51,649 nt of DNA. It comes from an uncultured Oscillospiraceae bacterium. Its GTDB lineage: Bacteria > Bacillota > Clostridia > Oscillospirales > Oscillospiraceae. Below the pieces are notes generated by a model. That model was given only the letters and a program-made list of their open reading frames with translations. It did no database searches and was not told the DNA's origin. Where the stretch lies: positions 1 to 51,649 of the forward strand of contig CALWYY010000045.1 in assembly GCA_944385885.1 (NCBI GenBank), read 5' to 3'. This document shows positions 1-51,649 of this stretch, piece by piece. Position 1 is the first letter of the stretch. Each line of letters starts with the position of its first letter. Position numbers and translations under genes: made by a program.

Positions 1-594
1 CCCTGTGTCAACGGCCTGCCGATGCTGGTGGCCCAGGCATGGGGCAGCAGCCAGCTGTTCACCGGACGAGAGGGGGAGGCCTCCGCGATGGACCGGGCGG
101 AGAGGGCCCTGGCCCGGCAGATGGAGAATGTTGTGATTGTGGGCATGCCTGGCTGCGGGAAATCCCGGGCGGCGGAGGCGCTTGGCCGGGCCCTGGACCG
201 GCCGGTGCTGGATTCCGACCAGTGGGTGGAAAAAAACGCCGGAATGAGCATTCCGGAGATCTTTCAGCGCTATGGGCAGGAGGAATTCCGCCGCCTGGAG
301 ACCCAGGCACTGGCGGAGCTGGGACGCCAGTCCGGAGCGGTGATCGCCACCGGCGGCGGGAGCGTTCTGCGGGAGGAGAATTATCCGCTTCTGCGGCAAA
401 ATGGGCGGATCGTGTGGCTCCAGCGGGACTGTGCCAAGCTCTCCCGGGCCGGGCGGCCGCTGTCGGAGACGGCGGATCTGGAGGAGATGTACCGGCTCCG
501 CCTGCCGAGATACCAGCGGTTTGCCGATGTGGCCGTGGATAACAACGGGCTCTGGGAGGAGACGGTTCAAAAGCTTCTGGAGGTGCTGGCATGA
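1..594 (+). CDS. aroK: Shikimate dehydrogenase-shikimate kinase fusion (C-terminal part, 5' end outside window)
   Basis: The frame is open from the first base, so the start lies upstream. The first residues (NGLPMLVAQAWGSSQLFTG) match the extreme C-terminus of shikimate dehydrogenase (AroE). A linker of about 25 residues follows, then a complete shikimate kinase: P-loop GMPGCGKS, the shikimate-binding region after LDSDQW, the TGGGS loop and a lid with two Arg. The enzyme phosphorylates shikimate with ATP in the cytoplasmic chorismate pathway. It overlaps aroQ by ATGA, so translation is probably coupled. An internal ATG at 22 would give a kinase with an AroE tail fragment, but the AroE-like residues continue upstream of it, which favours a fusion. 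The kinase assignment is firm; the fusion is inferred from about 20 residues. Confidence 0.85.
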   Translation, partial: PCVNGLPMLVAQAWGSSQLFTGREGEASAMDRAERALARQMENVVIVGMPGCGKSRAAEALGRALDRPVLDSDQWVEKNAGMSIPEIFQRYGQEEFRRLETQALAELGRQSGAVIATGGGSVLREENYPLLRQNGRIVWLQRDCAKLSRAGRPLSETADLEEMYRLRLPRYQRFADVAVDNNGLWEETVQKLLEVLA

Positions 595-1058
595 AGTTTC
601 TCGTTATAAATGGACCCAATTTGAACCTGCTGGGCCGGCGGGAACCGGACATTTACGGCGGGGAGACCTATGCCCGGCTGGAGGAGCTCATACGGGACAC
701 CTGTCTCCGGGAAGGCGTGGAGGTGGAGGTTTTCCAGTCCAACCATGAAGGGGCCATTGTGGACCGCATCCAGCAGGCGCTGGACGCGGTGGACGGCATC
801 GTCATCAACCCCGCCGCCTACACCCATACCAGCGTGGCGATATTGGACGCCCTGAAAGCGGTGGCGATCCCAGCGGTGGAGGTACACCTGTCGGATGTGA
901 GGAGCCGCGAGGCGTTCCGGCAGGTATCCTATCCGGGAATGGCGTGCGTGCGCACCTTTATGGGGCTGGGGTTTGAAGGGTACCGGCAGGCAATCCTGTT
1001 TTTGAAGGACTATCTCGCCCAGAGAGGAGGCGGAGCATGTTCCACTGTATCCTGGTAA
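591..1058 (+). CDS. aroQ: Type II 3-dehydroquinate dehydratase
   Basis: The 155-aa product dehydrates 3-dehydroquinate to 3-dehydroshikimate in the shikimate pathway. Type II hallmarks are visible: the N-terminal GPNLNLLGRREPDIYG segment with the active-site Arg and Tyr, the INPAAYTHTS loop, and the EVHLSDVRSREAFR segment with the conserved His and Arg. Length is normal for this small dodecameric enzyme. The ATG overlaps the stop of the upstream kinase (ATGA), and the 3' end overlaps the next gene by 22 nt, so the three genes form one operon. The last residues (about GGACSTVSW) look like tail sequence set by the overlap and not conserved family sequence. Confidence 0.95.
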   Translation: MKFLVINGPNLNLLGRREPDIYGGETYARLEELIRDTCLREGVEVEVFQSNHEGAIVDRIQQALDAVDGIVINPAAYTHTSVAILDALKAVAIPAVEVHLSDVRSREAFRQVSYPGMACVRTFMGLGFEGYRQAILFLKDYLAQRGGGACSTVSW

Positions 1059-1324
1059 AATTCCTCCCGTCCGTGAAAGACCGACAGGAGCTCACCGGAC
1101 GGATCCAGGAGCTCTTTTCCGGTTCCGGAGACATTCCGGGGATCCGAAACGCCGCTCTGTATCCGTCGGCGGTTGACCGGCCCAACCGGTATGACCTGAT
1201 GATCCAGCTGGATATGGACCGGCAGGCCCTGGAGGCCTGGGACGAGTCCGCTCTCCACCGCAGGTGGAAGGAAGAATTCAGCCCCTTTCTCCAGTCCAAA
1301 GCCATCTTTGACTGGGAACCCTGA
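1037..1324 (+). CDS. Dabb (stress-responsive A/B barrel) domain protein
   Basis: This 95-aa protein has the pattern of the Dabb family: an N-terminal hydrophobic strand (HCILVKF), a helix with charged residues, a Tyr/Asp-containing central strand (NRYDLMIQLDM) and a helix ending HRRWKEEFSPFL. Dabb proteins are small ferredoxin-like-fold dimers with varied or unknown roles. A GAGGAGG site lies just before the ATG inside the end of aroQ. It is the last gene before a GC-rich hairpin. Its role in this aromatic operon cannot be told from sequence. Confidence 0.75.
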   Translation: MFHCILVKFLPSVKDRQELTGRIQELFSGSGDIPGIRNAALYPSAVDRPNRYDLMIQLDMDRQALEAWDESALHRRWKEEFSPFLQSKAIFDWEP

Positions 1325-1325
1325 G

Positions 1326-1370
1326 TCCGGCCCGGCTCTCGGCATACCCTTTGCCGGAAGCCGGGCCGGA
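1326..1370 (+). terminator. GC-rich hairpin after the aro operon
   Basis: A perfect 12-bp inverted repeat (1326-1337 with 1359-1370) begins 2 nt after the Dabb stop codon. No T-run follows, so it may be a weak or Rho-assisted terminator or an mRNA-stabilising hairpin. Confidence 0.45.
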
Positions 1371-1418
1371 TGGTTGGCACATGTTACGGCTGAAAGCCGG
1401 GAGGTTCTGGCTCCGGGC

Positions 1419-1447
1419 TTTACAAAAACCGCAAGCCGTGGTAAAAT
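1419..1447 (+). promoter_or_regulatory. Sigma-A promoter of the cobalamin operon
   Basis: TTTACA (1419-1424) and TAAAAT (1442-1447) are separated by exactly 17 bp, placing the transcript start near 1454, just ahead of the riboswitch. No other promoter of this quality was seen before the terminator at 12.47 kb. Confidence 0.75.
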
Positions 1448-1469
1448 AACGCGAAATTAGGAAAATTGA

Positions 1470-1580
1470 ATAGAGCCTGTCTCACCGCCCCAGGCGGACA
1501 TGGAATGTGGTGCAAAGCCACGCGAGTCGGTCACTGTGAAGCCCGTGCCGGGATAAGTCAGATACATGGAGACAGGCGGA
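1470..1580 (+). promoter_or_regulatory. Cobalamin riboswitch aptamer
   Basis: The core has the cobalamin aptamer signature: the GGTGCAAAGCCAC segment, the GGTCACTGTGAA segment, and a B12-box-like AAGTCAGATAC near 1555-1565. A closing helix pairs 1475-1483 perfectly with 1569-1577. It is followed by a strong 11-bp hairpin with a T-rich loop (1633-1661) and an 8-bp hairpin (1664-1671 with 1680-1687) before the GGAGGA ribosome binding site at 1727. Aptamers of this class bind adenosyl- or methylcobalamin and repress uptake/biosynthesis genes. Neither downstream hairpin has a canonical U-run, so the mode of control is uncertain. Confidence 0.9.
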
Positions 1581-1632
1581 GTGTTTCTGCCAGAACCATG
1601 GAACGCTGTGCATTGCGTCCGCGTGCGCCTCT

Positions 1633-1687
1633 GGCCGGCGGACATTTTTTGTCCGCCGGCCGTCTCCGGTTCCGGCTGAAACCGGAG
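1633..1687 (+). promoter_or_regulatory. Two hairpins between riboswitch and first gene (expression platform candidate)
   Basis: The 11-bp stem 1633-1643/1651-1661 encloses an ATTTTTT loop. The second, 8-bp stem 1664-1671/1680-1687 follows at once. They occupy the space between the cobalamin aptamer and the first ribosome binding site. Position and strength suggest an expression platform or processing site; no alternative pairing with the aptamer was worked out. Confidence 0.5.
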
Positions 1688-1741
1688 GGGCATAACGCCG
1701 CAGGACGGCAATGCAATACATTGTGTGGAGGAAATCAAAAG

Positions 1742-2545
1742 ATGAAAGCGATGAAAAGGATGCTTACGTGGAGCCTGGCTCTGTGCCTGATTCTGGGGCT
1801 TCTGGCCGGCTGCGGCCAGACCGGGACGGAGACGCCGGAGGCCACGGAGACCCCGGAACCGGTGCAGGAGGAGGCGGAGGAACCCGCTGGAGCCGCTGAG
1901 GCAGAGACGGAAGAGCCGGTCCAGGAGGAGCAGACGCTGACGGTGTATGTTACCATCTCCGATGCCGGGGTGCTGAAAGTTGCCCAGGAGCCTGTGGCGG
2001 TCACCGACGGCGACGGCGACGGCGCGCTGACCGTCCATGACGCGCTTCTGGCGGCCCACGATGCCCTGTACCAGGGCGGAGCCGAGGCCGGCTTCGCCAC
2101 CGACACCGGGGATTACGGGCTGTATATCACCAAGCTCTGGGGCACGGAAAACGGCGGGAGCTATGGCTATTGCCTTAACAATGCCGCCTGCATGAGCCTG
2201 ACGGATCCGGTGGCCCAGGGGGATTATCTGACGGCCTATTCCTACGCCGACCTTACCGCCTGGAGCGATATGTACGCCTATTTTGATGTGAATACGGCCC
2301 AGGCCGCCGCCGGGGAGGAGATCACCCTGGTTCTTTCCGCCAGCGGTTATGACGAGAGCTGGAACCCGGTGGCCCTTCCTGTGGAAGGGGCGGCAGTCAC
2401 CGCAAACGGGGAGGACACCGGCTGCGTCACCGATGGGACTGGGAGCGTGACCCTGACCTTTGCCGAGGCGGGGGTGTATGTGATAAGCGCCGGATCGGAG
2501 ACCGCCGTGCTGGTTCCGCCGGTGTGTGTGGTGACGGTAGGCTGA
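1742..2545 (+). CDS. DUF4430-like lipoprotein, first gene of the cobalamin operon
   Basis: The start at 1742 was chosen because a GGAGGA site lies 9 nt upstream and a signal peptide with lipobox LAGC (Cys24) begins there; a longer reading would run into the riboswitch. The 267-aa protein is exported and lipid-anchored. After the Cys comes a Thr/Glu/Pro-rich linker (about residues 27-63). A beta-rich domain follows (about 64-182) with a LTVHDALLAA segment, a Gly/Asn/Tyr stretch and a GDYLTAYSYAD strand, resembling DUF4430/transcobalamin beta domains. The C-terminal part (about 190-260) looks Ig-like. Position directly after a cobalamin riboswitch and before an ECF transporter suggests a corrinoid-binding or docking role; this is inference. 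Confidence 0.8.
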   Translation: MKAMKRMLTWSLALCLILGLLAGCGQTGTETPEATETPEPVQEEAEEPAGAAEAETEEPVQEEQTLTVYVTISDAGVLKVAQEPVAVTDGDGDGALTVHDALLAAHDALYQGGAEAGFATDTGDYGLYITKLWGTENGGSYGYCLNNAACMSLTDPVAQGDYLTAYSYADLTAWSDMYAYFDVNTAQAAAGEEITLVLSASGYDESWNPVALPVEGAAVTANGEDTGCVTDGTGSVTLTFAEAGVYVISAGSETAVLVPPVCVVTVG

Positions 2546-2591
2546 CAGGAAGCTGCCGGGCGGACTGGCAACGAGAAAGCGGGGGCGAAGG

Positions 2592-3917
2592 ATGAAAAAA
2601 CGAACAGGGGCTCTGCTGCTGGCCCTGGTGCTGCTTCTGGGCTGCGCAGGCTGCGCGGCCGACGGAGGCGACCCGGTGCTTCGCGCCGCCGGAGACGCGG
2701 CGGAGTACCTGCTGGCGCTGCAGGAGCCGGCGCACGGCGGGGAATGGCTGGCGGTCTGCCTGGGCTCAGGGGTTTTGGACCCTCCCTCCGGCTGGTTAGA
2801 GGACTATTTGGAAAGCATGGCTGAGTACGCCGCCGGCTGCGACGGGGTACTCAGCCAGCGGCAGAGCACGGAGTACTCTCTGGCGGTGCTGGCAGTTACC
2901 GCCGCAGGCGGGGATGCCAGGGACGTAGGAGGCTGGGATCTGACACTGCCGCTGCAGGACTATGAACTTGTGACAACCCAGGGGATGAATGGTCCAGCCT
3001 ATGCCCTGATAGCTCTGGACAGCGGTGGGTACCCGGCCGATATACGGGAACAGTATATACAGTACCTTCTCTCCCGCCGCCTGGCCGATGGAGGTTTTGC
3101 CTTCCGTGGAGATACCGCCGACACGGATATGACGGCGATTGTGCTCCAGGCCCTGGCGCCTTATCAGGAGCAGGAAGAGGTGGCGCAGGCGGTGGAGGAG
3201 GCGCTGGCACGGCTGGCGTCTCTGCAGGGTGAGGACGGGAACTGGCAGAGCTGGGGGGTCGTGAACGCCGAGAGCTGTGCCCAAGTAATCCTGGCCCTGT
3301 GCGCTCTGGACGTTTCCCTGGACGACCCTCGATTTACGAAAAATGGCGCGGGGCCGCTGGATGTCCTTTTAACGTACCAGCTGGAGGACGGAAGCTTCTC
3401 TCACCTGCCGGGAGGGGAGAGCGACGTCACCGCCACGCGGCAGGCGCTGGAAGCTTTGACGGCGGCTGCCTTGGCCTCCGAGGGACAGACCGGCGGCCTG
3501 TTTCGTCTCCTGAGCAATGTGTGTACCCTGGAGATCCGCTGCGACGTCCTTACGTCCCGGAAGGGGACCTTTCCGGAGAATATGCAGCAGCTTATTCCCG
3601 ACGACGGGGTGATCCTGCCCCAGACACGGGTGGCCATCACCCAGGGGGAGACGGTTTTTGACATATTGCAGCGCACTCTCCGGGAGGAGGGGATCCACTT
3701 TGAGTTCAGTGAATCCGCTGTGGGCGGCGGCTATGTGCAGGGGATTGCCAACTTGTATGAGTACGACGGCGGGGAGCTTTCCGGCTGGCAGTATTCTGTT
3801 AACGGAATATTTCCCAGTCTTGGCTGTGCCGGTTATACGGTGTCTCCGGGGGATGCGATCCTCTGGCAGTATACCTGCGACCTGGGGGCGGATATAGGAA
3901 ACGTTTACGATGAATGA
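2592..3917 (+). CDS. Lipoprotein with alpha/alpha toroid plus DUF4430 domain (transcobalamin/intrinsic factor-like layout)
   Basis: The 441-aa protein has a signal peptide with lipobox LLGC (Cys18). Residues about 28-300 form an all-helical repeat region with DGGFAF (166-171), DGNW (215-218) and DGSFS (266-270), typical of terpene cyclase/prenyltransferase-type alpha6/alpha6 barrels. Residues about 311-433 match DUF4430: a GETVFDILQ segment, then GWQYSVNG and GDAILWQYTCDLG. Barrel plus beta-domain is the architecture of animal intrinsic factor and transcobalamin, which clasp cobalamin between the two domains. It lies 46 nt after the first lipoprotein and overlaps the ECF T gene by 8 nt, inside a riboswitch-controlled operon. 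Extracytoplasmic corrinoid capture is the likely role (inference). Confidence 0.82.
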   Translation: MKKRTGALLLALVLLLGCAGCAADGGDPVLRAAGDAAEYLLALQEPAHGGEWLAVCLGSGVLDPPSGWLEDYLESMAEYAAGCDGVLSQRQSTEYSLAVLAVTAAGGDARDVGGWDLTLPLQDYELVTTQGMNGPAYALIALDSGGYPADIREQYIQYLLSRRLADGGFAFRGDTADTDMTAIVLQALAPYQEQEEVAQAVEEALARLASLQGEDGNWQSWGVVNAESCAQVILALCALDVSLDDPRFTKNGAGPLDVLLTYQLEDGSFSHLPGGESDVTATRQALEALTAAALASEGQTGGLFRLLSNVCTLEIRCDVLTSRKGTFPENMQQLIPDDGVILPQTRVAITQGETVFDILQRTLREEGIHFEFSESAVGGGYVQGIANLYEYDGGELSGWQYSVNGIFPSLGCAGYTVSPGDAILWQYTCDLGADIGNVYDE

Positions 3918-4797
3918 CGCTTTTGCAGGGTACCATCCCCTGGTAAACTTTGTCTGGTTTGCGGCGGTGCTGACGTACACCATGCTGTTTATGCATCCGG
4001 TGATGCTGGCCGTGGCGCTGGTGTGCGCCGTGGGGTACAGCCTGTACCTGACGGGACGGCGGGCAGCCCGGGTGCAGGCAGCGGCTATTCTGCCGCTGAT
4101 GCTGCTGACGGCGGTGCTCAACCCTCTGTTTAACCATCGGGGACTTACCATTCTTTGCTGGCTTCCCGGGGGAAACCCTCTCACCTTAGAGGCCATTGCA
4201 TACGGTATAGCGGCCGCCGGGATGCTGGCAGCGGCTATTTCGTGGTTCTATTGCCTAAACCGAGTGTTTACCACGGACAAATTCGTCTGGCTGTTTGGCC
4301 GGATCATCCCGTTTCTGTCCCTTTTGGTTTCCATGACCCTTCGCTTTGTGCCCCAGTTTACCGCCAGAGCCCGGGCGGTGGCGGAGTGCCAGCGGGATCT
4401 GCGGGGCCGGGAGGAGACGAAGCTCCTCCGGCGGGCCGGGAACGGGCTGCGGGTGCTCTCCATTGTGGTCACCTGGGCGCTGGAGAACGCCATCCATACC
4501 GCCGACAGCATGAAAAGCCGGGGATACGGCTTGCCAGGCCGGACATCTTTTTCCCTGTACAGGTTTACTCGCCGAGAGAGGACAGCCCTGGTGACGACGC
4601 TGGTGCTGACTCTGGCAGTGGGAGCAGGCGCCGCGCTGGGCGGCATACGCTGGGAGTATTATCCCGGCCTGGCTGGGGAACTGGGAGCGCCGCTGACGCT
4701 GGCGGTGTTTGCCGCCTGGCTAGGACTGTGCGCCCTGCCGCTGACCTTGAATCTTTGGGAGGCCTGTCAATGGAAAGCTTTGCGGTCCGGCGTCTGA
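3910..4797 (+). CDS. ECF transporter T component (corrinoid uptake)
   Basis: The 295-aa polytopic membrane protein has four to six hydrophobic segments and, in its cytoplasmic coupling region, the motif ADSMKSRGYG, the Ala-Arg-Gly type signature with which ECF T proteins contact the ATPases. The N-terminal part is hydrophobic (about residues 10-110), followed by a basic helical region (about 150-210) and two further membrane spans. Its ATG overlaps the stop of the upstream lipoprotein, and its 3' end overlaps the ATPase gene by 28 nt, so the components are translationally coupled. Context (cobalamin riboswitch, cob genes) indicates a corrinoid transporter. Confidence 0.88.
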   Translation: MNDAFAGYHPLVNFVWFAAVLTYTMLFMHPVMLAVALVCAVGYSLYLTGRRAARVQAAAILPLMLLTAVLNPLFNHRGLTILCWLPGGNPLTLEAIAYGIAAAGMLAAAISWFYCLNRVFTTDKFVWLFGRIIPFLSLLVSMTLRFVPQFTARARAVAECQRDLRGREETKLLRRAGNGLRVLSIVVTWALENAIHTADSMKSRGYGLPGRTSFSLYRFTRRERTALVTTLVLTLAVGAGAALGGIRWEYYPGLAGELGAPLTLAVFAAWLGLCALPLTLNLWEACQWKALRSGV

Positions 4798-7415
4798 CAT
4801 TTTCCTACCCCGGCCAAAGGCAGCCAGCTTTGCGCCAGGTGTCGCTGTGTGTCCAGGCGGGGGAATTCGTGGTTCTGGCAGGGCCATCCGGCGGCGGAAA
4901 GACCACTCTTCTGCGGCAGCTCAAGACCTGCCTGGCGCCCCATGGGGGGCGGTGGGGGGAGATCCTGTTTGAGGGAAAGCCTCTGGAACAGGTGGACGAG
5001 CGCACTCAGGCGGCCCGGATCGGCTTTGTGCAGCAGTCGCCGGACGCGCAGCTGGTGACCGATAAGGTCTGGCACGAGCTGGCTTTTGGGCTGGAGTGCC
5101 TGGGATTTGATACTCCGGCCATCCGCAGCCGTGTGGCGGAAATGGCCAGCTTTTTCGGGATTCAGAACTGGTTTTACCGGGATGTGTCGGCGCTGTCCGG
5201 AGGGCAAAAGCAGCTTTTAAACCTGGCGGCGGTGATGGTGCTGCAGCCGTCGGTTTTGATATTGGACGAGCCGACCAGCCAGCTGGACCCGATCGCGGCC
5301 TCGGACTTTTTGGCGGTGCTGGGAAAGATCAACCGGGAGCTGGGCACCACGGTGCTGCTTACAGAGCATCGGCTGGAGGAAGCCCTTCCCATGGCTGACC
5401 GGCTGATCGTTTTGGATGGGGGAGAGGTTCTGTGCGACGCATCTCCCCGGGAGGCGGGAGAACGGCTGCGGAGCCTGGGTCATAGTTTGTTTGAGGCCCT
5501 ACCTACGCCCATGCGTATCTGGGCCGCCGTGGAAAACCGGGAGACCTGCCCGGTGACCGTGCGGGAAGGAAGAGCTTGGCTGGACGCCATGGCCCTCCGC
5601 CGGCCGCTGCTCCCCGTGCCGGAAGAACGCACCGCGGTTTCTCTGTCGCCCGTTCCCGCGCTGGAGATGGACGAGGCGTGGTTCCGCTATGACCGGGCGG
5701 GAGAGGACGTGATCCGGGGAGCCTCCTTAAAGGCCTATCCGGGCGAACTGCTGTGTGTTCTGGGGGGGAACGGGACTGGGAAAACCACGGCTCTGTCTCT
5801 TCTCAGCGGACGGCGAAAGCCCCTACGCGGCCGCGTGGTGGCCCATGGACGGATGGCCGTACTGCCTCAGGATCCCCAGACCCTTTTTCTCCGGCAGACG
5901 GTGCGTCAGGAACTGTGGGAGGCCCTCTTGGACCGGGGAGAATTGAGCCGGGAGGAGAAAGAGGAAAGGGTGGGCCGGGCAGCGGCTCTGTGCGGGCTTG
6001 AACCGCTTCTGGAACGGCATCCTTATGACTTGTCCGGCGGTGAGCAGCAGAGGACGGCCTTGGCGGCGGTTCTGCTTCGGGAACCGGAAATTCTGTTATT
6101 GGATGAGCCAACCAAAGGCCTGGACGCCGCATTCAAAGCAACTTTTGCGGGGATCCTGCACCGGCTGACGCAGCAGGGCGTATGCGTGGTGATGGTAAGC
6201 CACGACGTGGAGTTTTGCGCCCGGTACGCCCACCGCTGTGCCCTGTTTTTTGACGGCGCGGTGGTTACAGAGAATACACCCCGGGCGTTTTTTGCCGGCA
6301 ACAGCTTTTACACCACCGCCGCCAACCGTATGGCCCGGCACCTGCGTCCGGAGGCGGTTACGCCCGAGGACGTGATCGCCGTGTGCGGAGGCAGGGTGCC
6401 GGAGGCTCCGCCTTTGCCTCCGCTGGAGTGGAAGGCCGTCCCAATTCCCGCCGCGCCGCCGGAAACAAAAGGCCCCCGTTGGAGAAGGTGCCTTGCCTGG
6501 GCATCCGGCCTGACGGCTCTGGGAGCGCTGGTATGGATTCTGTTTCGGGTAAACCTGACGGAAATTCTCACCACGGGAAGCCTTCATGCGGCCGGTGGCG
6601 GGTACAAAGCGGCGTACTCCATCTTGCTGTGCGCGCTGGTGGTCTTTGCCCTGTGCGTGAGCTGCCGGACGTCCCGGCAGAGGACGATCCCTCGGGCTAC
6701 CGGCCGACTTCCCAGGCGTAGCCGATGGGCTTTGGCTATGATCCTGCTGGCAATACCCCTGACCATTTATGTGGGGATCCGGTTTTTTGGCGATAGGCGG
6801 TACTACATAGTCTCCCTGCTGGTGATTGCAGAGACCCTGGCGCCTTTTGCCATGATTTTTGAGGAACGGAAACCCCGGGCCAGGGAGTTGGTAATTCTGG
6901 CGGTGCTGTGCGCTCTGGGCGTGGCGGGCCGGGCGGCGTTCGTGGCGCTGCCGGGCTTTAAGCCGGTGATGGCAATGGTGATCCTGGCAGGGGTATCCAT
7001 GGGCGCAGAGGCCGGTTTTCTCACCGGCGCGGTAACCATGTTCGTAAGCAACATGCTCTTCGGCCAGGGACCCTGGACACCCTGGCAGATGTTTTCCATG
7101 GGCATTATTGGCTTCTTGGCGGGTGTTCTGTTCCGGTGGGGGCTCCTGCGCCGGGACCGGTTGTCTCTGGCGGTGTTTGGGCTGCTGTGTGCGATTGTAC
7201 TATACGGCGGGCTGATGAACCCGGCTTCGGTATTGATGTATCAGTCCGACCCCACCTGGGAGATGTTTTTGACGGCCTATGTCACTGGGTTCCCGGTGGA
7301 TGTAGTCCATGGGCTGTCCACGGCGCTGTTCCTATGGGTTTTGGCACGACCGTTGCTGGAAAAACTGGACCGGGTTAAGGAAAAGTACGGCCTGATGGAG
7401 GATTGGGAGAGATGA
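4770..7415 (+). CDS. ECF transporter triple fusion: two ATPase domains plus S component (corrinoid)
   Basis: The ATG at 4770 has GGGAGG 7 nt upstream; a longer in-frame reading would overlap the T gene completely. The 881-aa protein holds ATPase 1 (Walker A GPSGGGKT 38-45, signature LSGGQKQ 142-148, Walker B 163-168), ATPase 2 (Walker A 332-340, LSGGEQQ 421-427, Walker B 442-447), a linker with one or two hydrophobic segments (about 575-635) and a C-terminal polytopic S domain (about 652-865). ATP hydrolysis drives substrate release from the S domain. All modules except T are on one chain. Cobalamin context points to a CbrT-type corrinoid S domain; substrate is inferred. It overlaps the next gene by ATGA. 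Confidence 0.88.
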   Translation: MESFAVRRLTFSYPGQRQPALRQVSLCVQAGEFVVLAGPSGGGKTTLLRQLKTCLAPHGGRWGEILFEGKPLEQVDERTQAARIGFVQQSPDAQLVTDKVWHELAFGLECLGFDTPAIRSRVAEMASFFGIQNWFYRDVSALSGGQKQLLNLAAVMVLQPSVLILDEPTSQLDPIAASDFLAVLGKINRELGTTVLLTEHRLEEALPMADRLIVLDGGEVLCDASPREAGERLRSLGHSLFEALPTPMRIWAAVENRETCPVTVREGRAWLDAMALRRPLLPVPEERTAVSLSPVPALEMDEAWFRYDRAGEDVIRGASLKAYPGELLCVLGGNGTGKTTALSLLSGRRKPLRGRVVAHGRMAVLPQDPQTLFLRQTVRQELWEALLDRGELSREEKEERVGRAAALCGLEPLLERHPYDLSGGEQQRTALAAVLLREPEILLLDEPTKGLDAAFKATFAGILHRLTQQGVCVVMVSHDVEFCARYAHRCALFFDGAVVTENTPRAFFAGNSFYTTAANRMARHLRPEAVTPEDVIAVCGGRVPEAPPLPPLEWKAVPIPAAPPETKGPRWRRCLAWASGLTALGALVWILFRVNLTEILTTGSLHAAGGGYKAAYSILLCALVVFALCVSCRTSRQRTIPRATGRLPRRSRWALAMILLAIPLTIYVGIRFFGDRRYYIVSLLVIAETLAPFAMIFEERKPRARELVILAVLCALGVAGRAAFVALPGFKPVMAMVILAGVSMGAEAGFLTGAVTMFVSNMLFGQGPWTPWQMFSMGIIGFLAGVLFRWGLLRRDRLSLAVFGLLCAIVLYGGLMNPASVLMYQSDPTWEMFLTAYVTGFPVDVVHGLSTALFLWVLARPLLEKLDRVKEKYGLMEDWER

Positions 7416-8176
7416 GCTTCCGGCAGCGGCTGTATCTGTCAACCATCGGAGAGGATGCGCCGGCTCTGACCCGCCGGCTGGGGCTGGGTCTGGAGGTGGC
7501 GGAATACTGCACTGCCTGGCGTATGGACCGGGAGTTTCCGGCCACCCACCGGCAAGTGTGCCAGAGCATGGAGGGCGTGGAACGGTTTGTATTCCATGCC
7601 CCTTTTAACGAGCTGTGCCCCGCTGCGGTGGACCCCCTAGCGGTGGAGCTGGCGGAAAAGCGATGGTGGCAGGCTGTGAAGCTGGCCGGGCGCTACGGCA
7701 TCCGGCGAATGGTAGTCCACAGCGGATATGTGCCCTGGATCTACCATAAGGAGTGGTTTGAAGACCGGTCCGTGGAGTTTTGGCGCCGCTTTATGCGGGA
7801 TTTTCCCCAGGATGGATTTCTCTATCTGGAAAACGTTATGGAGGACGGACCGGAGCTTTTGTGCCGGATCGTCCAGCGGGTAGACGACCCCCGGTTTCGC
7901 CTGTGCCTGGATTTAGGGCACGCCCATGCGGAACTGTCCCGGGCGCCGCTTATGGCGTGGGTGGAGGCCTGCGCCCCTCTGCTGGGCCATGTACACCTGC
8001 ACGACAACCGGGGAGGGGAGGACTTGCATCTGCCCCTTGGGGAGGGCACGGCCCCTGTGGAGGAGGCTTTGATCCGGCTGGAGACTCTGTGCCCCGGCTT
8101 GACTTACACCGTGGAGAACATGCGGGCCGCCCCTTCTGTTGCCTGGCTGGAGCGGCACGGTTTTTGGGAGGGCTGA
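7412..8176 (+). CDS. Xylose isomerase-like TIM-barrel protein in the cobalamin operon
   Basis: ATG 7412 was chosen because GGAGGA (7397-7402) lies 9 nt upstream and it overlaps the previous stop; the TTG at 7403 has no spacing. The 254-aa product has the layout of the sugar phosphate isomerase/epimerase (AP endonuclease 2) superfamily: MVVHSGY, YLENVMED, CLDLGHAHAEL and GHVHLHDNRG, with His, Glu and Asp residues able to bind a divalent metal. The family includes isomerases, epimerases and nucleases, so the reaction is not predictable. It lies 3 nt before cobT, which raises a link with lower-ligand or alpha-ribazole metabolism; this is only inference. Confidence 0.75.
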   Translation: MSFRQRLYLSTIGEDAPALTRRLGLGLEVAEYCTAWRMDREFPATHRQVCQSMEGVERFVFHAPFNELCPAAVDPLAVELAEKRWWQAVKLAGRYGIRRMVVHSGYVPWIYHKEWFEDRSVEFWRRFMRDFPQDGFLYLENVMEDGPELLCRIVQRVDDPRFRLCLDLGHAHAELSRAPLMAWVEACAPLLGHVHLHDNRGGEDLHLPLGEGTAPVEEALIRLETLCPGLTYTVENMRAAPSVAWLERHGFWEG

Positions 8177-8179
8177 GGA

Positions 8180-9268
8180 ATGGACGAGCTGAGAGCGCTT
8201 TTGGAGACAATCCGGCCTCTGGACGCCGGCGCCATGGAAGCCGCCCGGGCCTGGCAGGCGCGCCTTGCTAAGCCGCCGGGGAGCCTGGGGAAACTGGAAG
8301 ATATTGCCGTGCGTCTGGCGGGGATTACCGGACGGGTGCACAACACTCTCCGGGACAAGCGCATTTTGGTTTTCTGCGGGGACAACGGGGTAGTGGAAGA
8401 AGGTATCGGTTCGGCCCCTCGCACCGTTACCGCCGCCCAGGCGGTGAATATGACCCGCTATTGTACCGGCATGTCCGCCATGGCCCGGTATTTTGGGGAC
8501 CGGGTAGTGGTGGTGGATGTGGGGATTGCCGATCCTTACGACTGTCCGGAGATCCTCTGCCGGAAGATCGCCTCCGGCACCCGGAATCTGTGCCGGGAGC
8601 CGGCCATGACCCGGCAGGAGACGATGCAGGCTATCCGAACCGGGTGGGAGACGGCGGTGGAGAATGCCCAGGATGGCGCGGATGTGCTGGGAATCGGAGA
8701 GATGGGCATAGGAAACACCACCACCTCCGCGGCGGTGCTGTCGGCTTTGACGGGCCTTGACCCGGCGGAAGTGACCGGACGGGGCGGCGGGATTACCGAC
8801 GAGAGCTTTGCCCGAAAAAAGGAAGTTGTGGCCCGTGCCTTGGCATTGCACCGGCCACGGCGGGAAGATCCGGTGGACGTTCTTTCCAAAGTGGGCGGCC
8901 TGGACCTGGCGGCCATGTGCGGGGCCTTTCTGGGCGCGGCTGCCGAACGGCGCCCGGTAGTGGCGGACGGCTTTATTTCGGTGGTAGCCGCCCTGTGCGC
9001 CGCCCGCCTGTGTCCGGCTGTGGGGGAGTATGTGTTTGGTTCCCATGCCTCGTTTGAGCGGGGCTACGCGGCCGCCGCAGCCGAGCTGAAGCTGGAGCCC
9101 TGGCTGCGGCTGGATATGCGGCTGGGAGAGGGGAGCGGCTGCCCCCTGGCCTTTGAGGTGATGGACGCCGCCTGCGCCGCAGCCAATGGTATGGCCACTT
9201 TTGAAGGGGCTGCCATTGACGACGGGTACCTGGACGCCATCCGGGGAAAGGATTGCTTTACCGTATGA
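8180..9268 (+). CDS. cobT: Nicotinate-nucleotide--dimethylbenzimidazole phosphoribosyltransferase
   Basis: The 362-aa protein matches CobT over its full length: LAKPPGSLGKLE near the N-terminus, CGDNGVVEEGI, a GIGEMGIGNTT segment, and C-terminal RLGEGSGC carrying the catalytic Glu. CobT transfers phosphoribose from nicotinate mononucleotide to the lower-ligand base, giving the alpha-ribazole phosphate of the cobamide nucleotide loop. It is followed by cobU with an ATGA overlap. The operon has no bluB-like gene in view, so the base may be taken up or made elsewhere. Confidence 0.96.
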   Translation: MDELRALLETIRPLDAGAMEAARAWQARLAKPPGSLGKLEDIAVRLAGITGRVHNTLRDKRILVFCGDNGVVEEGIGSAPRTVTAAQAVNMTRYCTGMSAMARYFGDRVVVVDVGIADPYDCPEILCRKIASGTRNLCREPAMTRQETMQAIRTGWETAVENAQDGADVLGIGEMGIGNTTTSAAVLSALTGLDPAEVTGRGGGITDESFARKKEVVARALALHRPRREDPVDVLSKVGGLDLAAMCGAFLGAAAERRPVVADGFISVVAALCAARLCPAVGEYVFGSHASFERGYAAAAAELKLEPWLRLDMRLGEGSGCPLAFEVMDAACAAANGMATFEGAAIDDGYLDAIRGKDCFTV

Positions 9269-9804
9269 CCATTTTCATATCCGGTGGGTGCAAAAACGGA
9301 AAATCCACTCTGGCGGAGGAAATGGCCCGGCGTCTGGCAGGGTCCGGGAACCTGTACTATGTGGCCACCATGATCCCGCAGGACGGGGAGGACATGGAGC
9401 GGATTCGCCGGCATGTGCGCCAGCGGGCGGGAAAGGGGTTCCAAACGCTGGAGCAGGGAAGACGGCTGGAGGATTGCTTAGACGGTGCGTGCCAGGACGG
9501 GACATTTTTGGTGGACAGTGTTACGGCTCTTCTGGCCAATGAGATGTTCCCGGCCGATGGGCCCTGGGACCTGCAGGCGGGGGAACGGACGGCTCAGGAG
9601 TTATGCCGTTTTGCCGGACGGGTTAAGAACGCCGTGTTTGTGGGCGATTTTCTCTTTTCTGACGCTGGGATATACGACGGCCCCACGGAGGAATACCGCC
9701 GGGCGCTTGCCCTATGCCACCGCCGGCTGGCGGATGTGTGCGATTCGGTGGTGGAGGTATGTGCCGCCTGCTGTATTCTGCACAAGGGAGTGATGCCCGA
9801 ATGA
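9265..9804 (+). CDS. cobU: Adenosylcobinamide kinase / adenosylcobinamide-phosphate guanylyltransferase
   Basis: The ATG at 9265 overlaps the cobT stop (ATGA); an in-frame TTG 12 nt upstream is less likely. The 179-aa protein has the P-loop GGCKNGKST at its N-terminus, the RRHVRQR segment with the His that is guanylylated in the family, and DSVTALLANEM. It phosphorylates adenosylcobinamide and then forms AdoCbi-GDP. This is the intact CobU copy; a shorter degenerate paralogue lies at 10569. It overlaps cobS by four bases. Confidence 0.94.
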   Translation: MTIFISGGCKNGKSTLAEEMARRLAGSGNLYYVATMIPQDGEDMERIRRHVRQRAGKGFQTLEQGRRLEDCLDGACQDGTFLVDSVTALLANEMFPADGPWDLQAGERTAQELCRFAGRVKNAVFVGDFLFSDAGIYDGPTEEYRRALALCHRRLADVCDSVVEVCAACCILHKGVMPE

Positions 9805-10553
9805 GACGGGCGGTGACGGGATTCTTTATGGCCTGGGGGATGTTTTGGATCGTCCCGTGTCCGCTTCGGCGCTGGGACGAACAGGCACGGCCGTTTATGC
9901 TGCTGTTCTTACCGTGGATTGGACTGCTCCTGGGTGGGGCGTGGGGGGTATGCGCTTGGGCCTTTGCCGGGGCGGAGACTCCCTTGATCCGGGCAGCGGT
10001 GCTTACGGCATTGCCGCTTGTTCTGTCTGGATTCATCCATCTGGATGGGTATATGGACTGCGCGGATGCGGTTTTGTCCCGCCGTGACCTGGACACCCGG
10101 CGGAGCATTTTGAAAGACTCCCATGTGGGAGCCTTCGGAGTGATCGCCGTGGGCATACTGCTTTTGCTGGAGTTTGCCCTGCTGTCGGAGACAGATCTGA
10201 CAGGGCGGCGGCTGCTGTGCCTGGTATTTATCCCGGCGGCGGCGCGGGCCAGTGCGGCGGCAGCGGTGCTTACTCTGCATCCCCTGCCTACCAGCAGCTA
10301 TGCCCGGGCAGGAACCAGAGATGTGCCGGGGGCGTTCCGGATGGCGGCTTTTTTGAGCATGGCGCTGTTTGCCGCAGCTGCCGCGGTGGTGTGCGGCTGG
10401 CCGGGGCTGTGCTGCGCTGCCGCCGGCGAGGCGGGGGCCTGGGCGGCTATGGGGTACATCTACCGAGATCTGAAGGGAATGTCCGGGGATGTGTCCGGAG
10501 CCGGGATTACTGTTGGGGAATTGTGCGCACTGGCTGTGCTGGCGGCAGTGTAA
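9801..10553 (+). CDS. cobS: Adenosylcobinamide-GDP ribazoletransferase (cobalamin synthase)
   Basis: The start at 9801 overlaps the cobU stop by ATGA; longer readings would run through cobU. The 250-aa membrane protein has several hydrophobic segments and the conserved HLDGYMDCADAV motif, whose acidic residues bind Mg2+, followed by RRSILKDSHVGAFG. CobS joins AdoCbi-GDP with alpha-ribazole (phosphate) at the cytoplasmic membrane, the last assembly step. Gene order cobT-cobU-cobS fits the nucleotide-loop pathway. Confidence 0.94.
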   Translation: MRRAVTGFFMAWGMFWIVPCPLRRWDEQARPFMLLFLPWIGLLLGGAWGVCAWAFAGAETPLIRAAVLTALPLVLSGFIHLDGYMDCADAVLSRRDLDTRRSILKDSHVGAFGVIAVGILLLLEFALLSETDLTGRRLLCLVFIPAAARASAAAAVLTLHPLPTSSYARAGTRDVPGAFRMAAFLSMALFAAAAAVVCGWPGLCCAAAGEAGAWAAMGYIYRDLKGMSGDVSGAGITVGELCALAVLAAV

Positions 10554-10568
10554 AACGGAGGGCAAAGG

Positions 10569-10928
10569 ATGGATTTTGTGATTGGCGGCGCCTGGCAGGG
10601 GAAGCTTGCCTATGCAAAGGAGACTTTCCAGCTGGCACAGGAGGATATCTTTTACTGCACCAGGCAGGACATGCCGGATTGGTCCCGGCGCTGTGTGGCT
10701 GGGTTGGAGGAATACGTTCTGGGCTGTATACAGCGGGGAGAGGCGTGGCAGCTGCGCCCCCGGGCGGATGCGGTATTGATTTGCCGGGATATTTTCTGCG
10801 GTGTCGTGCCTGTGGAAGCGCCGCTTCGTCTGTGGCGCGAGGAAACGGGACGGATGGCGGCAGAGATTGCCCGTCAGGCGGATACGGTTACGCGGCTGTT
10901 TTGCGGCCTGGCCCAACGCTTGAAATGA
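10569..10928 (+). CDS. Short CobU-like protein with degenerate P-loop
   Basis: The 119-aa protein starts with VIGGAWQGKLAYAKE, which lines up with the CobU P-loop but has Leu where the Ser/Thr of GK(S/T) should be. Its C-terminus (GVVPVEAPLRLW...VTRLFCGLAQRLK) matches the GxGVVP and G-L-P-x-x-L-K ends of CobU/CobP. The central part with the guanylylated His is shortened; length is about two thirds of CobU. It lies between cobS and cobC, 15 nt after cobS. Phosphoryl transfer is doubtful; nucleotide binding, scaffolding or a partial guanylyltransferase role are all possible. Confidence 0.75.
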   Translation: MDFVIGGAWQGKLAYAKETFQLAQEDIFYCTRQDMPDWSRRCVAGLEEYVLGCIQRGEAWQLRPRADAVLICRDIFCGVVPVEAPLRLWREETGRMAAEIARQADTVTRLFCGLAQRLK

Positions 10929-11533
10929 GAAGGGTTGTCCTGCTCCGTCATGGGAGCACCCAGGCCAACGAGAGGGGACTCTACTGCGGCAGCACGGATC
11001 TGCCCTTGTCTCCCGCCGGGAGAGAGGAGCTGATGCGGCTGCGCCAGACAGGGGGATACCCGGACTCCAATGGGTTCCGCCTGGTAACCAGCGGCCTGCG
11101 CCGGGCGGCGGAGACAATGGAAATCCTTTTCGGGCCGGGAGAATATTTTGTGGTTCCCGGCCTGCAAGAGATGGATTTCGGCGATTTCGAACTACGCGGG
11201 TATGAGGAGCTTCGGAAAGATTCTGCCTATTGTCTCTGGTGTTCCGGGGATAACCGGCAGAACCGGGCACCCAACGGGGAGAGCGGGGAAGATATGCGCC
11301 GCCGGGTACTGGAGGCGTTCCGGACCTTGTTGTCCGCCGGGGATTTTTTGGCCGTGCTCCATGGGGGGCCTATTGCGGCCATTATGGAGGAACTGTTTCC
11401 AGAGCAGGGGCGGACCAGGTACCAGTGGCAGCCAGGCAACGGCCGGGGATATGAATTGGCCATAGACGAAACCGGAAAAGCGTGGTATCGTAGAATACCG
11501 GAGGGGAAACGGCATGAGTGGGAAGACAAATAA
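10925..11533 (+). CDS. cobC: Alpha-ribazole phosphatase (histidine phosphatase family)
   Basis: The start at 10925 overlaps the upstream stop by ATGA. The 202-aa protein has the histidine phosphatase signature LLRHGSTQANERG with the phospho-accepting His, the GSTDLPLSPAGREE segment, a SGLRRAAETM Arg-containing motif and the second His in VLHGGPI. Placement after cobT, cobU and cobS makes alpha-ribazole-5'-phosphate or cobalamin-5'-phosphate the likely substrate. The last 20 nt overlap the next gene. Confidence 0.88.
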   Translation: MRRVVLLRHGSTQANERGLYCGSTDLPLSPAGREELMRLRQTGGYPDSNGFRLVTSGLRRAAETMEILFGPGEYFVVPGLQEMDFGDFELRGYEELRKDSAYCLWCSGDNRQNRAPNGESGEDMRRRVLEAFRTLLSAGDFLAVLHGGPIAAIMEELFPEQGRTRYQWQPGNGRGYELAIDETGKAWYRRIPEGKRHEWEDK

Positions 11534-11819
11534 GCCAGAATGGGAAGGGAAAGGGTACGCTTTTTTTCAAAACCGGGCGTGCGAGTATTTTCCCTGCCAT
11601 CCCATGGGAGACGAGGAGAATTTTAACTGCCTGTTTTGTTACTGCCCCCTGTACGCCCTGGGCGACCGGTGCGGGGGGAACTTTCGGTATTTGGAGTCCG
11701 GGTACAAGGATTGCAGCGGGTGCCTGTTTCCCCACCGGCGGGAGAACTACGGGCGAGTTTTGGAAAAGTATCCGCTGATCGCCCAATTGGCTGCCCGGCC
11801 AGAAAAAAAGAACGGATAA
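11514..11819 (+). CDS. Cysteine-rich small domain protein of cobalamin clusters
   Basis: This 101-aa protein has nine Cys, mostly in pairs (CEYFPC, NCLFCYC, CGG, DCSGC), fitting the small Cys-rich domain family often found in or fused to cobalamin biosynthesis genes. Such spacing can bind Zn or an Fe-S cluster. It begins inside the end of cobC and is 12 nt ahead of the ThyX-like gene. Its molecular role is not known to me. Confidence 0.8.
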   Translation: MSGKTNKPEWEGKGYAFFQNRACEYFPCHPMGDEENFNCLFCYCPLYALGDRCGGNFRYLESGYKDCSGCLFPHRRENYGRVLEKYPLIAQLAARPEKKNG

Positions 11820-11831
11820 GGAGCGCAGAGG

Positions 11832-12383
11832 ATGGAAATCGCATGGTTTCGTCATGAGGACAACTGGCAGGACGTGAAAAATGCCGCCATGAACACCATT
11901 GGCCGGAACACGGGGAAATATCCCGACAGCGTGTGGAAGAAGAAAATCCTATTAGCAGAGCATTCGCCGATCCGGCTGATGCATTTTTCGTGGCGCTGGA
12001 AAGATCTTCCGTATTGGGTCAGCGTCCATATTGTGCGCCACAAGGTGGGCATTGAACATTTTGTCAGTACCCAGCGCAGCGACCGCACCGGCATAAGCCG
12101 GGACGAACTGCCCCAGGGGAGCTTGGTAGCCCATGAATGCCAGGCGGACGCCCAGGCGCTCATTAACATCAGCCGCAAACGGCTGTGTTCCGGCGCAAGC
12201 CCGGAGACGAGAGCCGCCTGGCAGCTGGTGAAGGATAAGGTGGCTGAGTGCGAGCCGGAGTTGGCCTCCTGCATGGTACGGGAGTGTGTGTACCGGGGGT
12301 TCTGCCCGGAAATGCACAGCTGCGGCTATGTAAATACAGAGGAATACGCCCGGGAAGTGCGGCTCTACCGAGAGGCGGAATGA
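11832..12383 (+). CDS. ThyX-like flavin-dependent thymidylate synthase family protein
   Basis: The 183-aa product carries the ThyX core: an AEHSPIRLMHFSW segment, then VRHKVGIEHFVS matching the RHRX7S motif with Lys as third residue, and a helix NISRKRLC...SPETRAAW resembling the C-terminal substrate/FAD-binding helix. It is shorter than common ThyX (about 200-250 aa). ThyX makes dTMP from dUMP using FADH2 and methylene-THF. It closes the cobalamin transcript, with a good ribosome binding site (AAGGAG) and the terminator about 50 nt downstream. Whether it is a true thymidylate synthase or a diverged relative is open. Confidence 0.75.
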   Translation: MEIAWFRHEDNWQDVKNAAMNTIGRNTGKYPDSVWKKKILLAEHSPIRLMHFSWRWKDLPYWVSVHIVRHKVGIEHFVSTQRSDRTGISRDELPQGSLVAHECQADAQALINISRKRLCSGASPETRAAWQLVKDKVAECEPELASCMVRECVYRGFCPEMHSCGYVNTEEYAREVRLYREAE

Positions 12384-12434
12384 GGGCGGTGCGGATAACC
12401 GGCCTGTCTGCAAAGGCGGCGGGAGTCCAAATGG

Positions 12435-12472
12435 GTGCCGGGGCGGCGATCCTGCCGCCCCGGTGCTTTTTT
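12435..12472 (+). terminator. Rho-independent terminator of the cobalamin operon
   Basis: A GC-rich stem (core 12438-12447 with 12454-12463, loop GATCCT) extends with wobble pairs and is followed by six T (12467-12472). Confidence 0.9.
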
Positions 12473-12497
12473 AGGAAAAGATATCCCCCCGGGAGGC

Positions 12498-12526
12498 TTC
12501 CTTGCGCCCGAAGGCGGTGGTATAAT
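12498..12526 (+). promoter_or_regulatory. Promoter of the ecfA1-ecfA2-ecfT operon
   Basis: TATAAT (12521-12526) is preceded by TG-N, an extended -10. The best -35 at 17 bp is TTCCTT (12498-12503). A nearby TTGCGC (12502) would give a 13-bp spacer and is unlikely to be used. A 7-bp inverted repeat (12538-12544/12552-12558) lies in the leader. Confidence 0.6.
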
Positions 12527-12576
12527 GACGGCGTGCGGTCCCGGCAGGCAACCGGGACGGGAAGGGCGGAACAGGA

Positions 12577-13410
12577 ATGTACATCATCCGGGCCGACAAT
12601 CTGAGACACTCCTACTGGAGATCCGCCTCGGCCGGGTATAGCCTGGACGGCGTGTCTTTGACGGTCCAGCCGGGGGAGATGTTGGCAATCCTGGGACGCA
12701 ACGGCAGCGGAAAAACAACTCTGGCACGGCATTTGAATGTGCTGGTACCCATTCAGGAGGGGGAACTAACCGTAGCGGGCCTGGATGCCCGTCAGCAGAG
12801 CAATGTCTGGAAGATCCGCCGTACCTGCGGGATGGTGTTTCAAAACCCGGATAACCAGTTTGTATCCTCCGTGGTAGAGGAAGACCTGGCTTTTGGGCCG
12901 GAGAATTACGGGGAAAGCGGGGACGCAGTAGCGGAGCGGGTGCGCCGGGTTCTGGAGGCGGTGGGTATGAGCGGGTTTGAGCGCCGTTCGCCTCATTTGC
13001 TTTCCGGCGGCCAGAAGCAGCGGATTGCCATTGCCGGCGTGCTGGCTCTGGACCCTCAGGTTTTGATTCTGGACGAGGCCACCGCCATGCTGGATCCCCA
13101 GGGCCGTCAGGAGGTGCTGGAGATCCTGCGGCGGCTCCGGGACGGCGGGGAAAAGACCCTGGTGATGATCACCCATTACGCAGAGGAAGCGGCTATGGCT
13201 CACCGGGTGGCGGTAATGGAGGGAGGAAAACTCCTTGGGGAGGGGCCTCCCCGGCAGGTGCTGGCGGATAGAGAGCTGCTGGATCGGGCCGGCCTGCTCC
13301 CGCCCATGGCGGTGCGGGCGTTTTACGATCTGGAAAGGGAGGGGATACGCCTGCCGGCGTGCCCCCTGACCATGGAAGAGCTGGTGGATATGCTATGTCC
13401 CTTGAGCTGA
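12577..13410 (+). CDS. ecfA1: ECF transporter ATPase A1
   Basis: The 277-aa ABC ATPase has Walker A GRNGSGKTT, a Q-loop VFQNPDNQFV typical of ECF ATPases, signature LLSGGQKQR, Walker B VLILDEATAMLD and the switch His in MITHYAEEA. It forms a heterodimer with the next gene product and energises several S components. Its 3' end overlaps ecfA2 by 16 nt. The set A1-A2-T is the general ECF energising module of Firmicutes. Confidence 0.92.
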   Translation: MYIIRADNLRHSYWRSASAGYSLDGVSLTVQPGEMLAILGRNGSGKTTLARHLNVLVPIQEGELTVAGLDARQQSNVWKIRRTCGMVFQNPDNQFVSSVVEEDLAFGPENYGESGDAVAERVRRVLEAVGMSGFERRSPHLLSGGQKQRIAIAGVLALDPQVLILDEATAMLDPQGRQEVLEILRRLRDGGEKTLVMITHYAEEAAMAHRVAVMEGGKLLGEGPPRQVLADRELLDRAGLLPPMAVRAFYDLEREGIRLPACPLTMEELVDMLCPLS

Positions 13411-14252
13411 GAGAGGTTGTCCTTACCTACGCGCCGCATACGGCTTTGGAGTGCCGGGCGTTGGACGGCGTGTCCCTGCGGGTGGAAGACGGCGAGTTTG
13501 TGGGGATCATGGGCCGGACGGGCTGCGGAAAGTCCACGTTGCTTCAGGTGGCTGCGGGCCTGATGAGGCCCGCAGAAGGGACGGTTTTGGTGGATGGGGA
13601 GGACATCTACGCCCCAGGATACCGACGTTCCCGGCTGTGCGAGAGGATGGGCGTCCTGTTCCAGTACCCGGAAAAACAGCTGTTTGAGACAACGGTGGAA
13701 CGGGAAGTGTCCTTCGCTCTGCGGCATACGGACCTGACGATGGCAGAGCGGCGTGAACGGGTATGCCGGGCGCTGGAGCTGGTGGGATTCGACTATCAGA
13801 AGGTGCGGGAGCAGTCGCCGCTTGGCTTTTCCGGAGGGGAGAAACGGCGGCTGGCCATTGCGGGAGTGCTGGCGGCCCGTCCGGGGATTTTGCTTTTAGA
13901 TGAGCCCATTGCCGGCCTGGACCCGGTGGGGCGGCAGGAATTCCTTGCCCTGACGGACCGGCTGTGCGGAGAAGGCGTGACGGTTCTGCTGGTCTCCCAT
14001 AACGCGGACGCCCTGGCAGACCACGCTCGGCGCATTGTGATCCTGGAAAATGGCGTTCTGGCAGCGGATGGGCCGGTGGAACAGGTCTTTTCACGCCGGG
14101 AGGAACTGGCGCGGTGGGGTGTGAGCCCCGGCCAGGCGGCGGAATGTGCTGAACAGCTCCGGACCCGGGGCGAGGAGGTGCCGCCGGATGTGATCCGGTA
14201 TGGGGAGCTTTTGCCGTATCTGCTTCGTATGGGAAGGAGGCGGGAACGGTGA
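13395..14252 (+). CDS. ecfA2: ECF transporter ATPase A2
   Basis: The ATG at 13395 was chosen because the protein then begins at the first beta strand (MSLELREVVLTY); the upstream in-frame extension lies in ecfA1. The 285-aa ATPase has Walker A GRTGCGKST, Q-loop LFQYPEKQLFE, signature FSGGEKRR, Walker B ILLLDEPIAGLDP and the switch His in VSHNADAL. It pairs with EcfA1. Its stop overlaps the GTG start of ecfT. Confidence 0.92.
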   Translation: MSLELREVVLTYAPHTALECRALDGVSLRVEDGEFVGIMGRTGCGKSTLLQVAAGLMRPAEGTVLVDGEDIYAPGYRRSRLCERMGVLFQYPEKQLFETTVEREVSFALRHTDLTMAERRERVCRALELVGFDYQKVREQSPLGFSGGEKRRLAIAGVLAARPGILLLDEPIAGLDPVGRQEFLALTDRLCGEGVTVLLVSHNADALADHARRIVILENGVLAADGPVEQVFSRREELARWGVSPGQAAECAEQLRTRGEEVPPDVIRYGELLPYLLRMGRRRER

Positions 14253-15040
14253 CGGGTCTTCCTGCGGGATTGTACCAGCCAGGGGATTCGGTTTTGCACC
14301 GTCTGGACCCCCGTGCCAAGCTTCTGGCGCTGTTTCTGCTGCTGGGGGCGGTGATTGCCGCAGATAACCTGTTGGGGTGTGCGGCGGTTCTGCTTTTCGT
14401 CGGTTGGATCGTGGGGCTTAGCGGCTTGCCTCTGGGGACGGCTCTGGGTTCGGCGGCGCGGCTGCGTTGGTTTTTCCTGCTGATTTTTTTAATGAACCTG
14501 TTCTTTTATGCACCGGAAGAGGCATGGGCGGTTTGGTGGGTTTTCCGGCCGTCTGGGAAAGGCCTGGTACAGGGGGCCCTGGTGGTGTTTCGTGTATTCC
14601 TGCTTCTGGCAGCAGGGAATGTCCTGACTCTTACCACGCCGCCCATGGCTCTTACCGATGGGATGGAATGGCTTCTGAAACCGTTGGGCAGACTGAAAAT
14701 TCCTGTGGGGCAGGTGGCAATGATCTTGTCTGTCGCCATTCAGTTTATCCCCGTGCTCCTGGAAGAGACAGAGACCATCCGCCGGGCGCAGATGGCCCGG
14801 GGCGCCCGCTTTGATAGCTCCCGGCTTTGGGAAAAGGCAGGGGCGGTTCTCCCCTTGGTGGTGCCGGTGTTTTTGGCGGCGTTTCAAAGGGCGGATGAGC
14901 TGGCCCTTGCTATGGAGGCCAGGGGATACCGCCCAGGGCTGCCGCGGCCCCGGAAAGAGGAACGGCCTTTCCGCCGGGCCGACTGGATGGCGCTGAGCGT
15001 TTGCGTCCTGCTCTGTGTTTTGGCATTTGCGCCCGTATAA
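14249..15040 (+). CDS. ecfT: ECF transporter T component
   Basis: The start is GTG at 14249 (GTGA overlap with ecfA2), with AAGGAGG about 8 nt upstream. The 263-aa membrane protein begins with the usual YQPGDSVLHRLDPRAKL segment and carries two coupling signatures, RRAQMARGARF and ALAMEARGYRPG, with the Ala-Arg-Gly triplets that contact the ATPases. It is the scaffold that lets S components release substrate. Confidence 0.93.
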   Translation: MTGLPAGLYQPGDSVLHRLDPRAKLLALFLLLGAVIAADNLLGCAAVLLFVGWIVGLSGLPLGTALGSAARLRWFFLLIFLMNLFFYAPEEAWAVWWVFRPSGKGLVQGALVVFRVFLLLAAGNVLTLTTPPMALTDGMEWLLKPLGRLKIPVGQVAMILSVAIQFIPVLLEETETIRRAQMARGARFDSSRLWEKAGAVLPLVVPVFLAAFQRADELALAMEARGYRPGLPRPRKEERPFRRADWMALSVCVLLCVLAFAPV

Positions 15041-15072
15041 GCCGCCCGGCGGCGAGAAATAAGGAGGCTTTT

Positions 15073-15618
15073 ATGGAAAAAATGAGTTCTGTCAAACGGT
15101 CTATTCTTACTGCCGTATGCCTTGCGCTGTGTGTGGTGCTTCCACAGGCGTTCCATGCGATACCCAACGCTGGTGCTATCTATTCGCCTATCCACATCCC
15201 TGTTTTGCTGTGTGGATTGGTATGCGGCTGGCCCTACGGCCTTTTGTGCGGGCTGGCAGGGCCGGCTCTGTCGACGCTGCTGACCGGTATGCCCCCGGCA
15301 GCGCAGCTGCCGCCTATGATGGTAGAGTGCGCTGTATACGGTCTGGCTGCCGGCATATTTATGCGGATCGTGCGCACACGGTCCGTCTACGCGGACCTGT
15401 ACATCAGCTTGCTTTCCGCCATGCTGGCGGGCCGCCTGGCAGCCGGGGCGGCTAAGGCGGCCATCTTTGCCCCGTCGAGCTTTACCCTGGCAGCCTGGAC
15501 GACTGGCTATTTTGTCACCGCGCTGCCGGGAATTGTCATCCAGCTGGTGCTGCTGCCATCTCTGGCTTTTGCCTTGATGAAGGCGCGGCTGATTCCGCCC
15601 CGGTATCCGGAATCCTGA
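15073..15618 (+). CDS. ECF-type S component, substrate unknown
   Basis: ATG 15073 has AAGGAGG 5 nt upstream. The 181-aa hydrophobic protein has about six membrane segments and the S-component style N-terminus (KRSILTAVCLALCVVLPQ), then HIPVLLCGLVCGWPYGLLCGL, like the DUF3816 group of S proteins (pantothenate, thiamine-precursor and related carriers). It follows ecfT by 32 nt and is followed 26 nt later by a methyltransferase. The substrate cannot be named from sequence. Confidence 0.8.
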   Translation: MEKMSSVKRSILTAVCLALCVVLPQAFHAIPNAGAIYSPIHIPVLLCGLVCGWPYGLLCGLAGPALSTLLTGMPPAAQLPPMMVECAVYGLAAGIFMRIVRTRSVYADLYISLLSAMLAGRLAAGAAKAAIFAPSSFTLAAWTTGYFVTALPGIVIQLVLLPSLAFALMKARLIPPRYPES

Positions 15619-15644
15619 GAGGACGGAAGGGCGGAAAGTAAGAT

Positions 15645-16247
15645 ATGGATAGAGAGCAAGTGCGGGCATATTTCAATGCCGCTGCCGCCCGATGGGACCA
15701 GGAGATGGTCCGCCGGGAGGATGTGATCCAAAGGATTCTGGACAACGCCAACGTTGGACCCGGGGCAGATGTACTGGACGTGGCCTGCGGCACGGGGGTC
15801 CTGATCCCCGATTACCTTCGGCGCCGGGTGCGCTCGGTGGTCGGCGTGGATCTGTCCCCGGCTATGGCGGAGCAGGCCCGCCGGAAATTTCCTCGTCCGG
15901 AGGTTCGCATTCTCTGCGGCGATGCGATGACCACTCCGGCGGAGGGTGCCTTTGACTGCATATTAGATGATAACGCCATTCCGCACTTCACCGATGCGGA
16001 AGGACTTATCCGGTCCCTGGCCGGCCGGCTCAAGCCCGGCGGGACGATTTCAGTGGCCCATGGCATGAGCCGGGAGGAGATCAACCGACACCATCAGGGC
16101 TCTGCCTCCGCCGTGTCCGTGGGCCTCATGCCGGCAGAGGAGCTGGCAAGGATTTTTGCCCGGTACGTTACCGTTACCACGGTGCTCTCGGATGACCGGA
16201 TGTATCAGGTGGCTGGGACTCGATCTTCCGCGGGCCGCGCACCCTGA
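15645..16247 (+). CDS. Class I SAM-dependent methyltransferase
   Basis: The 200-aa protein has an N-terminal cap helix (YFNAAAARWD), motif I VLDVACGTGVLIP, the acidic residue after strand 2 (GVDLSPAM), motif ILCGDAMT and post-motif LKPGGTISVAHG. This is a complete Rossmann methyltransferase of the UbiE/small-molecule type. It is the last gene of the ECF operon, directly after the orphan S component, and is followed by a strong terminator. The pairing suggests it acts on, or downstream of, the imported compound (inference). Confidence 0.82.
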   Translation: MDREQVRAYFNAAAARWDQEMVRREDVIQRILDNANVGPGADVLDVACGTGVLIPDYLRRRVRSVVGVDLSPAMAEQARRKFPRPEVRILCGDAMTTPAEGAFDCILDDNAIPHFTDAEGLIRSLAGRLKPGGTISVAHGMSREEINRHHQGSASAVSVGLMPAEELARIFARYVTVTTVLSDDRMYQVAGTRSSAGRAP

Positions 16248-16273
16248 TCTCCGGCTCCGGGACCAATAGAAGA

Positions 16274-16318
16274 AAAGAGCGCAAAGGCCGAGACTACGGC
16301 CTTTGCGCTCTTTATTTT
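16274..16318. terminator. Bidirectional terminator between convergent genes
   Basis: A perfect 17-bp stem (16274-16290 with 16297-16313, loop AGACTA) has T-rich sequence after it on the plus strand and an A-run before it, so it can end both the methyltransferase transcript and the convergent oxidoreductase transcript. Confidence 0.88.
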
Positions 16319-16376
16319 TGCCCGGCGCGGAGCCGGGAAGAAGGCCTCCAGCAAGCAGCGGCGCAGGCCCCTTCGG

Positions 16377-18074
16377 TCAGGACTTTTCCATTCCGCAGGG
16401 GAAAGGAGCCGCCTGAGAGACACAGCGTTCCTGGGTCACAGCGGCCCAGAAGCCGTATCCGCCGGAAAGGCTTTGACAGTCGTAGCCATGCTGGCTCAAA
16501 ATACGGCAGGCGATATAGCTGCGCAGGCCGACCTGGCATGTGACGTATACCGGTTTATCCAGGGGAATTTCCCCCAGCCGTTCCCGCAGGCTGTCCAGGG
16601 GAATGTTGATAAACCCATCCATGTGACCGGCCTCAAATTCCCGGGGCGTCCGGACGTCCAGAAGCGTTACGCTGCCGTCCCGCGGTAAAGTGTCCACCTG
16701 ATCCCAGTGAAATTGGCGTACTTTGCCGGTTAGGACGTTCTGAATCACATACCCTGCCATATTCACCGGGTCCTTAGCGGAGGAATAAGGCGGGGCATAG
16801 GCCAGATCCAGCTCTGTCAGGTCATCGGCGGTCATCCCCGCCCGTATGGCGGTGGCCAGTACATCAATGCGCTTGTCCGCCCCGTCTCCGCCCAGAATTT
16901 GGGCGCCCAGAATACGTCCGCTGGCTTTCTCAAACAGGACCTTTATGGTCATGTTACGGGCGCCGGGGTAGTAACGGGCATGGGAGGCAGAGGAGAGCAG
17001 CACACGGTCGTAATCCAGACCGGCAGCCTGGGCAGCCTTTTCGTTGATGCCTGTGGTGGCAATGGTCATTTCGAATAGCCGGAGCACAGAAGAACCCTGT
17101 GATCCCGGATACACGCTGTGGCCGCCGCAAATGTTGTCTGCGGCGATGCGCCCCTGCCGGTTGGCCGGCCCTGCCAGAGAGATCAGGGCTTTCTGGCCTG
17201 TTACGGAATGGGTGACCTCCACCGCGTCGCCTACCGCATAGATGCCCGGCTGGGAGGTCTCCATGCGTTCGTTGACGGCAATGGAACCCTTCAGACCCAG
17301 GCGCAGGCCTGCGTTCCGGGCCAGATCGGTATCCGGTGCAACGCCTACCGCCAGCAGTACCATGTCCCCGGAGACCGGCTCCTCATCCCGGAGAAGGACC
17401 TGCAGCTTCCCACCGGAAGAGGCAAAGCCCGTAACGGAACTTCCCAGGCGCAGGGATACCCCGTGCCGCCGCAGCAGGGAATGAACTTGGCAGGCCATGT
17501 CGTAGTCCAGAGGGCTCATTACCTGACGAGGGCGCTGAACAACAGTGACAGCAATGCCCAGTTCCGTTAGATTCTCGGCCATCTCCAGTCCAATGTAGCC
17601 GCCGCCCACTAAGACAGCGGAAGAAGGGCGATGCTGGTCCACGTATTCCCGGATCCGGAACGTGTCCTCCACCGTGCGCAGGGAGAAAATACCGTCCAGC
17701 TCCCGCCCAGGCAGCTCCGGTACCACGGGGCGGGCGCCGGGAGACAGCAGCAGTCGGTCATAGGTTTCCTCAAACACCCGCCCGCTTTCCAGGTCCCGCA
17801 CCGTTACCGTCTGGTTTTGGGGATGGATGGCCGTGACCTCATGGTGTACCCGGACGTCCACGTTGAACCGCGCCCGGAAACTCTCCGGAGTCTGGAGCGT
17901 CAGTTCCTTCCGATCCCGGATAATACCGCCGATGTAATATGGCAGACCGCAGTTGGCATAAGAGACGTAGCCGGACCGTTCAAAAACCAGAATTTCCGCC
18001 GTCTCATCCAGACGGCGGATCCTGGCGGCGGCGGTGGCGCCTCCGGCCACCCCGCCTACAATAATTACTTTCAA
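16377..18074 (-). CDS. CoA-disulfide reductase-type flavoprotein with C-terminal rhodanese domain
   Basis: The start is TTG at 18074 with AAAGGAG 7 nt upstream. The 565-aa protein begins with a FAD-binding VGGVAGGATAAARIRR and has the redox Cys in SYANCGLPYY, as in CoA-disulfide reductase/NADH oxidase-type enzymes, then an NAD-binding VGGGYIGLEMAENL and the C-terminal dimer domain. Residues about 465-550 are a rhodanese domain with active-site CQVGLRS. The CoADR-rhodanese fusion is known for reducing CoA persulfide, polysulfide or CoA disulfide with NAD(P)H. It lies 21 nt after thioredoxin in the same operon, consistent with thiol/sulfur redox work. Confidence 0.9.
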   Translation of the reverse strand: MKVIIVGGVAGGATAAARIRRLDETAEILVFERSGYVSYANCGLPYYIGGIIRDRKELTLQTPESFRARFNVDVRVHHEVTAIHPQNQTVTVRDLESGRVFEETYDRLLLSPGARPVVPELPGRELDGIFSLRTVEDTFRIREYVDQHRPSSAVLVGGGYIGLEMAENLTELGIAVTVVQRPRQVMSPLDYDMACQVHSLLRRHGVSLRLGSSVTGFASSGGKLQVLLRDEEPVSGDMVLLAVGVAPDTDLARNAGLRLGLKGSIAVNERMETSQPGIYAVGDAVEVTHSVTGQKALISLAGPANRQGRIAADNICGGHSVYPGSQGSSVLRLFEMTIATTGINEKAAQAAGLDYDRVLLSSASHARYYPGARNMTIKVLFEKASGRILGAQILGGDGADKRIDVLATAIRAGMTADDLTELDLAYAPPYSSAKDPVNMAGYVIQNVLTGKVRQFHWDQVDTLPRDGSVTLLDVRTPREFEAGHMDGFINIPLDSLRERLGEIPLDKPVYVTCQVGLRSYIACRILSQHGYDCQSLSGGYGFWAAVTQERCVSQAAPFPCGMEKS

Positions 18075-18095
18075 AATATGGCTCCTTTCTCCGGA

Positions 18096-18407
18096 TTATT
18101 TCAGCATGGCTTCTAAAGAGGATTTGGGACGCACGCCTACGGAGGTGGAAACGGGCTTTCCGTTCCGGAACAGGATCAGCGTGGGAATGCTGGAAATGCC
18201 GTACCGGGCAGCCAGCATGGGTTGCTCATCCACATTGACTTTTCCAACCGTCAGATCCGCCTCATGCTCCTGAGCAAGTTCTTCCACCACAGGTGCCAGC
18301 ATCCGGCAGGGGCCGCACCAGCTGGCCCAAAAATCCACCAGCACGGGTTTGGAGGACTGCAAAACCTGCGCGTCAAAATTTTCAGAGGTAATGGTAAGAA
18401 CGGACAT
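18096..18407 (-). CDS. trxA: Thioredoxin
   Basis: The start at 18407 gives a 103-aa protein of normal length with AGGAGA upstream. The active site is [10 protein letters not shown], and the cis-Pro is in SSIPTLILF. It donates electrons to disulfides in the cytoplasm. It is first in a two-gene operon with the CoADR-rhodanese flavoprotein. A plausible minus-strand -10 (TATACT) sits in the leader near 18439-18444, but its -35 is poor. Confidence 0.95.
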
Positions 18408-18706
18408 GTTTGTATCTCCTTTCGGTTTTTCTTTGTGAGTATAGCATACCCCGCAGAAAACCATCTTACCGTGATTATGTCACAAAAGCAAGGAAAAAGC
18501 GGGGGAACCAACGGGGAAACGGATTTTTTTCAGCGGCAGGGCCAAGGCTGGCGGCCGAAGCTATCCGATGCCCGTGGACGATGCTTTTACCGAAAGAATC
18601 TTTTCACGGAGAGAAGGACTCCCTTGACGGGGGCAGGGGAAGAATTTATAATCAAGGGAGAAAACGCTGACGGAGCGCCGGAGCGCGCCCCGGAAGGGAG
18701 GACAGC
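18408..18706. other. Divergent intergenic region between trxA and transketolase
   Basis: This 299-bp stretch holds the trxA leader at the left and the transketolase promoter at the right. Nothing coding or strongly structured was recognised in between. Confidence 0.5.
18624..18652 (+). promoter_or_regulatory. Sigma-A promoter of the transketolase operon
   Basis: TTGACG (18624-18629) and TATAAT (18647-18652) with a 17-bp spacer, giving a leader of about 50 nt before the ATG at 18707. Confidence 0.85.
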
Positions 18707-19555
18707 ATGTTGACGCAGGAAGAAAAAAAGCGGCTCCAGGTGCTGGCTTGCAAGGTGCGCATGGGTGTGGTGGAAGGGACGTTCCATGCAAAATCCGGGC
18801 ACCCCGGCGGAAGCCTGTCCGCGGCGGATGTGATTACGTATCTGTATTTCCAGGAGATGAACCTGGATCCTAGCAATCCCCGGTGGGAGGACCGGGACCG
18901 GTTTGTCCTGTCAAAGGGACACTGCGCTCCGGCATTGTACGCGGCTCTGGCATACCGGGGGTATTTCCCGGTGGAAGAGCTTCAGACCCTGCGGCAGATC
19001 GGCAGCCGCCTGCAGGGGCACCCCAATATGAACCTGACCCCGGGGATCGACATGTCCACCGGCTCTCTGGGCCAGGGAATTTCCACCGCTGCCGGAATGG
19101 CCCTGGGAGCGAAGAAGCTGGGGAAGGCCCTGCGGGTGTACGCCCTTTTGGGGGACGGGGAGCTGCAGGAGGGCCAGGTGTGGGAGGCGATGATGTTTGC
19201 CGCCCATAACCGCCTGGATAACCTGACGGTGATCGTGGATAACAACGGCCTGCAGATTGACGGGCCAGTGGAGAAGGTTATGAGCCCATATCCCATCCAG
19301 GAAAAATTGGAGGCCTTCGGGCTGTTTGCCCAGACGGTGGACGGGCACGATTTTGATGCGTTGGATCGGGCCTTTGCCGCTGCACGGGAACGAAAAGGCC
19401 AGCCCAGCGCCATCGTTATGAAAACGACCAAGGGCAAGGGGGTAAGCTTTATGGAGGGCCAGGCCGGCTGGCACGGCAAAGCACCCAACGCCGAACAGTA
19501 CAAAACAGCTATGGATGAATTGTCTGCGGCTTTAGCGAAAGTGGAGGCGATGTGA
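18707..19555 (+). CDS. tkt: Transketolase, N-terminal (TPP-binding) subunit
   Basis: The 282-aa protein is the first half of a split transketolase: HAKSGHPGGSLSAAD, FVLSKGHCAPALYA, the GSLGQGIS segment, and the TPP/Mg2+ motif GDGELQEG...VDNNGLQ. Transketolase moves two-carbon units in the non-oxidative pentose phosphate pathway. Subunit splitting is common in Firmicutes and archaea. The ATG at 18707 has AGGGAGGA upstream. The partner gene follows after one base. Confidence 0.93.
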   Translation: MLTQEEKKRLQVLACKVRMGVVEGTFHAKSGHPGGSLSAADVITYLYFQEMNLDPSNPRWEDRDRFVLSKGHCAPALYAALAYRGYFPVEELQTLRQIGSRLQGHPNMNLTPGIDMSTGSLGQGISTAAGMALGAKKLGKALRVYALLGDGELQEGQVWEAMMFAAHNRLDNLTVIVDNNGLQIDGPVEKVMSPYPIQEKLEAFGLFAQTVDGHDFDALDRAFAAARERKGQPSAIVMKTTKGKGVSFMEGQAGWHGKAPNAEQYKTAMDELSAALAKVEAM

Positions 19556-19556
19556 T

Positions 19557-20507
19557 ATGGCGGACGGAAAGAAGATCGCAACCCGAGACAGCTACGGTGA
19601 AAGCATTCGTGATTTAGCGGCGGAGCATGAGGATATCCTGGTACTGGACGCGGACCTGGCTGGCGCCACCAAAACCGCTGTATTTCAGAAAGCCTGGCCC
19701 GACCGGCACATCGACTGCGGTATTGCCGAGGCGGATATGATCGGCGTGGGCGCGGGGTTGTCTACCATGGGGTTTGTGCCGTTTTGCTCCTCGTTTGCCA
19801 TGTTTGCAGCGGGAAGGGCGTTTGAACAGGTACGTAATACCGTGGGATATCCCCATCTGAATGTGAAGATTTGCGCTACTCACGGCGGTATTTCTGTGGG
19901 AGAGGATGGGGCGTCCCATCAGTGCTGCGAGGACTTCGCTCTTATGCGCACCATACCCGGCATGGTGGTGCTCTCTCCCGCCGATGATGTGGAGGCCCGG
20001 GCTGCTGTACGGGCAGCGTATGAGCACGTAGGGCCGGTATACATCCGATTCGGCCGGGCTGCGGTGCCGGTGATCCACGATCCGGCTGCGTTCTCCTTTG
20101 CCATTGGACAGGCGGAGGTTCTGCGAGAGGGCCGGGATGTGGCGCTGGTGGCTACGGGGCTGATGGTGGCGGAGGCTTTGCAGGCCGCCGAGGCCCTGGC
20201 GGAGAAGGGTATTTCCGCCCGCGTGATCAACGTGTGCACCATAAAGCCTCTGGACAGAGAGACTATCCTGGCTGCCGCCCGAGACTGTGGGCGGATTGTC
20301 ACCTGTGAGGAGCACAGCGTGATCGGCGGACTTGGGGAGGCGGTCTGTTCTCTGCTGGCGGAGACCTGCCCGGTTCCCGTACGCCGGGTTGGAGTGGAGG
20401 ACGTTTTTGGCCATTCCGGACCGGCAGGTGACCTTCTGCGGCAGTTCGGCCTGTCCGCCGAGCACGTGGCTCAGGCGGCGGAAAAATTGGTGCAGGAGAC
20501 CGCATAA
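19557..20507 (+). CDS. tkt: Transketolase, C-terminal subunit
   Basis: The 316-aa protein carries the pyrimidine-binding and C-terminal domains: CGIAEADMIGVGAGLS with the TPP-activating Glu, FCSSFAMFAAGRAFEQVRN, THGGISVGEDGASHQ, and C-terminal GLGEAVCSLLAE. It forms the active enzyme with the upstream subunit; starts one base after its stop, so expression is coupled. Confidence 0.93.
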   Translation: MADGKKIATRDSYGESIRDLAAEHEDILVLDADLAGATKTAVFQKAWPDRHIDCGIAEADMIGVGAGLSTMGFVPFCSSFAMFAAGRAFEQVRNTVGYPHLNVKICATHGGISVGEDGASHQCCEDFALMRTIPGMVVLSPADDVEARAAVRAAYEHVGPVYIRFGRAAVPVIHDPAAFSFAIGQAEVLREGRDVALVATGLMVAEALQAAEALAEKGISARVINVCTIKPLDRETILAAARDCGRIVTCEEHSVIGGLGEAVCSLLAETCPVPVRRVGVEDVFGHSGPAGDLLRQFGLSAEHVAQAAEKLVQETA

Positions 20508-20538
20508 TCCGGGTACGTAAATGAGGGGGGGCGATACC

Positions 20539-20874
20539 ATGCGTTGTAAGACAATAATCAAAATCTCCAACAGTACAGAGCCCGGCTCTCTGGGGTTTGG
20601 ACGGGGGATCGTTCAGCTGTTAGAGGGCGTGGAGGAGCTGGGATCCATCAATAAGGCGACCAACGCCATGGGAATGGCTTATTCCAAAGCCTGGAAGATC
20701 ATAAACTCCATTGAGAAGGAGTTCCAGGTCCGCCTGATCGACCGGGATGGGGCCAGAGGCTCCGCCCTGACGGAGGAGGCCCGGCAGATGATCGCACGGT
20801 ACCACGAGATCCTGGATGCCGCGGAGGCAGCGGCGGAGGAAGTATTTCGGAAATATTACGGCCAACCCCAATGA
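20539..20874 (+). CDS. ModE-like winged-helix DNA-binding protein without effector domain
   Basis: ATG 20539 was chosen because a G-rich site lies about 8 nt upstream, giving 111 aa. The sequence GRGIVQLLEGVEELGSINKATNAMGMAYSKAW is the LysR/ModE-type helix-turn-helix region, followed by a recognition/wing region and a C-terminal helix. The molybdate-binding (MOP) domains of full ModE are absent. It lies 31 nt after the transketolase pair and before a terminator, so it is co-transcribed. Its ligand and targets are unknown. Confidence 0.8.
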   Translation: MRCKTIIKISNSTEPGSLGFGRGIVQLLEGVEELGSINKATNAMGMAYSKAWKIINSIEKEFQVRLIDRDGARGSALTEEARQMIARYHEILDAAEAAAEEVFRKYYGQPQ

Positions 20875-20885
20875 AAGGCTTCGAC

Positions 20886-20924
20886 GGCCCGTCCCGGCAC
20901 ACTGCGCCGGGACGGGCCTCTTTT
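20886..20924 (+). terminator. Terminator of the transketolase operon
   Basis: A perfect 13-bp GC-rich stem (20886-20898/20906-20918) with a 7-nt loop is followed by TCTTTT. Confidence 0.88.
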
Positions 20925-20967
20925 CTGAAGAGTGACGGCTGCTTTCAGTCCGGTACGTATATGGGAA

Positions 20968-21000
20968 AGCGGTCCCCGGCGCCTTGCGCCGGGGACCGCT
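20968..21000 (-). terminator. Terminator of the minus-strand exonuclease gene
   Basis: A 15-bp perfect stem (20968-20982/20986-21000, loop CTT) lies about 40 nt past the exonuclease stop. On the minus strand a short TTT follows. Confidence 0.65.
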
Positions 21001-21041
21001 GTTCTTACTTTCCGCTCCTTCTGGCGTATTTTCCGCGGAGG

Positions 21042-22010
21042 CTATCCTCTGGTTTTGGCCCGCCCGCGGCTCCGCCCGCGGCGACGGCTCTGGGCCGCTT
21101 TGTCCCGATAGAACTTTTCCTTCTCTTCGTCCGCCCGGTAAAGGATCCGGTTGACGGCCCACTGTTCGTTTTCCGCCTTCCGAAATTTTAAACGTACCAG
21201 GAACTTCCCATGTTCTTCGCAGGATGCCAGCGCCATGTATCTGCGGTCTCCCTGGTTGACCCAGCGGCCCAGTTCCAGCGCTTTTCCACAATCCGGACAG
21301 GCCAGCTCTGTTACCTGCCGGTCCGCAAATGCCTCTGACCGGGCGGCATAGCCGGAAAAGGCCCGGTGTTCCAGAGAGTCGGAGTCATCGCCTGCCGGCT
21401 TGTCCGCCGGAAGACGGTGGGCCAGCAGAGCAGCCGCATCCTGATACTGTTCCAGACCTGCCGCGAAATCCAATCGGGAGCATACCAGCGCCGTGTTATA
21501 GGCGTCTCCCAAGGCATCGTGGGCCGTTCGTGTCTGTTCAATGGAAAAATGCTCCATGGCGGAGGCAAGAGATTTTTGGTTCTTGTCCCCACCGGTCTGC
21601 AAATTGTATATAAGCTGCAGATTTACCCAATCGTCGATCCAATCCCAGTCCAAATCATGCACGATGATGTTCTGTTCCATGATCCGCCGGTCATCATAGC
21701 CCCAGGTGACAAATACGGCCCCCTCACCACACCAGGCCCGGAACCGGTCAAACACACTGGGGAAGGTCTGGCTATGGCTAAGGCGCTCTTTATCTATGCC
21801 TGTGAGCTTTTTAACCTTGTAGTGCATGTTCCGGAAATATACCGGTTTTACATCCGACTGGAATTCCTCTGCCGGACAGAAATTCTCATCCAGCTTCACG
21901 GCGCCGATCTGTATGATCTCGCCGCTCAGATGGATGGGAAGATAGTTGTATATGGACGCATGGGAGCTCATGGCCTGATTCCATTCCAAGTCCAAAACAA
22001 TGTACGCCAT
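21042..22010 (-). CDS. DEDDh 3'-5' exonuclease (RNase T / DNA polymerase III epsilon-like)
   Basis: The start at 22010 gives 322 aa beginning directly with the exonuclease motif I (VLDLEWNQ, Asp and Glu). Motif II is in the VTWGYDDRR region, and motif III is HDALGDAYNT with catalytic His and Asp. The C-terminal part has a CPDCGK pair and a second Cys (SCEEHGK), a possible zinc-ribbon-like element, and ends in a very basic tail (RRRGRSRGRAKTRG) suited to nucleic acid binding. It has its own promoter and faces away from ddl. RNA versus DNA substrate cannot be decided. Confidence 0.85.
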   Translation of the reverse strand: MAYIVLDLEWNQAMSSHASIYNYLPIHLSGEIIQIGAVKLDENFCPAEEFQSDVKPVYFRNMHYKVKKLTGIDKERLSHSQTFPSVFDRFRAWCGEGAVFVTWGYDDRRIMEQNIIVHDLDWDWIDDWVNLQLIYNLQTGGDKNQKSLASAMEHFSIEQTRTAHDALGDAYNTALVCSRLDFAAGLEQYQDAAALLAHRLPADKPAGDDSDSLEHRAFSGYAARSEAFADRQVTELACPDCGKALELGRWVNQGDRRYMALASCEEHGKFLVRLKFRKAENEQWAVNRILYRADEEKEKFYRDKAAQSRRRGRSRGRAKTRG

Positions 22011-22040
22011 TCCACACCGACCTTTCCAAATAACCAAAAC

Positions 22041-22069
22041 ATTATACCAACAGGCCTGAGAAAAGACAA
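22041..22069 (-). promoter_or_regulatory. Promoter of the DEDDh exonuclease
   Basis: On the minus strand TTGTCT (22064-22069) and TATAAT (22041-22046) are 17 bp apart, with an extended TG-N before the -10. Confidence 0.8.
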
Positions 22070-22090
22070 TGGTTTTCGGAAAATATATAT

Positions 22091-22119
22091 TTGCCAGGCC
22101 CTGCCCGGCATGGTATAAT
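22091..22119 (+). promoter_or_regulatory. Promoter of ddl-murF
   Basis: TTGCCA (22091-22096) and TATAAT (22114-22119) are 17 bp apart with an extended TG-N -10. The predicted transcript start near 22126 leaves a leader of almost 200 nt before the ddl ATG. Confidence 0.82.
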
Positions 22120-22125
22120 ACCGCG

Positions 22126-22322
22126 GGAGCGGGGAATTTGTGCACGTTGCGGCCCGTTTTTAGGTCCGGCAGGTGGCCATGGGCCGGAGGGCGGCGTATT
22201 GTAGAGTGGCGCCTCTGCTGCGGCTGGCGCCAGAATCGCAGGGGCAAGCCGCGGCGCATAGTTTTCGCCGGAGGAAACCGTCGGGTGGGGTTTGGCTCCG
22301 GGGAGGAGTCGGGGAGGATAGC
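22126..22322 (+). other. Long GC-rich leader of ddl-murF
   Basis: About 197 nt lie between the predicted transcript start and the ddl start. Short inverted repeats are present (for example GGCGCC pairs near 22209 and 22226) and the ribosome binding site GGGGAGG is at 22311. An in-frame upstream extension exists but shows no D-Ala ligase-like sequence. No known riboswitch class was recognised. Confidence 0.4.
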
Positions 22323-23363
22323 ATGGACATTGTGGTTCTTTGCGGCGGTTTGAGCCAGGAGCGGGACGTTTCCATCAGCACCGGTACCTGCGCGGCCCGG
22401 GCACTCCGGGAACGCGGGCATCGGGTAGTCCTGGCGGATTTGTTCTTTGGACGCCCGGAGGCGGTTGAGGACCCCCGGGCGCTTTTTTCCCGGGAGGATC
22501 CGGTGAACATATACGCAGTGGGGGAAAAGGAGCCGGATCTGGCCGCCGTCCGTGCCCGCCGGGGCGGGAGAGGCCTGCTGGGCCCGGGAATCGTGGAGCT
22601 ATGCCAGGCGGCGGATATCACGTTTCTGGCGCTGCACGGAGGGCCGGGTGAGAACGGACAGCTTCAGGCGTGTCTGGATATGTACGAGATCCCCTATACC
22701 GGAAGCGGTTACCTTGGAAGTGCCCTTGCCATGGATAAGGAGATCACCAAATGCCTCTTTGCGCAGGAGGGAATATCTACGCCGCCGGGGATTACCCTGC
22801 ACAGGGGCGATGCGGGCCGGACTTTGCCGGCGTTTCCCTGCGTCGTCAAGCCCTGCTCCGGCGGCTCCTCCGTGGGTACCAGCGTGGTGACTGATGCCGC
22901 CCAGTATGAGGATGCTCTGAGCGCGGCGTTTGCTTGCGAGGACACGGTGCTGGTAGAGCAGTACATAAAAGGCCGGGAACTGACGGTAGGTATTATGGAC
23001 GGCCGCGCTATGCCCGTGATCGAGATCATTCCCCGCCAGGGCTTTTACGATTATAAGAATAAGTACCAGGCGGGGCTAACCACAGAGCTGTGCCCGGCGC
23101 CCTTAACGCCGGAGGAGACGGCTCAAATACAACGCCTGGCGGAGAAAGTGTACCGGACATTGCATTTGCAGGCCTATGCCAGGGCAGATTTTCTTATGGA
23201 CGGGACAGGAGAGCTGTACTGTCTGGAGGCAAACACGTTGCCGGGAATGACTCCTACCAGCCTGATCCCCCAGATGGCGGCAGCGGAGGGAATGGATTAC
23301 GGCGCCCTCTGCGAGAGGATTATTGAAGTTTCCATGAAAAAGTACGGAAGAGGACAGCTATGA
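22323..23363 (+). CDS. ddl: D-alanine--D-alanine ligase
   Basis: ATG 22323 gives 346 aa beginning at the family N-terminus (DIVVLCGGLSQERDVSISTG). ATP-grasp features follow: ALHGGPGENG, GSGYLGSALAMDK, VVKPCSGGSSVGTS, the omega-loop region NKYQAG, and EANTLPGMTPTSLIPQMA with Mg2+-binding Glu/Asn. It makes D-Ala-D-Ala for peptidoglycan. The stop overlaps murF (ATGA), so dipeptide synthesis and addition are coupled. Confidence 0.94.
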   Translation: MDIVVLCGGLSQERDVSISTGTCAARALRERGHRVVLADLFFGRPEAVEDPRALFSREDPVNIYAVGEKEPDLAAVRARRGGRGLLGPGIVELCQAADITFLALHGGPGENGQLQACLDMYEIPYTGSGYLGSALAMDKEITKCLFAQEGISTPPGITLHRGDAGRTLPAFPCVVKPCSGGSSVGTSVVTDAAQYEDALSAAFACEDTVLVEQYIKGRELTVGIMDGRAMPVIEIIPRQGFYDYKNKYQAGLTTELCPAPLTPEETAQIQRLAEKVYRTLHLQAYARADFLMDGTGELYCLEANTLPGMTPTSLIPQMAAAEGMDYGALCERIIEVSMKKYGRGQL

Positions 23364-24739
23364 CGCTGCGAGAGATTTTGGATGCCTGCGAAGGGCGCTG
23401 GTACGGAGATCCCGGCTTGCTGGACCGGGCTCCCGCTGACATCGTCACCGACAGCCGGAAGGCGGGGCCGGGGAGCCTGTTTATTGCTCTGAGAGGGGAG
23501 AGGACCGACGGGCACCGGTATATTCCGGACGTGTTGGAACGGGGCGTTCTGGCCGTGCTGTGTGAAGAGGAGGGGCCTGCCGGGGAGCCGCGGCTGGTGG
23601 TGCCTTCGGTGATGAAGGCACTCCGCCATGCGGCTCGGTGGAACCGGAACCGGTTTTCCATACCATTTGTGGGGATAACCGGCAGCGTGGGAAAAACCAC
23701 AGCCAAGGAAATGACCGCCGCCGTTCTGGCAGCCCATGGGCCTACGTTCAAGACACCCGGCAGCATGAACGGACAGCTGGGAATTCCTGTCGCCCTCATG
23801 GGCCTGGAGCCGGGGTATGAGGCGGCGGTAATGGAGATGGGCATTTCCCTGCCGGGGGAGATGCGGCGGCTATCTTCCGTGGTCCGACCGGATATGGCCG
23901 TTTTTATGAATATTGGCGACTCCCACCTGGAGGCGCTGGGCGACCGGCAGGGGATATTGCGGGAGAAGGCTGAGATGCTGGCTTATTCAGCGCCGGACGC
24001 CCCTTTGATCTGCAATGGAGACGACCCGCTGCTGAATGGCTGGGATTTTGGCCGTCCTGTGATCCGGTTTGGTCTGGGAAGCCACTGCCAGGTGCGAGGA
24101 ACAGATCTTATGACCGTAGATGGCGGGGAGGCCCAGAGGTGCACGGTGTGCCATGACGGCGGCCAGTTTTCCGTATATATTCCGGCGTATGGCGTGTATA
24201 TGATCTATGCAGTCCTGGCGGCGGCGGCGGTAGGGCTAACTCTTGGCCTGACAGAGGAGGAAATTATCCGGGGCGTGGCGGCCTATAAGACGGTCGGTCA
24301 CCGGTCCCGGATTGTCCACACCGGCTATTGCACCTTAATTGACGACTGCTACAACGCCAATCCCACATCCAACCGGGCAGCTATCGATTCCATGGCAGGC
24401 CTGCCGGGACGGAAGGTGTGTATCCTGGGCGATATGCGGGAGATGGGCCCGCAATCCCGCCGGCTGCATGAGGAAATCGGGCGGTATGCTGCGGAGCATG
24501 GGGTACAGGCGCTGTATACCCAGGGAGAGGACGCGGCCTATATGGCCCAGGCGGCGGGAGATATTGCCCGCCATTTCCCGGACAAAGCGGTTCTGATTGC
24601 CTCCCTGCCGGAACTGATCCATCCGGGCGATTTAGTTTTGGTAAAAGCCTCCCATGGCCCGGCTTTTGACGAAATTGCCGCCGCCGTGGAAGCGCTGCGC
24701 GGCGGCAAAGTTAATGCGGATCCCGACAAGCTGCCCTGA
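23360..24739 (+). CDS. murF: UDP-N-acetylmuramoyl-tripeptide--D-alanyl-D-alanine ligase
   Basis: The 459-aa Mur ligase shows an N-terminal UDP-binding domain with DSRKAGPGSLFIAL, the ATP-binding GITGSVGKTTAKEM, the central domain with MEMGISLPGEM, and the C-terminal DDCYNANPTS and LGDMREMG motifs. It adds D-Ala-D-Ala to the UDP-MurNAc-tripeptide. It overlaps ddl and is followed by a strong hairpin. Confidence 0.95.
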   Translation: MTLREILDACEGRWYGDPGLLDRAPADIVTDSRKAGPGSLFIALRGERTDGHRYIPDVLERGVLAVLCEEEGPAGEPRLVVPSVMKALRHAARWNRNRFSIPFVGITGSVGKTTAKEMTAAVLAAHGPTFKTPGSMNGQLGIPVALMGLEPGYEAAVMEMGISLPGEMRRLSSVVRPDMAVFMNIGDSHLEALGDRQGILREKAEMLAYSAPDAPLICNGDDPLLNGWDFGRPVIRFGLGSHCQVRGTDLMTVDGGEAQRCTVCHDGGQFSVYIPAYGVYMIYAVLAAAAVGLTLGLTEEEIIRGVAAYKTVGHRSRIVHTGYCTLIDDCYNANPTSNRAAIDSMAGLPGRKVCILGDMREMGPQSRRLHEEIGRYAAEHGVQALYTQGEDAAYMAQAAGDIARHFPDKAVLIASLPELIHPGDLVLVKASHGPAFDEIAAAVEALRGGKVNADPDKLP

Positions 24740-24755
24740 GCAGTGGAATGATTGT

Positions 24756-24794
24756 GCAGAACCCGGCATGGCCTGCGGCCATGCCGGGTTCTGC
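24756..24794 (+). terminator. Hairpin terminator after murF
   Basis: An 18-bp perfect stem (24756-24773/24777-24794) with a 3-nt loop lies 16 nt past the murF stop; the following T content (TTGTCCC) is weak. Confidence 0.75.
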
Positions 24795-24888
24795 TTGTCC
24801 CTTGCCCGCAGGGGAGCATCCCGCCTCACAAAGTAGGGGAGCTATCATAGAATACATGGGGGAGCTTCCCTCGAAAGGAGTGCAGTAT

Positions 24889-26259
24889 ATGGGTATTACC
24901 AATTCTAATAAAGTTCTGAGCCAGCAAAAAATGTCTTGCAGGGATACCGTTAAAGTGACGTTGGCCCTTACCGCTGCCCCAGATATTCTTACAAACCCAA
25001 CGGATATTGCTCTGGTACTGGATCGCTCTGGAAGCATGCAGGGAGCAACGCTGGAAAACATGAAGATGGGAGCAAAAACCTTTATTGATATTATTGCGGA
25101 ATCCACCGGCGGAGCAGGAAGCGGTCAAATCGGTTCTGGCAGCCGGATCGGAGTGGTCAGTTTCTCAGATACGGCTGTGGATAATACGCCGCTGATCACT
25201 TCCACGGAAACCCTAAAGGAGGCCGTAGATTCCCTGGTAGCCGCCGGGAGCACCAATCACGCAGACGCCTTTGCCACCGCAGCGGCACTATTTGATTATA
25301 GCTCTGCCAACGCGAGAGTGATTGTTTTATTTACGGATGGTAAAACCACTTCCGGACCGCCACCGGCGCCTGTCGCAGCGGCCACTCGTGCAAAGGGCGT
25401 TACCATTTACTGCATTGGGCTGCTCGGCACAGACGGAATCGATGTAAATGCACTTAACGAATGGGCATCCGACCCGGACACTGCCCACGTGGCGGTTACG
25501 CCCAGTGCAGAAGACCTGGAAAAGCTGTTTGCCGAGCTGGCGCTCAATATATCCAAAACCGGTGCTACAAATGTTGTGATTCATGAGGTGCTGGAGCCGG
25601 ATTTCGCAATTGACAGTGTTCTGCCTCCCAACTACGGCACAGCCACCGTACTGGACAGCCATTCTCTTCGCTGGAACATTCCCGCATTAGGGGTGACGGG
25701 CAGCGAAAGCGCAGTTTTAGAGTTTTTGGTTCGGCATACGGCGGATGACCCCGGCACAAAACTTGTTAACCGGTCAATAACCTATTCGGATAAAGAGGGG
25801 AATGTGGTTTCATTTCCACAGCCAGTGGTATCGGTAGAATGCAACTGGGTTGTTCAGCCGGAAAAATGCCCGGAACCAGTTTCGTTTACCGTGGAGGGCT
25901 GCGAGGATTCTGTTGTCTTGGATATGGGAAGCATCTGCCAGAGCGGCCTGGGGAGAATTATCCAGCTGGATGTGACAATAAAAAACGTGTGTCCCGGCAA
26001 GCGCTTGGCGCTGGCAGCTATTTTGTCCGAGGTAGACGATGCTGGCAACGAATACTCGCGAGGCTTCAAAACGTTTACCATTCCTGCACAAACAGGGTCA
26101 AGGTGCCGTGATGTTCAAGTCAAGTGTATTCCGTTTGTTGTTCCGGAGGACATCCGCCCGTCGGAAGGCCCGTGCGGATCCATCTGTGCCCAACGCCGGT
26201 TTAAAGCACGGTTTATTACCCACAGCATCGATACGGATTTCTACTGCTGCCATATATAA
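24889..26259 (+). CDS. von Willebrand factor A domain protein, cytoplasmic-looking
   Basis: ATG 24889 has AAAGGAG 8 nt upstream, giving 456 aa. The vWA domain spans about residues 36-225 with the MIDAS motif LDRSGSMQ, a downstream Thr/Ser (AGSTNHADA) and the FTDGKT strand. A beta-sandwich-like region follows (about 230-310), and the C-terminal third is Cys-rich, ending YCCHI. No signal peptide or membrane anchor is seen, unusual for a vWA protein with beta-sandwich modules; a spore or surface-layer role through another route is possible but not shown. Its codon use looks less GC-rich than the flanking genes. A 16-bp duplication sits over its stop codon. Confidence 0.8.
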   Translation: MGITNSNKVLSQQKMSCRDTVKVTLALTAAPDILTNPTDIALVLDRSGSMQGATLENMKMGAKTFIDIIAESTGGAGSGQIGSGSRIGVVSFSDTAVDNTPLITSTETLKEAVDSLVAAGSTNHADAFATAAALFDYSSANARVIVLFTDGKTTSGPPPAPVAAATRAKGVTIYCIGLLGTDGIDVNALNEWASDPDTAHVAVTPSAEDLEKLFAELALNISKTGATNVVIHEVLEPDFAIDSVLPPNYGTATVLDSHSLRWNIPALGVTGSESAVLEFLVRHTADDPGTKLVNRSITYSDKEGNVVSFPQPVVSVECNWVVQPEKCPEPVSFTVEGCEDSVVLDMGSICQSGLGRIIQLDVTIKNVCPGKRLALAAILSEVDDAGNEYSRGFKTFTIPAQTGSRCRDVQVKCIPFVVPEDIRPSEGPCGSICAQRRFKARFITHSIDTDFYCCHI

Positions 26260-26277
26260 GGGCTGCCATATATAAGG
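26246..26277 (+). repeat. 16-bp tandem duplication over the vWA stop codon
   Basis: GCTGCCATATATAAGG occurs twice head to tail (26246-26261 and 26262-26277). The first copy contains the last codons and the TAA stop of the vWA gene. Confidence 0.9.
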
Positions 26278-26419
26278 ATAAAGTCAGCAAAATGAGCCGC
26301 CGCCAAACCGGCGGCAGTACATAGTATAATTTCATGGCCGATATGCAATGGAGTTGGGGTACCTGTAAAAATTGTGGCCAGAGCCAGCCTGCGCCCGGTT
26401 CACCGCGGCTGAAAACGGA

Positions 26420-26457
26420 AAAGCCGGAACCGTCTTTTTTGACGGTCCCGGCTTTTT
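26420..26457. terminator. Bidirectional terminator between vWA gene and hppA
   Basis: A 15-bp stem (26420-26434/26441-26455) has one position that is G-U in minus-strand RNA and A-C in plus-strand RNA. T-runs follow on both strands, so it serves the two convergent genes, best for the minus strand. Confidence 0.85.
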
Positions 26458-26473
26458 GCAGGAAAGGGAACGG

Positions 26474-28597
26474 TTAAATCAAGTGGAAAGCCACGATCAG
26501 CCCCGAAAACACGATGGAGACCGTAGAGCAGAGTTTAATCAGGATGTTCAAGGAGGGACCCGCGGTATCCTTAAAGGGATCACCCACCGTATCACCCACT
26601 ACGGCAGCCTTGTGCTGGGGAGAACCTTTGCCGCCGTGCTTGCCGCCTTCAATGTATTTCTTGGCGTTATCCCATGCGCCGCCGGCATTGGACATGAACA
26701 CGGCCATGGCAAACCCGGTGACGGACACACCGCCCAAAAGACCCACAACGCCCGTGGGCCCCAGGATCAGGCCAGTGGCCAGCGGGACGATGATGGCCAG
26801 CAGGGCGGGCACCACCATCTCGTGCAGGGCGCCCCGGGTGCACAGAGATACGCAGGTAGCGTAGTCCGGGTCCGCCTCAAAGGTCATAATGCCGGGAATC
26901 TCCCGGAATTGGCGGCGGACTTCCACCACGATGGACTGGGCAGCCTTCTGTACGGCTTCCATGGTAAAGGCGGAGAAGACGAAGGTGAGCATGGCACCCA
27001 CGAACATACCTACCAGGACGCTGGGACTGACCAGAGAGAAGTTCAGCACTTCCGTGGTGCTCTCCTGGACGATGTTCACGTAAGACACCAGCAGAGCCAG
27101 GGCGGTAAGGGAGGCCGAACCGATGGCAAAACCCTTGCCGGTGGCAGCGGTGGTGTTGCCGAGGGCATCCAGGGCGTCGGTGCGCTCCCGAACGTGTTCG
27201 GGCAGACCGCTCATTTCCGCAATGCCGCCGGCGTTGTCGGCTACGGGACCATAGGCGTCGGTAGCCAGGGTGATGCCCAGAGTGGAGAGCATGCCCACGC
27301 CGGCAATGCCGATGCCGTACAGGCCGCGGTTGAAGGCCTCGGTAAAGTGCCCAGCCTCATCCACAATGGCGGTGGTGCCGCCCGCTGCAAAATAGCTGAT
27401 CAGCACGGCGGCAGCTACGATCAGGATAGAAGCCATGGTGGATTTCAGTCCCAGGGAGATTCCGCCTATGATGATGGTGGCAGAACCGGTTTCGGAGGCG
27501 TCGGCCAGCTTTTGAGTGGGTTTATACGTATCAGATGTATAATACTCCGTAAAATACCCAATGGCACAGCCGCCGGCCAAACCGCAGAGGATGGAAACAT
27601 ATACGCCCCAGGTTCCCAGCAGCAGATAGGTGAGGGGGGCTGCCAGGATCGCAGACAGGGCAGCGGCGGTATAAGTACCGGTGCGCAAGCTTTTGAGAAG
27701 AGCCTGCTGGGAAGCATTTTCTTTGGTACGTACCAGGAAGGAGCCGAAAATAGAGCACACAATGCCCAGCACGGCCAGGGACATGGGCAGCAGCATACCC
27801 GCAAACCCGTATCCGCCCACGGCGCTCAGGGCAAAGGTAGCCAGGATGGACCCTACGTAGGACTCATACAGGTCGGCGCCCATACCGGCCACGTCGCCCA
27901 CGTTGTCGCCCACGTTGTCAGCGATGGTGGCGGGGTTGCGGGGATCGTCCTCCGGAATGCCTGCCTCCACTTTCCCCACCAGGTCCTCGCCCACGTCGGC
28001 GGCCTTGGTATAGATCCCGCCGCCTACACGGGCAAAGAGCGCCATAAAGGAAGCGCCCATGCCGTTCATAACCATGATGTTGCCCAGCTGGACCGGATCG
28101 GTTACGCCGAAAGCATAGCGCAGCAGGAAAAACCAAATGGTAATATCCAGCATACCCAGCCCGACCACTGTAAAGCCCATGACGGAACCGGAGGAGAAAG
28201 CCACGCGCAGCCCTTTGTTCAGGCTCTCTGAGGCGGCCTGAGCCGTGCGGGCGTTGGAGTTGGTGGCGATCTTCATGCCCACAAACCCGGCCAGCATGGA
28301 CCAGACGCCGCCGGTGACGAAAGCAAAGGGGGTAAACTTAGAGAGCATTTTACCGTTGGAGGCAAAGGCAATCACCAAAAGGATCACAAAAACAGCGATG
28401 AATACCTTTGTCACCGTGGTGTACTGGCTTTTCAGGTAGGCGTTGGCACCGGAACGGATAGACGCGGCGATCTTCTGCATTTTCTCCGTTCCCTCGGAAT
28501 AGGACAGAACTTTCTTTGCCTGGACCAAGGCAAAAATGCCGGCTACAGCAGCGCCGACAAAACCGATCCAGAACAGGGATTCCGGGGCAATAGTCAC
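26474..28597 (-). CDS. hppA: Membrane-bound ion-pumping pyrophosphatase (K+-dependent type)
   Basis: The GTG at 28597 was chosen because AAGAGGAG lies 7 nt upstream; in-frame starts further upstream lack a site. The 707-aa protein has about 16 membrane segments and the catalytic motifs [21 protein letters not shown] and [21 protein letters not shown], plus the mirrored C-terminal motif [16 protein letters not shown]. The NTTAATGKG segment has Ala and Thr at the positions that mark K+-dependent enzymes (K+-independent ones have Lys). It hydrolyses PPi and exports Na+ and/or H+; the ion is not assigned. Its length fits the family. Confidence 0.93.
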
Positions 28598-28639
28598 TGG
28601 TTTCACTCCTCTTACTTTTTTGTAAAACACGGTTCCTTT

Positions 28640-28668
28640 ATTTTAATCGTTTTTTGAAATTTTTGCAA
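28640..28668 (-). promoter_or_regulatory. Promoter of hppA
   Basis: On the minus strand TTGCAA (28663-28668) and TAAAAT (28640-28645) are 17 bp apart, about 43 nt before the GTG start. Confidence 0.75.
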
Positions 28669-28853
28669 TATGCGAATGTGAGTTATGCAGGTAGGATTTG
28701 CCATGATTTTTGTGAATATGTACTTGCCCCGCAATTTATTTCCCAGGGTTTTGTTTTTCCCGGAAAGGACGCGCCATATAAAAGCACCGGCAGCAAATTT
28801 GCAATTTTTACGCCATTTTTGGCCGGCTCGTATTTTGCCATACCCAGCCTGGC
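28669..28853. other. AT-richer intergenic stretch upstream of hppA
   Basis: This stretch lies between the hppA promoter and the terminator of the small upstream ORF. It is visibly more AT-rich than the genes around it. No gene, known riboswitch or strong repeat was recognised. Confidence 0.4.
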
Positions 28854-28883
28854 GCAAAACACCCGGGGGAGATCCCCCGGGTG
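28854..28883 (-). terminator. Terminator after the 33-aa ORF
   Basis: A 10-bp stem (28860-28869/28874-28883) with a 4-nt loop is followed on the minus strand by GTTTTG. Confidence 0.75.
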
Positions 28884-28899
28884 AAACGGCACGGTGCAG

Positions 28900-29001
28900 T
28901 CAGAACAGGAACGGGTTGCCGGATATCCCGGCCAAGGTATACCAGGCAGCGGCGGCCGCGGCGGCCGCAGACAACAGGACAGCGGCAAAACGAAATCGCA
29001 T
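28900..29001 (-). CDS. Small hydrophobic protein, 33 aa (candidate)
   Basis: A 34-codon frame starts at ATG 29001 with GGAGG about 7 nt upstream (ACGGAGGTGCG). It encodes a basic start (MRFRF), then a strongly hydrophobic stretch with a run of eight Ala, then WYTLAGISGNPFLF. That fits a single membrane helix. It is followed 17 nt later by a good terminator. The gene lies alone between the P-loop ATPase gene and hppA, on the same strand. There is no homologue I recognise; the run of Ala could also be chance in GC-rich DNA. Confidence 0.5.
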   Translation of the reverse strand: MRFRFAAVLLSAAAAAAAAWYTLAGISGNPFLF

Positions 29002-29079
29002 GAAACGCACCTCCGTAATTATCCTTTGAACCTGCACTCTGGGATATGCGGGCGCACGGCCGCCAATTCCTGCCGGGTC

Positions 29080-30150
29080 CTATTCCAGCCTACCCAGGAG
29101 GTAGTCGGCATGTGCCTCGCACAAATCGTACACACCGGAAAAATCTACGTAGGGGTTATACACAGCCTCCAGCCGATCATGCCAGGCTTTGGCCGATGCC
29201 AGGGCCTGGCCGGCGTCCTGAAGCAGAAGCTCCCGGCGGTGCTGGGCCCGGCGGCGTTCTTCCCGCCCGGCACGGATCGTGTCAGCTCCAGCCATGGCGT
29301 CCAGCCGCAGATGACGCCACACCTCCCCCGGATAGGGCCGCGCCCTGGTAGTCGCCACAAACCCCACGCCGGCCTCCGGGATTAGAACGGCTTCGGTCTC
29401 CTCCGGCCGCAGAGGGTCGGGGCAGGCTATGGCGGACAGGCCGCGGACCCGGCACTGGTCCAGAATGCCCGTCAAAAATGTATCGGCCAGCCCCAGCTCG
29501 TTATCCAGAGTGCACACCCTGGGGCAGAGGAGGGCGGCCGTCTCCCATAGGTACACGGGTCCGGCGCAGGTATAAGCGGACAAGAACCGCCGCCTCACCC
29601 GGCCTCCAGGCCCCTCCGGCAGCCAGCGCCGCGCCATGGATGCAGCCCGCCGGGCCACATCCGCCCGGACCGCGCCCTCCGCCGTCCCGGCGGGTCCGGC
29701 CAGGCCAGCGGCCTTAAGCAGGTCATAGGCTTTTCGGTACTCCTCCCGATACCGCTGGAACAGCTGGTTAAGCTCCTCCCGGCGGGCGCTGAGAGCCTGG
29801 GGATGATAGTAGGCTCCCAGATCCAGGTATAGTTGGCAGGCCCCGGGAAGCTTTGCCTCCTGCACGTGGGGCGCCGTACCATCCACATAGGCACAGCGGG
29901 CCTCACGAATGTAGATTCCGTCCAGAGACTCCGGATCGCCGGAACACAGAACTCGTTCCACGGTCATGCCGGCCCCCTCGGCGGAGCGGGCAATGCGTTT
30001 CATAAAACTGGATTTCCCACAACCAGGCCCGCCTTTAATAATCCAAAGGAAATCCCCCGCCTCCGAATCGGTGAATCCGTCGTACAGAGAGTAAAAGCCG
30101 GCTCCGGTATTGCCGCCCAGAAAGTAGCGAATGCCCTTATCATGCTGCAT
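29080..30150 (-). CDS. P-loop ATPase of unknown function (PRK06851-like)
   Basis: The ATG at 30150 gives 356 aa beginning MQHDKGIRYFLGGNTGAGFYSLYDGF, a start typical of this Clostridia/Bacillus family of uncharacterised ATPases. The P-loop is KGGPGCGKSSFMK, followed by a CSGDPESLDG segment. A central helical region (about 130-200) is rich in charged residues, and a second nucleotide-binding-like half follows, with a degenerate P-loop region. No partner gene is adjacent. Role unknown. Confidence 0.7.
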   Translation of the reverse strand: MQHDKGIRYFLGGNTGAGFYSLYDGFTDSEAGDFLWIIKGGPGCGKSSFMKRIARSAEGAGMTVERVLCSGDPESLDGIYIREARCAYVDGTAPHVQEAKLPGACQLYLDLGAYYHPQALSARREELNQLFQRYREEYRKAYDLLKAAGLAGPAGTAEGAVRADVARRAASMARRWLPEGPGGRVRRRFLSAYTCAGPVYLWETAALLCPRVCTLDNELGLADTFLTGILDQCRVRGLSAIACPDPLRPEETEAVLIPEAGVGFVATTRARPYPGEVWRHLRLDAMAGADTIRAGREERRRAQHRRELLLQDAGQALASAKAWHDRLEAVYNPYVDFSGVYDLCEAHADYLLGRLE

Positions 30151-30222
30151 GGCTTCAGCCCCTTTTTCAATCCATTTCAGTACAGGATATGCAAAATGGA
30201 CCTGGCCGGCCCATTTCCCCTC

Positions 30223-30251
30223 TTGATTATTTTCGGCCGGTACAGTATAAT
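30223..30251 (+). promoter_or_regulatory. Promoter of SRP RNA (and dnaX)
   Basis: TTGATT (30223-30228) and TATAAT (30246-30251) with a 17-bp spacer point to a transcript start near 30258, matching the 5' end of the SRP RNA. Confidence 0.85.
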
Positions 30252-30258
30252 GACACAG

Positions 30259-30556
30259 CGGTCTTTGGCAAGGCTGCACTAGTCGGGGAGCCAGCGGTGC
30301 CCTGTTGCCTGCAATCCGCTATAGCAGGGATGAATTCCCGTTTTAGGGTATGCGATGTGCCGTCTGACCGCGGTAAGTGGCGTGGACGGTCTGGTCTCGC
30401 GCAACGCGGCCCCGTGAACCATGTCAGGCGGGGAACCGAGCAGCATTAAGCGGAACGCCGCGTGTGCCGCGAGGGTGCCGGGCCCGAGCCGGCTGCCGTG
30501 GTAACGGGCATACCGCAGAATTCGAGGACGGGTGTGCAGTCTTGCCAAGGGCCGTT
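30259..30556 (+). ncRNA. ffs: Signal recognition particle RNA, long Bacillus type
   Basis: The conserved domain IV motif is present (ATGTCAGGCGGGGAACCGAGCAGC region, 30419-30444), together with the Alu-domain segments GCGGTGCCCTGT and TGCAATCCGCTATAGCAGGG known from Bacillus scRNA. The 5' segment 30263-30279 pairs with 30534-30550, closing a molecule of about 300 nt. It binds Ffh for membrane targeting. Ends are approximate. Confidence 0.95.
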
Positions 30557-30575
30557 TTGCATAGGGGTGTATATT

Positions 30576-32204
30576 TTGTACGAAGCATTGTATCGCAAAT
30601 ACAGACCAAAGACCTTTGACGACGTGGTGGGCCAGGATCACATTACCGGTACGCTGAAAAACCAAGTGTGTACCGGCCGGCTCAGCCACGCGTATCTTTT
30701 TATTGGCACACGGGGCACTGGAAAGACCACCTGCGCCCGGATCCTGGCCAAGGCGGTTAACTGCCAGCACCCGGAAAACGGGAACCCCTGCAACCGCTGT
30801 CCCGCCTGCCTGGGCATTGGGGACGGATCGATCTTGGATGTGGTGGAGCTGGACGCGGCCTCCAACAACGGGGTAGACGACGTGCGTATGCTCCGGGACG
30901 AGGCTGTTTTTTCACCGGTAACCGTGCGCAAGAGGGTGTACATCATTGACGAGGTCCACATGCTCTCCAAGCCGGCGTTTAACGCCCTGCTGAAGATCCT
31001 GGAGGAACCGCCGGAGCACCTGATGTTCATTCTGGCCACCACGGAGCTGAACAAGGTGCTGCCCACCATCCTGTCCCGCTGCCAGCGGCACAGTTTTCGC
31101 CGGCTGGACAGCAGCGTCATTGCCGAGCGCCTCTCTTGGGTCGCCGGGCAGGAGGGGATCCGCTTAGATCCCCAGGCAGCCCGGCTTTTGGGCCGGCTGG
31201 CGGACGGGTCCATGCGGGACGGGCTGTCCCTGCTGGACCAGTGTGCCGCGTCGGAGGCTGTAGATGCCGAGGCCGTCTTACAGGCGGTGGGGCTGGCCGG
31301 GAGCCTGCGCACCCGCAAATTAGCGGATTACGTGGCCGCCCGGGATGGAAGAAAGGCTCTGGAGCTGTTCCAGGCCCTGTGGAGGGAGGGAAAGGACCCT
31401 CCGTCCCTGCTGGAGGAACTGGCGGGCCTGTTTCGGGACGCGCTGCTCCTGCGCCTTGCTCCTAAAAACGGCGAGGGGCTTCTCTCCGGCGCCTATGGGG
31501 AGGACGCCCTGTCGGGGCTGAATCTGTCTCAGGGCGAGCTGTTGAACGCCCTGAACACGGTGCAGAGATATCTCAATGGCATGCGGGATTCCCGCAACCC
31601 CCGGCTGCAGGGTGAGCTGTGCCTGCTGGAGCTGTGCCTGGCCGGAGGGCCGGCGGTTTCCACCGGATCAGCTCCAGAAAGAGGCGGGGCCGCCGTACAT
31701 CCGGCGCCCGTGTCAGACCGGCCGGAGGGGGAGGGTACAAAAGCGCCGACGGTTTCCCCGCCGCGGCGGGAGGCGGCGCAGGCGCCCGTGCCGCCTTCTC
31801 CGGCGGAGAGCGCTTCCAGAGAGGATGACCGTCCGGCCTCGGTAAAACGGGAAAAGGAACTCACGGCGGAGCAGGCGGTTCCGGATGGACCCGGCTCAGT
31901 TTCCTGGGATGACATACTGACGCGGCTGGAAAGTGCTGTCCCTACGGGAGCTTATATGATCCTCTCCAACGATTTGCAGGCGGTGGGAGAGGTCACCGAA
32001 GGGCAGCTTTGCCTGCGCGTTGCTCCCGGCTTTTTCATGGCGGCGATTAATAAGCCGGAGATTATGGAGACGATTCGGGCCTGCGCTGCCCAGGCGGCTG
32101 GCAAGCCTATCCCGGTCCGCCTGGAGGAACTGCGGAATACCCCGGGACTTCGGGAGGATAAGCTGGGTGAACTGGGCCAGTTTGGTAATGTAACCATCCG
32201 ATAG
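30576..32204 (+). CDS. dnaX: DNA polymerase III subunits gamma/tau
   Basis: The TTG at 30576 gives the family start (YEALYRKYRPKTFDDVVGQ) and has AGGGGTG about 6 nt upstream; an in-frame GTG at 30567 is an alternative. The 542-aa protein has the P-loop GTRGTGKTT, a zinc module of four Cys (residues about 60-80), Walker B-type IIDEVHML, the sensor LATTELNK and an Arg finger in LSRCQRH. A Pro/Ala-rich linker (about 360-440) leads to a tau-like C-terminal domain. It is the clamp loader motor. It starts only about 20 nt after the SRP RNA. Confidence 0.93.
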   Translation: MYEALYRKYRPKTFDDVVGQDHITGTLKNQVCTGRLSHAYLFIGTRGTGKTTCARILAKAVNCQHPENGNPCNRCPACLGIGDGSILDVVELDAASNNGVDDVRMLRDEAVFSPVTVRKRVYIIDEVHMLSKPAFNALLKILEEPPEHLMFILATTELNKVLPTILSRCQRHSFRRLDSSVIAERLSWVAGQEGIRLDPQAARLLGRLADGSMRDGLSLLDQCAASEAVDAEAVLQAVGLAGSLRTRKLADYVAARDGRKALELFQALWREGKDPPSLLEELAGLFRDALLLRLAPKNGEGLLSGAYGEDALSGLNLSQGELLNALNTVQRYLNGMRDSRNPRLQGELCLLELCLAGGPAVSTGSAPERGGAAVHPAPVSDRPEGEGTKAPTVSPPRREAAQAPVPPSPAESASREDDRPASVKREKELTAEQAVPDGPGSVSWDDILTRLESAVPTGAYMILSNDLQAVGEVTEGQLCLRVAPGFFMAAINKPEIMETIRACAAQAAGKPIPVRLEELRNTPGLREDKLGELGQFGNVTIR

Positions 32205-32226
32205 ATAACAGGGGGAGGAACAGACT

Positions 32227-32586
32227 ATGGCAAAGGGTTACCGCGGAGGCGGTTTTGGCGGCATGGGATCCCTAGGCGGGGGCATGAATCAGGCGAACCT
32301 AATGAAGCAGGCGCAGAAAATGCGCCAGGATATGCTGAAAATGCAGGAGGAGCTGGAGGGGCGCAGCTACACCGCTACGGCCGGCGGCGGCGTTGTGACG
32401 GCCGTGGTCAGCGGGAAGAAGGAATTGACGGAGCTGGTTATTGACCCGGAGGCCGTGGATCCGGAGGACGTGGAAATGCTCCAGGATATGATCATTGCCG
32501 CGGTCAACAGTGCCCTGAGCGCGGCGGAAGCAGCAGCCAGCGAAAATATGTCCCGCCTTACGGGCGGATTGGACCTGGGGTTTTAA
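32227..32586 (+). CDS. ybaB: YbaB/EbfC family nucleoid-associated protein
   Basis: The 119-aa protein has a Gly-rich N-terminus (GGGFGGMGSLGGGMN), then the family core NLMKQAQKMRQDMLKMQEEL and VIDPEAVDPEDVEMLQDMI. Dimers bind DNA. It follows dnaX by 22 nt as in many bacteria, but the usual next gene recR is not here. Confidence 0.93.
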   Translation: MAKGYRGGGFGGMGSLGGGMNQANLMKQAQKMRQDMLKMQEELEGRSYTATAGGGVVTAVVSGKKELTELVIDPEAVDPEDVEMLQDMIIAAVNSALSAAEAAASENMSRLTGGLDLGF

Positions 32587-32607
32587 GTGCCCGCGGCCGG
32601 GGTTCGG

Positions 32608-32647
32608 AAAGGGGCCCGCGCCATGGAATCATGGCGCGGGCCCCTTT
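32608..32647. terminator. Terminator between ybaB and the convergent SLOG gene
   Basis: An 18-bp perfect stem (32608-32625/32630-32647, loop GAAT) has AAA and TTT at its two ends and lies between convergent genes. Confidence 0.85.
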
Positions 32648-32794
32648 GCCGCAGTCTGATGGATATGTCCATGGCGGCCTCAGTTATCCGCCGCCCGCCC
32701 GTTTGTATGGATTGCGCCGGGCGCACCGGATAGAACAAGGATTTTATCTCTCGCTGTACAGGCAGCCGTACAGTTTCATTGGGTTTAAGCTGCG

Positions 32795-33349
32795 TCAAAA
32801 CGCCGGTTCTGTCCAATGGGCTGGATCAGGGAGATCGGCTTCTTCCGGCAGGCCGGGAATGGGGATCTGGATAACCTGCAAACGCCTCTCCCCGGCATAC
32901 TGAAGGGTGTTTAGCGTCCCACCGCTCCGCCCATCGTAGCAAGCGATGAGGATATGGGCATGGTCGATCATATACCGGTTGCGCTCCATCATGCAGTCCC
33001 TGGTATATTCCGGGCACAACACGGTCAGACTGTCGCACTGGGACAGAAGCTTCCGGTACCGGCTCCGCTGGGCGTCCGGCCACCGATCCGCCTGGCCGGG
33101 GAAGGGTATGGCCGCTTCCAGGTGCAGGCCTGGCCGCTCCTCCCGAAGAGCCAGCACCGCCTCACAGAAATACAGGTCGCAGCCCTCTGCCATGCCGCAG
33201 ATGTACCGGCGCACACCGGCGCTGCAAACCGCTTCCGCCGCGTCGTATATGCGCCGTTTCAGCTCCCGGCAGCGCGGGTCGTCTTCCCGGTACCCCCAGG
33301 GCAGCTTGCTGGCGCGATGCCCGGTAAAGGTACAGGTCAGGTCCGGCAA
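32795..33349 (-). CDS. SLOG-family protein (DUF1273/YpsA-like)
   Basis: The TTG at 33349 was chosen because AAGGAGG sits 7 nt upstream and the protein then begins at the family start (CTFTGHRASKLPWGY); an upstream ATG at 33403 lacks such a site. The 184-aa protein shows GMAEGCDLYFCEAVL and DHAHILIACYDGRSGGTLNTL, the SLOG Rossmann-type nucleotide-binding pattern. Members are proposed to bind nucleotide-derived ligands; the function is unknown. Confidence 0.8.
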   Translation of the reverse strand: MPDLTCTFTGHRASKLPWGYREDDPRCRELKRRIYDAAEAVCSAGVRRYICGMAEGCDLYFCEAVLALREERPGLHLEAAIPFPGQADRWPDAQRSRYRKLLSQCDSLTVLCPEYTRDCMMERNRYMIDHAHILIACYDGRSGGTLNTLQYAGERRLQVIQIPIPGLPEEADLPDPAHWTEPAF

Positions 33350-33434
33350 TTTTATCCCTCCTTGCAGAATTTCTCCCTCATATTGTACTGGCTGGGTCAT
33401 CATAAGTCAAAGAAAACCGGTGGAAAACTGGGGC

Positions 33435-33462
33435 TTGATTTTTCCCGGCAGGGTGCTATAAT
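33435..33462 (+). promoter_or_regulatory. Promoter of the FMN riboswitch-ribU transcript
   Basis: TTGATT (33435-33440) and TATAAT (33457-33462) are 16 bp apart with an extended TG-N -10. Confidence 0.82.
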
Positions 33463-33480
33463 GTGCGTTGACAAGAAAAT

Positions 33481-33590
33481 ATATCTTCAGGGCAGGGCGC
33501 AATCCCCGACCGGCGGTATAGTCCGCGAGCCTTCGGGCTGACCCGGTGCAACTCCGGGACCGACAGTATAGTCTGGATGGAAGAAGATAG
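33481..33590 (+). promoter_or_regulatory. FMN riboswitch (RFN element)
   Basis: The RFN consensus is clear: ATCTTCAGGGCAGGG at the 5' end, CCCCGACCGGCGGTATAGTC, a GAGCCTTCGGGCT hairpin, GACCCGGTGCAACTCCGGGAC, and GACAGTATAGTCTGGATGG before the closing GAAGAT. The closing helix pairs 33483-33488 with 33583-33588. An 11-bp imperfect hairpin (33614-33624/33632-33642) follows before the ribU ribosome binding site and may be the expression platform. FMN binding would lower ribU expression. Confidence 0.97.
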
Positions 33591-33669
33591 GTTTTTTGTA
33601 TCTCCATGTCCATGTTGCGCCCGAAGTATATTTTCGGACGCAATCATTGTATATGGAGGTATATGCGCA

Positions 33670-34251
33670 ATGAACAAGACGAAGAAACTGGCGACCATGG
33701 GCATACTGACGGCCATGTCGGTCATTTTTGTGGCCCTGGTCCATTTTCCCATTTTCCCGGCCGTGTCGTTTCTGGAATATGACCCGGCGGATATCCCCAT
33801 TTTGATCTGCGGGTTTGCCTTTGGCCCTTGGGCGGGGCTGGCGGTAACGCTGGTGGCCGCGGTGATCCAAGGTGTAACGGTTAGCGCCCAAAGCGGGATC
33901 TACGGAATCATCATGCATTTGCTGTCCACGGGGGTATACGTGACGGTATCCTCCTTGCTGTATGCCGGGCACAAAACCCGTCGGAGAGCGGTGGCGGCTC
34001 TGGCCGCCGGCAGCGCGGCTATGACCCTTTGCATGTTTGGGGCAAACCTGCTGGTAACGCCTTATTTCATGATGGGCGCGGTGAACGCGGATACGGTATC
34101 GGCGGTAATGGCTCTGATGCCGTTCATCCTGCTGTTTAACCTGATCAAAGCCTGCGGCAACGGCCTGATAACTTTCTTTGTCTACAAAAACGTGAAGAAT
34201 TTCCTCTTTCACGAGAAGAAACCGCTGATAAAAGAGGCAGGAACTCCATGA
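33670..34251 (+). CDS. ribU: Riboflavin ECF transporter S component
   Basis: ATG 33670 gives a 193-aa membrane protein with about six segments. It carries the S-component N-terminus (KKLATMGILTAMSVIF), the EYDPADIPILICGFAFGPWAG segment typical of RibU, and a C-terminal KACGNGLITFFVYK. The FMN riboswitch directly upstream confirms riboflavin. It would use the EcfA1-A2-T module, such as the one at 12.6-15 kb. It overlaps pcrA by ATGA. Confidence 0.93.
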   Translation: MNKTKKLATMGILTAMSVIFVALVHFPIFPAVSFLEYDPADIPILICGFAFGPWAGLAVTLVAAVIQGVTVSAQSGIYGIIMHLLSTGVYVTVSSLLYAGHKTRRRAVAALAAGSAAMTLCMFGANLLVTPYFMMGAVNADTVSAVMALMPFILLFNLIKACGNGLITFFVYKNVKNFLFHEKKPLIKEAGTP

Positions 34252-36713
34252 CGGACGATTTTCACCAGCGATACATACAGGCCCGCCGGACGGTCATTGA
34301 GCAAGACTTCCGGCACCTCAATCCTATGCAGCGGCAGGCGGCCCTCTCCACGGAGGGGCCGCTGCTTCTGCTTGCAGGAGCCGGAAGCGGCAAGACCACG
34401 GTTCTTATTAACCGGGTGGCCAACCTGCTCCGATACGGCCGGGGAGCTGACAGCTCGGAGGTACCGGAACAGGCGACGGAGGCGGACCTGGCACTGCTGG
34501 AAAAGGCGGCGGAGGGGCAGATCCCCATTTGCGATGAGATACGGCGCCTGTGCGCTATGGATCTGCCGGAACCCTGGCAGATTTTGGCCATTACATTTAC
34601 CAACAAGGCGGCGGGCGAGCTGAAGAGCCGGCTGGACGGCATGCTGGGAGATCGGGCCCGGGACATCTGGGCTATGACGTTTCACAGCGCCTGCGTACGT
34701 ATTCTCCGGCGGGACGCCCAGCTGCTGGGTTTTCCTGGTAACTTTACCATCTATGACCAGGCGGACAGCCTGGCGGTGATGAAGCAGGTAATCCGGGAGA
34801 TGAATCTGGATGACAAAGTCTGGGCTCCCAAAGCTGTGCTCAGCGCCGCCAGCCGGTATAAGGGGGCTATGCTCTCCCCGGAAGAATCTGTCGCCCGGGA
34901 AGAGAAATCCGGGGACCTGCGGCGTATCCGTACCGCCCAGGCGTGCCTCCGGTACGCCAACCGCCTTCGGGAGTCTGGCGCTATGGATTTTGATGATCTG
35001 TTGTATTACTGCGTGCGTCTGCTGAGAGAGAATGAGGATGTACTTGCCCGCTACCAGCGGCAGTTCCGCTACGTCCTGATTGACGAATACCAGGATACCA
35101 ACTATCTTCAGTACCTCTTTGCCCGGCTTATGGCCGGCGGAAGCCGGAATATATGCGTGGTGGGTGACGACGACCAGAGCATCTATAAGTTCCGCGGGGC
35201 CACCATCGAGAATATCCTAAACTTTGAAAAGGAGTACGCCAATGCCCGGCTGATACGGCTTGAGCAGAACTACCGTTCCACCGGCAGCATTTTGGAGGCG
35301 GCCAACGCGGTAATCTCTCATAACACACAGCGGAAGGGCAAGACTCTTTGGACCGATCGGGGGGCAGGGGACCGCATTACCCTGTACACCGCCCGGAACG
35401 AGGAGGACGAGGCGGATTTCGTGGCCCGTACCATTCTTCAGGGCACCGCCGGCAGGGGAGAGCGGTCCCGCAGGGATTATGCGGTGCTCTACCGGACCAA
35501 TGCCCAGTCCAGAACGCTGGAGCTGGCGTTGCGGCGGCGGGATATCCCGTACCGGATCTTCGGCGGCACACGCTTCTTTGACCGGGCGGAGGTGAAGGAT
35601 GTGCTGGCTTATCTGCAGGTGATAGCCAACCCCACCGACGAGACGCGGCTGCTGCGGATTGTCAACGTGCCCCCCCGGGGGATCGGGCAGGCCAGCCTGG
35701 AAAAAGCCCGGGAGATTGCCCGGCAGGAGGACAAACCGCTGTTTCAGGTCCTGTCTGCCGCCTCCCATTACCCGGGACTTACAGCCGGTCGGAAAATGGA
35801 GGATTTTTGTTCCATGATTACCGGCCTGCAGCAGCTCCTGGAGGAAGCGGAGCTGGACGAGTTCTATGACGCTGTGCTGGATCGCACAGGGTACCTGCGG
35901 GCTCTGGAGGAAAAGAACCTGGACGAGAACCTTTCCCGGATTGAAAACGTCCATGAGTTGAAGACCAGCATCCTAAAGAGCATGGAGCGTTATGAAGGCG
36001 GGGACTTGTACAGCTTTCTGGACGAGGTAGCCCTGTACACGGATCTGGACAATTATGACCAGGATGCGGATGCGGCGGTACTCATGACCATGCACGCGGC
36101 TAAGGGCCTGGAGTTTCCGGTGGTCTTTTTGGTAGGGGCGGAAGAGAACCTGTTTCCCGGGATGCTGGCCATCGGAGAGCCGGAGGAGATGGAGGAAGAG
36201 CGGCGGCTGTGCTACGTGGCGATAACCCGGGCTAAGGAGAAGCTGTATGTTACCTGCGCGGCCCGGCGGATGCTTTACGGACGGACGGCATTTAACCTGC
36301 CATCCCGGTTTATCGAGGAGATACCTGAAAAGCTAGTGGACTGCCAGGGGGTAAAACGGGAACCGTCCCGAGTACCGGAGACGGATCGGGTCCGACGGAG
36401 CTGGGATTTCTCAGAAACCTGGTATCCGGATGGCGGGGAAACAGCATGGGCTGGGAGCCGGCGCGCCCAGTCTGGAGGCGGAAGCCATAGACGCCCGGAG
36501 GCCGGGTTTGCTCCCCCTCGCCCCCAGCCGGAACCGGATAGGGTGGACTACCGCTGCGGCGACCGGGTGGAGCACAAGGTCTTCGGCCAGGGAGAGATTC
36601 AAAAAATTACCCCCATGGGCGGGGACGCGCTGGTGGAGATCGCCTTTGAAACGGCCGGCGTGAAAAAGCTTATGCTCCGTGTTGCATCCCGGAATATGCG
36701 CAAGTGCATCTAA
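34248..36713 (+). CDS. pcrA: UvrD/PcrA-type superfamily 1 DNA helicase
   Basis: The 821-aa helicase has the Q-motif LNPMQRQAA, motif I GAGSGKTT, motif Ia ITFTNKAAGELKSRL, motif II IDEYQDTN, motif III VGDDDQSIYKFRGA, motif IV LEQNYRS, motif V MTMHAAKGLEFPVVF and motif VI CYVAITRAKEKL. About 55 extra residues lie between motifs I and Ia. The C-terminus (DRVEHKVFGQGEIQKI) is the Tudor-like RNA polymerase-binding domain. It acts in repair and replication. It is coupled to ribU by ATGA overlap. Confidence 0.93.
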   Translation: MTDDFHQRYIQARRTVIEQDFRHLNPMQRQAALSTEGPLLLLAGAGSGKTTVLINRVANLLRYGRGADSSEVPEQATEADLALLEKAAEGQIPICDEIRRLCAMDLPEPWQILAITFTNKAAGELKSRLDGMLGDRARDIWAMTFHSACVRILRRDAQLLGFPGNFTIYDQADSLAVMKQVIREMNLDDKVWAPKAVLSAASRYKGAMLSPEESVAREEKSGDLRRIRTAQACLRYANRLRESGAMDFDDLLYYCVRLLRENEDVLARYQRQFRYVLIDEYQDTNYLQYLFARLMAGGSRNICVVGDDDQSIYKFRGATIENILNFEKEYANARLIRLEQNYRSTGSILEAANAVISHNTQRKGKTLWTDRGAGDRITLYTARNEEDEADFVARTILQGTAGRGERSRRDYAVLYRTNAQSRTLELALRRRDIPYRIFGGTRFFDRAEVKDVLAYLQVIANPTDETRLLRIVNVPPRGIGQASLEKAREIARQEDKPLFQVLSAASHYPGLTAGRKMEDFCSMITGLQQLLEEAELDEFYDAVLDRTGYLRALEEKNLDENLSRIENVHELKTSILKSMERYEGGDLYSFLDEVALYTDLDNYDQDADAAVLMTMHAAKGLEFPVVFLVGAEENLFPGMLAIGEPEEMEEERRLCYVAITRAKEKLYVTCAARRMLYGRTAFNLPSRFIEEIPEKLVDCQGVKREPSRVPETDRVRRSWDFSETWYPDGGETAWAGSRRAQSGGGSHRRPEAGFAPPRPQPEPDRVDYRCGDRVEHKVFGQGEIQKITPMGGDALVEIAFETAGVKKLMLRVASRNMRKCI

Positions 36714-36721
36714 TCCGGCAT

Positions 36722-36750
36722 TTGCGTTTCCTCGGAAAATAAAGTATAAT
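36722..36750 (+). promoter_or_regulatory. Promoter of the csoR-type operon
   Basis: TTGCGT (36722-36727) and TATAAT (36745-36750) with a 17-bp spacer lie directly after the pcrA stop, 24 nt before the next ATG. Confidence 0.8.
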
Positions 36751-36773
36751 CCACCCAGTGGGGAGGAAACGGT

Positions 36774-37103
36774 ATGGGAGAGACAGAGCCGGCCCTGACG
36801 GCGGGGACCCGGACCACCGGGGACGGCCATCGGCATACGCACACGCACCAGAATACGAAAATCGTAAAAAACCGCCTGGCCCGTGTCATTGGCCACCTGC
36901 ACGCGGTGGAGCGGATGATCGACGATGGACGGGATTGCTCGGAGGTGCTTATCCAGCTGGCCGCCGTGCGAAGCGCTCTAAGCAACATCTGTAAGATTAT
37001 CTTGAAAGACCACATGGACCACTGCATCGTGGACGCGGTGCTTACAGGGGACCAGGACACCCTACGGGAACTGGACCGGGCAATCGACCTTCTGATGAAA
37101 TAA
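36774..37103 (+). CDS. csoR: CsoR-type copper-sensing repressor
   Basis: The 109-aa protein belongs to the CsoR/RcnR (DUF156) family. Cys55, His80 and Cys84 have exactly the C-x24-H-x3-C spacing of Cu(I)-binding CsoR. The N-terminus has a His-rich stretch (GHRHTHTHQ) not usual in the core family, which could bind extra metal. No copper exporter is adjacent; downstream are a Pro/Thr-repeat protein and K+ uptake genes with short gaps. The ATG has GGGGAGG upstream. Confidence 0.85.
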   Translation: MGETEPALTAGTRTTGDGHRHTHTHQNTKIVKNRLARVIGHLHAVERMIDDGRDCSEVLIQLAAVRSALSNICKIILKDHMDHCIVDAVLTGDQDTLRELDRAIDLLMK

Positions 37104-37120
37104 ACAGAAAAGGAGAGACC

Positions 37121-37783
37121 ATGAGAAGACGTTCTGTTGCGCCGCTGATCATCTTGCTTTTTTTGGTGATCGGGTTGGGAATTCTATGGATATTTCGGTC
37201 CGAGGGCGGCCTGATAGGCCGGAACGAAGAGCAGGAAGCCTTCACGCCGACCCCTGTTCCCACGGCAACCCCGGAACCCACGGCGACTCCGGAGCCCACA
37301 GCGACCCCTGTTCCTACGGCCACGCCGACTCCCGCGCCCACGGCGACCCCAGAGTCCACGGCAACCCCGGAACCCACAGCGACCCCCTCGCCCACGGCAG
37401 AGGTGTCCCATGAGGCCAGCGGCTCGTTTCTGTCTGATTCCGGCACCTGGCTTAACGTGTTGGTACGCTGGGAGAGCTTCTCGGATACAGACGGCAAGAC
37501 CAAGCTGAAGCTGGATATCTATGCCCAATCCTACTCCCTGCATACCGGCCAGCGCTCGGATGACATTGTAATCAATGTGGGCGGCACCACGTATTACGCT
37601 ACCTCGGTGGCGGTGACCAGCGACGTGGACACGCTCACAGAGACATATCTGGCCAGCAAGACCGTGGAAATTACGCCAAACGTGGACGTACCGGTGACCG
37701 TGACATGGTATTTTAACGGCACCTACAGCAACCAGCAGCTTACGACGATTACCGCCTCCTCCACCCTCCACGTCCCCGGCTGA
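37121..37783 (+). CDS. Membrane-anchored protein with Pro/Thr repeat stalk
   Basis: The 220-aa protein has an N-terminal membrane helix (residues about 7-25, no lipobox), a low-complexity stalk of TATPEP-like units (about 42-92), and a beta-rich outer domain of about 125 residues (SGTWLNVLVRWESF...ASSTLHVPG). The stalk resembles wall-spanning linkers. It lies 17 nt after csoR and 27 nt before ktrB. Function unknown. Confidence 0.75.
   Translation: MRRRSVAPLIILLFLVIGLGILWIFRSEGGLIGRNEEQEAFTPTPVPTATPEPTATPEPTATPVPTATPTPAPTATPESTATPEPTATPSPTAEVSHEASGSFLSDSGTWLNVLVRWESFSDTDGKTKLKLDIYAQSYSLHTGQRSDDIVINVGGTTYYATSVAVTSDVDTLTETYLASKTVEITPNVDVPVTVTWYFNGTYSNQQLTTITASSTLHVPG
37243..37395 (+). repeat. 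In-frame 18-nt degenerate repeats (TATPEP stalk)
   Basis: Roughly eight imperfect 18-nt units encode ATPEPT, ATPVPT, ATPAPT, ATPEST and ATPSPT variants. They are tandem and in frame, so slippage would change stalk length without breaking the gene. Confidence 0.85.
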
Positions 37784-37810
37784 TCCAAGGGGAAAAGGGG
37801 GGCATCATCT

Positions 37811-39148
37811 ATGAAATTTCGCAGGAGGCTCAGTTCAGCCAGCCTGATCGCCGGCGGTTTTGCCCTGATTATCCTTTTGGGGGCCCTGCTGTTGACCTTG
37901 CCTGCGTCAAACCGGGATGGGGAATCGCTGCCGTTTCTCAGCGCCCTGTTTACGGCCTGTTCCGCCTGCTGTGTAACAGGCCTGGTGGTATGCGATACCT
38001 GGACACAGTTTTCCGGGTTCGGGCAGGGCGTGATCTTGCTGCTGATCCAGCTGGGCGGTTTGGGATTTATGGCCTTTGCCATTTTGTTTTCCATGGTGCT
38101 CCGGCGCCGGATCGGCTTGAAGGAGCGGATGGATATTTCAGAGGCCTTTGCCAGCGGCCAGACAGGCGGGGTGATCCGCCTGACCAGGCGGATCCTTTTG
38201 GGGACGCTGCTATTTGAGCTTACCGGCGCCGTGTTGCTGTGCCTGCGGTTTATCCCGCTTTTTGGCTGGAAAACCGGGCTATGGTACGGTATATTCCATT
38301 CCGTATCTGCGTTCTGTAACGCGGGGTTTGACCTTATGGGGCGGGTGGAGCCATTTTCCTCTCTGACCCGTTTTGTGGGAGACCCGCTGGTGAACCTGAC
38401 CATAATGGCGCTGATTATACTGGGCGGCGCGGGGTTTATCGTGTGGAACGACGTTGCCGACTGCCGGTTCCGCTGGCGCCGGTATGCCCTGCATACCAAG
38501 CTGGTGGTGGTTTTTTCCGGCGGCATTCTTTTGGTTTCCGCGGCGCTGTTTTGGGTGACCGAGGCGGAGGCCGCTTTTGCCGGCCTTCCCCCCGGGCAGC
38601 GGGCCCTGGCAGCGCTCTTTGCCGCCGTTACTCCCCGGACGGCTGGGTTCAATACCGTGAACAACGCCTCTCTGTCCAACGCCGGATCCATCCTGACCAT
38701 CCTTCTGATGATCGTAGGCGCCAGTCCCGGCTCCACCGGCGGCGGCGCAAAGGTTACCACAGTGGCGGTCATGCTCCTGGCCACGGCGGCCTATGCCCGG
38801 GGCCGGACAGACGTGCAGGCCTACGGGCGGCGGGTGGATTCGGATTTGGTGCGTAAGGCCTTTTGCTCCTTCCTTATTTATGTGTGCATTGGCCTGGGAG
38901 GGGCCTTCCTCGTCAGCGCCGCCCAACCTTTGGCCTTGCGGGACGTGCTGCTGGAATGCTTTTCCGCCATTGGGACCGTTGGCCTGTCCACCGGTATTAC
39001 GCCACAGCTGGGCGCTCCGGCCAGAATCCTGCTGATCCTCTTGATGTATACCGGCCGGGTGGGGAGCCTCACCCTGTTTACAGCCATGTCTCTTTCTCAA
39101 AATGGCACCCGGCCCCGCTGCCCGGTGGAGCGGGTTATGATCGGCTGA
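37811..39148 (+). CDS. ktrB: Potassium uptake membrane subunit KtrB (TrkH family)
   Basis: The 445-aa membrane protein has four pore-like repeats with selectivity segments: CCVTGL, FCNAGFD, TPRTAGFNT and IGTVGLSTG. A GASPGSTGGGAK segment follows the third repeat, as in KtrB/TrkH. It forms a K+ (often Na+-coupled) channel gated by KtrA, whose gene follows 17 nt downstream. Confidence 0.93.
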   Translation: MKFRRRLSSASLIAGGFALIILLGALLLTLPASNRDGESLPFLSALFTACSACCVTGLVVCDTWTQFSGFGQGVILLLIQLGGLGFMAFAILFSMVLRRRIGLKERMDISEAFASGQTGGVIRLTRRILLGTLLFELTGAVLLCLRFIPLFGWKTGLWYGIFHSVSAFCNAGFDLMGRVEPFSSLTRFVGDPLVNLTIMALIILGGAGFIVWNDVADCRFRWRRYALHTKLVVVFSGGILLVSAALFWVTEAEAAFAGLPPGQRALAALFAAVTPRTAGFNTVNNASLSNAGSILTILLMIVGASPGSTGGGAKVTTVAVMLLATAAYARGRTDVQAYGRRVDSDLVRKAFCSFLIYVCIGLGGAFLVSAAQPLALRDVLLECFSAIGTVGLSTGITPQLGAPARILLILLMYTGRVGSLTLFTAMSLSQNGTRPRCPVERVMIG

Positions 39149-39165
39149 ACAAAGGAGAAGATGAA

Positions 39166-39822
39166 ATGAGCTCTATGTTGGTAATCGGGCTGGGCCGCTT
39201 CGGCAGGAGTCTGGCGCTGCGCTTGGCTGAGCTGGGCAACGAGGTAATGGTTATGGACACAGACGAGGACGCGGTGAACAAGACCGCGCCTTACGTCACG
39301 GCGGCGCAGATCGGCAATTGTATGGACGTAGATGTGCTCCGGAGCATTGGAGCCAAGAATTTCGATATCTGCTTTGTGTGCATCGGGGAAAATTTCCAGT
39401 CCTCCCTGGAGATTACTTCTCTTCTGAAGGAGCTGGGCGCGCCAAAGGTGGTGGCCAAAGCCGGCCGGGATATCCAGGCAAAGTTCCTGGAACGGATCGG
39501 CGCCGACGAGGTGATCTATCCTGAGCGGGATATGGCTTATCGGACTGCCGTACGTTTTTCCTCCCGGGGAGCGTTTGATTACATTGAGCTGTCCCCGGAG
39601 TATGCCATCTTCGAGTTAGACGTTCCCCCCTCCTGGGTGGGGCGCATGATTCGGGAAACGGGCGTACGGGAGAAATACGGCGTAAACATCATTGCTGTGA
39701 AGGACAGGGGCGTGGTGGTCCCCACCACCGACCCGGCCTATATTTTCCGAACAGGAGAGCATATTCTGGCGGCTGGGTCAAAGAAAAACCTGTTGGCTAT
39801 GATTGACAAGGTCTGCCGCTGA
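39166..39822 (+). CDS. ktrA: Potassium uptake regulatory subunit KtrA (TrkA-N/TrkA-C)
   Basis: ATG 39166 has AAAGGAG 8 nt upstream and gives the family start MSSMLVIGLGRFGRSLALRL; the ATG at 39161 is out of frame. The 218-aa protein has an N-terminal RCK domain (GLGRFG nucleotide-binding loop, MDTDED acidic end of strand 2) and a C-terminal TrkA-C domain (about 135-218). It gates KtrB in response to nucleotides. Confidence 0.93.
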   Translation: MSSMLVIGLGRFGRSLALRLAELGNEVMVMDTDEDAVNKTAPYVTAAQIGNCMDVDVLRSIGAKNFDICFVCIGENFQSSLEITSLLKELGAPKVVAKAGRDIQAKFLERIGADEVIYPERDMAYRTAVRFSSRGAFDYIELSPEYAIFELDVPPSWVGRMIRETGVREKYGVNIIAVKDRGVVVPTTDPAYIFRTGEHILAAGSKKNLLAMIDKVCR

Positions 39823-39865
39823 ACGGATCTCCCGCCGGCCCAGGGCAGTAAAGAGCTCGTATACA

Positions 39866-39904
39866 AAAAAGCGCTTCGAAGCCATTGGCTTCGAAGCGCT
39901 TTTT
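39866..39904. terminator. Bidirectional terminator between ktrA and the ene-reductase-like gene
   Basis: An 18-bp perfect stem (39866-39883/39887-39904, loop ATT) has A5 and T5 at its ends and serves convergent genes on both sides. Confidence 0.92.
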
Positions 39905-39934
39905 CTCTGCCGCGGATCAGCGGCAGCTGCTGGG

Positions 39935-42199
39935 TTACAGGTACATGGCCAGGTTGTACGCCGCCTTGGTGGCGCCCCAGACCAGGCCGGCCTCAAAGGA
40001 ATCGCCGATATTGTAGACCTCCTTTGCCACATGCTCCTTTTGGCCCTCCAGGTACTGGGAGATATCCGCCCGGCGGCCCAGGGCATTGACAAACAGATCT
40101 GCGTGGTACTCCTCAACCACGGTTTCAGGGCCCATCTTGGGCGCCAGGGGATTTTCAATGTTTTTGGGAAGCACCGGCGTCCAGGTGCAATACGGATCCG
40201 GCGCTCCCTTAGAGATGTTCCGGCTGACAAACACCTTGCCGGGCTCAAAGGACTTAATAGTGGCGCAGTTGACCAGCCGGGCGCCGTTTTGCTCGATGTA
40301 GTGGATGAGGAAGCCCCGGTTGGCCGTGCAAGCGCCTTCCATAAAGTCGCCCAGCATATCAATGACGGTAATCCGGCAACCCTTTTCATAGCTCAGCCAG
40401 TAAGCGGTTTCCATACCAACGGCGCCGCCGCCCAGCACTACCACATTCTTGCTCTCGCCCAAAAGCTCCGGCTTACACAGGAGCTCGGTAGCCTCTACCA
40501 TGTTCACGGTATCGATACCGGGAATGGGCGGCGAGGCGCGCTTAGCCCCCACGGCATAGACCACCGCGTCGTAGTTCTGGGCCTTCAGGTACTCGGTGGT
40601 GGCATCCACGCCCAGGCGGATCTCCACCCCGGGCTGGGAAGCGACTTGGCGCTTGAGCCACTGCATATAGTTGGCCATATCATACTTGTTTTTGGGAACG
40701 GCCGCAGCATTGGCAATGCCGCCCAGCTCGCCGCTCTTTTCCAACAGTTCCACTTTATGGCCTCTCTGCGCCGCATAGAGGGCAAAATTCATGCCCGCCG
40801 GGCCGCCGCCGACTACACCGATTTTCTTGGGCACAGGAGCGGGAGGCATCACCTTCGGCAGCACATCCTCATGGCCGGTACGGGGATTAACTGCGCACTG
40901 GGGATGTCCGCCTTCCACAAACTCGTTGATGCAGCCTTCCTGGCAGCCGATGCAGGGCCGGATCTTGTCCACATCTCCAGCATAGGCCTTTTTGCACCAT
41001 TCCGGATCGGCCAGGACCGGCCGGCCCAGCATGATCATATCGCACCTGCCGTCCCGCAGGGCCTGCTCGTCCATGTCGGGATAGTTCAGCTTTCCTACCG
41101 CCACGATGGGAACGTCATATCCGGCGTTGGATTTAATCCCTTTTTCCTTGAAATATTCTTTGGCTACTTTGGCCACATCCAGGAAGCAGCCGGCGGGCAT
41201 ATAGGCCGGGGGATGGGGCAGCCACCAGTTGTCATAGCAGCCCAGGTCCACGTCAAATATATCTACCCCCGCTTTGACCAGGTTTTCCATATAGTCCAGG
41301 GTCTCGTAAATGCTCCGGCCATTTTTGAAATTCTTAAGGGTCTTGACGGTGTCCATCCGTCCGCCGTAGGTCTCCTCCAGGGCGCAGGACAGGTCGATCC
41401 GGTACATGATGGGGTACCAGGGATCGGTGCGCTTACGGATCTCCTTGACGGCATCAATGCCAAAGCGCTGCCAGTCGGCATACTTGCCCAGCTTCCGGCG
41501 GTTGAAGGCGGTGTTGGTCATCTGGTCCAGCAGATACCCCTCGTGGCCGTGCAGATAAACGCCGTCCAGGCCCATGGCCTTGGCGTCGGCGGCCCCCTGG
41601 CCGAAGTTCTTCACGATCCGGTTCAGCTCCAGATCCGTCAGCGGCCGGCAGGGAATTCCGGGTATGTAGAAGTTGGGGTTCCAGGAGGCGGATACAGGGG
41701 GGGTGAACTTGGTCAGGAGACACTGCGGGTTGCCTACGCGCCCCAGGCCGGCCGTCAGCTGGATAAAAATGCGGCTGTTACGGGCATGTACTCCCTGGGC
41801 AAGATCGCGCCAGCCCATGAAATTCGTCCGCGTAGCGTCGATGCGGGGAAAGTAGGAGAAGTTGCCTTTTTCCGTGACGGAAGGCTCGATGTGATGGCTA
41901 ATGGGGATCAAGCCTGTGGTCAGAAGGCCCACGCCGCCCTCCGCCCGCGCAAAGAAATACTCCCGCATCTTGTCATTGGGCCGTCCCGTTTCGTCCGCCA
42001 TCTGGACGTTGCCCATGGGGGCCATAACAAGACGGTTTTTGATGGTGAGGCGGTTTACCTGGATGGGGGAAAACATCGTGTCGTAAGGCCATAGCTCTTT
42101 GGTGTAGCGGGCGGTGCCGCCCGGCTGGTTCTCGCAATCCTGCTGTACCCAGTTGCCGTAGCTGTTTACAAGCCTTTCGACCAACACATCGGTTTTCAA
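39935..42199 (-). CDS. NADH:flavin oxidoreductase / 2,4-dienoyl-CoA reductase-like Fe-S flavoprotein
   Basis: The start is TTG at 42199, with GAGG upstream. The 754-aa protein has an FMN-binding TIM barrel (residues about 40-400, NRLVMAPMGN start), a 4Fe-4S motif CIGCQEGCINE with a later Cys (PQCAVNP), a FAD-binding VVGGGPAGMNFALY and a NAD(P)-binding VLGGGAVGMETAYW. This is the FadH/2-enoate reductase architecture (usual length about 640-680 aa), here with an N-terminal extension of about 40 residues. Such enzymes reduce C=C bonds conjugated to carbonyls or enoyl-CoA. It shares a divergent control region with the dehydratase-like cluster. Substrate unknown. Confidence 0.88.
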   Translation of the reverse strand: MKTDVLVERLVNSYGNWVQQDCENQPGGTARYTKELWPYDTMFSPIQVNRLTIKNRLVMAPMGNVQMADETGRPNDKMREYFFARAEGGVGLLTTGLIPISHHIEPSVTEKGNFSYFPRIDATRTNFMGWRDLAQGVHARNSRIFIQLTAGLGRVGNPQCLLTKFTPPVSASWNPNFYIPGIPCRPLTDLELNRIVKNFGQGAADAKAMGLDGVYLHGHEGYLLDQMTNTAFNRRKLGKYADWQRFGIDAVKEIRKRTDPWYPIMYRIDLSCALEETYGGRMDTVKTLKNFKNGRSIYETLDYMENLVKAGVDIFDVDLGCYDNWWLPHPPAYMPAGCFLDVAKVAKEYFKEKGIKSNAGYDVPIVAVGKLNYPDMDEQALRDGRCDMIMLGRPVLADPEWCKKAYAGDVDKIRPCIGCQEGCINEFVEGGHPQCAVNPRTGHEDVLPKVMPPAPVPKKIGVVGGGPAGMNFALYAAQRGHKVELLEKSGELGGIANAAAVPKNKYDMANYMQWLKRQVASQPGVEIRLGVDATTEYLKAQNYDAVVYAVGAKRASPPIPGIDTVNMVEATELLCKPELLGESKNVVVLGGGAVGMETAYWLSYEKGCRITVIDMLGDFMEGACTANRGFLIHYIEQNGARLVNCATIKSFEPGKVFVSRNISKGAPDPYCTWTPVLPKNIENPLAPKMGPETVVEEYHADLFVNALGRRADISQYLEGQKEHVAKEVYNIGDSFEAGLVWGATKAAYNLAMYL

Positions 42200-42265
42200 G
42201 CGAATTCCTCACTTTCTGAATAGATTTCCCTGTTGTATATCGCTCTGTTTTTAAACGCCGTGATT

Positions 42266-42294
42266 ATTTTAGCACAGTCAGAACATATATTCAA
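42266..42294 (-). promoter_or_regulatory. Promoter of the ene-reductase-like gene
   Basis: On the minus strand TTGAAT (42289-42294) and TAAAAT (42266-42271) are 17 bp apart; the -10 is preceded by GTGC (extended -10). Confidence 0.8.
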
Positions 42295-42313
42295 CAAAAA
42301 AATTATTATCTCC

Positions 42314-42342
42314 TTGATTCCCGCTATGAAATATGCTAAAAT
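42314..42342 (+). promoter_or_regulatory. Promoter of the dehydratase-like cluster
   Basis: TTGATT (42314-42319) and TAAAAT (42337-42342) are 17 bp apart; the -10 is preceded by ATGC. It mirrors the minus-strand promoter, with the two -35 boxes separated by only 19 AT-rich bases. Confidence 0.82.
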
Positions 42343-42418
42343 ATGATGGAATTATTCCTGGGGTTATGTTGCTTTTTTAACAAAAAAGTGGTAAGTGTTG
42401 GAAAGAGGAGACGAGAAA

Positions 42419-43180
42419 ATGGGCGGAGCAAAAGTTATCGCGGTATCTGGCAAGGGTGGTGTTGGAAAAACGACACTTGCCGGGGCAATGGTACGGCGGC
42501 TGACCGAGGCAAAGCCGCAGGCACGGATTTTGGCCATAGACGCGGACCCGGCAGTGGGGCTGTCCACCTGCTTAGGGGTGGAGGTTCGCCTGACGTTGGA
42601 CGACATTCGCAAGACCATCATCGACAACGTGGAGGAGGGCCGCACAAAAGAGGCGCTGGAACTGGTGGAGGAGTCCCGGTTTCGGATTTTTGACGCGCTG
42701 GTGGAGACCAACGGCTTTGCTTTTTTGGCCATCGGACGCCCGGAAGCCACCGGGTGCTACTGCAAAATCAACGCCTACCTGAAAGACGTGATTTCCGTAC
42801 TGGCCGACCAGTTCGACTATGTGGTAGTGGACGGGGAAGCGGGGATTGAACAGGTCAACCGCCGGGTACTGGAGCGTGTGACCCATCTTCTTCTGGTCAC
42901 CGACCAGAGCCGCAAGGGGGTTCAGGTGGCCGGCACCATTAAGAAGGTTGCGGATGATCTGGTGATGTACGACCGGATCGGCGCCGCGGTCAACCGGGTC
43001 ACCAATCCCGATCTGAACCAGTATATTGCCATTCCCGGCGTCGAGATCCTGGCCTATATTGGCTCCGATGAGCATCACGCGGCCAACGACATCCGGGGCC
43101 GGAGCGTTTTTGATCTGCCGCCGGAATCCAACGTGTACCGGGGAGCCGGAGAGATCCTGGAGAAATTCGGGCTTTTGTAA
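42419..43180 (+). CDS. CooC-like MinD-family ATPase with CxC motif
   Basis: ATG 42419 has GAGGAG 8 nt upstream; the 253-aa protein begins KVIAVSGKGGVGKTTLAG, the deviant Walker A of MinD/ParA ATPases with the signature Lys. A second switch is IDADPAVGLST. Cys113 and Cys115 in TGCYCKIN match the CxC motif with which CooC dimers bind Ni or Zn. CooC/AcsF proteins load Ni into CO dehydrogenase or acetyl-CoA synthase. No such enzyme is in the window, but an ACS-like domain protein ends this cluster. A role in assembling or gating the neighbouring Fe-S proteins is inferred. Confidence 0.85.
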   Translation: MGGAKVIAVSGKGGVGKTTLAGAMVRRLTEAKPQARILAIDADPAVGLSTCLGVEVRLTLDDIRKTIIDNVEEGRTKEALELVEESRFRIFDALVETNGFAFLAIGRPEATGCYCKINAYLKDVISVLADQFDYVVVDGEAGIEQVNRRVLERVTHLLLVTDQSRKGVQVAGTIKKVADDLVMYDRIGAAVNRVTNPDLNQYIAIPGVEILAYIGSDEHHAANDIRGRSVFDLPPESNVYRGAGEILEKFGLL

Positions 43181-43241
43181 CATGTGGGCGCAATTTGTTT
43201 TTTATACAGGTATACACTTTAAGGAAAAAGGGGTGTGACAT

Positions 43242-44438
43242 TTGAAGGATCTTAAGCATCTGATCTACTTTGAAAAGCTCCTGGAGGATGCCAACAACGA
43301 GCTGGTGCGAAAAGCGCAGGAGTCCGGGAAACTTGCTATGGGCTACACCTGCTACCACGTCCCCGAGGTGCTTCTCAACGTAGACAACTGTTTCTCCGTT
43401 CGGCTGAGGGCCCCGAACACGGGTTCCATTGAGATCGCGACCTATTACATGTCCAACTATACCTGCGAATACGCCCGGGCTCTGACGGAGAGGGCCATTG
43501 AGGGGGGATATCAGTTCCTGGACGCCATGCTGGGCGTGGACGCCTGTTCCATGATGAACCGTGCCATGGAGCACTTCGGTATCCTACAGGTCAACGACAA
43601 GCCCAATTTCTTTGTGACCCACGCGGATATACCGTTTAAAATTACCGACTACGCGCTGGACGCCTACGTAAAGCAGATGCGGCTGCGGGTACTGGGGCAG
43701 ATGCATGAAAAGTACGGGGTGGACGTATCCGATGCCGCCATACGCAAGGCGCTAAAGACCCACAACGAGGTCTGCCGGATTCTGACGGAGCTGGGCCAGC
43801 TGCGGAAGCTGGAGAATCCGCCTATCACCGGATACGAGTACCACGTGATGAACGTAGTATCCTACTGCTGTCCCAAGGAGCTGATCCTGCCCTACCTGAA
43901 GGAGACCCTTACGGAGGTAAAGCGGCGCAAGCCGGACGCCAAGCCCTGGTACCGGGCCCGGGTAGCCATTGTGGGCAGCGAAATCGACGATCCATCCCTG
44001 ACGAAGCTGATCGAGGGCTGCGGCGCTTTTGTGGTCTCCGACCGCTACTGCTTCGGTTCCACCCCTGGACGGGAGGTTATCGAGATTAACGACCAGGAGG
44101 ATGCGCTCACCCAAATTTGCCGCCACTATCTGGAGCATTCCGAGTGTGCCCGGTACATATCCGATGAAAAAGTCAAGCAGCGCCGGGAAACGTCGGACCG
44201 GCTGGCCCGGGAGTATAACGCCGAGGGGATCATTTACGAGCAGATGAAATACTGCGACTACTGGGGCTTTGAGCGGGCGCTGGTGAGCCATGTGATGGCC
44301 GAGGAATATAACTGGCCAATTCTTTCGATTGACCGGCTGTACAACAACGGCAACTCCGGCCAGCTTCGCACCCGGGTACAGGCCTTTGTGGAGTCCCTGG
44401 AGATCAAGCGCATCCGCAAAGAGGGAGGTAAGGACTGA
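43242..44438 (+). CDS. 2-hydroxyacyl-CoA dehydratase / benzoyl-CoA reductase family, smaller subunit
   Basis: The start is TTG at 43242 with AAAGGGG upstream (in-frame GTG before it is followed by a stop). The 398-aa protein has the HgdB/BcrC pattern of cluster-binding Cys: Cys37 (GYTCYHVPE), Cys75 (NYTCEYAR), Cys102 (VDACSMMNR, in place of the usual S-C-D-G) and Cys338 (MKYCDYWGFE). These enzymes use a 4Fe-4S or double-cubane cluster, powered by an ATP-driven activase, for radical dehydration or reduction of acyl-CoA. The family also has members of unknown substrate. Its 3' end overlaps the next ATG by one base. Confidence 0.85.
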   Translation: MKDLKHLIYFEKLLEDANNELVRKAQESGKLAMGYTCYHVPEVLLNVDNCFSVRLRAPNTGSIEIATYYMSNYTCEYARALTERAIEGGYQFLDAMLGVDACSMMNRAMEHFGILQVNDKPNFFVTHADIPFKITDYALDAYVKQMRLRVLGQMHEKYGVDVSDAAIRKALKTHNEVCRILTELGQLRKLENPPITGYEYHVMNVVSYCCPKELILPYLKETLTEVKRRKPDAKPWYRARVAIVGSEIDDPSLTKLIEGCGAFVVSDRYCFGSTPGREVIEINDQEDALTQICRHYLEHSECARYISDEKVKQRRETSDRLAREYNAEGIIYEQMKYCDYWGFERALVSHVMAEEYNWPILSIDRLYNNGNSGQLRTRVQAFVESLEIKRIRKEGGKD

Positions 44439-46225
44439 TGGCAAAGACCCCGAAATACCCCAATCCCGCGTTTTTCCGCGCCAAAAACAATATAGACTGG
44501 GCGGCGCAGGGGAAGAACCTAAAGGAAGTTTTTGAAATCTGCAAGGATATGCTGGCGGAGACCGACTGGAAGCAGTTTGCAAACCGGCAGGTCAAGGGCT
44601 GGAAGGACTTTGGGGCCCGGGCGGCAGAGGAATATCGGGCGTTCATGGACAGCCCCCGGCAGGAAAAAATTGACGCCATCCTCCACGGGGAAAAGCACCT
44701 GGGGCGCCTGTACAAGTCCGGCGCCATGGCAACCGTGCGCCGGGAGTGGCGGGGTATTGGCGACACAGCGTACGATTTCGGCCGCTGGCTCAAGACTTGG
44801 GGCATGCTCCTGGCCACCTTCAGCAAGGATTTGGTACCGGCCCTCAACGCGGCGCTGTATTACCGGTGGATGATCTCCTATTTCTGCTGCCACTCCTTCA
44901 TGGATAAGAACACCATGGGCCAGCGGGGAGCGGCCCTGCGCATGAGCCATCTGATGATCTTCGATATATTCCGCTATGTTGCGGAGAACCTGGTCCTCCA
45001 GGCCAAGGGCGACCGGAAAAATGGCAACAGCGCGGAGCTGAACAAGAAGGTCGTCCTCTTCGACGAGATGACCATGGCGCAGATTATGGCCGGGTTCCCC
45101 GATCTGATTGGCATACCCTACCAGCTGTTTGCGGTGTTCCTGGTCTCGGAGATCGACCAGCTTACCTGTGTGCCGTACATTGACGCGGTGGAGAGCTTCG
45201 GCCTGCCGGCGGACACCTGCCCGGTGCCCTCCAGCGAATGCGGCGCCATTGTCCTGGACGCCCTTCCCCACATGGGCACGTGCTTTATCTCCAGCTCCAT
45301 GCCCTGCGACGGCTCCACTATGGCCTCCTCCTATGTGGCCCGCCGTTTTCCGGATCTGCCGGTATTCCATCTGTGCTTCCCGGTACGGTACGAGGATGAG
45401 GAGACGGTGCAGTGCGCGGCTGAGGATATCAAGGCCTGTATCCGCTTTATTGAGGAGCAGACGGGTGCCAAGTGGAATTGGGACGCCTATTTTGCCGCCA
45501 TGAAGCGCTTTAACCGGGAGACAGCCTACGAGATGGAGAAATGGAGCGTCAACCAGACGCCCTATCCCCAGATTATTGGCCCGTGCTACGAGCTCTACCG
45601 GAAGTGGAGCTATGAGATGGACGGCGGGGTGGATCCCCGGAGCATCAAGACGTTTGAAAAGGTCAACAAGATTATGCTCAAGGCCTATCAGCGTAAGGAG
45701 GAGGCTTGGCCCGGGAAGATGCGCTACCGCGCCATTGTGTGGTCCTGCCCGGCCCATTACTATGCCAATTTCTCAAACTGGCTGGCCAACTGCTGGGGCA
45801 TCAACGTCCTGGTAGAGATGGAGAGCCTAAACTTTACCAAACAGCTGGAGACCCAGGACAAGGAAGAGGCTATGCGTGACCTGGGCCGGCTGTACGAGCG
45901 CATGGTCATGCGCCGGCATACCAACGGCGGGTACCGGCACGTGGTGGATGAGCTGTGGAAGCAGTGCGAGATATGGAACATTGACATCATTATCATGTAC
46001 CAGAACGTGGCGTGCAAAAACATGGCCACGTTGCAAGGAATCCTAGACGAACAGGCCCGGCAGCAGGACCGGCGAATGATCTGGATTGAACATGATCTGA
46101 TGGATCCCCGTACCGTTTCCCGGCGCGCCATGCGCGACAAAGTAAATAACTATATGCGTACCGTTATGAACGCCGAGCCGGTGGACCCGTCCCTGGTGGA
46201 CTTCGAGGACGACGTTACCTGGTAA
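44438..46225 (+). CDS. 2-hydroxyacyl-CoA dehydratase / benzoyl-CoA reductase family, larger subunit
   Basis: The 595-aa protein is longer than usual HgdA/BcrB subunits (about 400-480 aa) because of an N-terminal helical region of about 130-200 residues. The family core carries Cys261 and Cys268 (DTCPVPSSECG), Cys290 with Asp-Gly (MPCDGSTMASSY) and a late Cys (NVACKNMATL). It should form a heterodimer with the upstream product and receive electrons from the downstream activase. The start overlaps the upstream stop (TGATGG). The substrate is unknown; no CoA-transferase is adjacent, but an acyl-CoA synthetase is 2.8 kb downstream. Confidence 0.85.
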   Translation: MAKTPKYPNPAFFRAKNNIDWAAQGKNLKEVFEICKDMLAETDWKQFANRQVKGWKDFGARAAEEYRAFMDSPRQEKIDAILHGEKHLGRLYKSGAMATVRREWRGIGDTAYDFGRWLKTWGMLLATFSKDLVPALNAALYYRWMISYFCCHSFMDKNTMGQRGAALRMSHLMIFDIFRYVAENLVLQAKGDRKNGNSAELNKKVVLFDEMTMAQIMAGFPDLIGIPYQLFAVFLVSEIDQLTCVPYIDAVESFGLPADTCPVPSSECGAIVLDALPHMGTCFISSSMPCDGSTMASSYVARRFPDLPVFHLCFPVRYEDEETVQCAAEDIKACIRFIEEQTGAKWNWDAYFAAMKRFNRETAYEMEKWSVNQTPYPQIIGPCYELYRKWSYEMDGGVDPRSIKTFEKVNKIMLKAYQRKEEAWPGKMRYRAIVWSCPAHYYANFSNWLANCWGINVLVEMESLNFTKQLETQDKEEAMRDLGRLYERMVMRRHTNGGYRHVVDELWKQCEIWNIDIIIMYQNVACKNMATLQGILDEQARQQDRRMIWIEHDLMDPRTVSRRAMRDKVNNYMRTVMNAEPVDPSLVDFEDDVTW

Positions 46226-46277
46226 GAGCGAGAGAATCTGCGCAAGTTTGAAGAAAAATTGGGAGGTTATTTGAGAA

Positions 46278-47084
46278 ATGGCTAAGAAATATTTTGCCGG
46301 CTGCGATGTGGGCTCTACCTATACGAAAGCGGTCATCCTGGACGAGGACGGGAACATTGTCGCCCATACCACCATCAAAAGCAAGATTAACTCCGAGCAG
46401 TCGGCCAAGATTGCCATGGACGAGGTCATCGGCCAGGTACCGGATCTGCAGTCCGCGGAGGATCTCACCTATCTGATCGGTACCGGCTACGGGCGCAACA
46501 AAGTCCCCTTTGCCGATGAGAACATCTCCGAGATCAGCTGCCATGCTATGGGGGTGCACGTGACGGATCCCACGGTAAAGGCCATTATCGACATCGGCGG
46601 CCAGGACGTGAAGGGCATCAGCATTGACGCCGATGGCACGGTAAAGAACTTTGCCATGAACGATAAATGCGCCGCCGGCACAGGCCGGTTCTACGAGGCT
46701 ATGGCCCGGTCCTTTGAAATGACCCTGCCGGAGTTTTCGGCCCTGTCCCTGAACGCGAAAAACGTAATCCCCATCACGGCCCAGTGCACCGTCTTTGCCG
46801 AGTCGGAGGTAATCACTCTGGTGGGAGAGGGCAAGCCCATGGATGAGATCGCCGCCGGCATCCAGATGGCCGTGGCCAAGCGGTGCTTCGTCATGGCCAA
46901 AAAAGCCGGCGCCACGGACAGCATTACCCTTACAGGCGGCTGTGCGAAGAATGCCGGCCTGAAACAGGCCATCGAGCATGTGCTGAAGCTTAAGGTCATT
47001 GATCTGAAAACCGATCCCCAGCTTATGGGCGCCCTGGGCGCCGCGGAATATGCCCGTCAGAAGGGTCTTGCGAAAGGAGCCTGA
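46278..47084 (+). CDS. Acyl-CoA dehydratase activase (HgdC/BcrAD/BadFG family)
   Basis: The 268-aa ASKHA ATPase has phosphate-1 motif CDVGSTYTKAV, phosphate-2 IIDIGGQDVK, the cluster-ligand Cys131 (NDKCAAGTGRF) and Cys170 (TAQCTVFAESE), and GGCAKNAGL in the adenosine site. In the family the homodimer holds one 4Fe-4S cluster between the two Cys of each subunit and fires a low-potential electron into the dehydratase/reductase on ATP hydrolysis. Length is normal for HgdC. GGGAGG lies 11 nt upstream. Confidence 0.95.
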   Translation: MAKKYFAGCDVGSTYTKAVILDEDGNIVAHTTIKSKINSEQSAKIAMDEVIGQVPDLQSAEDLTYLIGTGYGRNKVPFADENISEISCHAMGVHVTDPTVKAIIDIGGQDVKGISIDADGTVKNFAMNDKCAAGTGRFYEAMARSFEMTLPEFSALSLNAKNVIPITAQCTVFAESEVITLVGEGKPMDEIAAGIQMAVAKRCFVMAKKAGATDSITLTGGCAKNAGLKQAIEHVLKLKVIDLKTDPQLMGALGAAEYARQKGLAKGA

Positions 47085-47086
47085 AC

Positions 47087-47254
47087 ATGAAAAAGTTCTG
47101 GAAAATTTTTGGAAGGGTCGCCGGCATTCTTACGGCAGTCATCGGCGTTCTGTTTGTGGTCTACTTCTGGAATCTGGATCAGAAACTGATGGCCTGGGCC
47201 TATACCCAGGTAAACAAGATCTTTGACCGGAAGAAAGTGGACATTAAGTTCTGA
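47087..47254 (+). CDS. Small single-span membrane protein, 55 aa
   Basis: A 56-codon frame starts at ATG 47087 with AAAGGAG 7 nt upstream. The product has a basic start (MKKFWKIFGR), one hydrophobic helix (residues about 11-28), then an amphipathic C-terminal part ending in a basic KKVDIKF. It starts 2 nt after the activase stop and overlaps the next ATG, so it is translated as part of the cluster. It could anchor the neighbouring proteins at the membrane (inference). No family recognised. Confidence 0.8.
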   Translation: MKKFWKIFGRVAGILTAVIGVLFVVYFWNLDQKLMAWAYTQVNKIFDRKKVDIKF

Positions 47255-47976
47255 TGGAACTGTACAATTCCTACATTCAAGCCGCGGAGGAACTGCTGGC
47301 CGGTTCCTCCGTGGAACGATGGGACTATGACCCCGCCCGGTGCTGGCCGGATGTGGGGAGCAACGAGCTCGTAATGCAGCGGGAGGCCGCCTTTGAGCTG
47401 GGCGGGAGCGGGTCTCCGGCGGTGAGTTTTGCCTGTTTTACCACAGACGAAAAGCTCATTGGGCGGGATGAGGTATGGCTCTGCGGGCCTGACCTGGATC
47501 GGATTCGCGGCGACAGCCCCTTTGCTCGAATGGTATTTTTCTCTGTGCAGGACATTGGAGAGGCCGACGAGGCGTATCGGGCGATCCAGGAGATTGAGTT
47601 TGCCAAATACCACGTCCACCCCAAGGGCTATATGACCCGCGCCCTTTCAGAAGAATGCCGGGAGCAGGTGCGTGTCAGCCGCGCCGCTGTGAAGGAGGGC
47701 ATATCCTTCCGCCGCGTAGGTTTTGACTACATCCGGAAATACAAGGAAAATGAAAACGTCCGGAACGTGCGCGTCATTTTTCTCACCCGGCCGGATCTTG
47801 ATTACGGCGCCGTCCGGGAGGCTGGGAAAAAAGTGGGGGAGATCACCCGGTCCCTGAGCACAATCCTGGAGGGCATCCCAACCGACTGTGATTCCTGCGG
47901 CCTCCGGTCTATCTGCGACGAGGTGGAGGGGATGCGAGAGCTGCATTTTCGGCAGTCAGGCAAGAATCCAGGCTGA
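47254..47976 (+). CDS. Stand-alone protein resembling the middle domain of acetyl-CoA synthase (AcsB/CdhC), with C-terminal Cys motif
   Basis: The 240-aa protein aligns by eye with the region of AcsB just before the A-cluster. AFELGGSGSPA and VWLCGPDLDRI correspond to the MGGNRTPAFELV and VIGPDIDQI parts, VRVSRAAVKEGISFRRVG to LRVSKDAVAKGFRFKNYG, and VRVIFLTRPDLDYGAVREAGKK to the VQVTIFTDEAKV strand-helix. Where AcsB continues into its Ni-Fe A-cluster, this protein ends with Cys212, Cys215 and Cys221 (DCDSCGLRSIC) and stops soon after. It lacks the CODH-binding N-terminal domain and most of the A-cluster domain. Role unknown; metal or Fe-S binding is likely (inference). Confidence 0.72.
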   Translation: MELYNSYIQAAEELLAGSSVERWDYDPARCWPDVGSNELVMQREAAFELGGSGSPAVSFACFTTDEKLIGRDEVWLCGPDLDRIRGDSPFARMVFFSVQDIGEADEAYRAIQEIEFAKYHVHPKGYMTRALSEECREQVRVSRAAVKEGISFRRVGFDYIRKYKENENVRNVRVIFLTRPDLDYGAVREAGKKVGEITRSLSTILEGIPTDCDSCGLRSICDEVEGMRELHFRQSGKNPG

Positions 47977-48000
47977 GTTACCAGAGCAGCCGCTTTTTCG

Positions 48001-48036
48001 GCCGCCCTGCAGAGATTTCTCTGCAGGGCGGCTGTT
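48001..48036 (+). terminator. Terminator of the dehydratase-like cluster
   Basis: A 15-bp stem (48001-48015/48018-48032) lies 25 nt after the last gene and is followed by TGTTTG. Confidence 0.82.
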
Positions 48037-48070
48037 TGAGGATAATAGAGCGGTATTCCCCGTACAAAAT

Positions 48071-48102
48071 ATACAAAAAAATATATAAATATTTTTTTGT
48101 AT
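48071..48102 (+). repeat. 14-bp perfect AT inverted repeat upstream of a promoter (possible operator)
   Basis: Arms 48071-48084 and 48089-48102 are perfect inverted repeats with a 4-nt centre (ATAA), containing A7 and T7 tracts. The right arm touches the -35 box of the next promoter. Confidence 0.6.
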
Positions 48103-48130
48103 TGTTTTTTCTCTTTGTTTGTAATAGAAT
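48102..48130 (+). promoter_or_regulatory. Promoter of the E2-like/acyl-CoA synthetase pair
   Basis: TTGTTT (48102-48107) and TAGAAT (48125-48130) with a 17-bp spacer lie 41 nt before the ATG at 48172. Confidence 0.7.
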
Positions 48131-48171
48131 TTAGCGTACCGTGCGTACCATTCTGGAAAAGAGAGGATCAT

Positions 48172-49047
48172 ATGAGTAAAAAGAGACAGCGGCGGGGAGA
48201 CCGCCCGGACGGCGTTCTGATCCGAGACCTGGACTCGCTCCACTTTATAACGGCCATCATATACCCAAACCGGTGTGATAACGAGGCTTTCATTTCTGAG
48301 CGGATTGATTTGACCCGGATTAACGAATATCTGGAGCGGAAAAATGCGGACAATCCGGATTACAAGTACAACCTGTTTCAGATCATCGTCACAGCCTTGG
48401 TCAAGACAATCACCCTCCGGCCCAAAATGAACCGGTTTATAGTTAACAGCAATTTTTACCAGCGCAAGGAGGTTTCCGCCGCCTTTGTGGTGAAAAAGCT
48501 TTTTGCCGATCAGGGGGCGGAGGCGCTAGCCTTTCTGCACTTGAAGGATGACGACACCCTGGACACGATTCACCAGCGTATCTACGAGCAGGTAAGCACC
48601 TGCCGGTCTGACAAGGTGGACAATTCCACCGGCGCCATGGACATACTTAACAAGCTGCCCCGGTGGATATCCAAGACCGCCGTGCGCATCCTCATGTTGT
48701 TGGACCGGCACGGGCGTATTCCCCAGGACATCATTGCCACGGACCCCTACTATTCCTCGGTGGTGCTCTCCAACCTGGGTTCTATTAAAATGAAGAGCGG
48801 CTACCATCATCTCACGAACTGGGGTACCTGTTCCATGATCTGCCTGATCGGGGAGATCCGGAAAACGCCGGTTTACGACGACGATGGCAATGCTACCATG
48901 GTTCCCACGGTGGACATTGGGCTGACCATTGACGAGCGCCTGGCGGACGGCTATTACTACGCCAAGACCATGCGCTTGCTGCGGAAGCTGCTGCAAAATC
49001 CGGAGCTTTTGGAGCTCCCTCTGGGAGAGAAGGTGGATTACGAATGA
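48172..49047 (+). CDS. 2-oxoacid dehydrogenase E2-like acyltransferase domain protein lacking the catalytic His
   Basis: ATG 48172 has AGAGGA upstream. The 292-aa protein matches the E2/CAT acyltransferase fold: LFQIIVTALVKTITLRPKMN, SNLGSIKMKSGYHHLTNWG and the C-terminal motif region. It has no lipoyl or E1/E3-binding domain. The E2 active site D-H-R-x-x-D-G reads DERLADG here, so the general-base His is Glu. The gene overlaps the acyl-CoA synthetase by ATGA. It may bind acyl-CoA without classical transfer, or catalyse by another residue. Confidence 0.82.
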   Translation: MSKKRQRRGDRPDGVLIRDLDSLHFITAIIYPNRCDNEAFISERIDLTRINEYLERKNADNPDYKYNLFQIIVTALVKTITLRPKMNRFIVNSNFYQRKEVSAAFVVKKLFADQGAEALAFLHLKDDDTLDTIHQRIYEQVSTCRSDKVDNSTGAMDILNKLPRWISKTAVRILMLLDRHGRIPQDIIATDPYYSSVVLSNLGSIKMKSGYHHLTNWGTCSMICLIGEIRKTPVYDDDGNATMVPTVDIGLTIDERLADGYYYAKTMRLLRKLLQNPELLELPLGEKVDYE

Positions 49048-50792
49048 CGGAAAACACAGCTGCGGTTTCGGTAAAGGCACCCTGGCTTTCCCACCTGGGG
49101 GATATGCCAGCAACACTGGACTATTTCCAGGGTTCCATGTACGAAGCGGTGGAGAAGATTGCGGCGAAATACCCGTCCAATGTAGCCTTTGACTTTATGG
49201 GCCGGTCTACGACTTACCGGGAATTGATTCAGAACATCCAGCGCTGTGCAAAAAGCCTGCGCACCATTGGGGTTCGGGAGGGGGACCGGATCACCATTGC
49301 CATGCCGAACTGCCCGCAGGCGATCTATATGTTCTATGCGGTAAATTTGGTGGGCGGCATTGCAAATATGGTGCATCCTCTTTCCAGCGAGAAGGAGCTG
49401 GAGTTTTATATCAACGAGTCGGAGAGCGTTTCAGTGGTGACGCTGGATCAGTTTTACCACAAATTTGAAGCGATCCGGCAGAACACCCGGGTGGTAAACG
49501 TGATTCTGGCCCGGATCCGGGACGCCCTATCCCGACCGGTACGTGCGGGATACATGCTCACAGAGGGACGCAAGATTGCCAAAATCCCGGAGGATGCCCC
49601 GGTGATATTTTGGAACGATTTTATGCGCCTAGGAAAATGCTGTTTTTGGAACTACAAAGTGCCCCGGCGGGGGGAGGACCCGGCGGTCATTCTATACTCC
49701 GGCGGCACCACCGGCGTCACGAAAGGAATCCTTCTGACAAATCTTAACTTCAACGCCTTGGGCCAGCAGATCGTAGCTACAAACCCCATGTTCCGGCCGG
49801 GAGACCGAATGCTGTCGGCTATGCCGCTGTTTCATGGATTTGGCCTGGGGGTGTGTATCCACTCCATGCTCTCCCAGGGCGGGCGGTGCATCCTGGTACC
49901 CCGGTTTACCGCTAAGAGCTATGCCAAGCTTATCACCCGGTATAAGTGTAACTTTATTGCCGGCGTACCCACTCTTTATGAGGCGTTGCTCCGCCTGCCG
50001 TCCATGGACAAAGCCGATCTCTCCAGCCTAAAGGGCGTATTCTCCGGCGGGGACTCTTTGTCCGTGGAGCTGAAGAAGAAGCTTGACAAGTTTCTGTATG
50101 CCCATAACGCCGTCATTCAGGTGAGGGAGGGATACGGCACTACAGAGACCGTTACCGCCTGCTGTCTGACGCCTCCTCATATGTTCAAGGAGGGGAGCAT
50201 CGGGCTTCCATTTCCGGATACGTTTATCAAAATTGTCAAACCCGGCACCGAGGAAGAGCTTCCCTATGGAGAGGAAGGGGAGATCCTTCTGGCAGGGCCA
50301 ACTGTTATGCGGGAGTATGTGAAGCACCCGGAGGAGACGGCGGAAACACTTCGTCTCCATCAGGATGGGCTGCGCTGGGTCTATACCGGCGATTTGGGCA
50401 AGATGGATGAGGAAGGGTTTGTGTATTTCCGGGGACGGATCAAGAGGATGATTGTCACCTCCGGCTACAACGTGTACCCGGCGCAGCTGGAGAATATCCT
50501 GGATGCCCACGAGTTTGTCCATATGAGCTGCGTAATCGGCGTACCGGACTCGTATCGGATGCAGCGTGTCAAAGCGTTTGTGGTGCTGCGTCCAGGTGTG
50601 CCTCCCACAGAGGAAACCCGGGAGACCATTATGGCCTACTGCCGAAAAAACATTGCCAAATATGCTATGCCAAAGGAAATTGAATTTCGTGAGGACCTCC
50701 CCAAGACGCTGGTGGGGAAGGTCGCTTACCGAAAATTGGAAGAGGAGGAACTGGAAAAGCTCCGTCAGGAGCAAGAGCCTTCCCAGGCCTGA
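49044..50792 (+). CDS. AMP-dependent acyl-CoA synthetase / ligase
   Basis: The 582-aa adenylate-forming enzyme has A3 YSGGTTGVTKGILLTN, A5 REGYGTTETV, A7 YTGDLGKMDEEG, A8 FRGRIKRMIVTSGYNVYP and A10 LPKTLVGKVAYRKL with the catalytic Lys. The overall form resembles medium/long-chain fatty acyl-CoA ligases. A stretch of about 60 residues (after FYHKFEAIRQ) before A3 is longer than in many ligases. It activates a carboxylic acid to acyl-CoA via acyl-AMP. It overlaps the E2-like gene, so the two act together. Substrate unknown. Confidence 0.9.
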   Translation: MTENTAAVSVKAPWLSHLGDMPATLDYFQGSMYEAVEKIAAKYPSNVAFDFMGRSTTYRELIQNIQRCAKSLRTIGVREGDRITIAMPNCPQAIYMFYAVNLVGGIANMVHPLSSEKELEFYINESESVSVVTLDQFYHKFEAIRQNTRVVNVILARIRDALSRPVRAGYMLTEGRKIAKIPEDAPVIFWNDFMRLGKCCFWNYKVPRRGEDPAVILYSGGTTGVTKGILLTNLNFNALGQQIVATNPMFRPGDRMLSAMPLFHGFGLGVCIHSMLSQGGRCILVPRFTAKSYAKLITRYKCNFIAGVPTLYEALLRLPSMDKADLSSLKGVFSGGDSLSVELKKKLDKFLYAHNAVIQVREGYGTTETVTACCLTPPHMFKEGSIGLPFPDTFIKIVKPGTEEELPYGEEGEILLAGPTVMREYVKHPEETAETLRLHQDGLRWVYTGDLGKMDEEGFVYFRGRIKRMIVTSGYNVYPAQLENILDAHEFVHMSCVIGVPDSYRMQRVKAFVVLRPGVPPTEETRETIMAYCRKNIAKYAMPKEIEFREDLPKTLVGKVAYRKLEEEELEKLRQEQEPSQA

Positions 50793-50809
50793 AGAGTGAG
50801 TATAGGTTC

Positions 50810-50839
50810 AGCGGGCATCCCAACGGGATGCCCGCTTTT
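50810..50839 (+). terminator. Terminator after the acyl-CoA synthetase
   Basis: A 12-bp perfect stem (50810-50821/50825-50836, loop AAC) is followed by TTTT. Confidence 0.92.
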
Positions 50840-50856
50840 CTGCGCAGTTTTTACCG

Positions 50857-50935
50857 CTACCCCGCGCTTGCCAAACAGCAAAAGGCATCGGGGTAGGAGC
50901 TGCTCCATTGGTAGGAAAATGCAGAAGTTCCTACC
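50857..50935. other. Structured intergenic stretch with two inverted repeats
   Basis: CTACCCCG (50857-50864) pairs with CGGGGTAG (50889-50896), and GGTAGGAA (50910-50917) pairs with TTCCTACC (50928-50935). They lie between convergent genes; the second may help end minus-strand transcription. No coding sequence seen. Confidence 0.5.
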
Positions 50936-50970
50936 GCTGGTCTGCCTGTTAAGCTGTGTAATTCCCTGTC

Positions 50971-51555
50971 CTACTCTATTTTTCGGATCTGACAGCGCAA
51001 GCTTTTAAAACCAGGAAATCCGGAATAGGGATCCAAGTGGTCCTGCCCAATGAGCAGATTGACATTTGCCTCCGTGTAGCCATGAAGCATCTGGATGGTA
51101 CCGGGTTTTGTTTTACAGGTAAGACGGGCCTTTACGCGGATTCTTCCATAGGGGCTGGATAGCTCTACGTCATCTCCGTCGCATATGCCTAAACGTTTCC
51201 CATCATCCCAGTGAAGTTCACAAGTGGGAAAGGGCCTCAGGCTGCGAAGCCAAGGAACCTCATGGAGCCGGGAATGGATGGCCAGCGGCTGGCGCGCTCC
51301 TGTGCACAGATTAAAGGGGTATTCTCTTCGGGTATCCGGATCGTTTTGATCCGCCAGCGGATCGGTGTAGTCGGGCAGGGGATTGAGACCGTACTTTGGA
51401 TCACATTCTGCGATGGCCGTTGAGTAAAATTCAAATTTTCCCGTTTTGGTGGCAAACCCCTTTTCCAGGTAGGCTCCCGGTACAATTGGCCGGGCTACCG
51501 GAACTTTTGCGGGAAGGTCTTCCTTTTTTAGGTCGGCAATTGTCAAGGATAGCAT
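50971..51555 (-). pseudogene. C-terminal remnant of a molybdopterin oxidoreductase
   Basis: The 194-aa frame starts at ATG 51555, overlapping the dapF stop by 13 nt. It reads as the C-terminal part of a MopB-family catalytic subunit: PGAYLEKGFATKTGKFEFYS, LCTGARQPLAIHSR, and the molybdopterin dinucleotide-binding domain (GICDGDDVELSSPYGRIRVKA). The Mo-binding and Fe-S N-terminal 500 or so residues are missing, and upstream lies the end of a different gene. The ribosome binding site (GAGGGGGA) touches the ATG. Likely a decayed deletion remnant, though a stand-alone domain protein cannot be excluded. Confidence 0.72.
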
Positions 51556-51649
51556 TCCCCCTCGGCCACAATTACGGCAGGACCGGTAAGCAGAATATCC
51601 CGTATGCCGTCCTCTATCGTAAGCGATACCTCCAGACGGCCGCCGGGAA
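51543..51649 (-). CDS. dapF: Diaminopimelate epimerase, C-terminal end (partial)
   Basis: Reading into the window on the minus strand, the frame gives GGRLEVSL...DILLTGPAVIVAEGE before a TGA at 51543-51545. This is the pattern of the DapF C-terminus (G-G-x-L-x-V ... L-x-G-P-A-x-x-V-x-x-G-E). DapF converts LL- to meso-diaminopimelate for lysine and peptidoglycan. Only about 34 residues are in view, so the call rests on this short tail. Confidence 0.7.
   Translation of the reverse strand, partial: PGGRLEVSLTIEDGIRDILLTGPAVIVAEGECYP

Follow-up and report, generated by a model that had tools for sequence, protein, structure and literature searches.

A lipoprotein with the domain architecture of intrinsic factor and transcobalamin in an ECF transporter operon of an uncultured Oscillospiraceae bacterium

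The window analysed here is a stretch of 51,649 nucleotides from an uncultured Oscillospiraceae bacterium (contig CALWYY010000045.1, assembly GCA_944385885.1). The open reading frame (ORF) at 2592..3917 on its forward strand raises the question of whether a Gram-positive bacterium may capture corrinoids at its surface with a protein built like the animal carriers intrinsic factor (IF), transcobalamin (TC) and haptocorrin (HC), and pass them to an ECF transporter. A previous sequence-only reading had proposed this, describing an alpha/alpha toroid and a DUF4430 domain on one lipid-anchored chain within a cobalamin-controlled ECF operon.

The core of that idea is a rediscovery, since the prediction was published in 2007. 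The passages of Burroughs, Balaji, Iyer and Aravind on these proteins describe bacterial toroid+SLBB proteins with signal peptides in hosts that do not synthesise B12, their operons also encoding a CbiO-like ATPase, a CbiQ-like membrane protein and often another SLBB protein; B12 scavenging was predicted, and lateral transfer to animals was proposed as the origin of the animal B12 carriers (PMC1796856). By those passages, proteins of this architecture, their part in B12 scavenging and their place in CbiO/CbiQ operons are already known as predictions (PMC1796856). The window protein shares with the 2007 proteins the toroid+SLBB fusion, signal peptide, Gram-positive host, CbiO/CbiQ-like operon and second SLBB protein, and its host probably also lacks corrin synthesis. 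The same passages do not describe a split toroid/beta pair, a toroid anchored by S-layer homology (SLH) domains, a link to a CbrT-like S-component, a cobalamin riboswitch or CbiR (PMC1796856). The searches made here extend that picture by toroid and beta domain encoded as a pair of split genes, anchoring of the toroid in the S-layer, a near-strict association with a CbrT-like S-component, riboswitches and, at the window locus, genes for remodelling. No experimental test of the 2007 prediction was found among the open-access papers searched.

Domains and fold of the toroid and beta-grasp lipoprotein

The ORF encodes a protein of 441 aa that begins like a lipoprotein (MKKRTGALLLALVLLLGC in translation), the signal peptide and lipobox (LLGC, Cys18) occupying 2592..2645. 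An alpha/alpha toroid domain follows at 2664..3491 (aa 25–300), recognised by the Pfam Prenyltrans model over aa 146–297 (27.8 bits, cut-off 26.5), by the AlphaFold2 model and by superposition on the IF toroid. The DUF4430/SLBB beta-grasp domain at 3516..3902 (aa 309–437) is defined by a fold match to the human TC beta domain and by Pfam, where DUF4430 is matched at aa 352–428 with 61.2 bits against a cut-off of 23.8 (E 1.3e-16). This match places the protein in the transcobalamin clade of the SLBB superfamily and is the only one to DUF4430 in the 1.89-Mb draft genome. The host is a gut-type Gram-positive bacterium, and the product is a membrane-anchored surface protein.

The AlphaFold2 model, built from 117 family sequences with unpaired alignment rows and without ligand, has a pLDDT of 91.5 and a pTM of 0.82. 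Foldseek, run against the whole PDB, places TC, HC or IF in all top 15 positions, with matches that cover both domains (E 4e-10 to 2.4e-8). The beta domain matches that of human TC (5no0 and 5np4) with TM scores of 0.76 and 0.73 by target length, and the toroid superposes on the IF toroid with a Z of 19.0 and an rmsd of 3.2 Å across 237 residues. Joint superposition of both model domains on closed TC/IF gives an rmsd of about 22 Å for this apo model with unpaired rows. The domains of human TC, when separately expressed, associate only with cobalamin present (PMC5599065); because of this requirement, the unpaired rows and the missing ligand, the value is not counted as a refutation. The suggested superposition on human IF/TC is thus borne out for the fold of both domains and not for their joint placement.

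A profile of the animal carriers was assembled from the IF sequence, checked against the PDB, and from TC and HC stretches taken from PDB alignments. Compared by hhalign, the bacterial toroid+beta profile aligns with it co-linearly over the latter half of the toroid and on through the beta domain (94.1% probability, E 1.2e-7). In this alignment D179 of the window protein falls on the D of VDT, N225 on the N/D of GNVYST/GDIYST and Q284 on the Q of the SQLLP/AQILP motifs in the animal sequences. All of 44 bacterial toroids have D179 and Q284, and most keep N225. In TC, Asp176, Asn224 and Gln273 are presumably cobalamin contacts. For single domains the comparison is weak (toroid alone 42%, beta alone 39%), and no TC/IF sequence came up when the PDB was searched directly with profiles of the toroid, the beta domain or both combined. 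The link emerged only from the fold search and from hhalign with both domains together.

AlphaFold2, Foldseek and hhalign all give the order found in TC and IF, a toroid followed by a transcobalamin-type beta-grasp domain on one chain. The claimed architecture is therefore backed by both the fold search and the co-linear profile comparison. Like IF, TC and HC, the window protein is a single secreted chain of similar length with an N-terminal alpha/alpha toroid and a C-terminal beta-grasp domain. It differs in being bacterial and lipid-anchored, with an identity of about 14%, and its gene adjoins that of an importer, whereas the animal carriers depend on an endocytic receptor. Its bacterial relatives, unlike the animal carriers, mostly encode toroid and beta domain as two genes.

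The operon and its predicted corrinoid functions

The operon runs in the order degenerate AdoCbl riboswitch, lipoprotein 1, toroid and beta-grasp lipoprotein, EcfT, EcfA-EcfA'-S fusion, CbiR-like protein and CobT/U/S, all on the forward strand. The riboswitch aptamer is assigned to 1475..1577, where a partial match to RF01482 (1499–1568; 28.7 bits, E 0.069, below the Rfam gathering level of 50) is enclosed by a perfect 9-bp P1 helix formed by GCCTGTCTC (1475–1483) and GAGACAGGC (1569–1577). The core consensus of the AdoCbl riboswitch is present, and this sub-threshold element may work like one. The ECF operon is thus real, and its cobalamin control, as originally described, depends on an element that has the P1 helix and scores under the gathering level. 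Between it and the first gene lies a hairpin with a T-rich loop (GGCCGGCGGACA/TGTCCGCCGGCC, 1632–1665), possibly part of the expression platform. A second riboswitch in the window, of the FMN type and at gathering level, is found at 33479–33592.

Lipoprotein 1 (1742..2545) has an LLAGC lipobox, a predicted transcobalamin-type beta-grasp domain (about 1931–2248) and an Ig-like domain (about 2258–2542). Its AlphaFold2 model has a pLDDT of 83.2. VIA-align has TC, HC or IF beta domains in 13 of its 14 best rows for the beta-grasp domain (Z 10.5–11.8, with unrelated rows at about 8), the remaining one being Ruminococcus gnavus 3u7z, annotated as a putative metal-binding protein. This second beta-grasp domain is not recognised by Pfam; profile comparison with the beta family found nothing, and TC is absent from the best PDB matches of plain Foldseek. 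Homologues of lipoprotein 1 occur in related loci. By the modelled fold, a transcobalamin-type beta domain is thus carried by two of the operon's surface proteins, which agrees with the remark, in the passages of the 2007 study on these operons, that a second SLBB protein is frequent.

The transporter begins with a divergent EcfT (CbiQ-like) transmembrane protein at 3910..4797. No Pfam or NCBIfam model matches it; its sole PDB match is EcfT (5d3m_D, E 2.4e-5), and it carries the invariant motif ADSM-x2-RGYG. At 4782..7415 follows the EcfA-EcfA'-S fusion, in which Pfam recognises two ABC_tran domains and an ECF S-component domain (about 6822–7412). The sole PDB match of the S-component is CbrT (chain 6fnp_A, 3.3e-10), from the ECF-CbrT cobalamin transporter of Lactobacillus delbrueckii; CbrT has an affinity of 9 nM for cobalamin and also transports cobinamide (PMC5997447). 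The parts of a CbrT-type system are all present (CbrT-homologous S-component, EcfT and two ECF ATPases), which supports prediction of a corrinoid-type ECF system. EcfA, EcfA' and the S-component form one chain of 877 aa, a fusion common to most relatives. Tethering of the S-component to the ATPases is hard to reconcile with free S-component exchange.

Downstream lie genes of cobamide remodelling and salvage. The product of 7403..8176 is a TIM barrel protein (PF01261, 1.4e-18) that is named only CbiR-like, as NCBIfam CbiR (NF041277) scores 29.3 bits, under its cut-off of 105. It is followed by CobT, the NaMN:DMB phosphoribosyltransferase (8180..9268; TIGR03160, 406.5 bits, above cut-off), a CobU-like kinase/guanylyltransferase (9253..9804; PF02283, 4.6e-24) and the cobalamin synthase CobS (9714..10553; PF02654, 1.9e-37), whose real start probably lies downstream of the overlap with CobU. 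At 10569–10928 is a 119-aa protein, the second half of which matches only the C-terminal end of CobU; it adjoins a full CobU and is kept in three relatives (L032, L046 and L054). The 89%-complete draft genome yielded no CbiD, but it has a protein with a B12-binding domain. On this gene content, the cell probably uses the corrin ring without making it.

Relatives and co-occurrence with the S-component

A match was present in 25 of 60 related genomes. Scanning a single genome for each species turned up at least 585 encoding places, the best 80 of which were analysed as loci. These 80 begin with lipoprotein 1 or a large SLBB/Ig/SLH protein, followed by toroid, beta, EcfT and EcfA-A'-S. An ECF ATPase lies within 4 kb in 51 of the 61 related loci that have enough downstream sequence; gene order shared to this extent rules out chance. 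A cobalamin riboswitch is present at gathering level in 12 of the 24 related loci examined. Together with the CbrT-like S-component and the adjoining CbiR-like and CobTUS genes of the window, these riboswitches uphold the proposed corrinoid link of the ECF system. No relatives were found on viral contigs. The operons are often opened by very large (1000–2800 aa) SLH/Ig/SLBB wall proteins, for example at 6279–9611 of L033.

Most loci encode toroid and beta as separate, adjacent genes with small gaps or overlaps, and the direct toroid-beta fusion of the window is a minority arrangement. Sporobacter termitidis and a Paenibacillus are among the relatives that have toroid and beta proteins. SLH domains are found on 43 of 52 toroid proteins. 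The separate beta proteins in the toroid-set loci all have an N-terminal membrane or lipid anchor, as judged by a simple hydrophobicity and lipobox scan. Single-chain proteins resembling that of the window also occur in L062 and L063. The former stands apart from the window protein in a quick tree (with weak support), which suggests that the single-chain form was fused more than once. Two further fusions, in L048 and L054, have predicted membrane segments between the domains.

The survey of S-components covered 242 class-mates with a completeness of at least 90%, leaving aside the window's own genome, and at E 1e-20 found the toroid in 66, the beta domain in 70 and the S-component in 81. The S-component is found in 68 of the 70 beta-positive genomes and in 13 of the 172 beta-negative genomes (Fisher p 5e-44, a value that overstates independence because the genomes are related). 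Beta domain and S-component lie within 8 kb in 55 of the 67 genomes checked, and on different contigs in 11 of the other 12. The sequence-only reading had called for a survey of co-occurrence with ECF corrinoid transporters; with a CbrT-like S-component it is near-strict, and the toroid/beta family is not mainly found outside B12 loci.

Proposed role and alternatives

The product of 2592..3917 is likely to be a lipid-anchored corrinoid clamp that feeds the CbrT-type ECF transporter. The domains, fold matches, conserved operon and S-component co-occurrence that enter this reading are computed; from them we infer corrinoid binding, domain closure and hand-over to the S-component. In an order of events borrowed from human TC, the beta-grasp domain would pick up an extracellular corrinoid, the toroid would then close over it, and the complex would be kept at the membrane beside the transporter. 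The CbrT-like S-component would receive the corrinoid from the lipoprotein and import it, and the CbiR-like and CobTUS enzymes would then swap its lower ligand. Lipoprotein 1, with its predicted transcobalamin-type beta domain, would probably aid capture or relay. ECF S-components alone bind substrate at nanomolar affinity and therefore do not strictly depend on a capture protein. For most relatives, a more tentative picture, possible rather than probable, is that an S-layer-anchored toroid and a membrane-anchored beta protein are joined by the corrinoid where the wall faces the membrane and feed the ECF system, the single-chain IF-like form having arisen by repeated gene fusion.

The genes downstream bear on an unlikely alternative, in which the lipoprotein captures a corrinoid precursor, a lower-ligand base or cobinamide instead of complete cobamides, and the operon serves mainly in salvage. 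The CbiR-like, CobT, CobU and CobS genes form a salvage and remodelling set, as such a role would need, and CbrT also transports cobinamide (PMC5997447). However, a CbiR-like gene is nearby in only 3 and CobT in 2 of the best 80 related loci, most of which have the ECF genes, so that the capture module is independent of remodelling. TC-type clamps, moreover, enclose the entire cobalamin, which does not favour a smaller ligand.

A toroid that acts as a terpene cyclase/prenyltransferase-type enzyme or binds isoprenoids, with a beta domain that only anchors or presents it, is highly improbable. Squalene-hopene cyclase is closest to the toroid in sequence and fold, terpene cyclases scoring better (Z 23.4) than IF (Z 19.0), but the class II motif DXDD is missing. 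The window protein has DTDM instead, almost all of 44 family members carry I, V, M or L at position 180, and terpene cyclase identity was rejected on the absence of the motif. The gene product is also secreted and tied to a corrinoid-type S-component. Just as improbable is that the pair serves at the surface as an adhesin or structural module, encoded in the operon but passing no ligand to the transporter. The SLH domains on 43 of 52 relatives' toroids and the large SLBB/Ig/SLH protein that is often the first gene would suit such a module; the near-strict co-occurrence and adjacency with the S-component, and cobalamin riboswitches in half of the loci examined (12/24), speak against it.

As a corrinoid clamp, the lipoprotein would set the window system apart from ECF-CbrT of L. 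delbrueckii, which has the same parts (CbrT-homologous S-component, EcfT and two ATPases) and is described without any surface capture proteins, whereas the window operon is predicted to add them; the window S-component is also fused to EcfA-EcfA' in one chain. BtuG and BtuH of Bacteroides are surface lipoproteins that capture B12 for the importer BtuB at the Gram-negative outer membrane. The predicted role of the window protein is the same, that of a surface lipoprotein capturing B12 for an importer, but the folds differ. If corrinoids are bound, the 2007 prediction of a Gram-positive clamp like IF would be confirmed, the proposal that the animal B12 carriers came from bacteria would gain support, and extracellular capture proteins would be seen to serve some ECF transporters. 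This would also bear on B12 competition in gut communities, the families being present in about 30% of the 242 class-mates sampled.

A small group of these class-mates has the beta domain and no toroid at E 1e-20 (12 genomes, for example G073, G074, G094, G137 and G158). In these the beta protein may act by itself or have a different partner; the S-component is found in 11 of the 12.

Follow-up and report, generated by a model that had tools for sequence, protein, structure and literature searches.

Class I benzoyl-CoA reductase (BCR) of the Bzd type, BzdNO, combines a two-subunit fold with an ATP-dependent activase; its small subunit binds an [8Fe-9S] double cubane through six cysteines, its large subunit has a three-cysteine [4Fe-4S] site, and in the accessible part of the structural report iron-sulfur clusters are the only ones described (PMC11971306). 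The 2-hydroxyacyl-CoA dehydratase HadBC has the same fold, activase and three-cysteine site, with HadC lacking part of the six-cysteine pattern, and DCCP is likewise activase-driven and carries that pattern. Outside this BCR/HAD/DCCP superfamily, two further systems bear on the present locus. The maturation set of CODH comprises a CYC ATPase (CooC), the PF10133 protein CooT with its Cys2, and the small His-rich protein CooJ, and the putative isoprene reductase IsrA has been linked with HypA and HypB in the portion of the source available (PMC10134865).

How does the present locus compare with these systems? The window, that is, the whole 51,649-nucleotide stretch that we analysed from an uncultured Oscillospiraceae bacterium, contains an operon (Table 1) that shares with BzdNO the fold, the activase and both cysteine sites; it differs from BzdNO in having an N-terminal extension, a single-transmembrane (TM) partner, a CooC-type ATPase, an ACS-like protein and a serine in place of the catalytic His131. 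The large-subunit protein is one of a set of oxygen-sensitive iron-sulfur enzymes from gut and rumen bacteria about which little is known. In contrast to DCCP, the enzyme has two unlike subunits.

Results

The operon encodes, in order, the CooC-type ATPase, the small subunit, the large subunit, the activase, the single-TM protein and the relative of ACS domain 2. We compared 80 named loci, drawn from the nearest relatives and hence no independent sample. Those with enough sequence carried the ATPase in 71/71 cases, the small subunit in 75/75, the activase in 49/49 and the ACS-like protein in 36/40. A member of the TM-protein family lies no more than 1.6 kb downstream of 83 of the 85 large-subunit genes that have 1.6 kb of room. 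The OYE cluster occurs in 22 of the 80 named loci, and its divergent arrangement is repeated in L039, L041, L042 and L043. IsrA-like flavoprotein genes, so assigned by domain make-up and length, adjoin two loci together with hyp-type genes: in genome G595, an IsrA-like gene and a HypA-like gene (judged by eye) lie directly 3′ of the operon, and in G071, HypB and IsrA-like genes adjoin a small/large pair. IsrA itself is not a member of the BCR/HAD/DCCP superfamily. Several small/large pairs can occur within one genome. The operon is also carried by Butyrivibrio sp. XPD2006 (L115) and Lachnospiraceae bacterium FE2018 (L079), both apparently culturable to judge from their records, and relatives amount to at least 578 pattern-matched stretches in one species-level genome collection. 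No account of this operon appeared among the literature matches listed, in which subscription journals are thinly covered.

Table 1. Genes of the operon and its divergent neighbour in the window
Feature	Position	Strand	Remarks
OYE-family flavoprotein	39935..42199	-	BaiCD/bilirubin-reductase-like; divergent neighbour
CooC-type MinD ATPase	42395..43180	+	Deviant Walker A GKGGVGKT; metal motif CYC; start codon at 42395 or slightly downstream
Small subunit, 398 aa	43242..44438	+	Cys37, 75, 102, 270, 302 and 338, equivalent to the [8Fe-9S] double-cubane ligands of BzdN
Large subunit, 595 aa	44438..46225	+	Helical extension (1 to ~162); BzdO/HadB-like core (~162-583)
ATP-hydrolysing activase	46278..47084	+	TIGR00241; Cys131 and Cys170 in 66/66 rows
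55-aa single-TM protein	47087..47254	+	Stop overlaps the start of the following gene
Stand-alone relative of ACS domain 2 (CdhC, PF03598)	47254..47976	+	C-terminal CxxCx5C

The first-pass annotation had described the large subunit as exceeding the usual length of its family, with a helical region at its N terminus. The reading frame proved to be real, and its structural model is confident (pLDDT 88.9, pTM 0.90). As modelled, the core folds like the large subunits of BCR and hydroxyacyl-CoA dehydratases: PF06050 matches residues 247-569 (E 4.3e-32), and the model matches BzdO (Z 25.6), HadB (25.4) and MbdO (25.1) over 382-401 aligned residues, the best match outside the superfamily having a Z of 6.2. 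The alignments begin at residues 161-168 with the solved BzdO, HadB and MbdO and at residues 125-129 with DCCP. Because the solved relatives align only downstream of these points, the stretch from residue 1 to ~125-162 is an addition, mostly helical as had been proposed. The protein is indeed longer than its solved relatives, whose chains have 408-447 aa, but 595 aa is usual within its own clade: among 81 relatives with at least 69% identity, 56 are 591-598 aa long, 21 are longer, being ORFs counted from the first possible start, and four are shorter, their ORFs being cut by contig ends. A recent fusion or a local oddity was therefore rejected. In alignment A4 (59 rows), the first ~80 residues are variable, and the REWRG motif at 102-106, D109 and T110 are kept in 90% or more of the rows. 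To judge from the aligned ranges, the extension is fused immediately ahead of the counterpart of an N-terminal helix of BzdNO that takes part in CoA binding. Among the matches listed in structure searches with the whole chain as query, none was confined to the N-terminal region, a result that does not bear on the novelty of its fold.

It had also been proposed that the small subunit is altered at its cluster site, reading D-A-C-S in place of S-C-D-G. This reading does not hold, in that the cysteine (C102) is retained. It aligns with Cys100 of BzdN, which itself reads Q-S-C-I there; C-D-G is the wording of DCCP at this place, and S-M-P-C-D-G-S is present in the large subunit. In counts that leave out identical rows and ORFs below 60% of full length, C270, C302 and C338 were found in 127/127 small-subunit rows, C37 in 125/125 and C75 and C102 each in 126/126 of the rows with a residue at the position. 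The set of six ligands is thus complete, and the loss or alteration of small-subunit ligands was rejected. The large subunit retains Cys261, Cys290 and Cys526, the [4Fe-4S] ligands of BzdO (C261 and C290 in 132/132 rows, C526 in 129/129 with a residue there). The kept cysteines of both subunits agree with the BzdNO ligands as given in the accessible part of the published account (PMC11971306). Judged by sequence, then, the activase, the double-cubane ligands and the three-cysteine site are all intact.

At the place of the catalytic His131 of BzdO, the large subunit has Ser293 (D291-G292-S293, after C290), kept in 131/132 rows; around Cys128/129 the alignment with BzdO could be shifted by one residue, and neither register places a histidine there. 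The single exception, the distant L128, lies outside the subfamily and is also the one exception at E103, E267, W435 and C452. The nearest candidate, by eye, for the catalytic Glu65 of BzdNO is E238, a glutamate in 85/132 rows and a histidine in 32/132. Cys452 is family-specific and lies at a helix end, immediately before a strand; by topology it would lie on the side away from the C526 loop, and it is no obvious nickel ligand.

In the trees, both subunits formed separate clades on long stems, apart from HadBC, MbdNO, BzdN and DCCP, where the references were solved chains only (HadB and MbdO as partial stretches; HgdAB, LcdAB, BcrBC and BzdO absent). HadC paired with MbdN and HadB with MbdO, and neither of our subunits grouped with HadBC. 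These trees used 11 of the 59 large-subunit rows (core only) and 14 small-subunit rows, and carry a warning of long branches. Neither subunit reached an NCBIfam equivalog cut-off, the scores being 77.6 bits against 453.8 for BzdN and 71.5 against 700 for HadC. The double-cubane reductase model NF040772 was the best match of both subunits, at 141.1 and 36.9 bits against a cut-off of 350, and was the only model matched by the large subunit at E ≤ 0.001. The first-pass annotation had suggested that the substrate might not be a normal hydroxyacyl- or aryl-CoA. Neither subunit fell within one of the solved clades, which leaves this suggestion standing, but the reason stated for it fails in the small subunit because no cluster ligand is changed there.

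The more telling feature, which the first-pass annotation did not include, is a set of nickel-type genes (CooC, CooT and a His-rich protein) together with the ACS-like protein. The CYC motif and deviant Walker A of the ATPase, as with Cys112/Cys114 of CooC1, are found in 79/79 rows, and CooC1 is its best solved match (5.5e-15, with CYC aligned; next best, 4.2e-7). CooC relatives could also aid the building of iron-sulfur clusters without nickel. Both of the CooT proteins scanned exceed the cut-off of PF10133 (61 and 60.1 bits against 27) and begin with MC, giving Cys2. The CooT family was found in 24 and the His-rich family, whose likeness to CooJ rests on its His-rich character, in at least 26 of 104 sequence sources, some of which share one genome; the latter count is a lower bound because the L072 query misses itself, probably through its ORF start. 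The two genes lie no more than 0.5 kb apart in 23 sources, and CooT occurs in 15 of the 20 named loci of at least 21 kb. No CooT turned up in the genome to which the window belongs, which is 89% complete and in 187 contigs, or in G145, G595 and G490.

Is the client of these genes a CODH? No CODH match was found in seven of the ten genomes that carry the system, the window's own included; the genes here stand beside a BCR-like pair, and the idea of a CODH operon that had lost its CODH in the window alone was thus rejected. Within the order, excluding genomes with CODH, CooT was found in 3/5 system genomes, three of the five belonging to one family, against 2/279 without the system (one-sided Fisher p 2.6e-5; 295 genomes minus 11 with CODH over the cut-off, 68 having some CODH match). 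A [NiFe] hydrogenase was also rejected as client: PF00374 matches in 3/10 genomes span only ~70 of 508 positions.

Discussion

Because these genes travel with helpers known from nickel insertion into CODH, a hitherto unrecognised nickel-dependent, membrane-tethered reductase is suggested. Our tentative preference, held at somewhat less than an even chance, is for a membrane-tethered, ATP-driven reductase or dehydratase of the BCR/HAD/DCCP superfamily with CODH-type nickel maturation. In such an enzyme, as in the family, ATP hydrolysis by the activase would drive electrons of low potential one at a time by way of the [8Fe-9S] cluster to an open-site cluster in the large subunit. The association of genes suggests that the CooC-type ATPase may load nickel into the enzyme, the large-subunit cluster or its close surroundings being the likeliest site, and that CooT and the CooJ-like protein may assist in many relatives. 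The 55-aa protein would anchor the pair at the membrane, and the helical extension could cap or replace the CoA entrance. The substrate would be hydrophobic, with no CoA ligase dedicated to its delivery. An unsaturated product might then be reduced further by an alkene reductase, namely the OYE- or IsrA-type flavoprotein of a neighbouring gene.

There is a considerable chance, though again a minority one, that we are dealing with a plain iron-sulfur enzyme of the BCR/HAD type acting on a CoA ester, in which the CooC-type ATPase would help to fold or assemble the double cubane or the active-site cluster with no involvement of nickel, while CooT and the His-rich protein would have some other client nearby. 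Every published ligand is present, and the description of BzdNO given above, with iron-sulfur clusters alone, fits this reading. In the portion of the report available, CooC has also been described as a folding chaperone, and that of R. rubrum as without tight nickel binding (PMC6006190). The four of ten system genomes without detected CooT are likewise in its favour, but CooT is nearly confined to system genomes among those of the order without CODH. Directly 3′ of the window's operon lie genes for an AMP-dependent acyl-CoA ligase and an acyltransferase-like protein, so that CoA chemistry is possible there; however, this ligase had no match in the 80 named loci, and neither a CoA ligase nor a CoA transferase was seen, by eye, among their 30 commonest neighbour clusters. 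Operons of (R)-2-hydroxyacyl-CoA dehydratases contain a CoA transferase, and the system may differ from HadBC in this respect.

The TM partner and the multiple pairs per genome would also suit a lipid-modifying reductase acting on a membrane-lipid ester or alkene at the membrane surface, likened by description rather than sequence to the plasmalogen synthase PlsA/PlsR. However, a role of the TM protein in supplying electrons is just as conceivable, and plsA-plsR alone, without a nickel set, gave plasmalogen in E. coli according to the accessible part of the report (PMC12838417), and we regard this reading as quite unlikely. We think it more improbable still that the pair is a small-molecule reductase or reactivating system (DCCP-like, or concerned with acetyl chemistry, CO or CO2) and that the nickel set really serves the ACS-like protein. 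The sub-threshold matches to the double-cubane reductase and the ACS-related partner gene point in that direction. Against it, the ACS-like protein is absent from 4/40 eligible loci, and its 240 aa cover only residues ~331-478 of ACS chains of more than 700, without the A-cluster domain, which we take to lie beyond them; moreover, the presence of several pairs in one genome points to a number of different organic substrates.

The reading that we prefer may be carried further, to a claim that we consider unlikely as it stands: that this is the first nickel-dependent member of the BCR/HAD/DCCP superfamily, in which CooC, CooT and a protein like CooJ would build a CODH-like Ni-Fe-S site into a BCR fold. 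Such an enzyme would be fed by ATP by way of the double cubane, anchored at the membrane and directed at a substrate other than a CoA ester, and throughout gut and rumen Clostridia several paralogous catalytic pairs would depend on a single operon for their maturation and activation. To our knowledge, the classes of nickel enzyme are few. If this were true, a conserved nickel-insertion set beside a strong-reductant enzyme in genomes without CODH would point to a new class of nickel enzyme, widespread in animal guts, and the unexplained 'dehydratases' of Butyrivibrio and Oscillospiraceae would gain a testable chemistry.

Large and small subunits

How unusual is the enlarged large subunit? The first-pass annotation had called it atypical and pointed to an N-terminal helical region. 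In the predicted model, the part preceding the superfamily-aligned core is indeed helical; however, the 595-aa protein is a regular member of its subfamily and not an oddity. Among the papers listed, we found no description of this subfamily. HGD-D (PF06050) is the sole Pfam domain in the large subunit (residues 247-569, E 4.3e-32) and spans most of the small subunit (E 8.2e-91). For both, the top NCBIfam model was the double-cubane reductase NF040772 (36.9 and 141.1 bits against a cut-off of 350), and the BzdN, BcrC and HadC models scored below it for the small subunit.

An initial structure model of the large subunit, from 11 sequences, had a pLDDT of 74 and poor loops; a later one, from 59 sequences, was confident (pLDDT 88.9, pTM 0.90). 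With VIA-align 2, model residues 162-583 superposed on residues 8-436 of BzdO, of the class I benzoyl-CoA reductase BzdNO (Z 25.6 and 3.1 A over 401 residues). HadB was matched by residues 168-579 (Z 25.4) and MbdO by 164-580 (Z 25.1), and the alignment of the double-cubane cluster protein began at residue 125-129. Residues 1 to about 80 vary across the 59 rows, but at least 90% of the rows share REWRG (102-106), D109, T110, R143, W144 and some further residues. Excerpts from PMC11971306 list an N-terminal helix, 15-32, among the CoA-binding parts of BzdNO, which we assume to be that of BzdO, the legend naming no subunit. Where the aligned ranges start places the extension immediately ahead of the counterpart of this helix (model helix 164-191); therefore, it may have a role at the CoA entrance.

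The small-subunit sequence 'DACS', in place of S-C-D-G, had likewise been read as a change at the cluster site. The same excerpts give Cys36, 73, 100, 263, 293 and 327 of BzdN as ligands of [8Fe-9S], Cys95, 128 and 380 of BzdO as ligands of [4Fe-4S], and Glu65 and His131 of BzdO as acid/base groups (PMC11971306). Cys37, 75, 102, 270, 302 and 338 of the window's small subunit align with the six BzdN ligands, whereas HadC and MbdN lack part of this pattern in the sequence comparison. C270, C302 and C338 occur in all 127 small-subunit rows, as do C37 (125/125), C75 and C102 (126/126 each) in those with any residue at the position. Because all six ligand positions are kept, 'DACS' is not a cluster change. 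In the large subunit, C261 and C290 are present in 132/132 rows and C526 in the 129 of these having a residue there. Three residues after C290, where BzdO has the catalytic His131, the large subunit instead has Ser; of the 132 rows, all but that of the distant locus L128 agree in this.

A 31-row tree, which drew a long-branch warning from the tool and from which BzdO, HgdAB, LcdAB and BcrBC were absent, placed the family's small subunits in a single clade (100/100, stem 1.46) weakly next to BzdN (84/68). The large subunits made up another clade (100/100, stem 1.92), grouped with HadB and MbdO. Neither subunit falls inside a characterised substrate clade in this tree, which thus does not refute the unusual substrate proposed earlier.

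Features of the window and of related loci
Feature	Location	Strand	Remarks
Late cobalamin synthesis look-alikes CobT, CobU, CobS, CobC	window 8180-11533	+	by eye
CsoR-type metal-sensitive repressor	window 36774-37103	+	PF02583, 2e-24; short His-containing N-terminal stretch; similar gene near operon in L054 (PF02583, 2.4e-26), look-alike in L051
Large-subunit ORF	window 44438-46225	+	595 codons; first base is last base of small-subunit gene
Single-TM protein, 55 aa	window 47087-47254	+	best 19-residue hydropathy 2.36; flanked by activase and ACS-like genes
Acyltransferase-like gene (2-oxoacid dehydrogenase catalytic domain) and AMP-dependent acyl-CoA ligase	window 48172-50792	+	directly 3' of operon
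Molybdopterin oxidoreductase-like C-terminal part	window 50971-51648	-	by eye; interrupted by contig end
Second small/large pair of window's genome	G000:C44:4280-7302 (L030)		own single-TM protein follows
IsrA-like flavoproteins (isoprene-reductase type by domains), HypB or HypA-like neighbours	L033:4713-8093, L133:13269-16521		directly adjoining pairs
His-rich small proteins	L072:13581-13874, L115:4101-4436, others		usually adjoining CooT; tail like LLKYMxxHNxHHAEEL, conserved, helical-looking

Distribution and operon partners

Relatives are encoded in at least 578 pattern-matched stretches (578 of 595 among the matches listed, genome_contigs), of which the best 80 are our named loci. Among the matches listed, they come mainly from MAGs labelled Oscillospiraceae, Ruminococcaceae, Lachnospiraceae, Butyrivibrio or Mogibacterium, many of them from rumen and gut, and a few records resemble isolates. 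With the window's genome counted, full-size relatives occur in 5 of the 295 genomes from the order (any match in 11, six being weak and due to the shared domain) and, at E <= 1e-20, in 7 of the 391 from the class; the 398 genomes of the phylum yielded the window's own and two weaker partial matches. The window's genome carries two pairs, and genomes G071 and G286 carry three and four.

Operon genes were scored in the 80 named loci only where the sequence reaches far enough. By this count, the CooC-type ATPase lies upstream in 71/71 eligible loci, the small subunit is present in 75/75 and the activase lies downstream in 49/49; the ACS-like gene is found in 36/40, being absent from L076, L078, L082 and L102. 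For the second pair in the window's genome, the 20 kb searched gave no match to the ATPase, activase or ACS-like gene. The solved protein nearest to the ATPase is CooC1 (5.5e-15; runner-up 4.2e-7), whose metal ligands are Cys112 and Cys114 according to excerpts from PMC6006190, and GKGGVGKT and CYC are present in all 79 ATPase rows. The profile of the ACS-like protein matched solved ACS chains over residues ~332-473 (E 7.6e-7 to 1.7e-6 for the best four), and C-x2-C-x5-C is kept in all 44 rows having residues there. The stop of the 55-aa TM gene overlaps the start of the ACS-like gene. The family of this TM protein gave 96 matches across 66 of 104 sources and lies within 1.6 kb 3' of 83 of the 85 large-subunit genes with room, being absent in L076 and L082; a member also lies 3' of the second pair in the window's genome.

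Proposed chemistry

Of the 80 named loci, 22 contain an OYE-family flavoprotein cluster. The window and four close loci each have an OYE gene transcribed divergently from the operon. In genome G595, genes for an IsrA-like protein and a hypA look-alike continue the operon; in G071, HypB (PF02492) and an IsrA-like protein lie upstream of a pair. The IsrA of Acetobacterium is described in excerpts from PMC10134865 as a putative alkene (isoprene) reductase for which nickel is thought necessary. By eye, no CoA ligase or transferase was seen among the 30 commonest neighbour clusters, and the window's AMP-dependent acyl-CoA ligase had no counterpart among the 80 named loci. We speculate that, at the membrane, the large/small pair would make or reduce an unsaturated compound, whose reduction a flavoprotein would then finish; the neighbour-gene evidence agrees with this scheme but does not prove it.

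A proposed link to nickel

According to excerpts from PMC6006190, carbon monoxide dehydrogenase (CODH) has CooC, CooT and CooJ as its nickel accessory proteins. Small-ORF searches found the CooT family in 24 of 104 sources and a His-rich family in 26, the two genes lying no more than 0.5 kb apart in 23; CooT was present in 15, and the His-rich gene in 14, of the 20 named loci that span 21 kb or more. Both CooT proteins scanned exceeded the Pfam cut-off of 27 (61 and 60.1 bits), and the four His-rich proteins scanned had no Pfam match above cut-off.

CODH gave no match in 7 of the 10 system genomes searched, the window's included. As a control, the 295 order-level genomes were compared: 11 had CODH over the cut-off, 11 had CooT and 5 had the system, and no genome carried both the system and CODH over the cut-off; CooT occurred in 6 of the 11 CODH genomes. 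With the CODH genomes set aside, CooT was present in 3/5 system genomes versus 2/279 without the system (one-sided Fisher 2.6e-5), a comparison resting on five system genomes that are few and related. Also against the link, CooT gave no match in the genome of the window itself, which is 89% complete in 187 contigs, or in G145, G595 or G490. Nickel in the large/small enzyme is our best-supported guess, and a tentative one. For a specialist, the surprise would be to see, in genomes that lack CODH, a double-cubane reductase combined with a nickel-insertion set of the CODH type and a protein derived from ACS.
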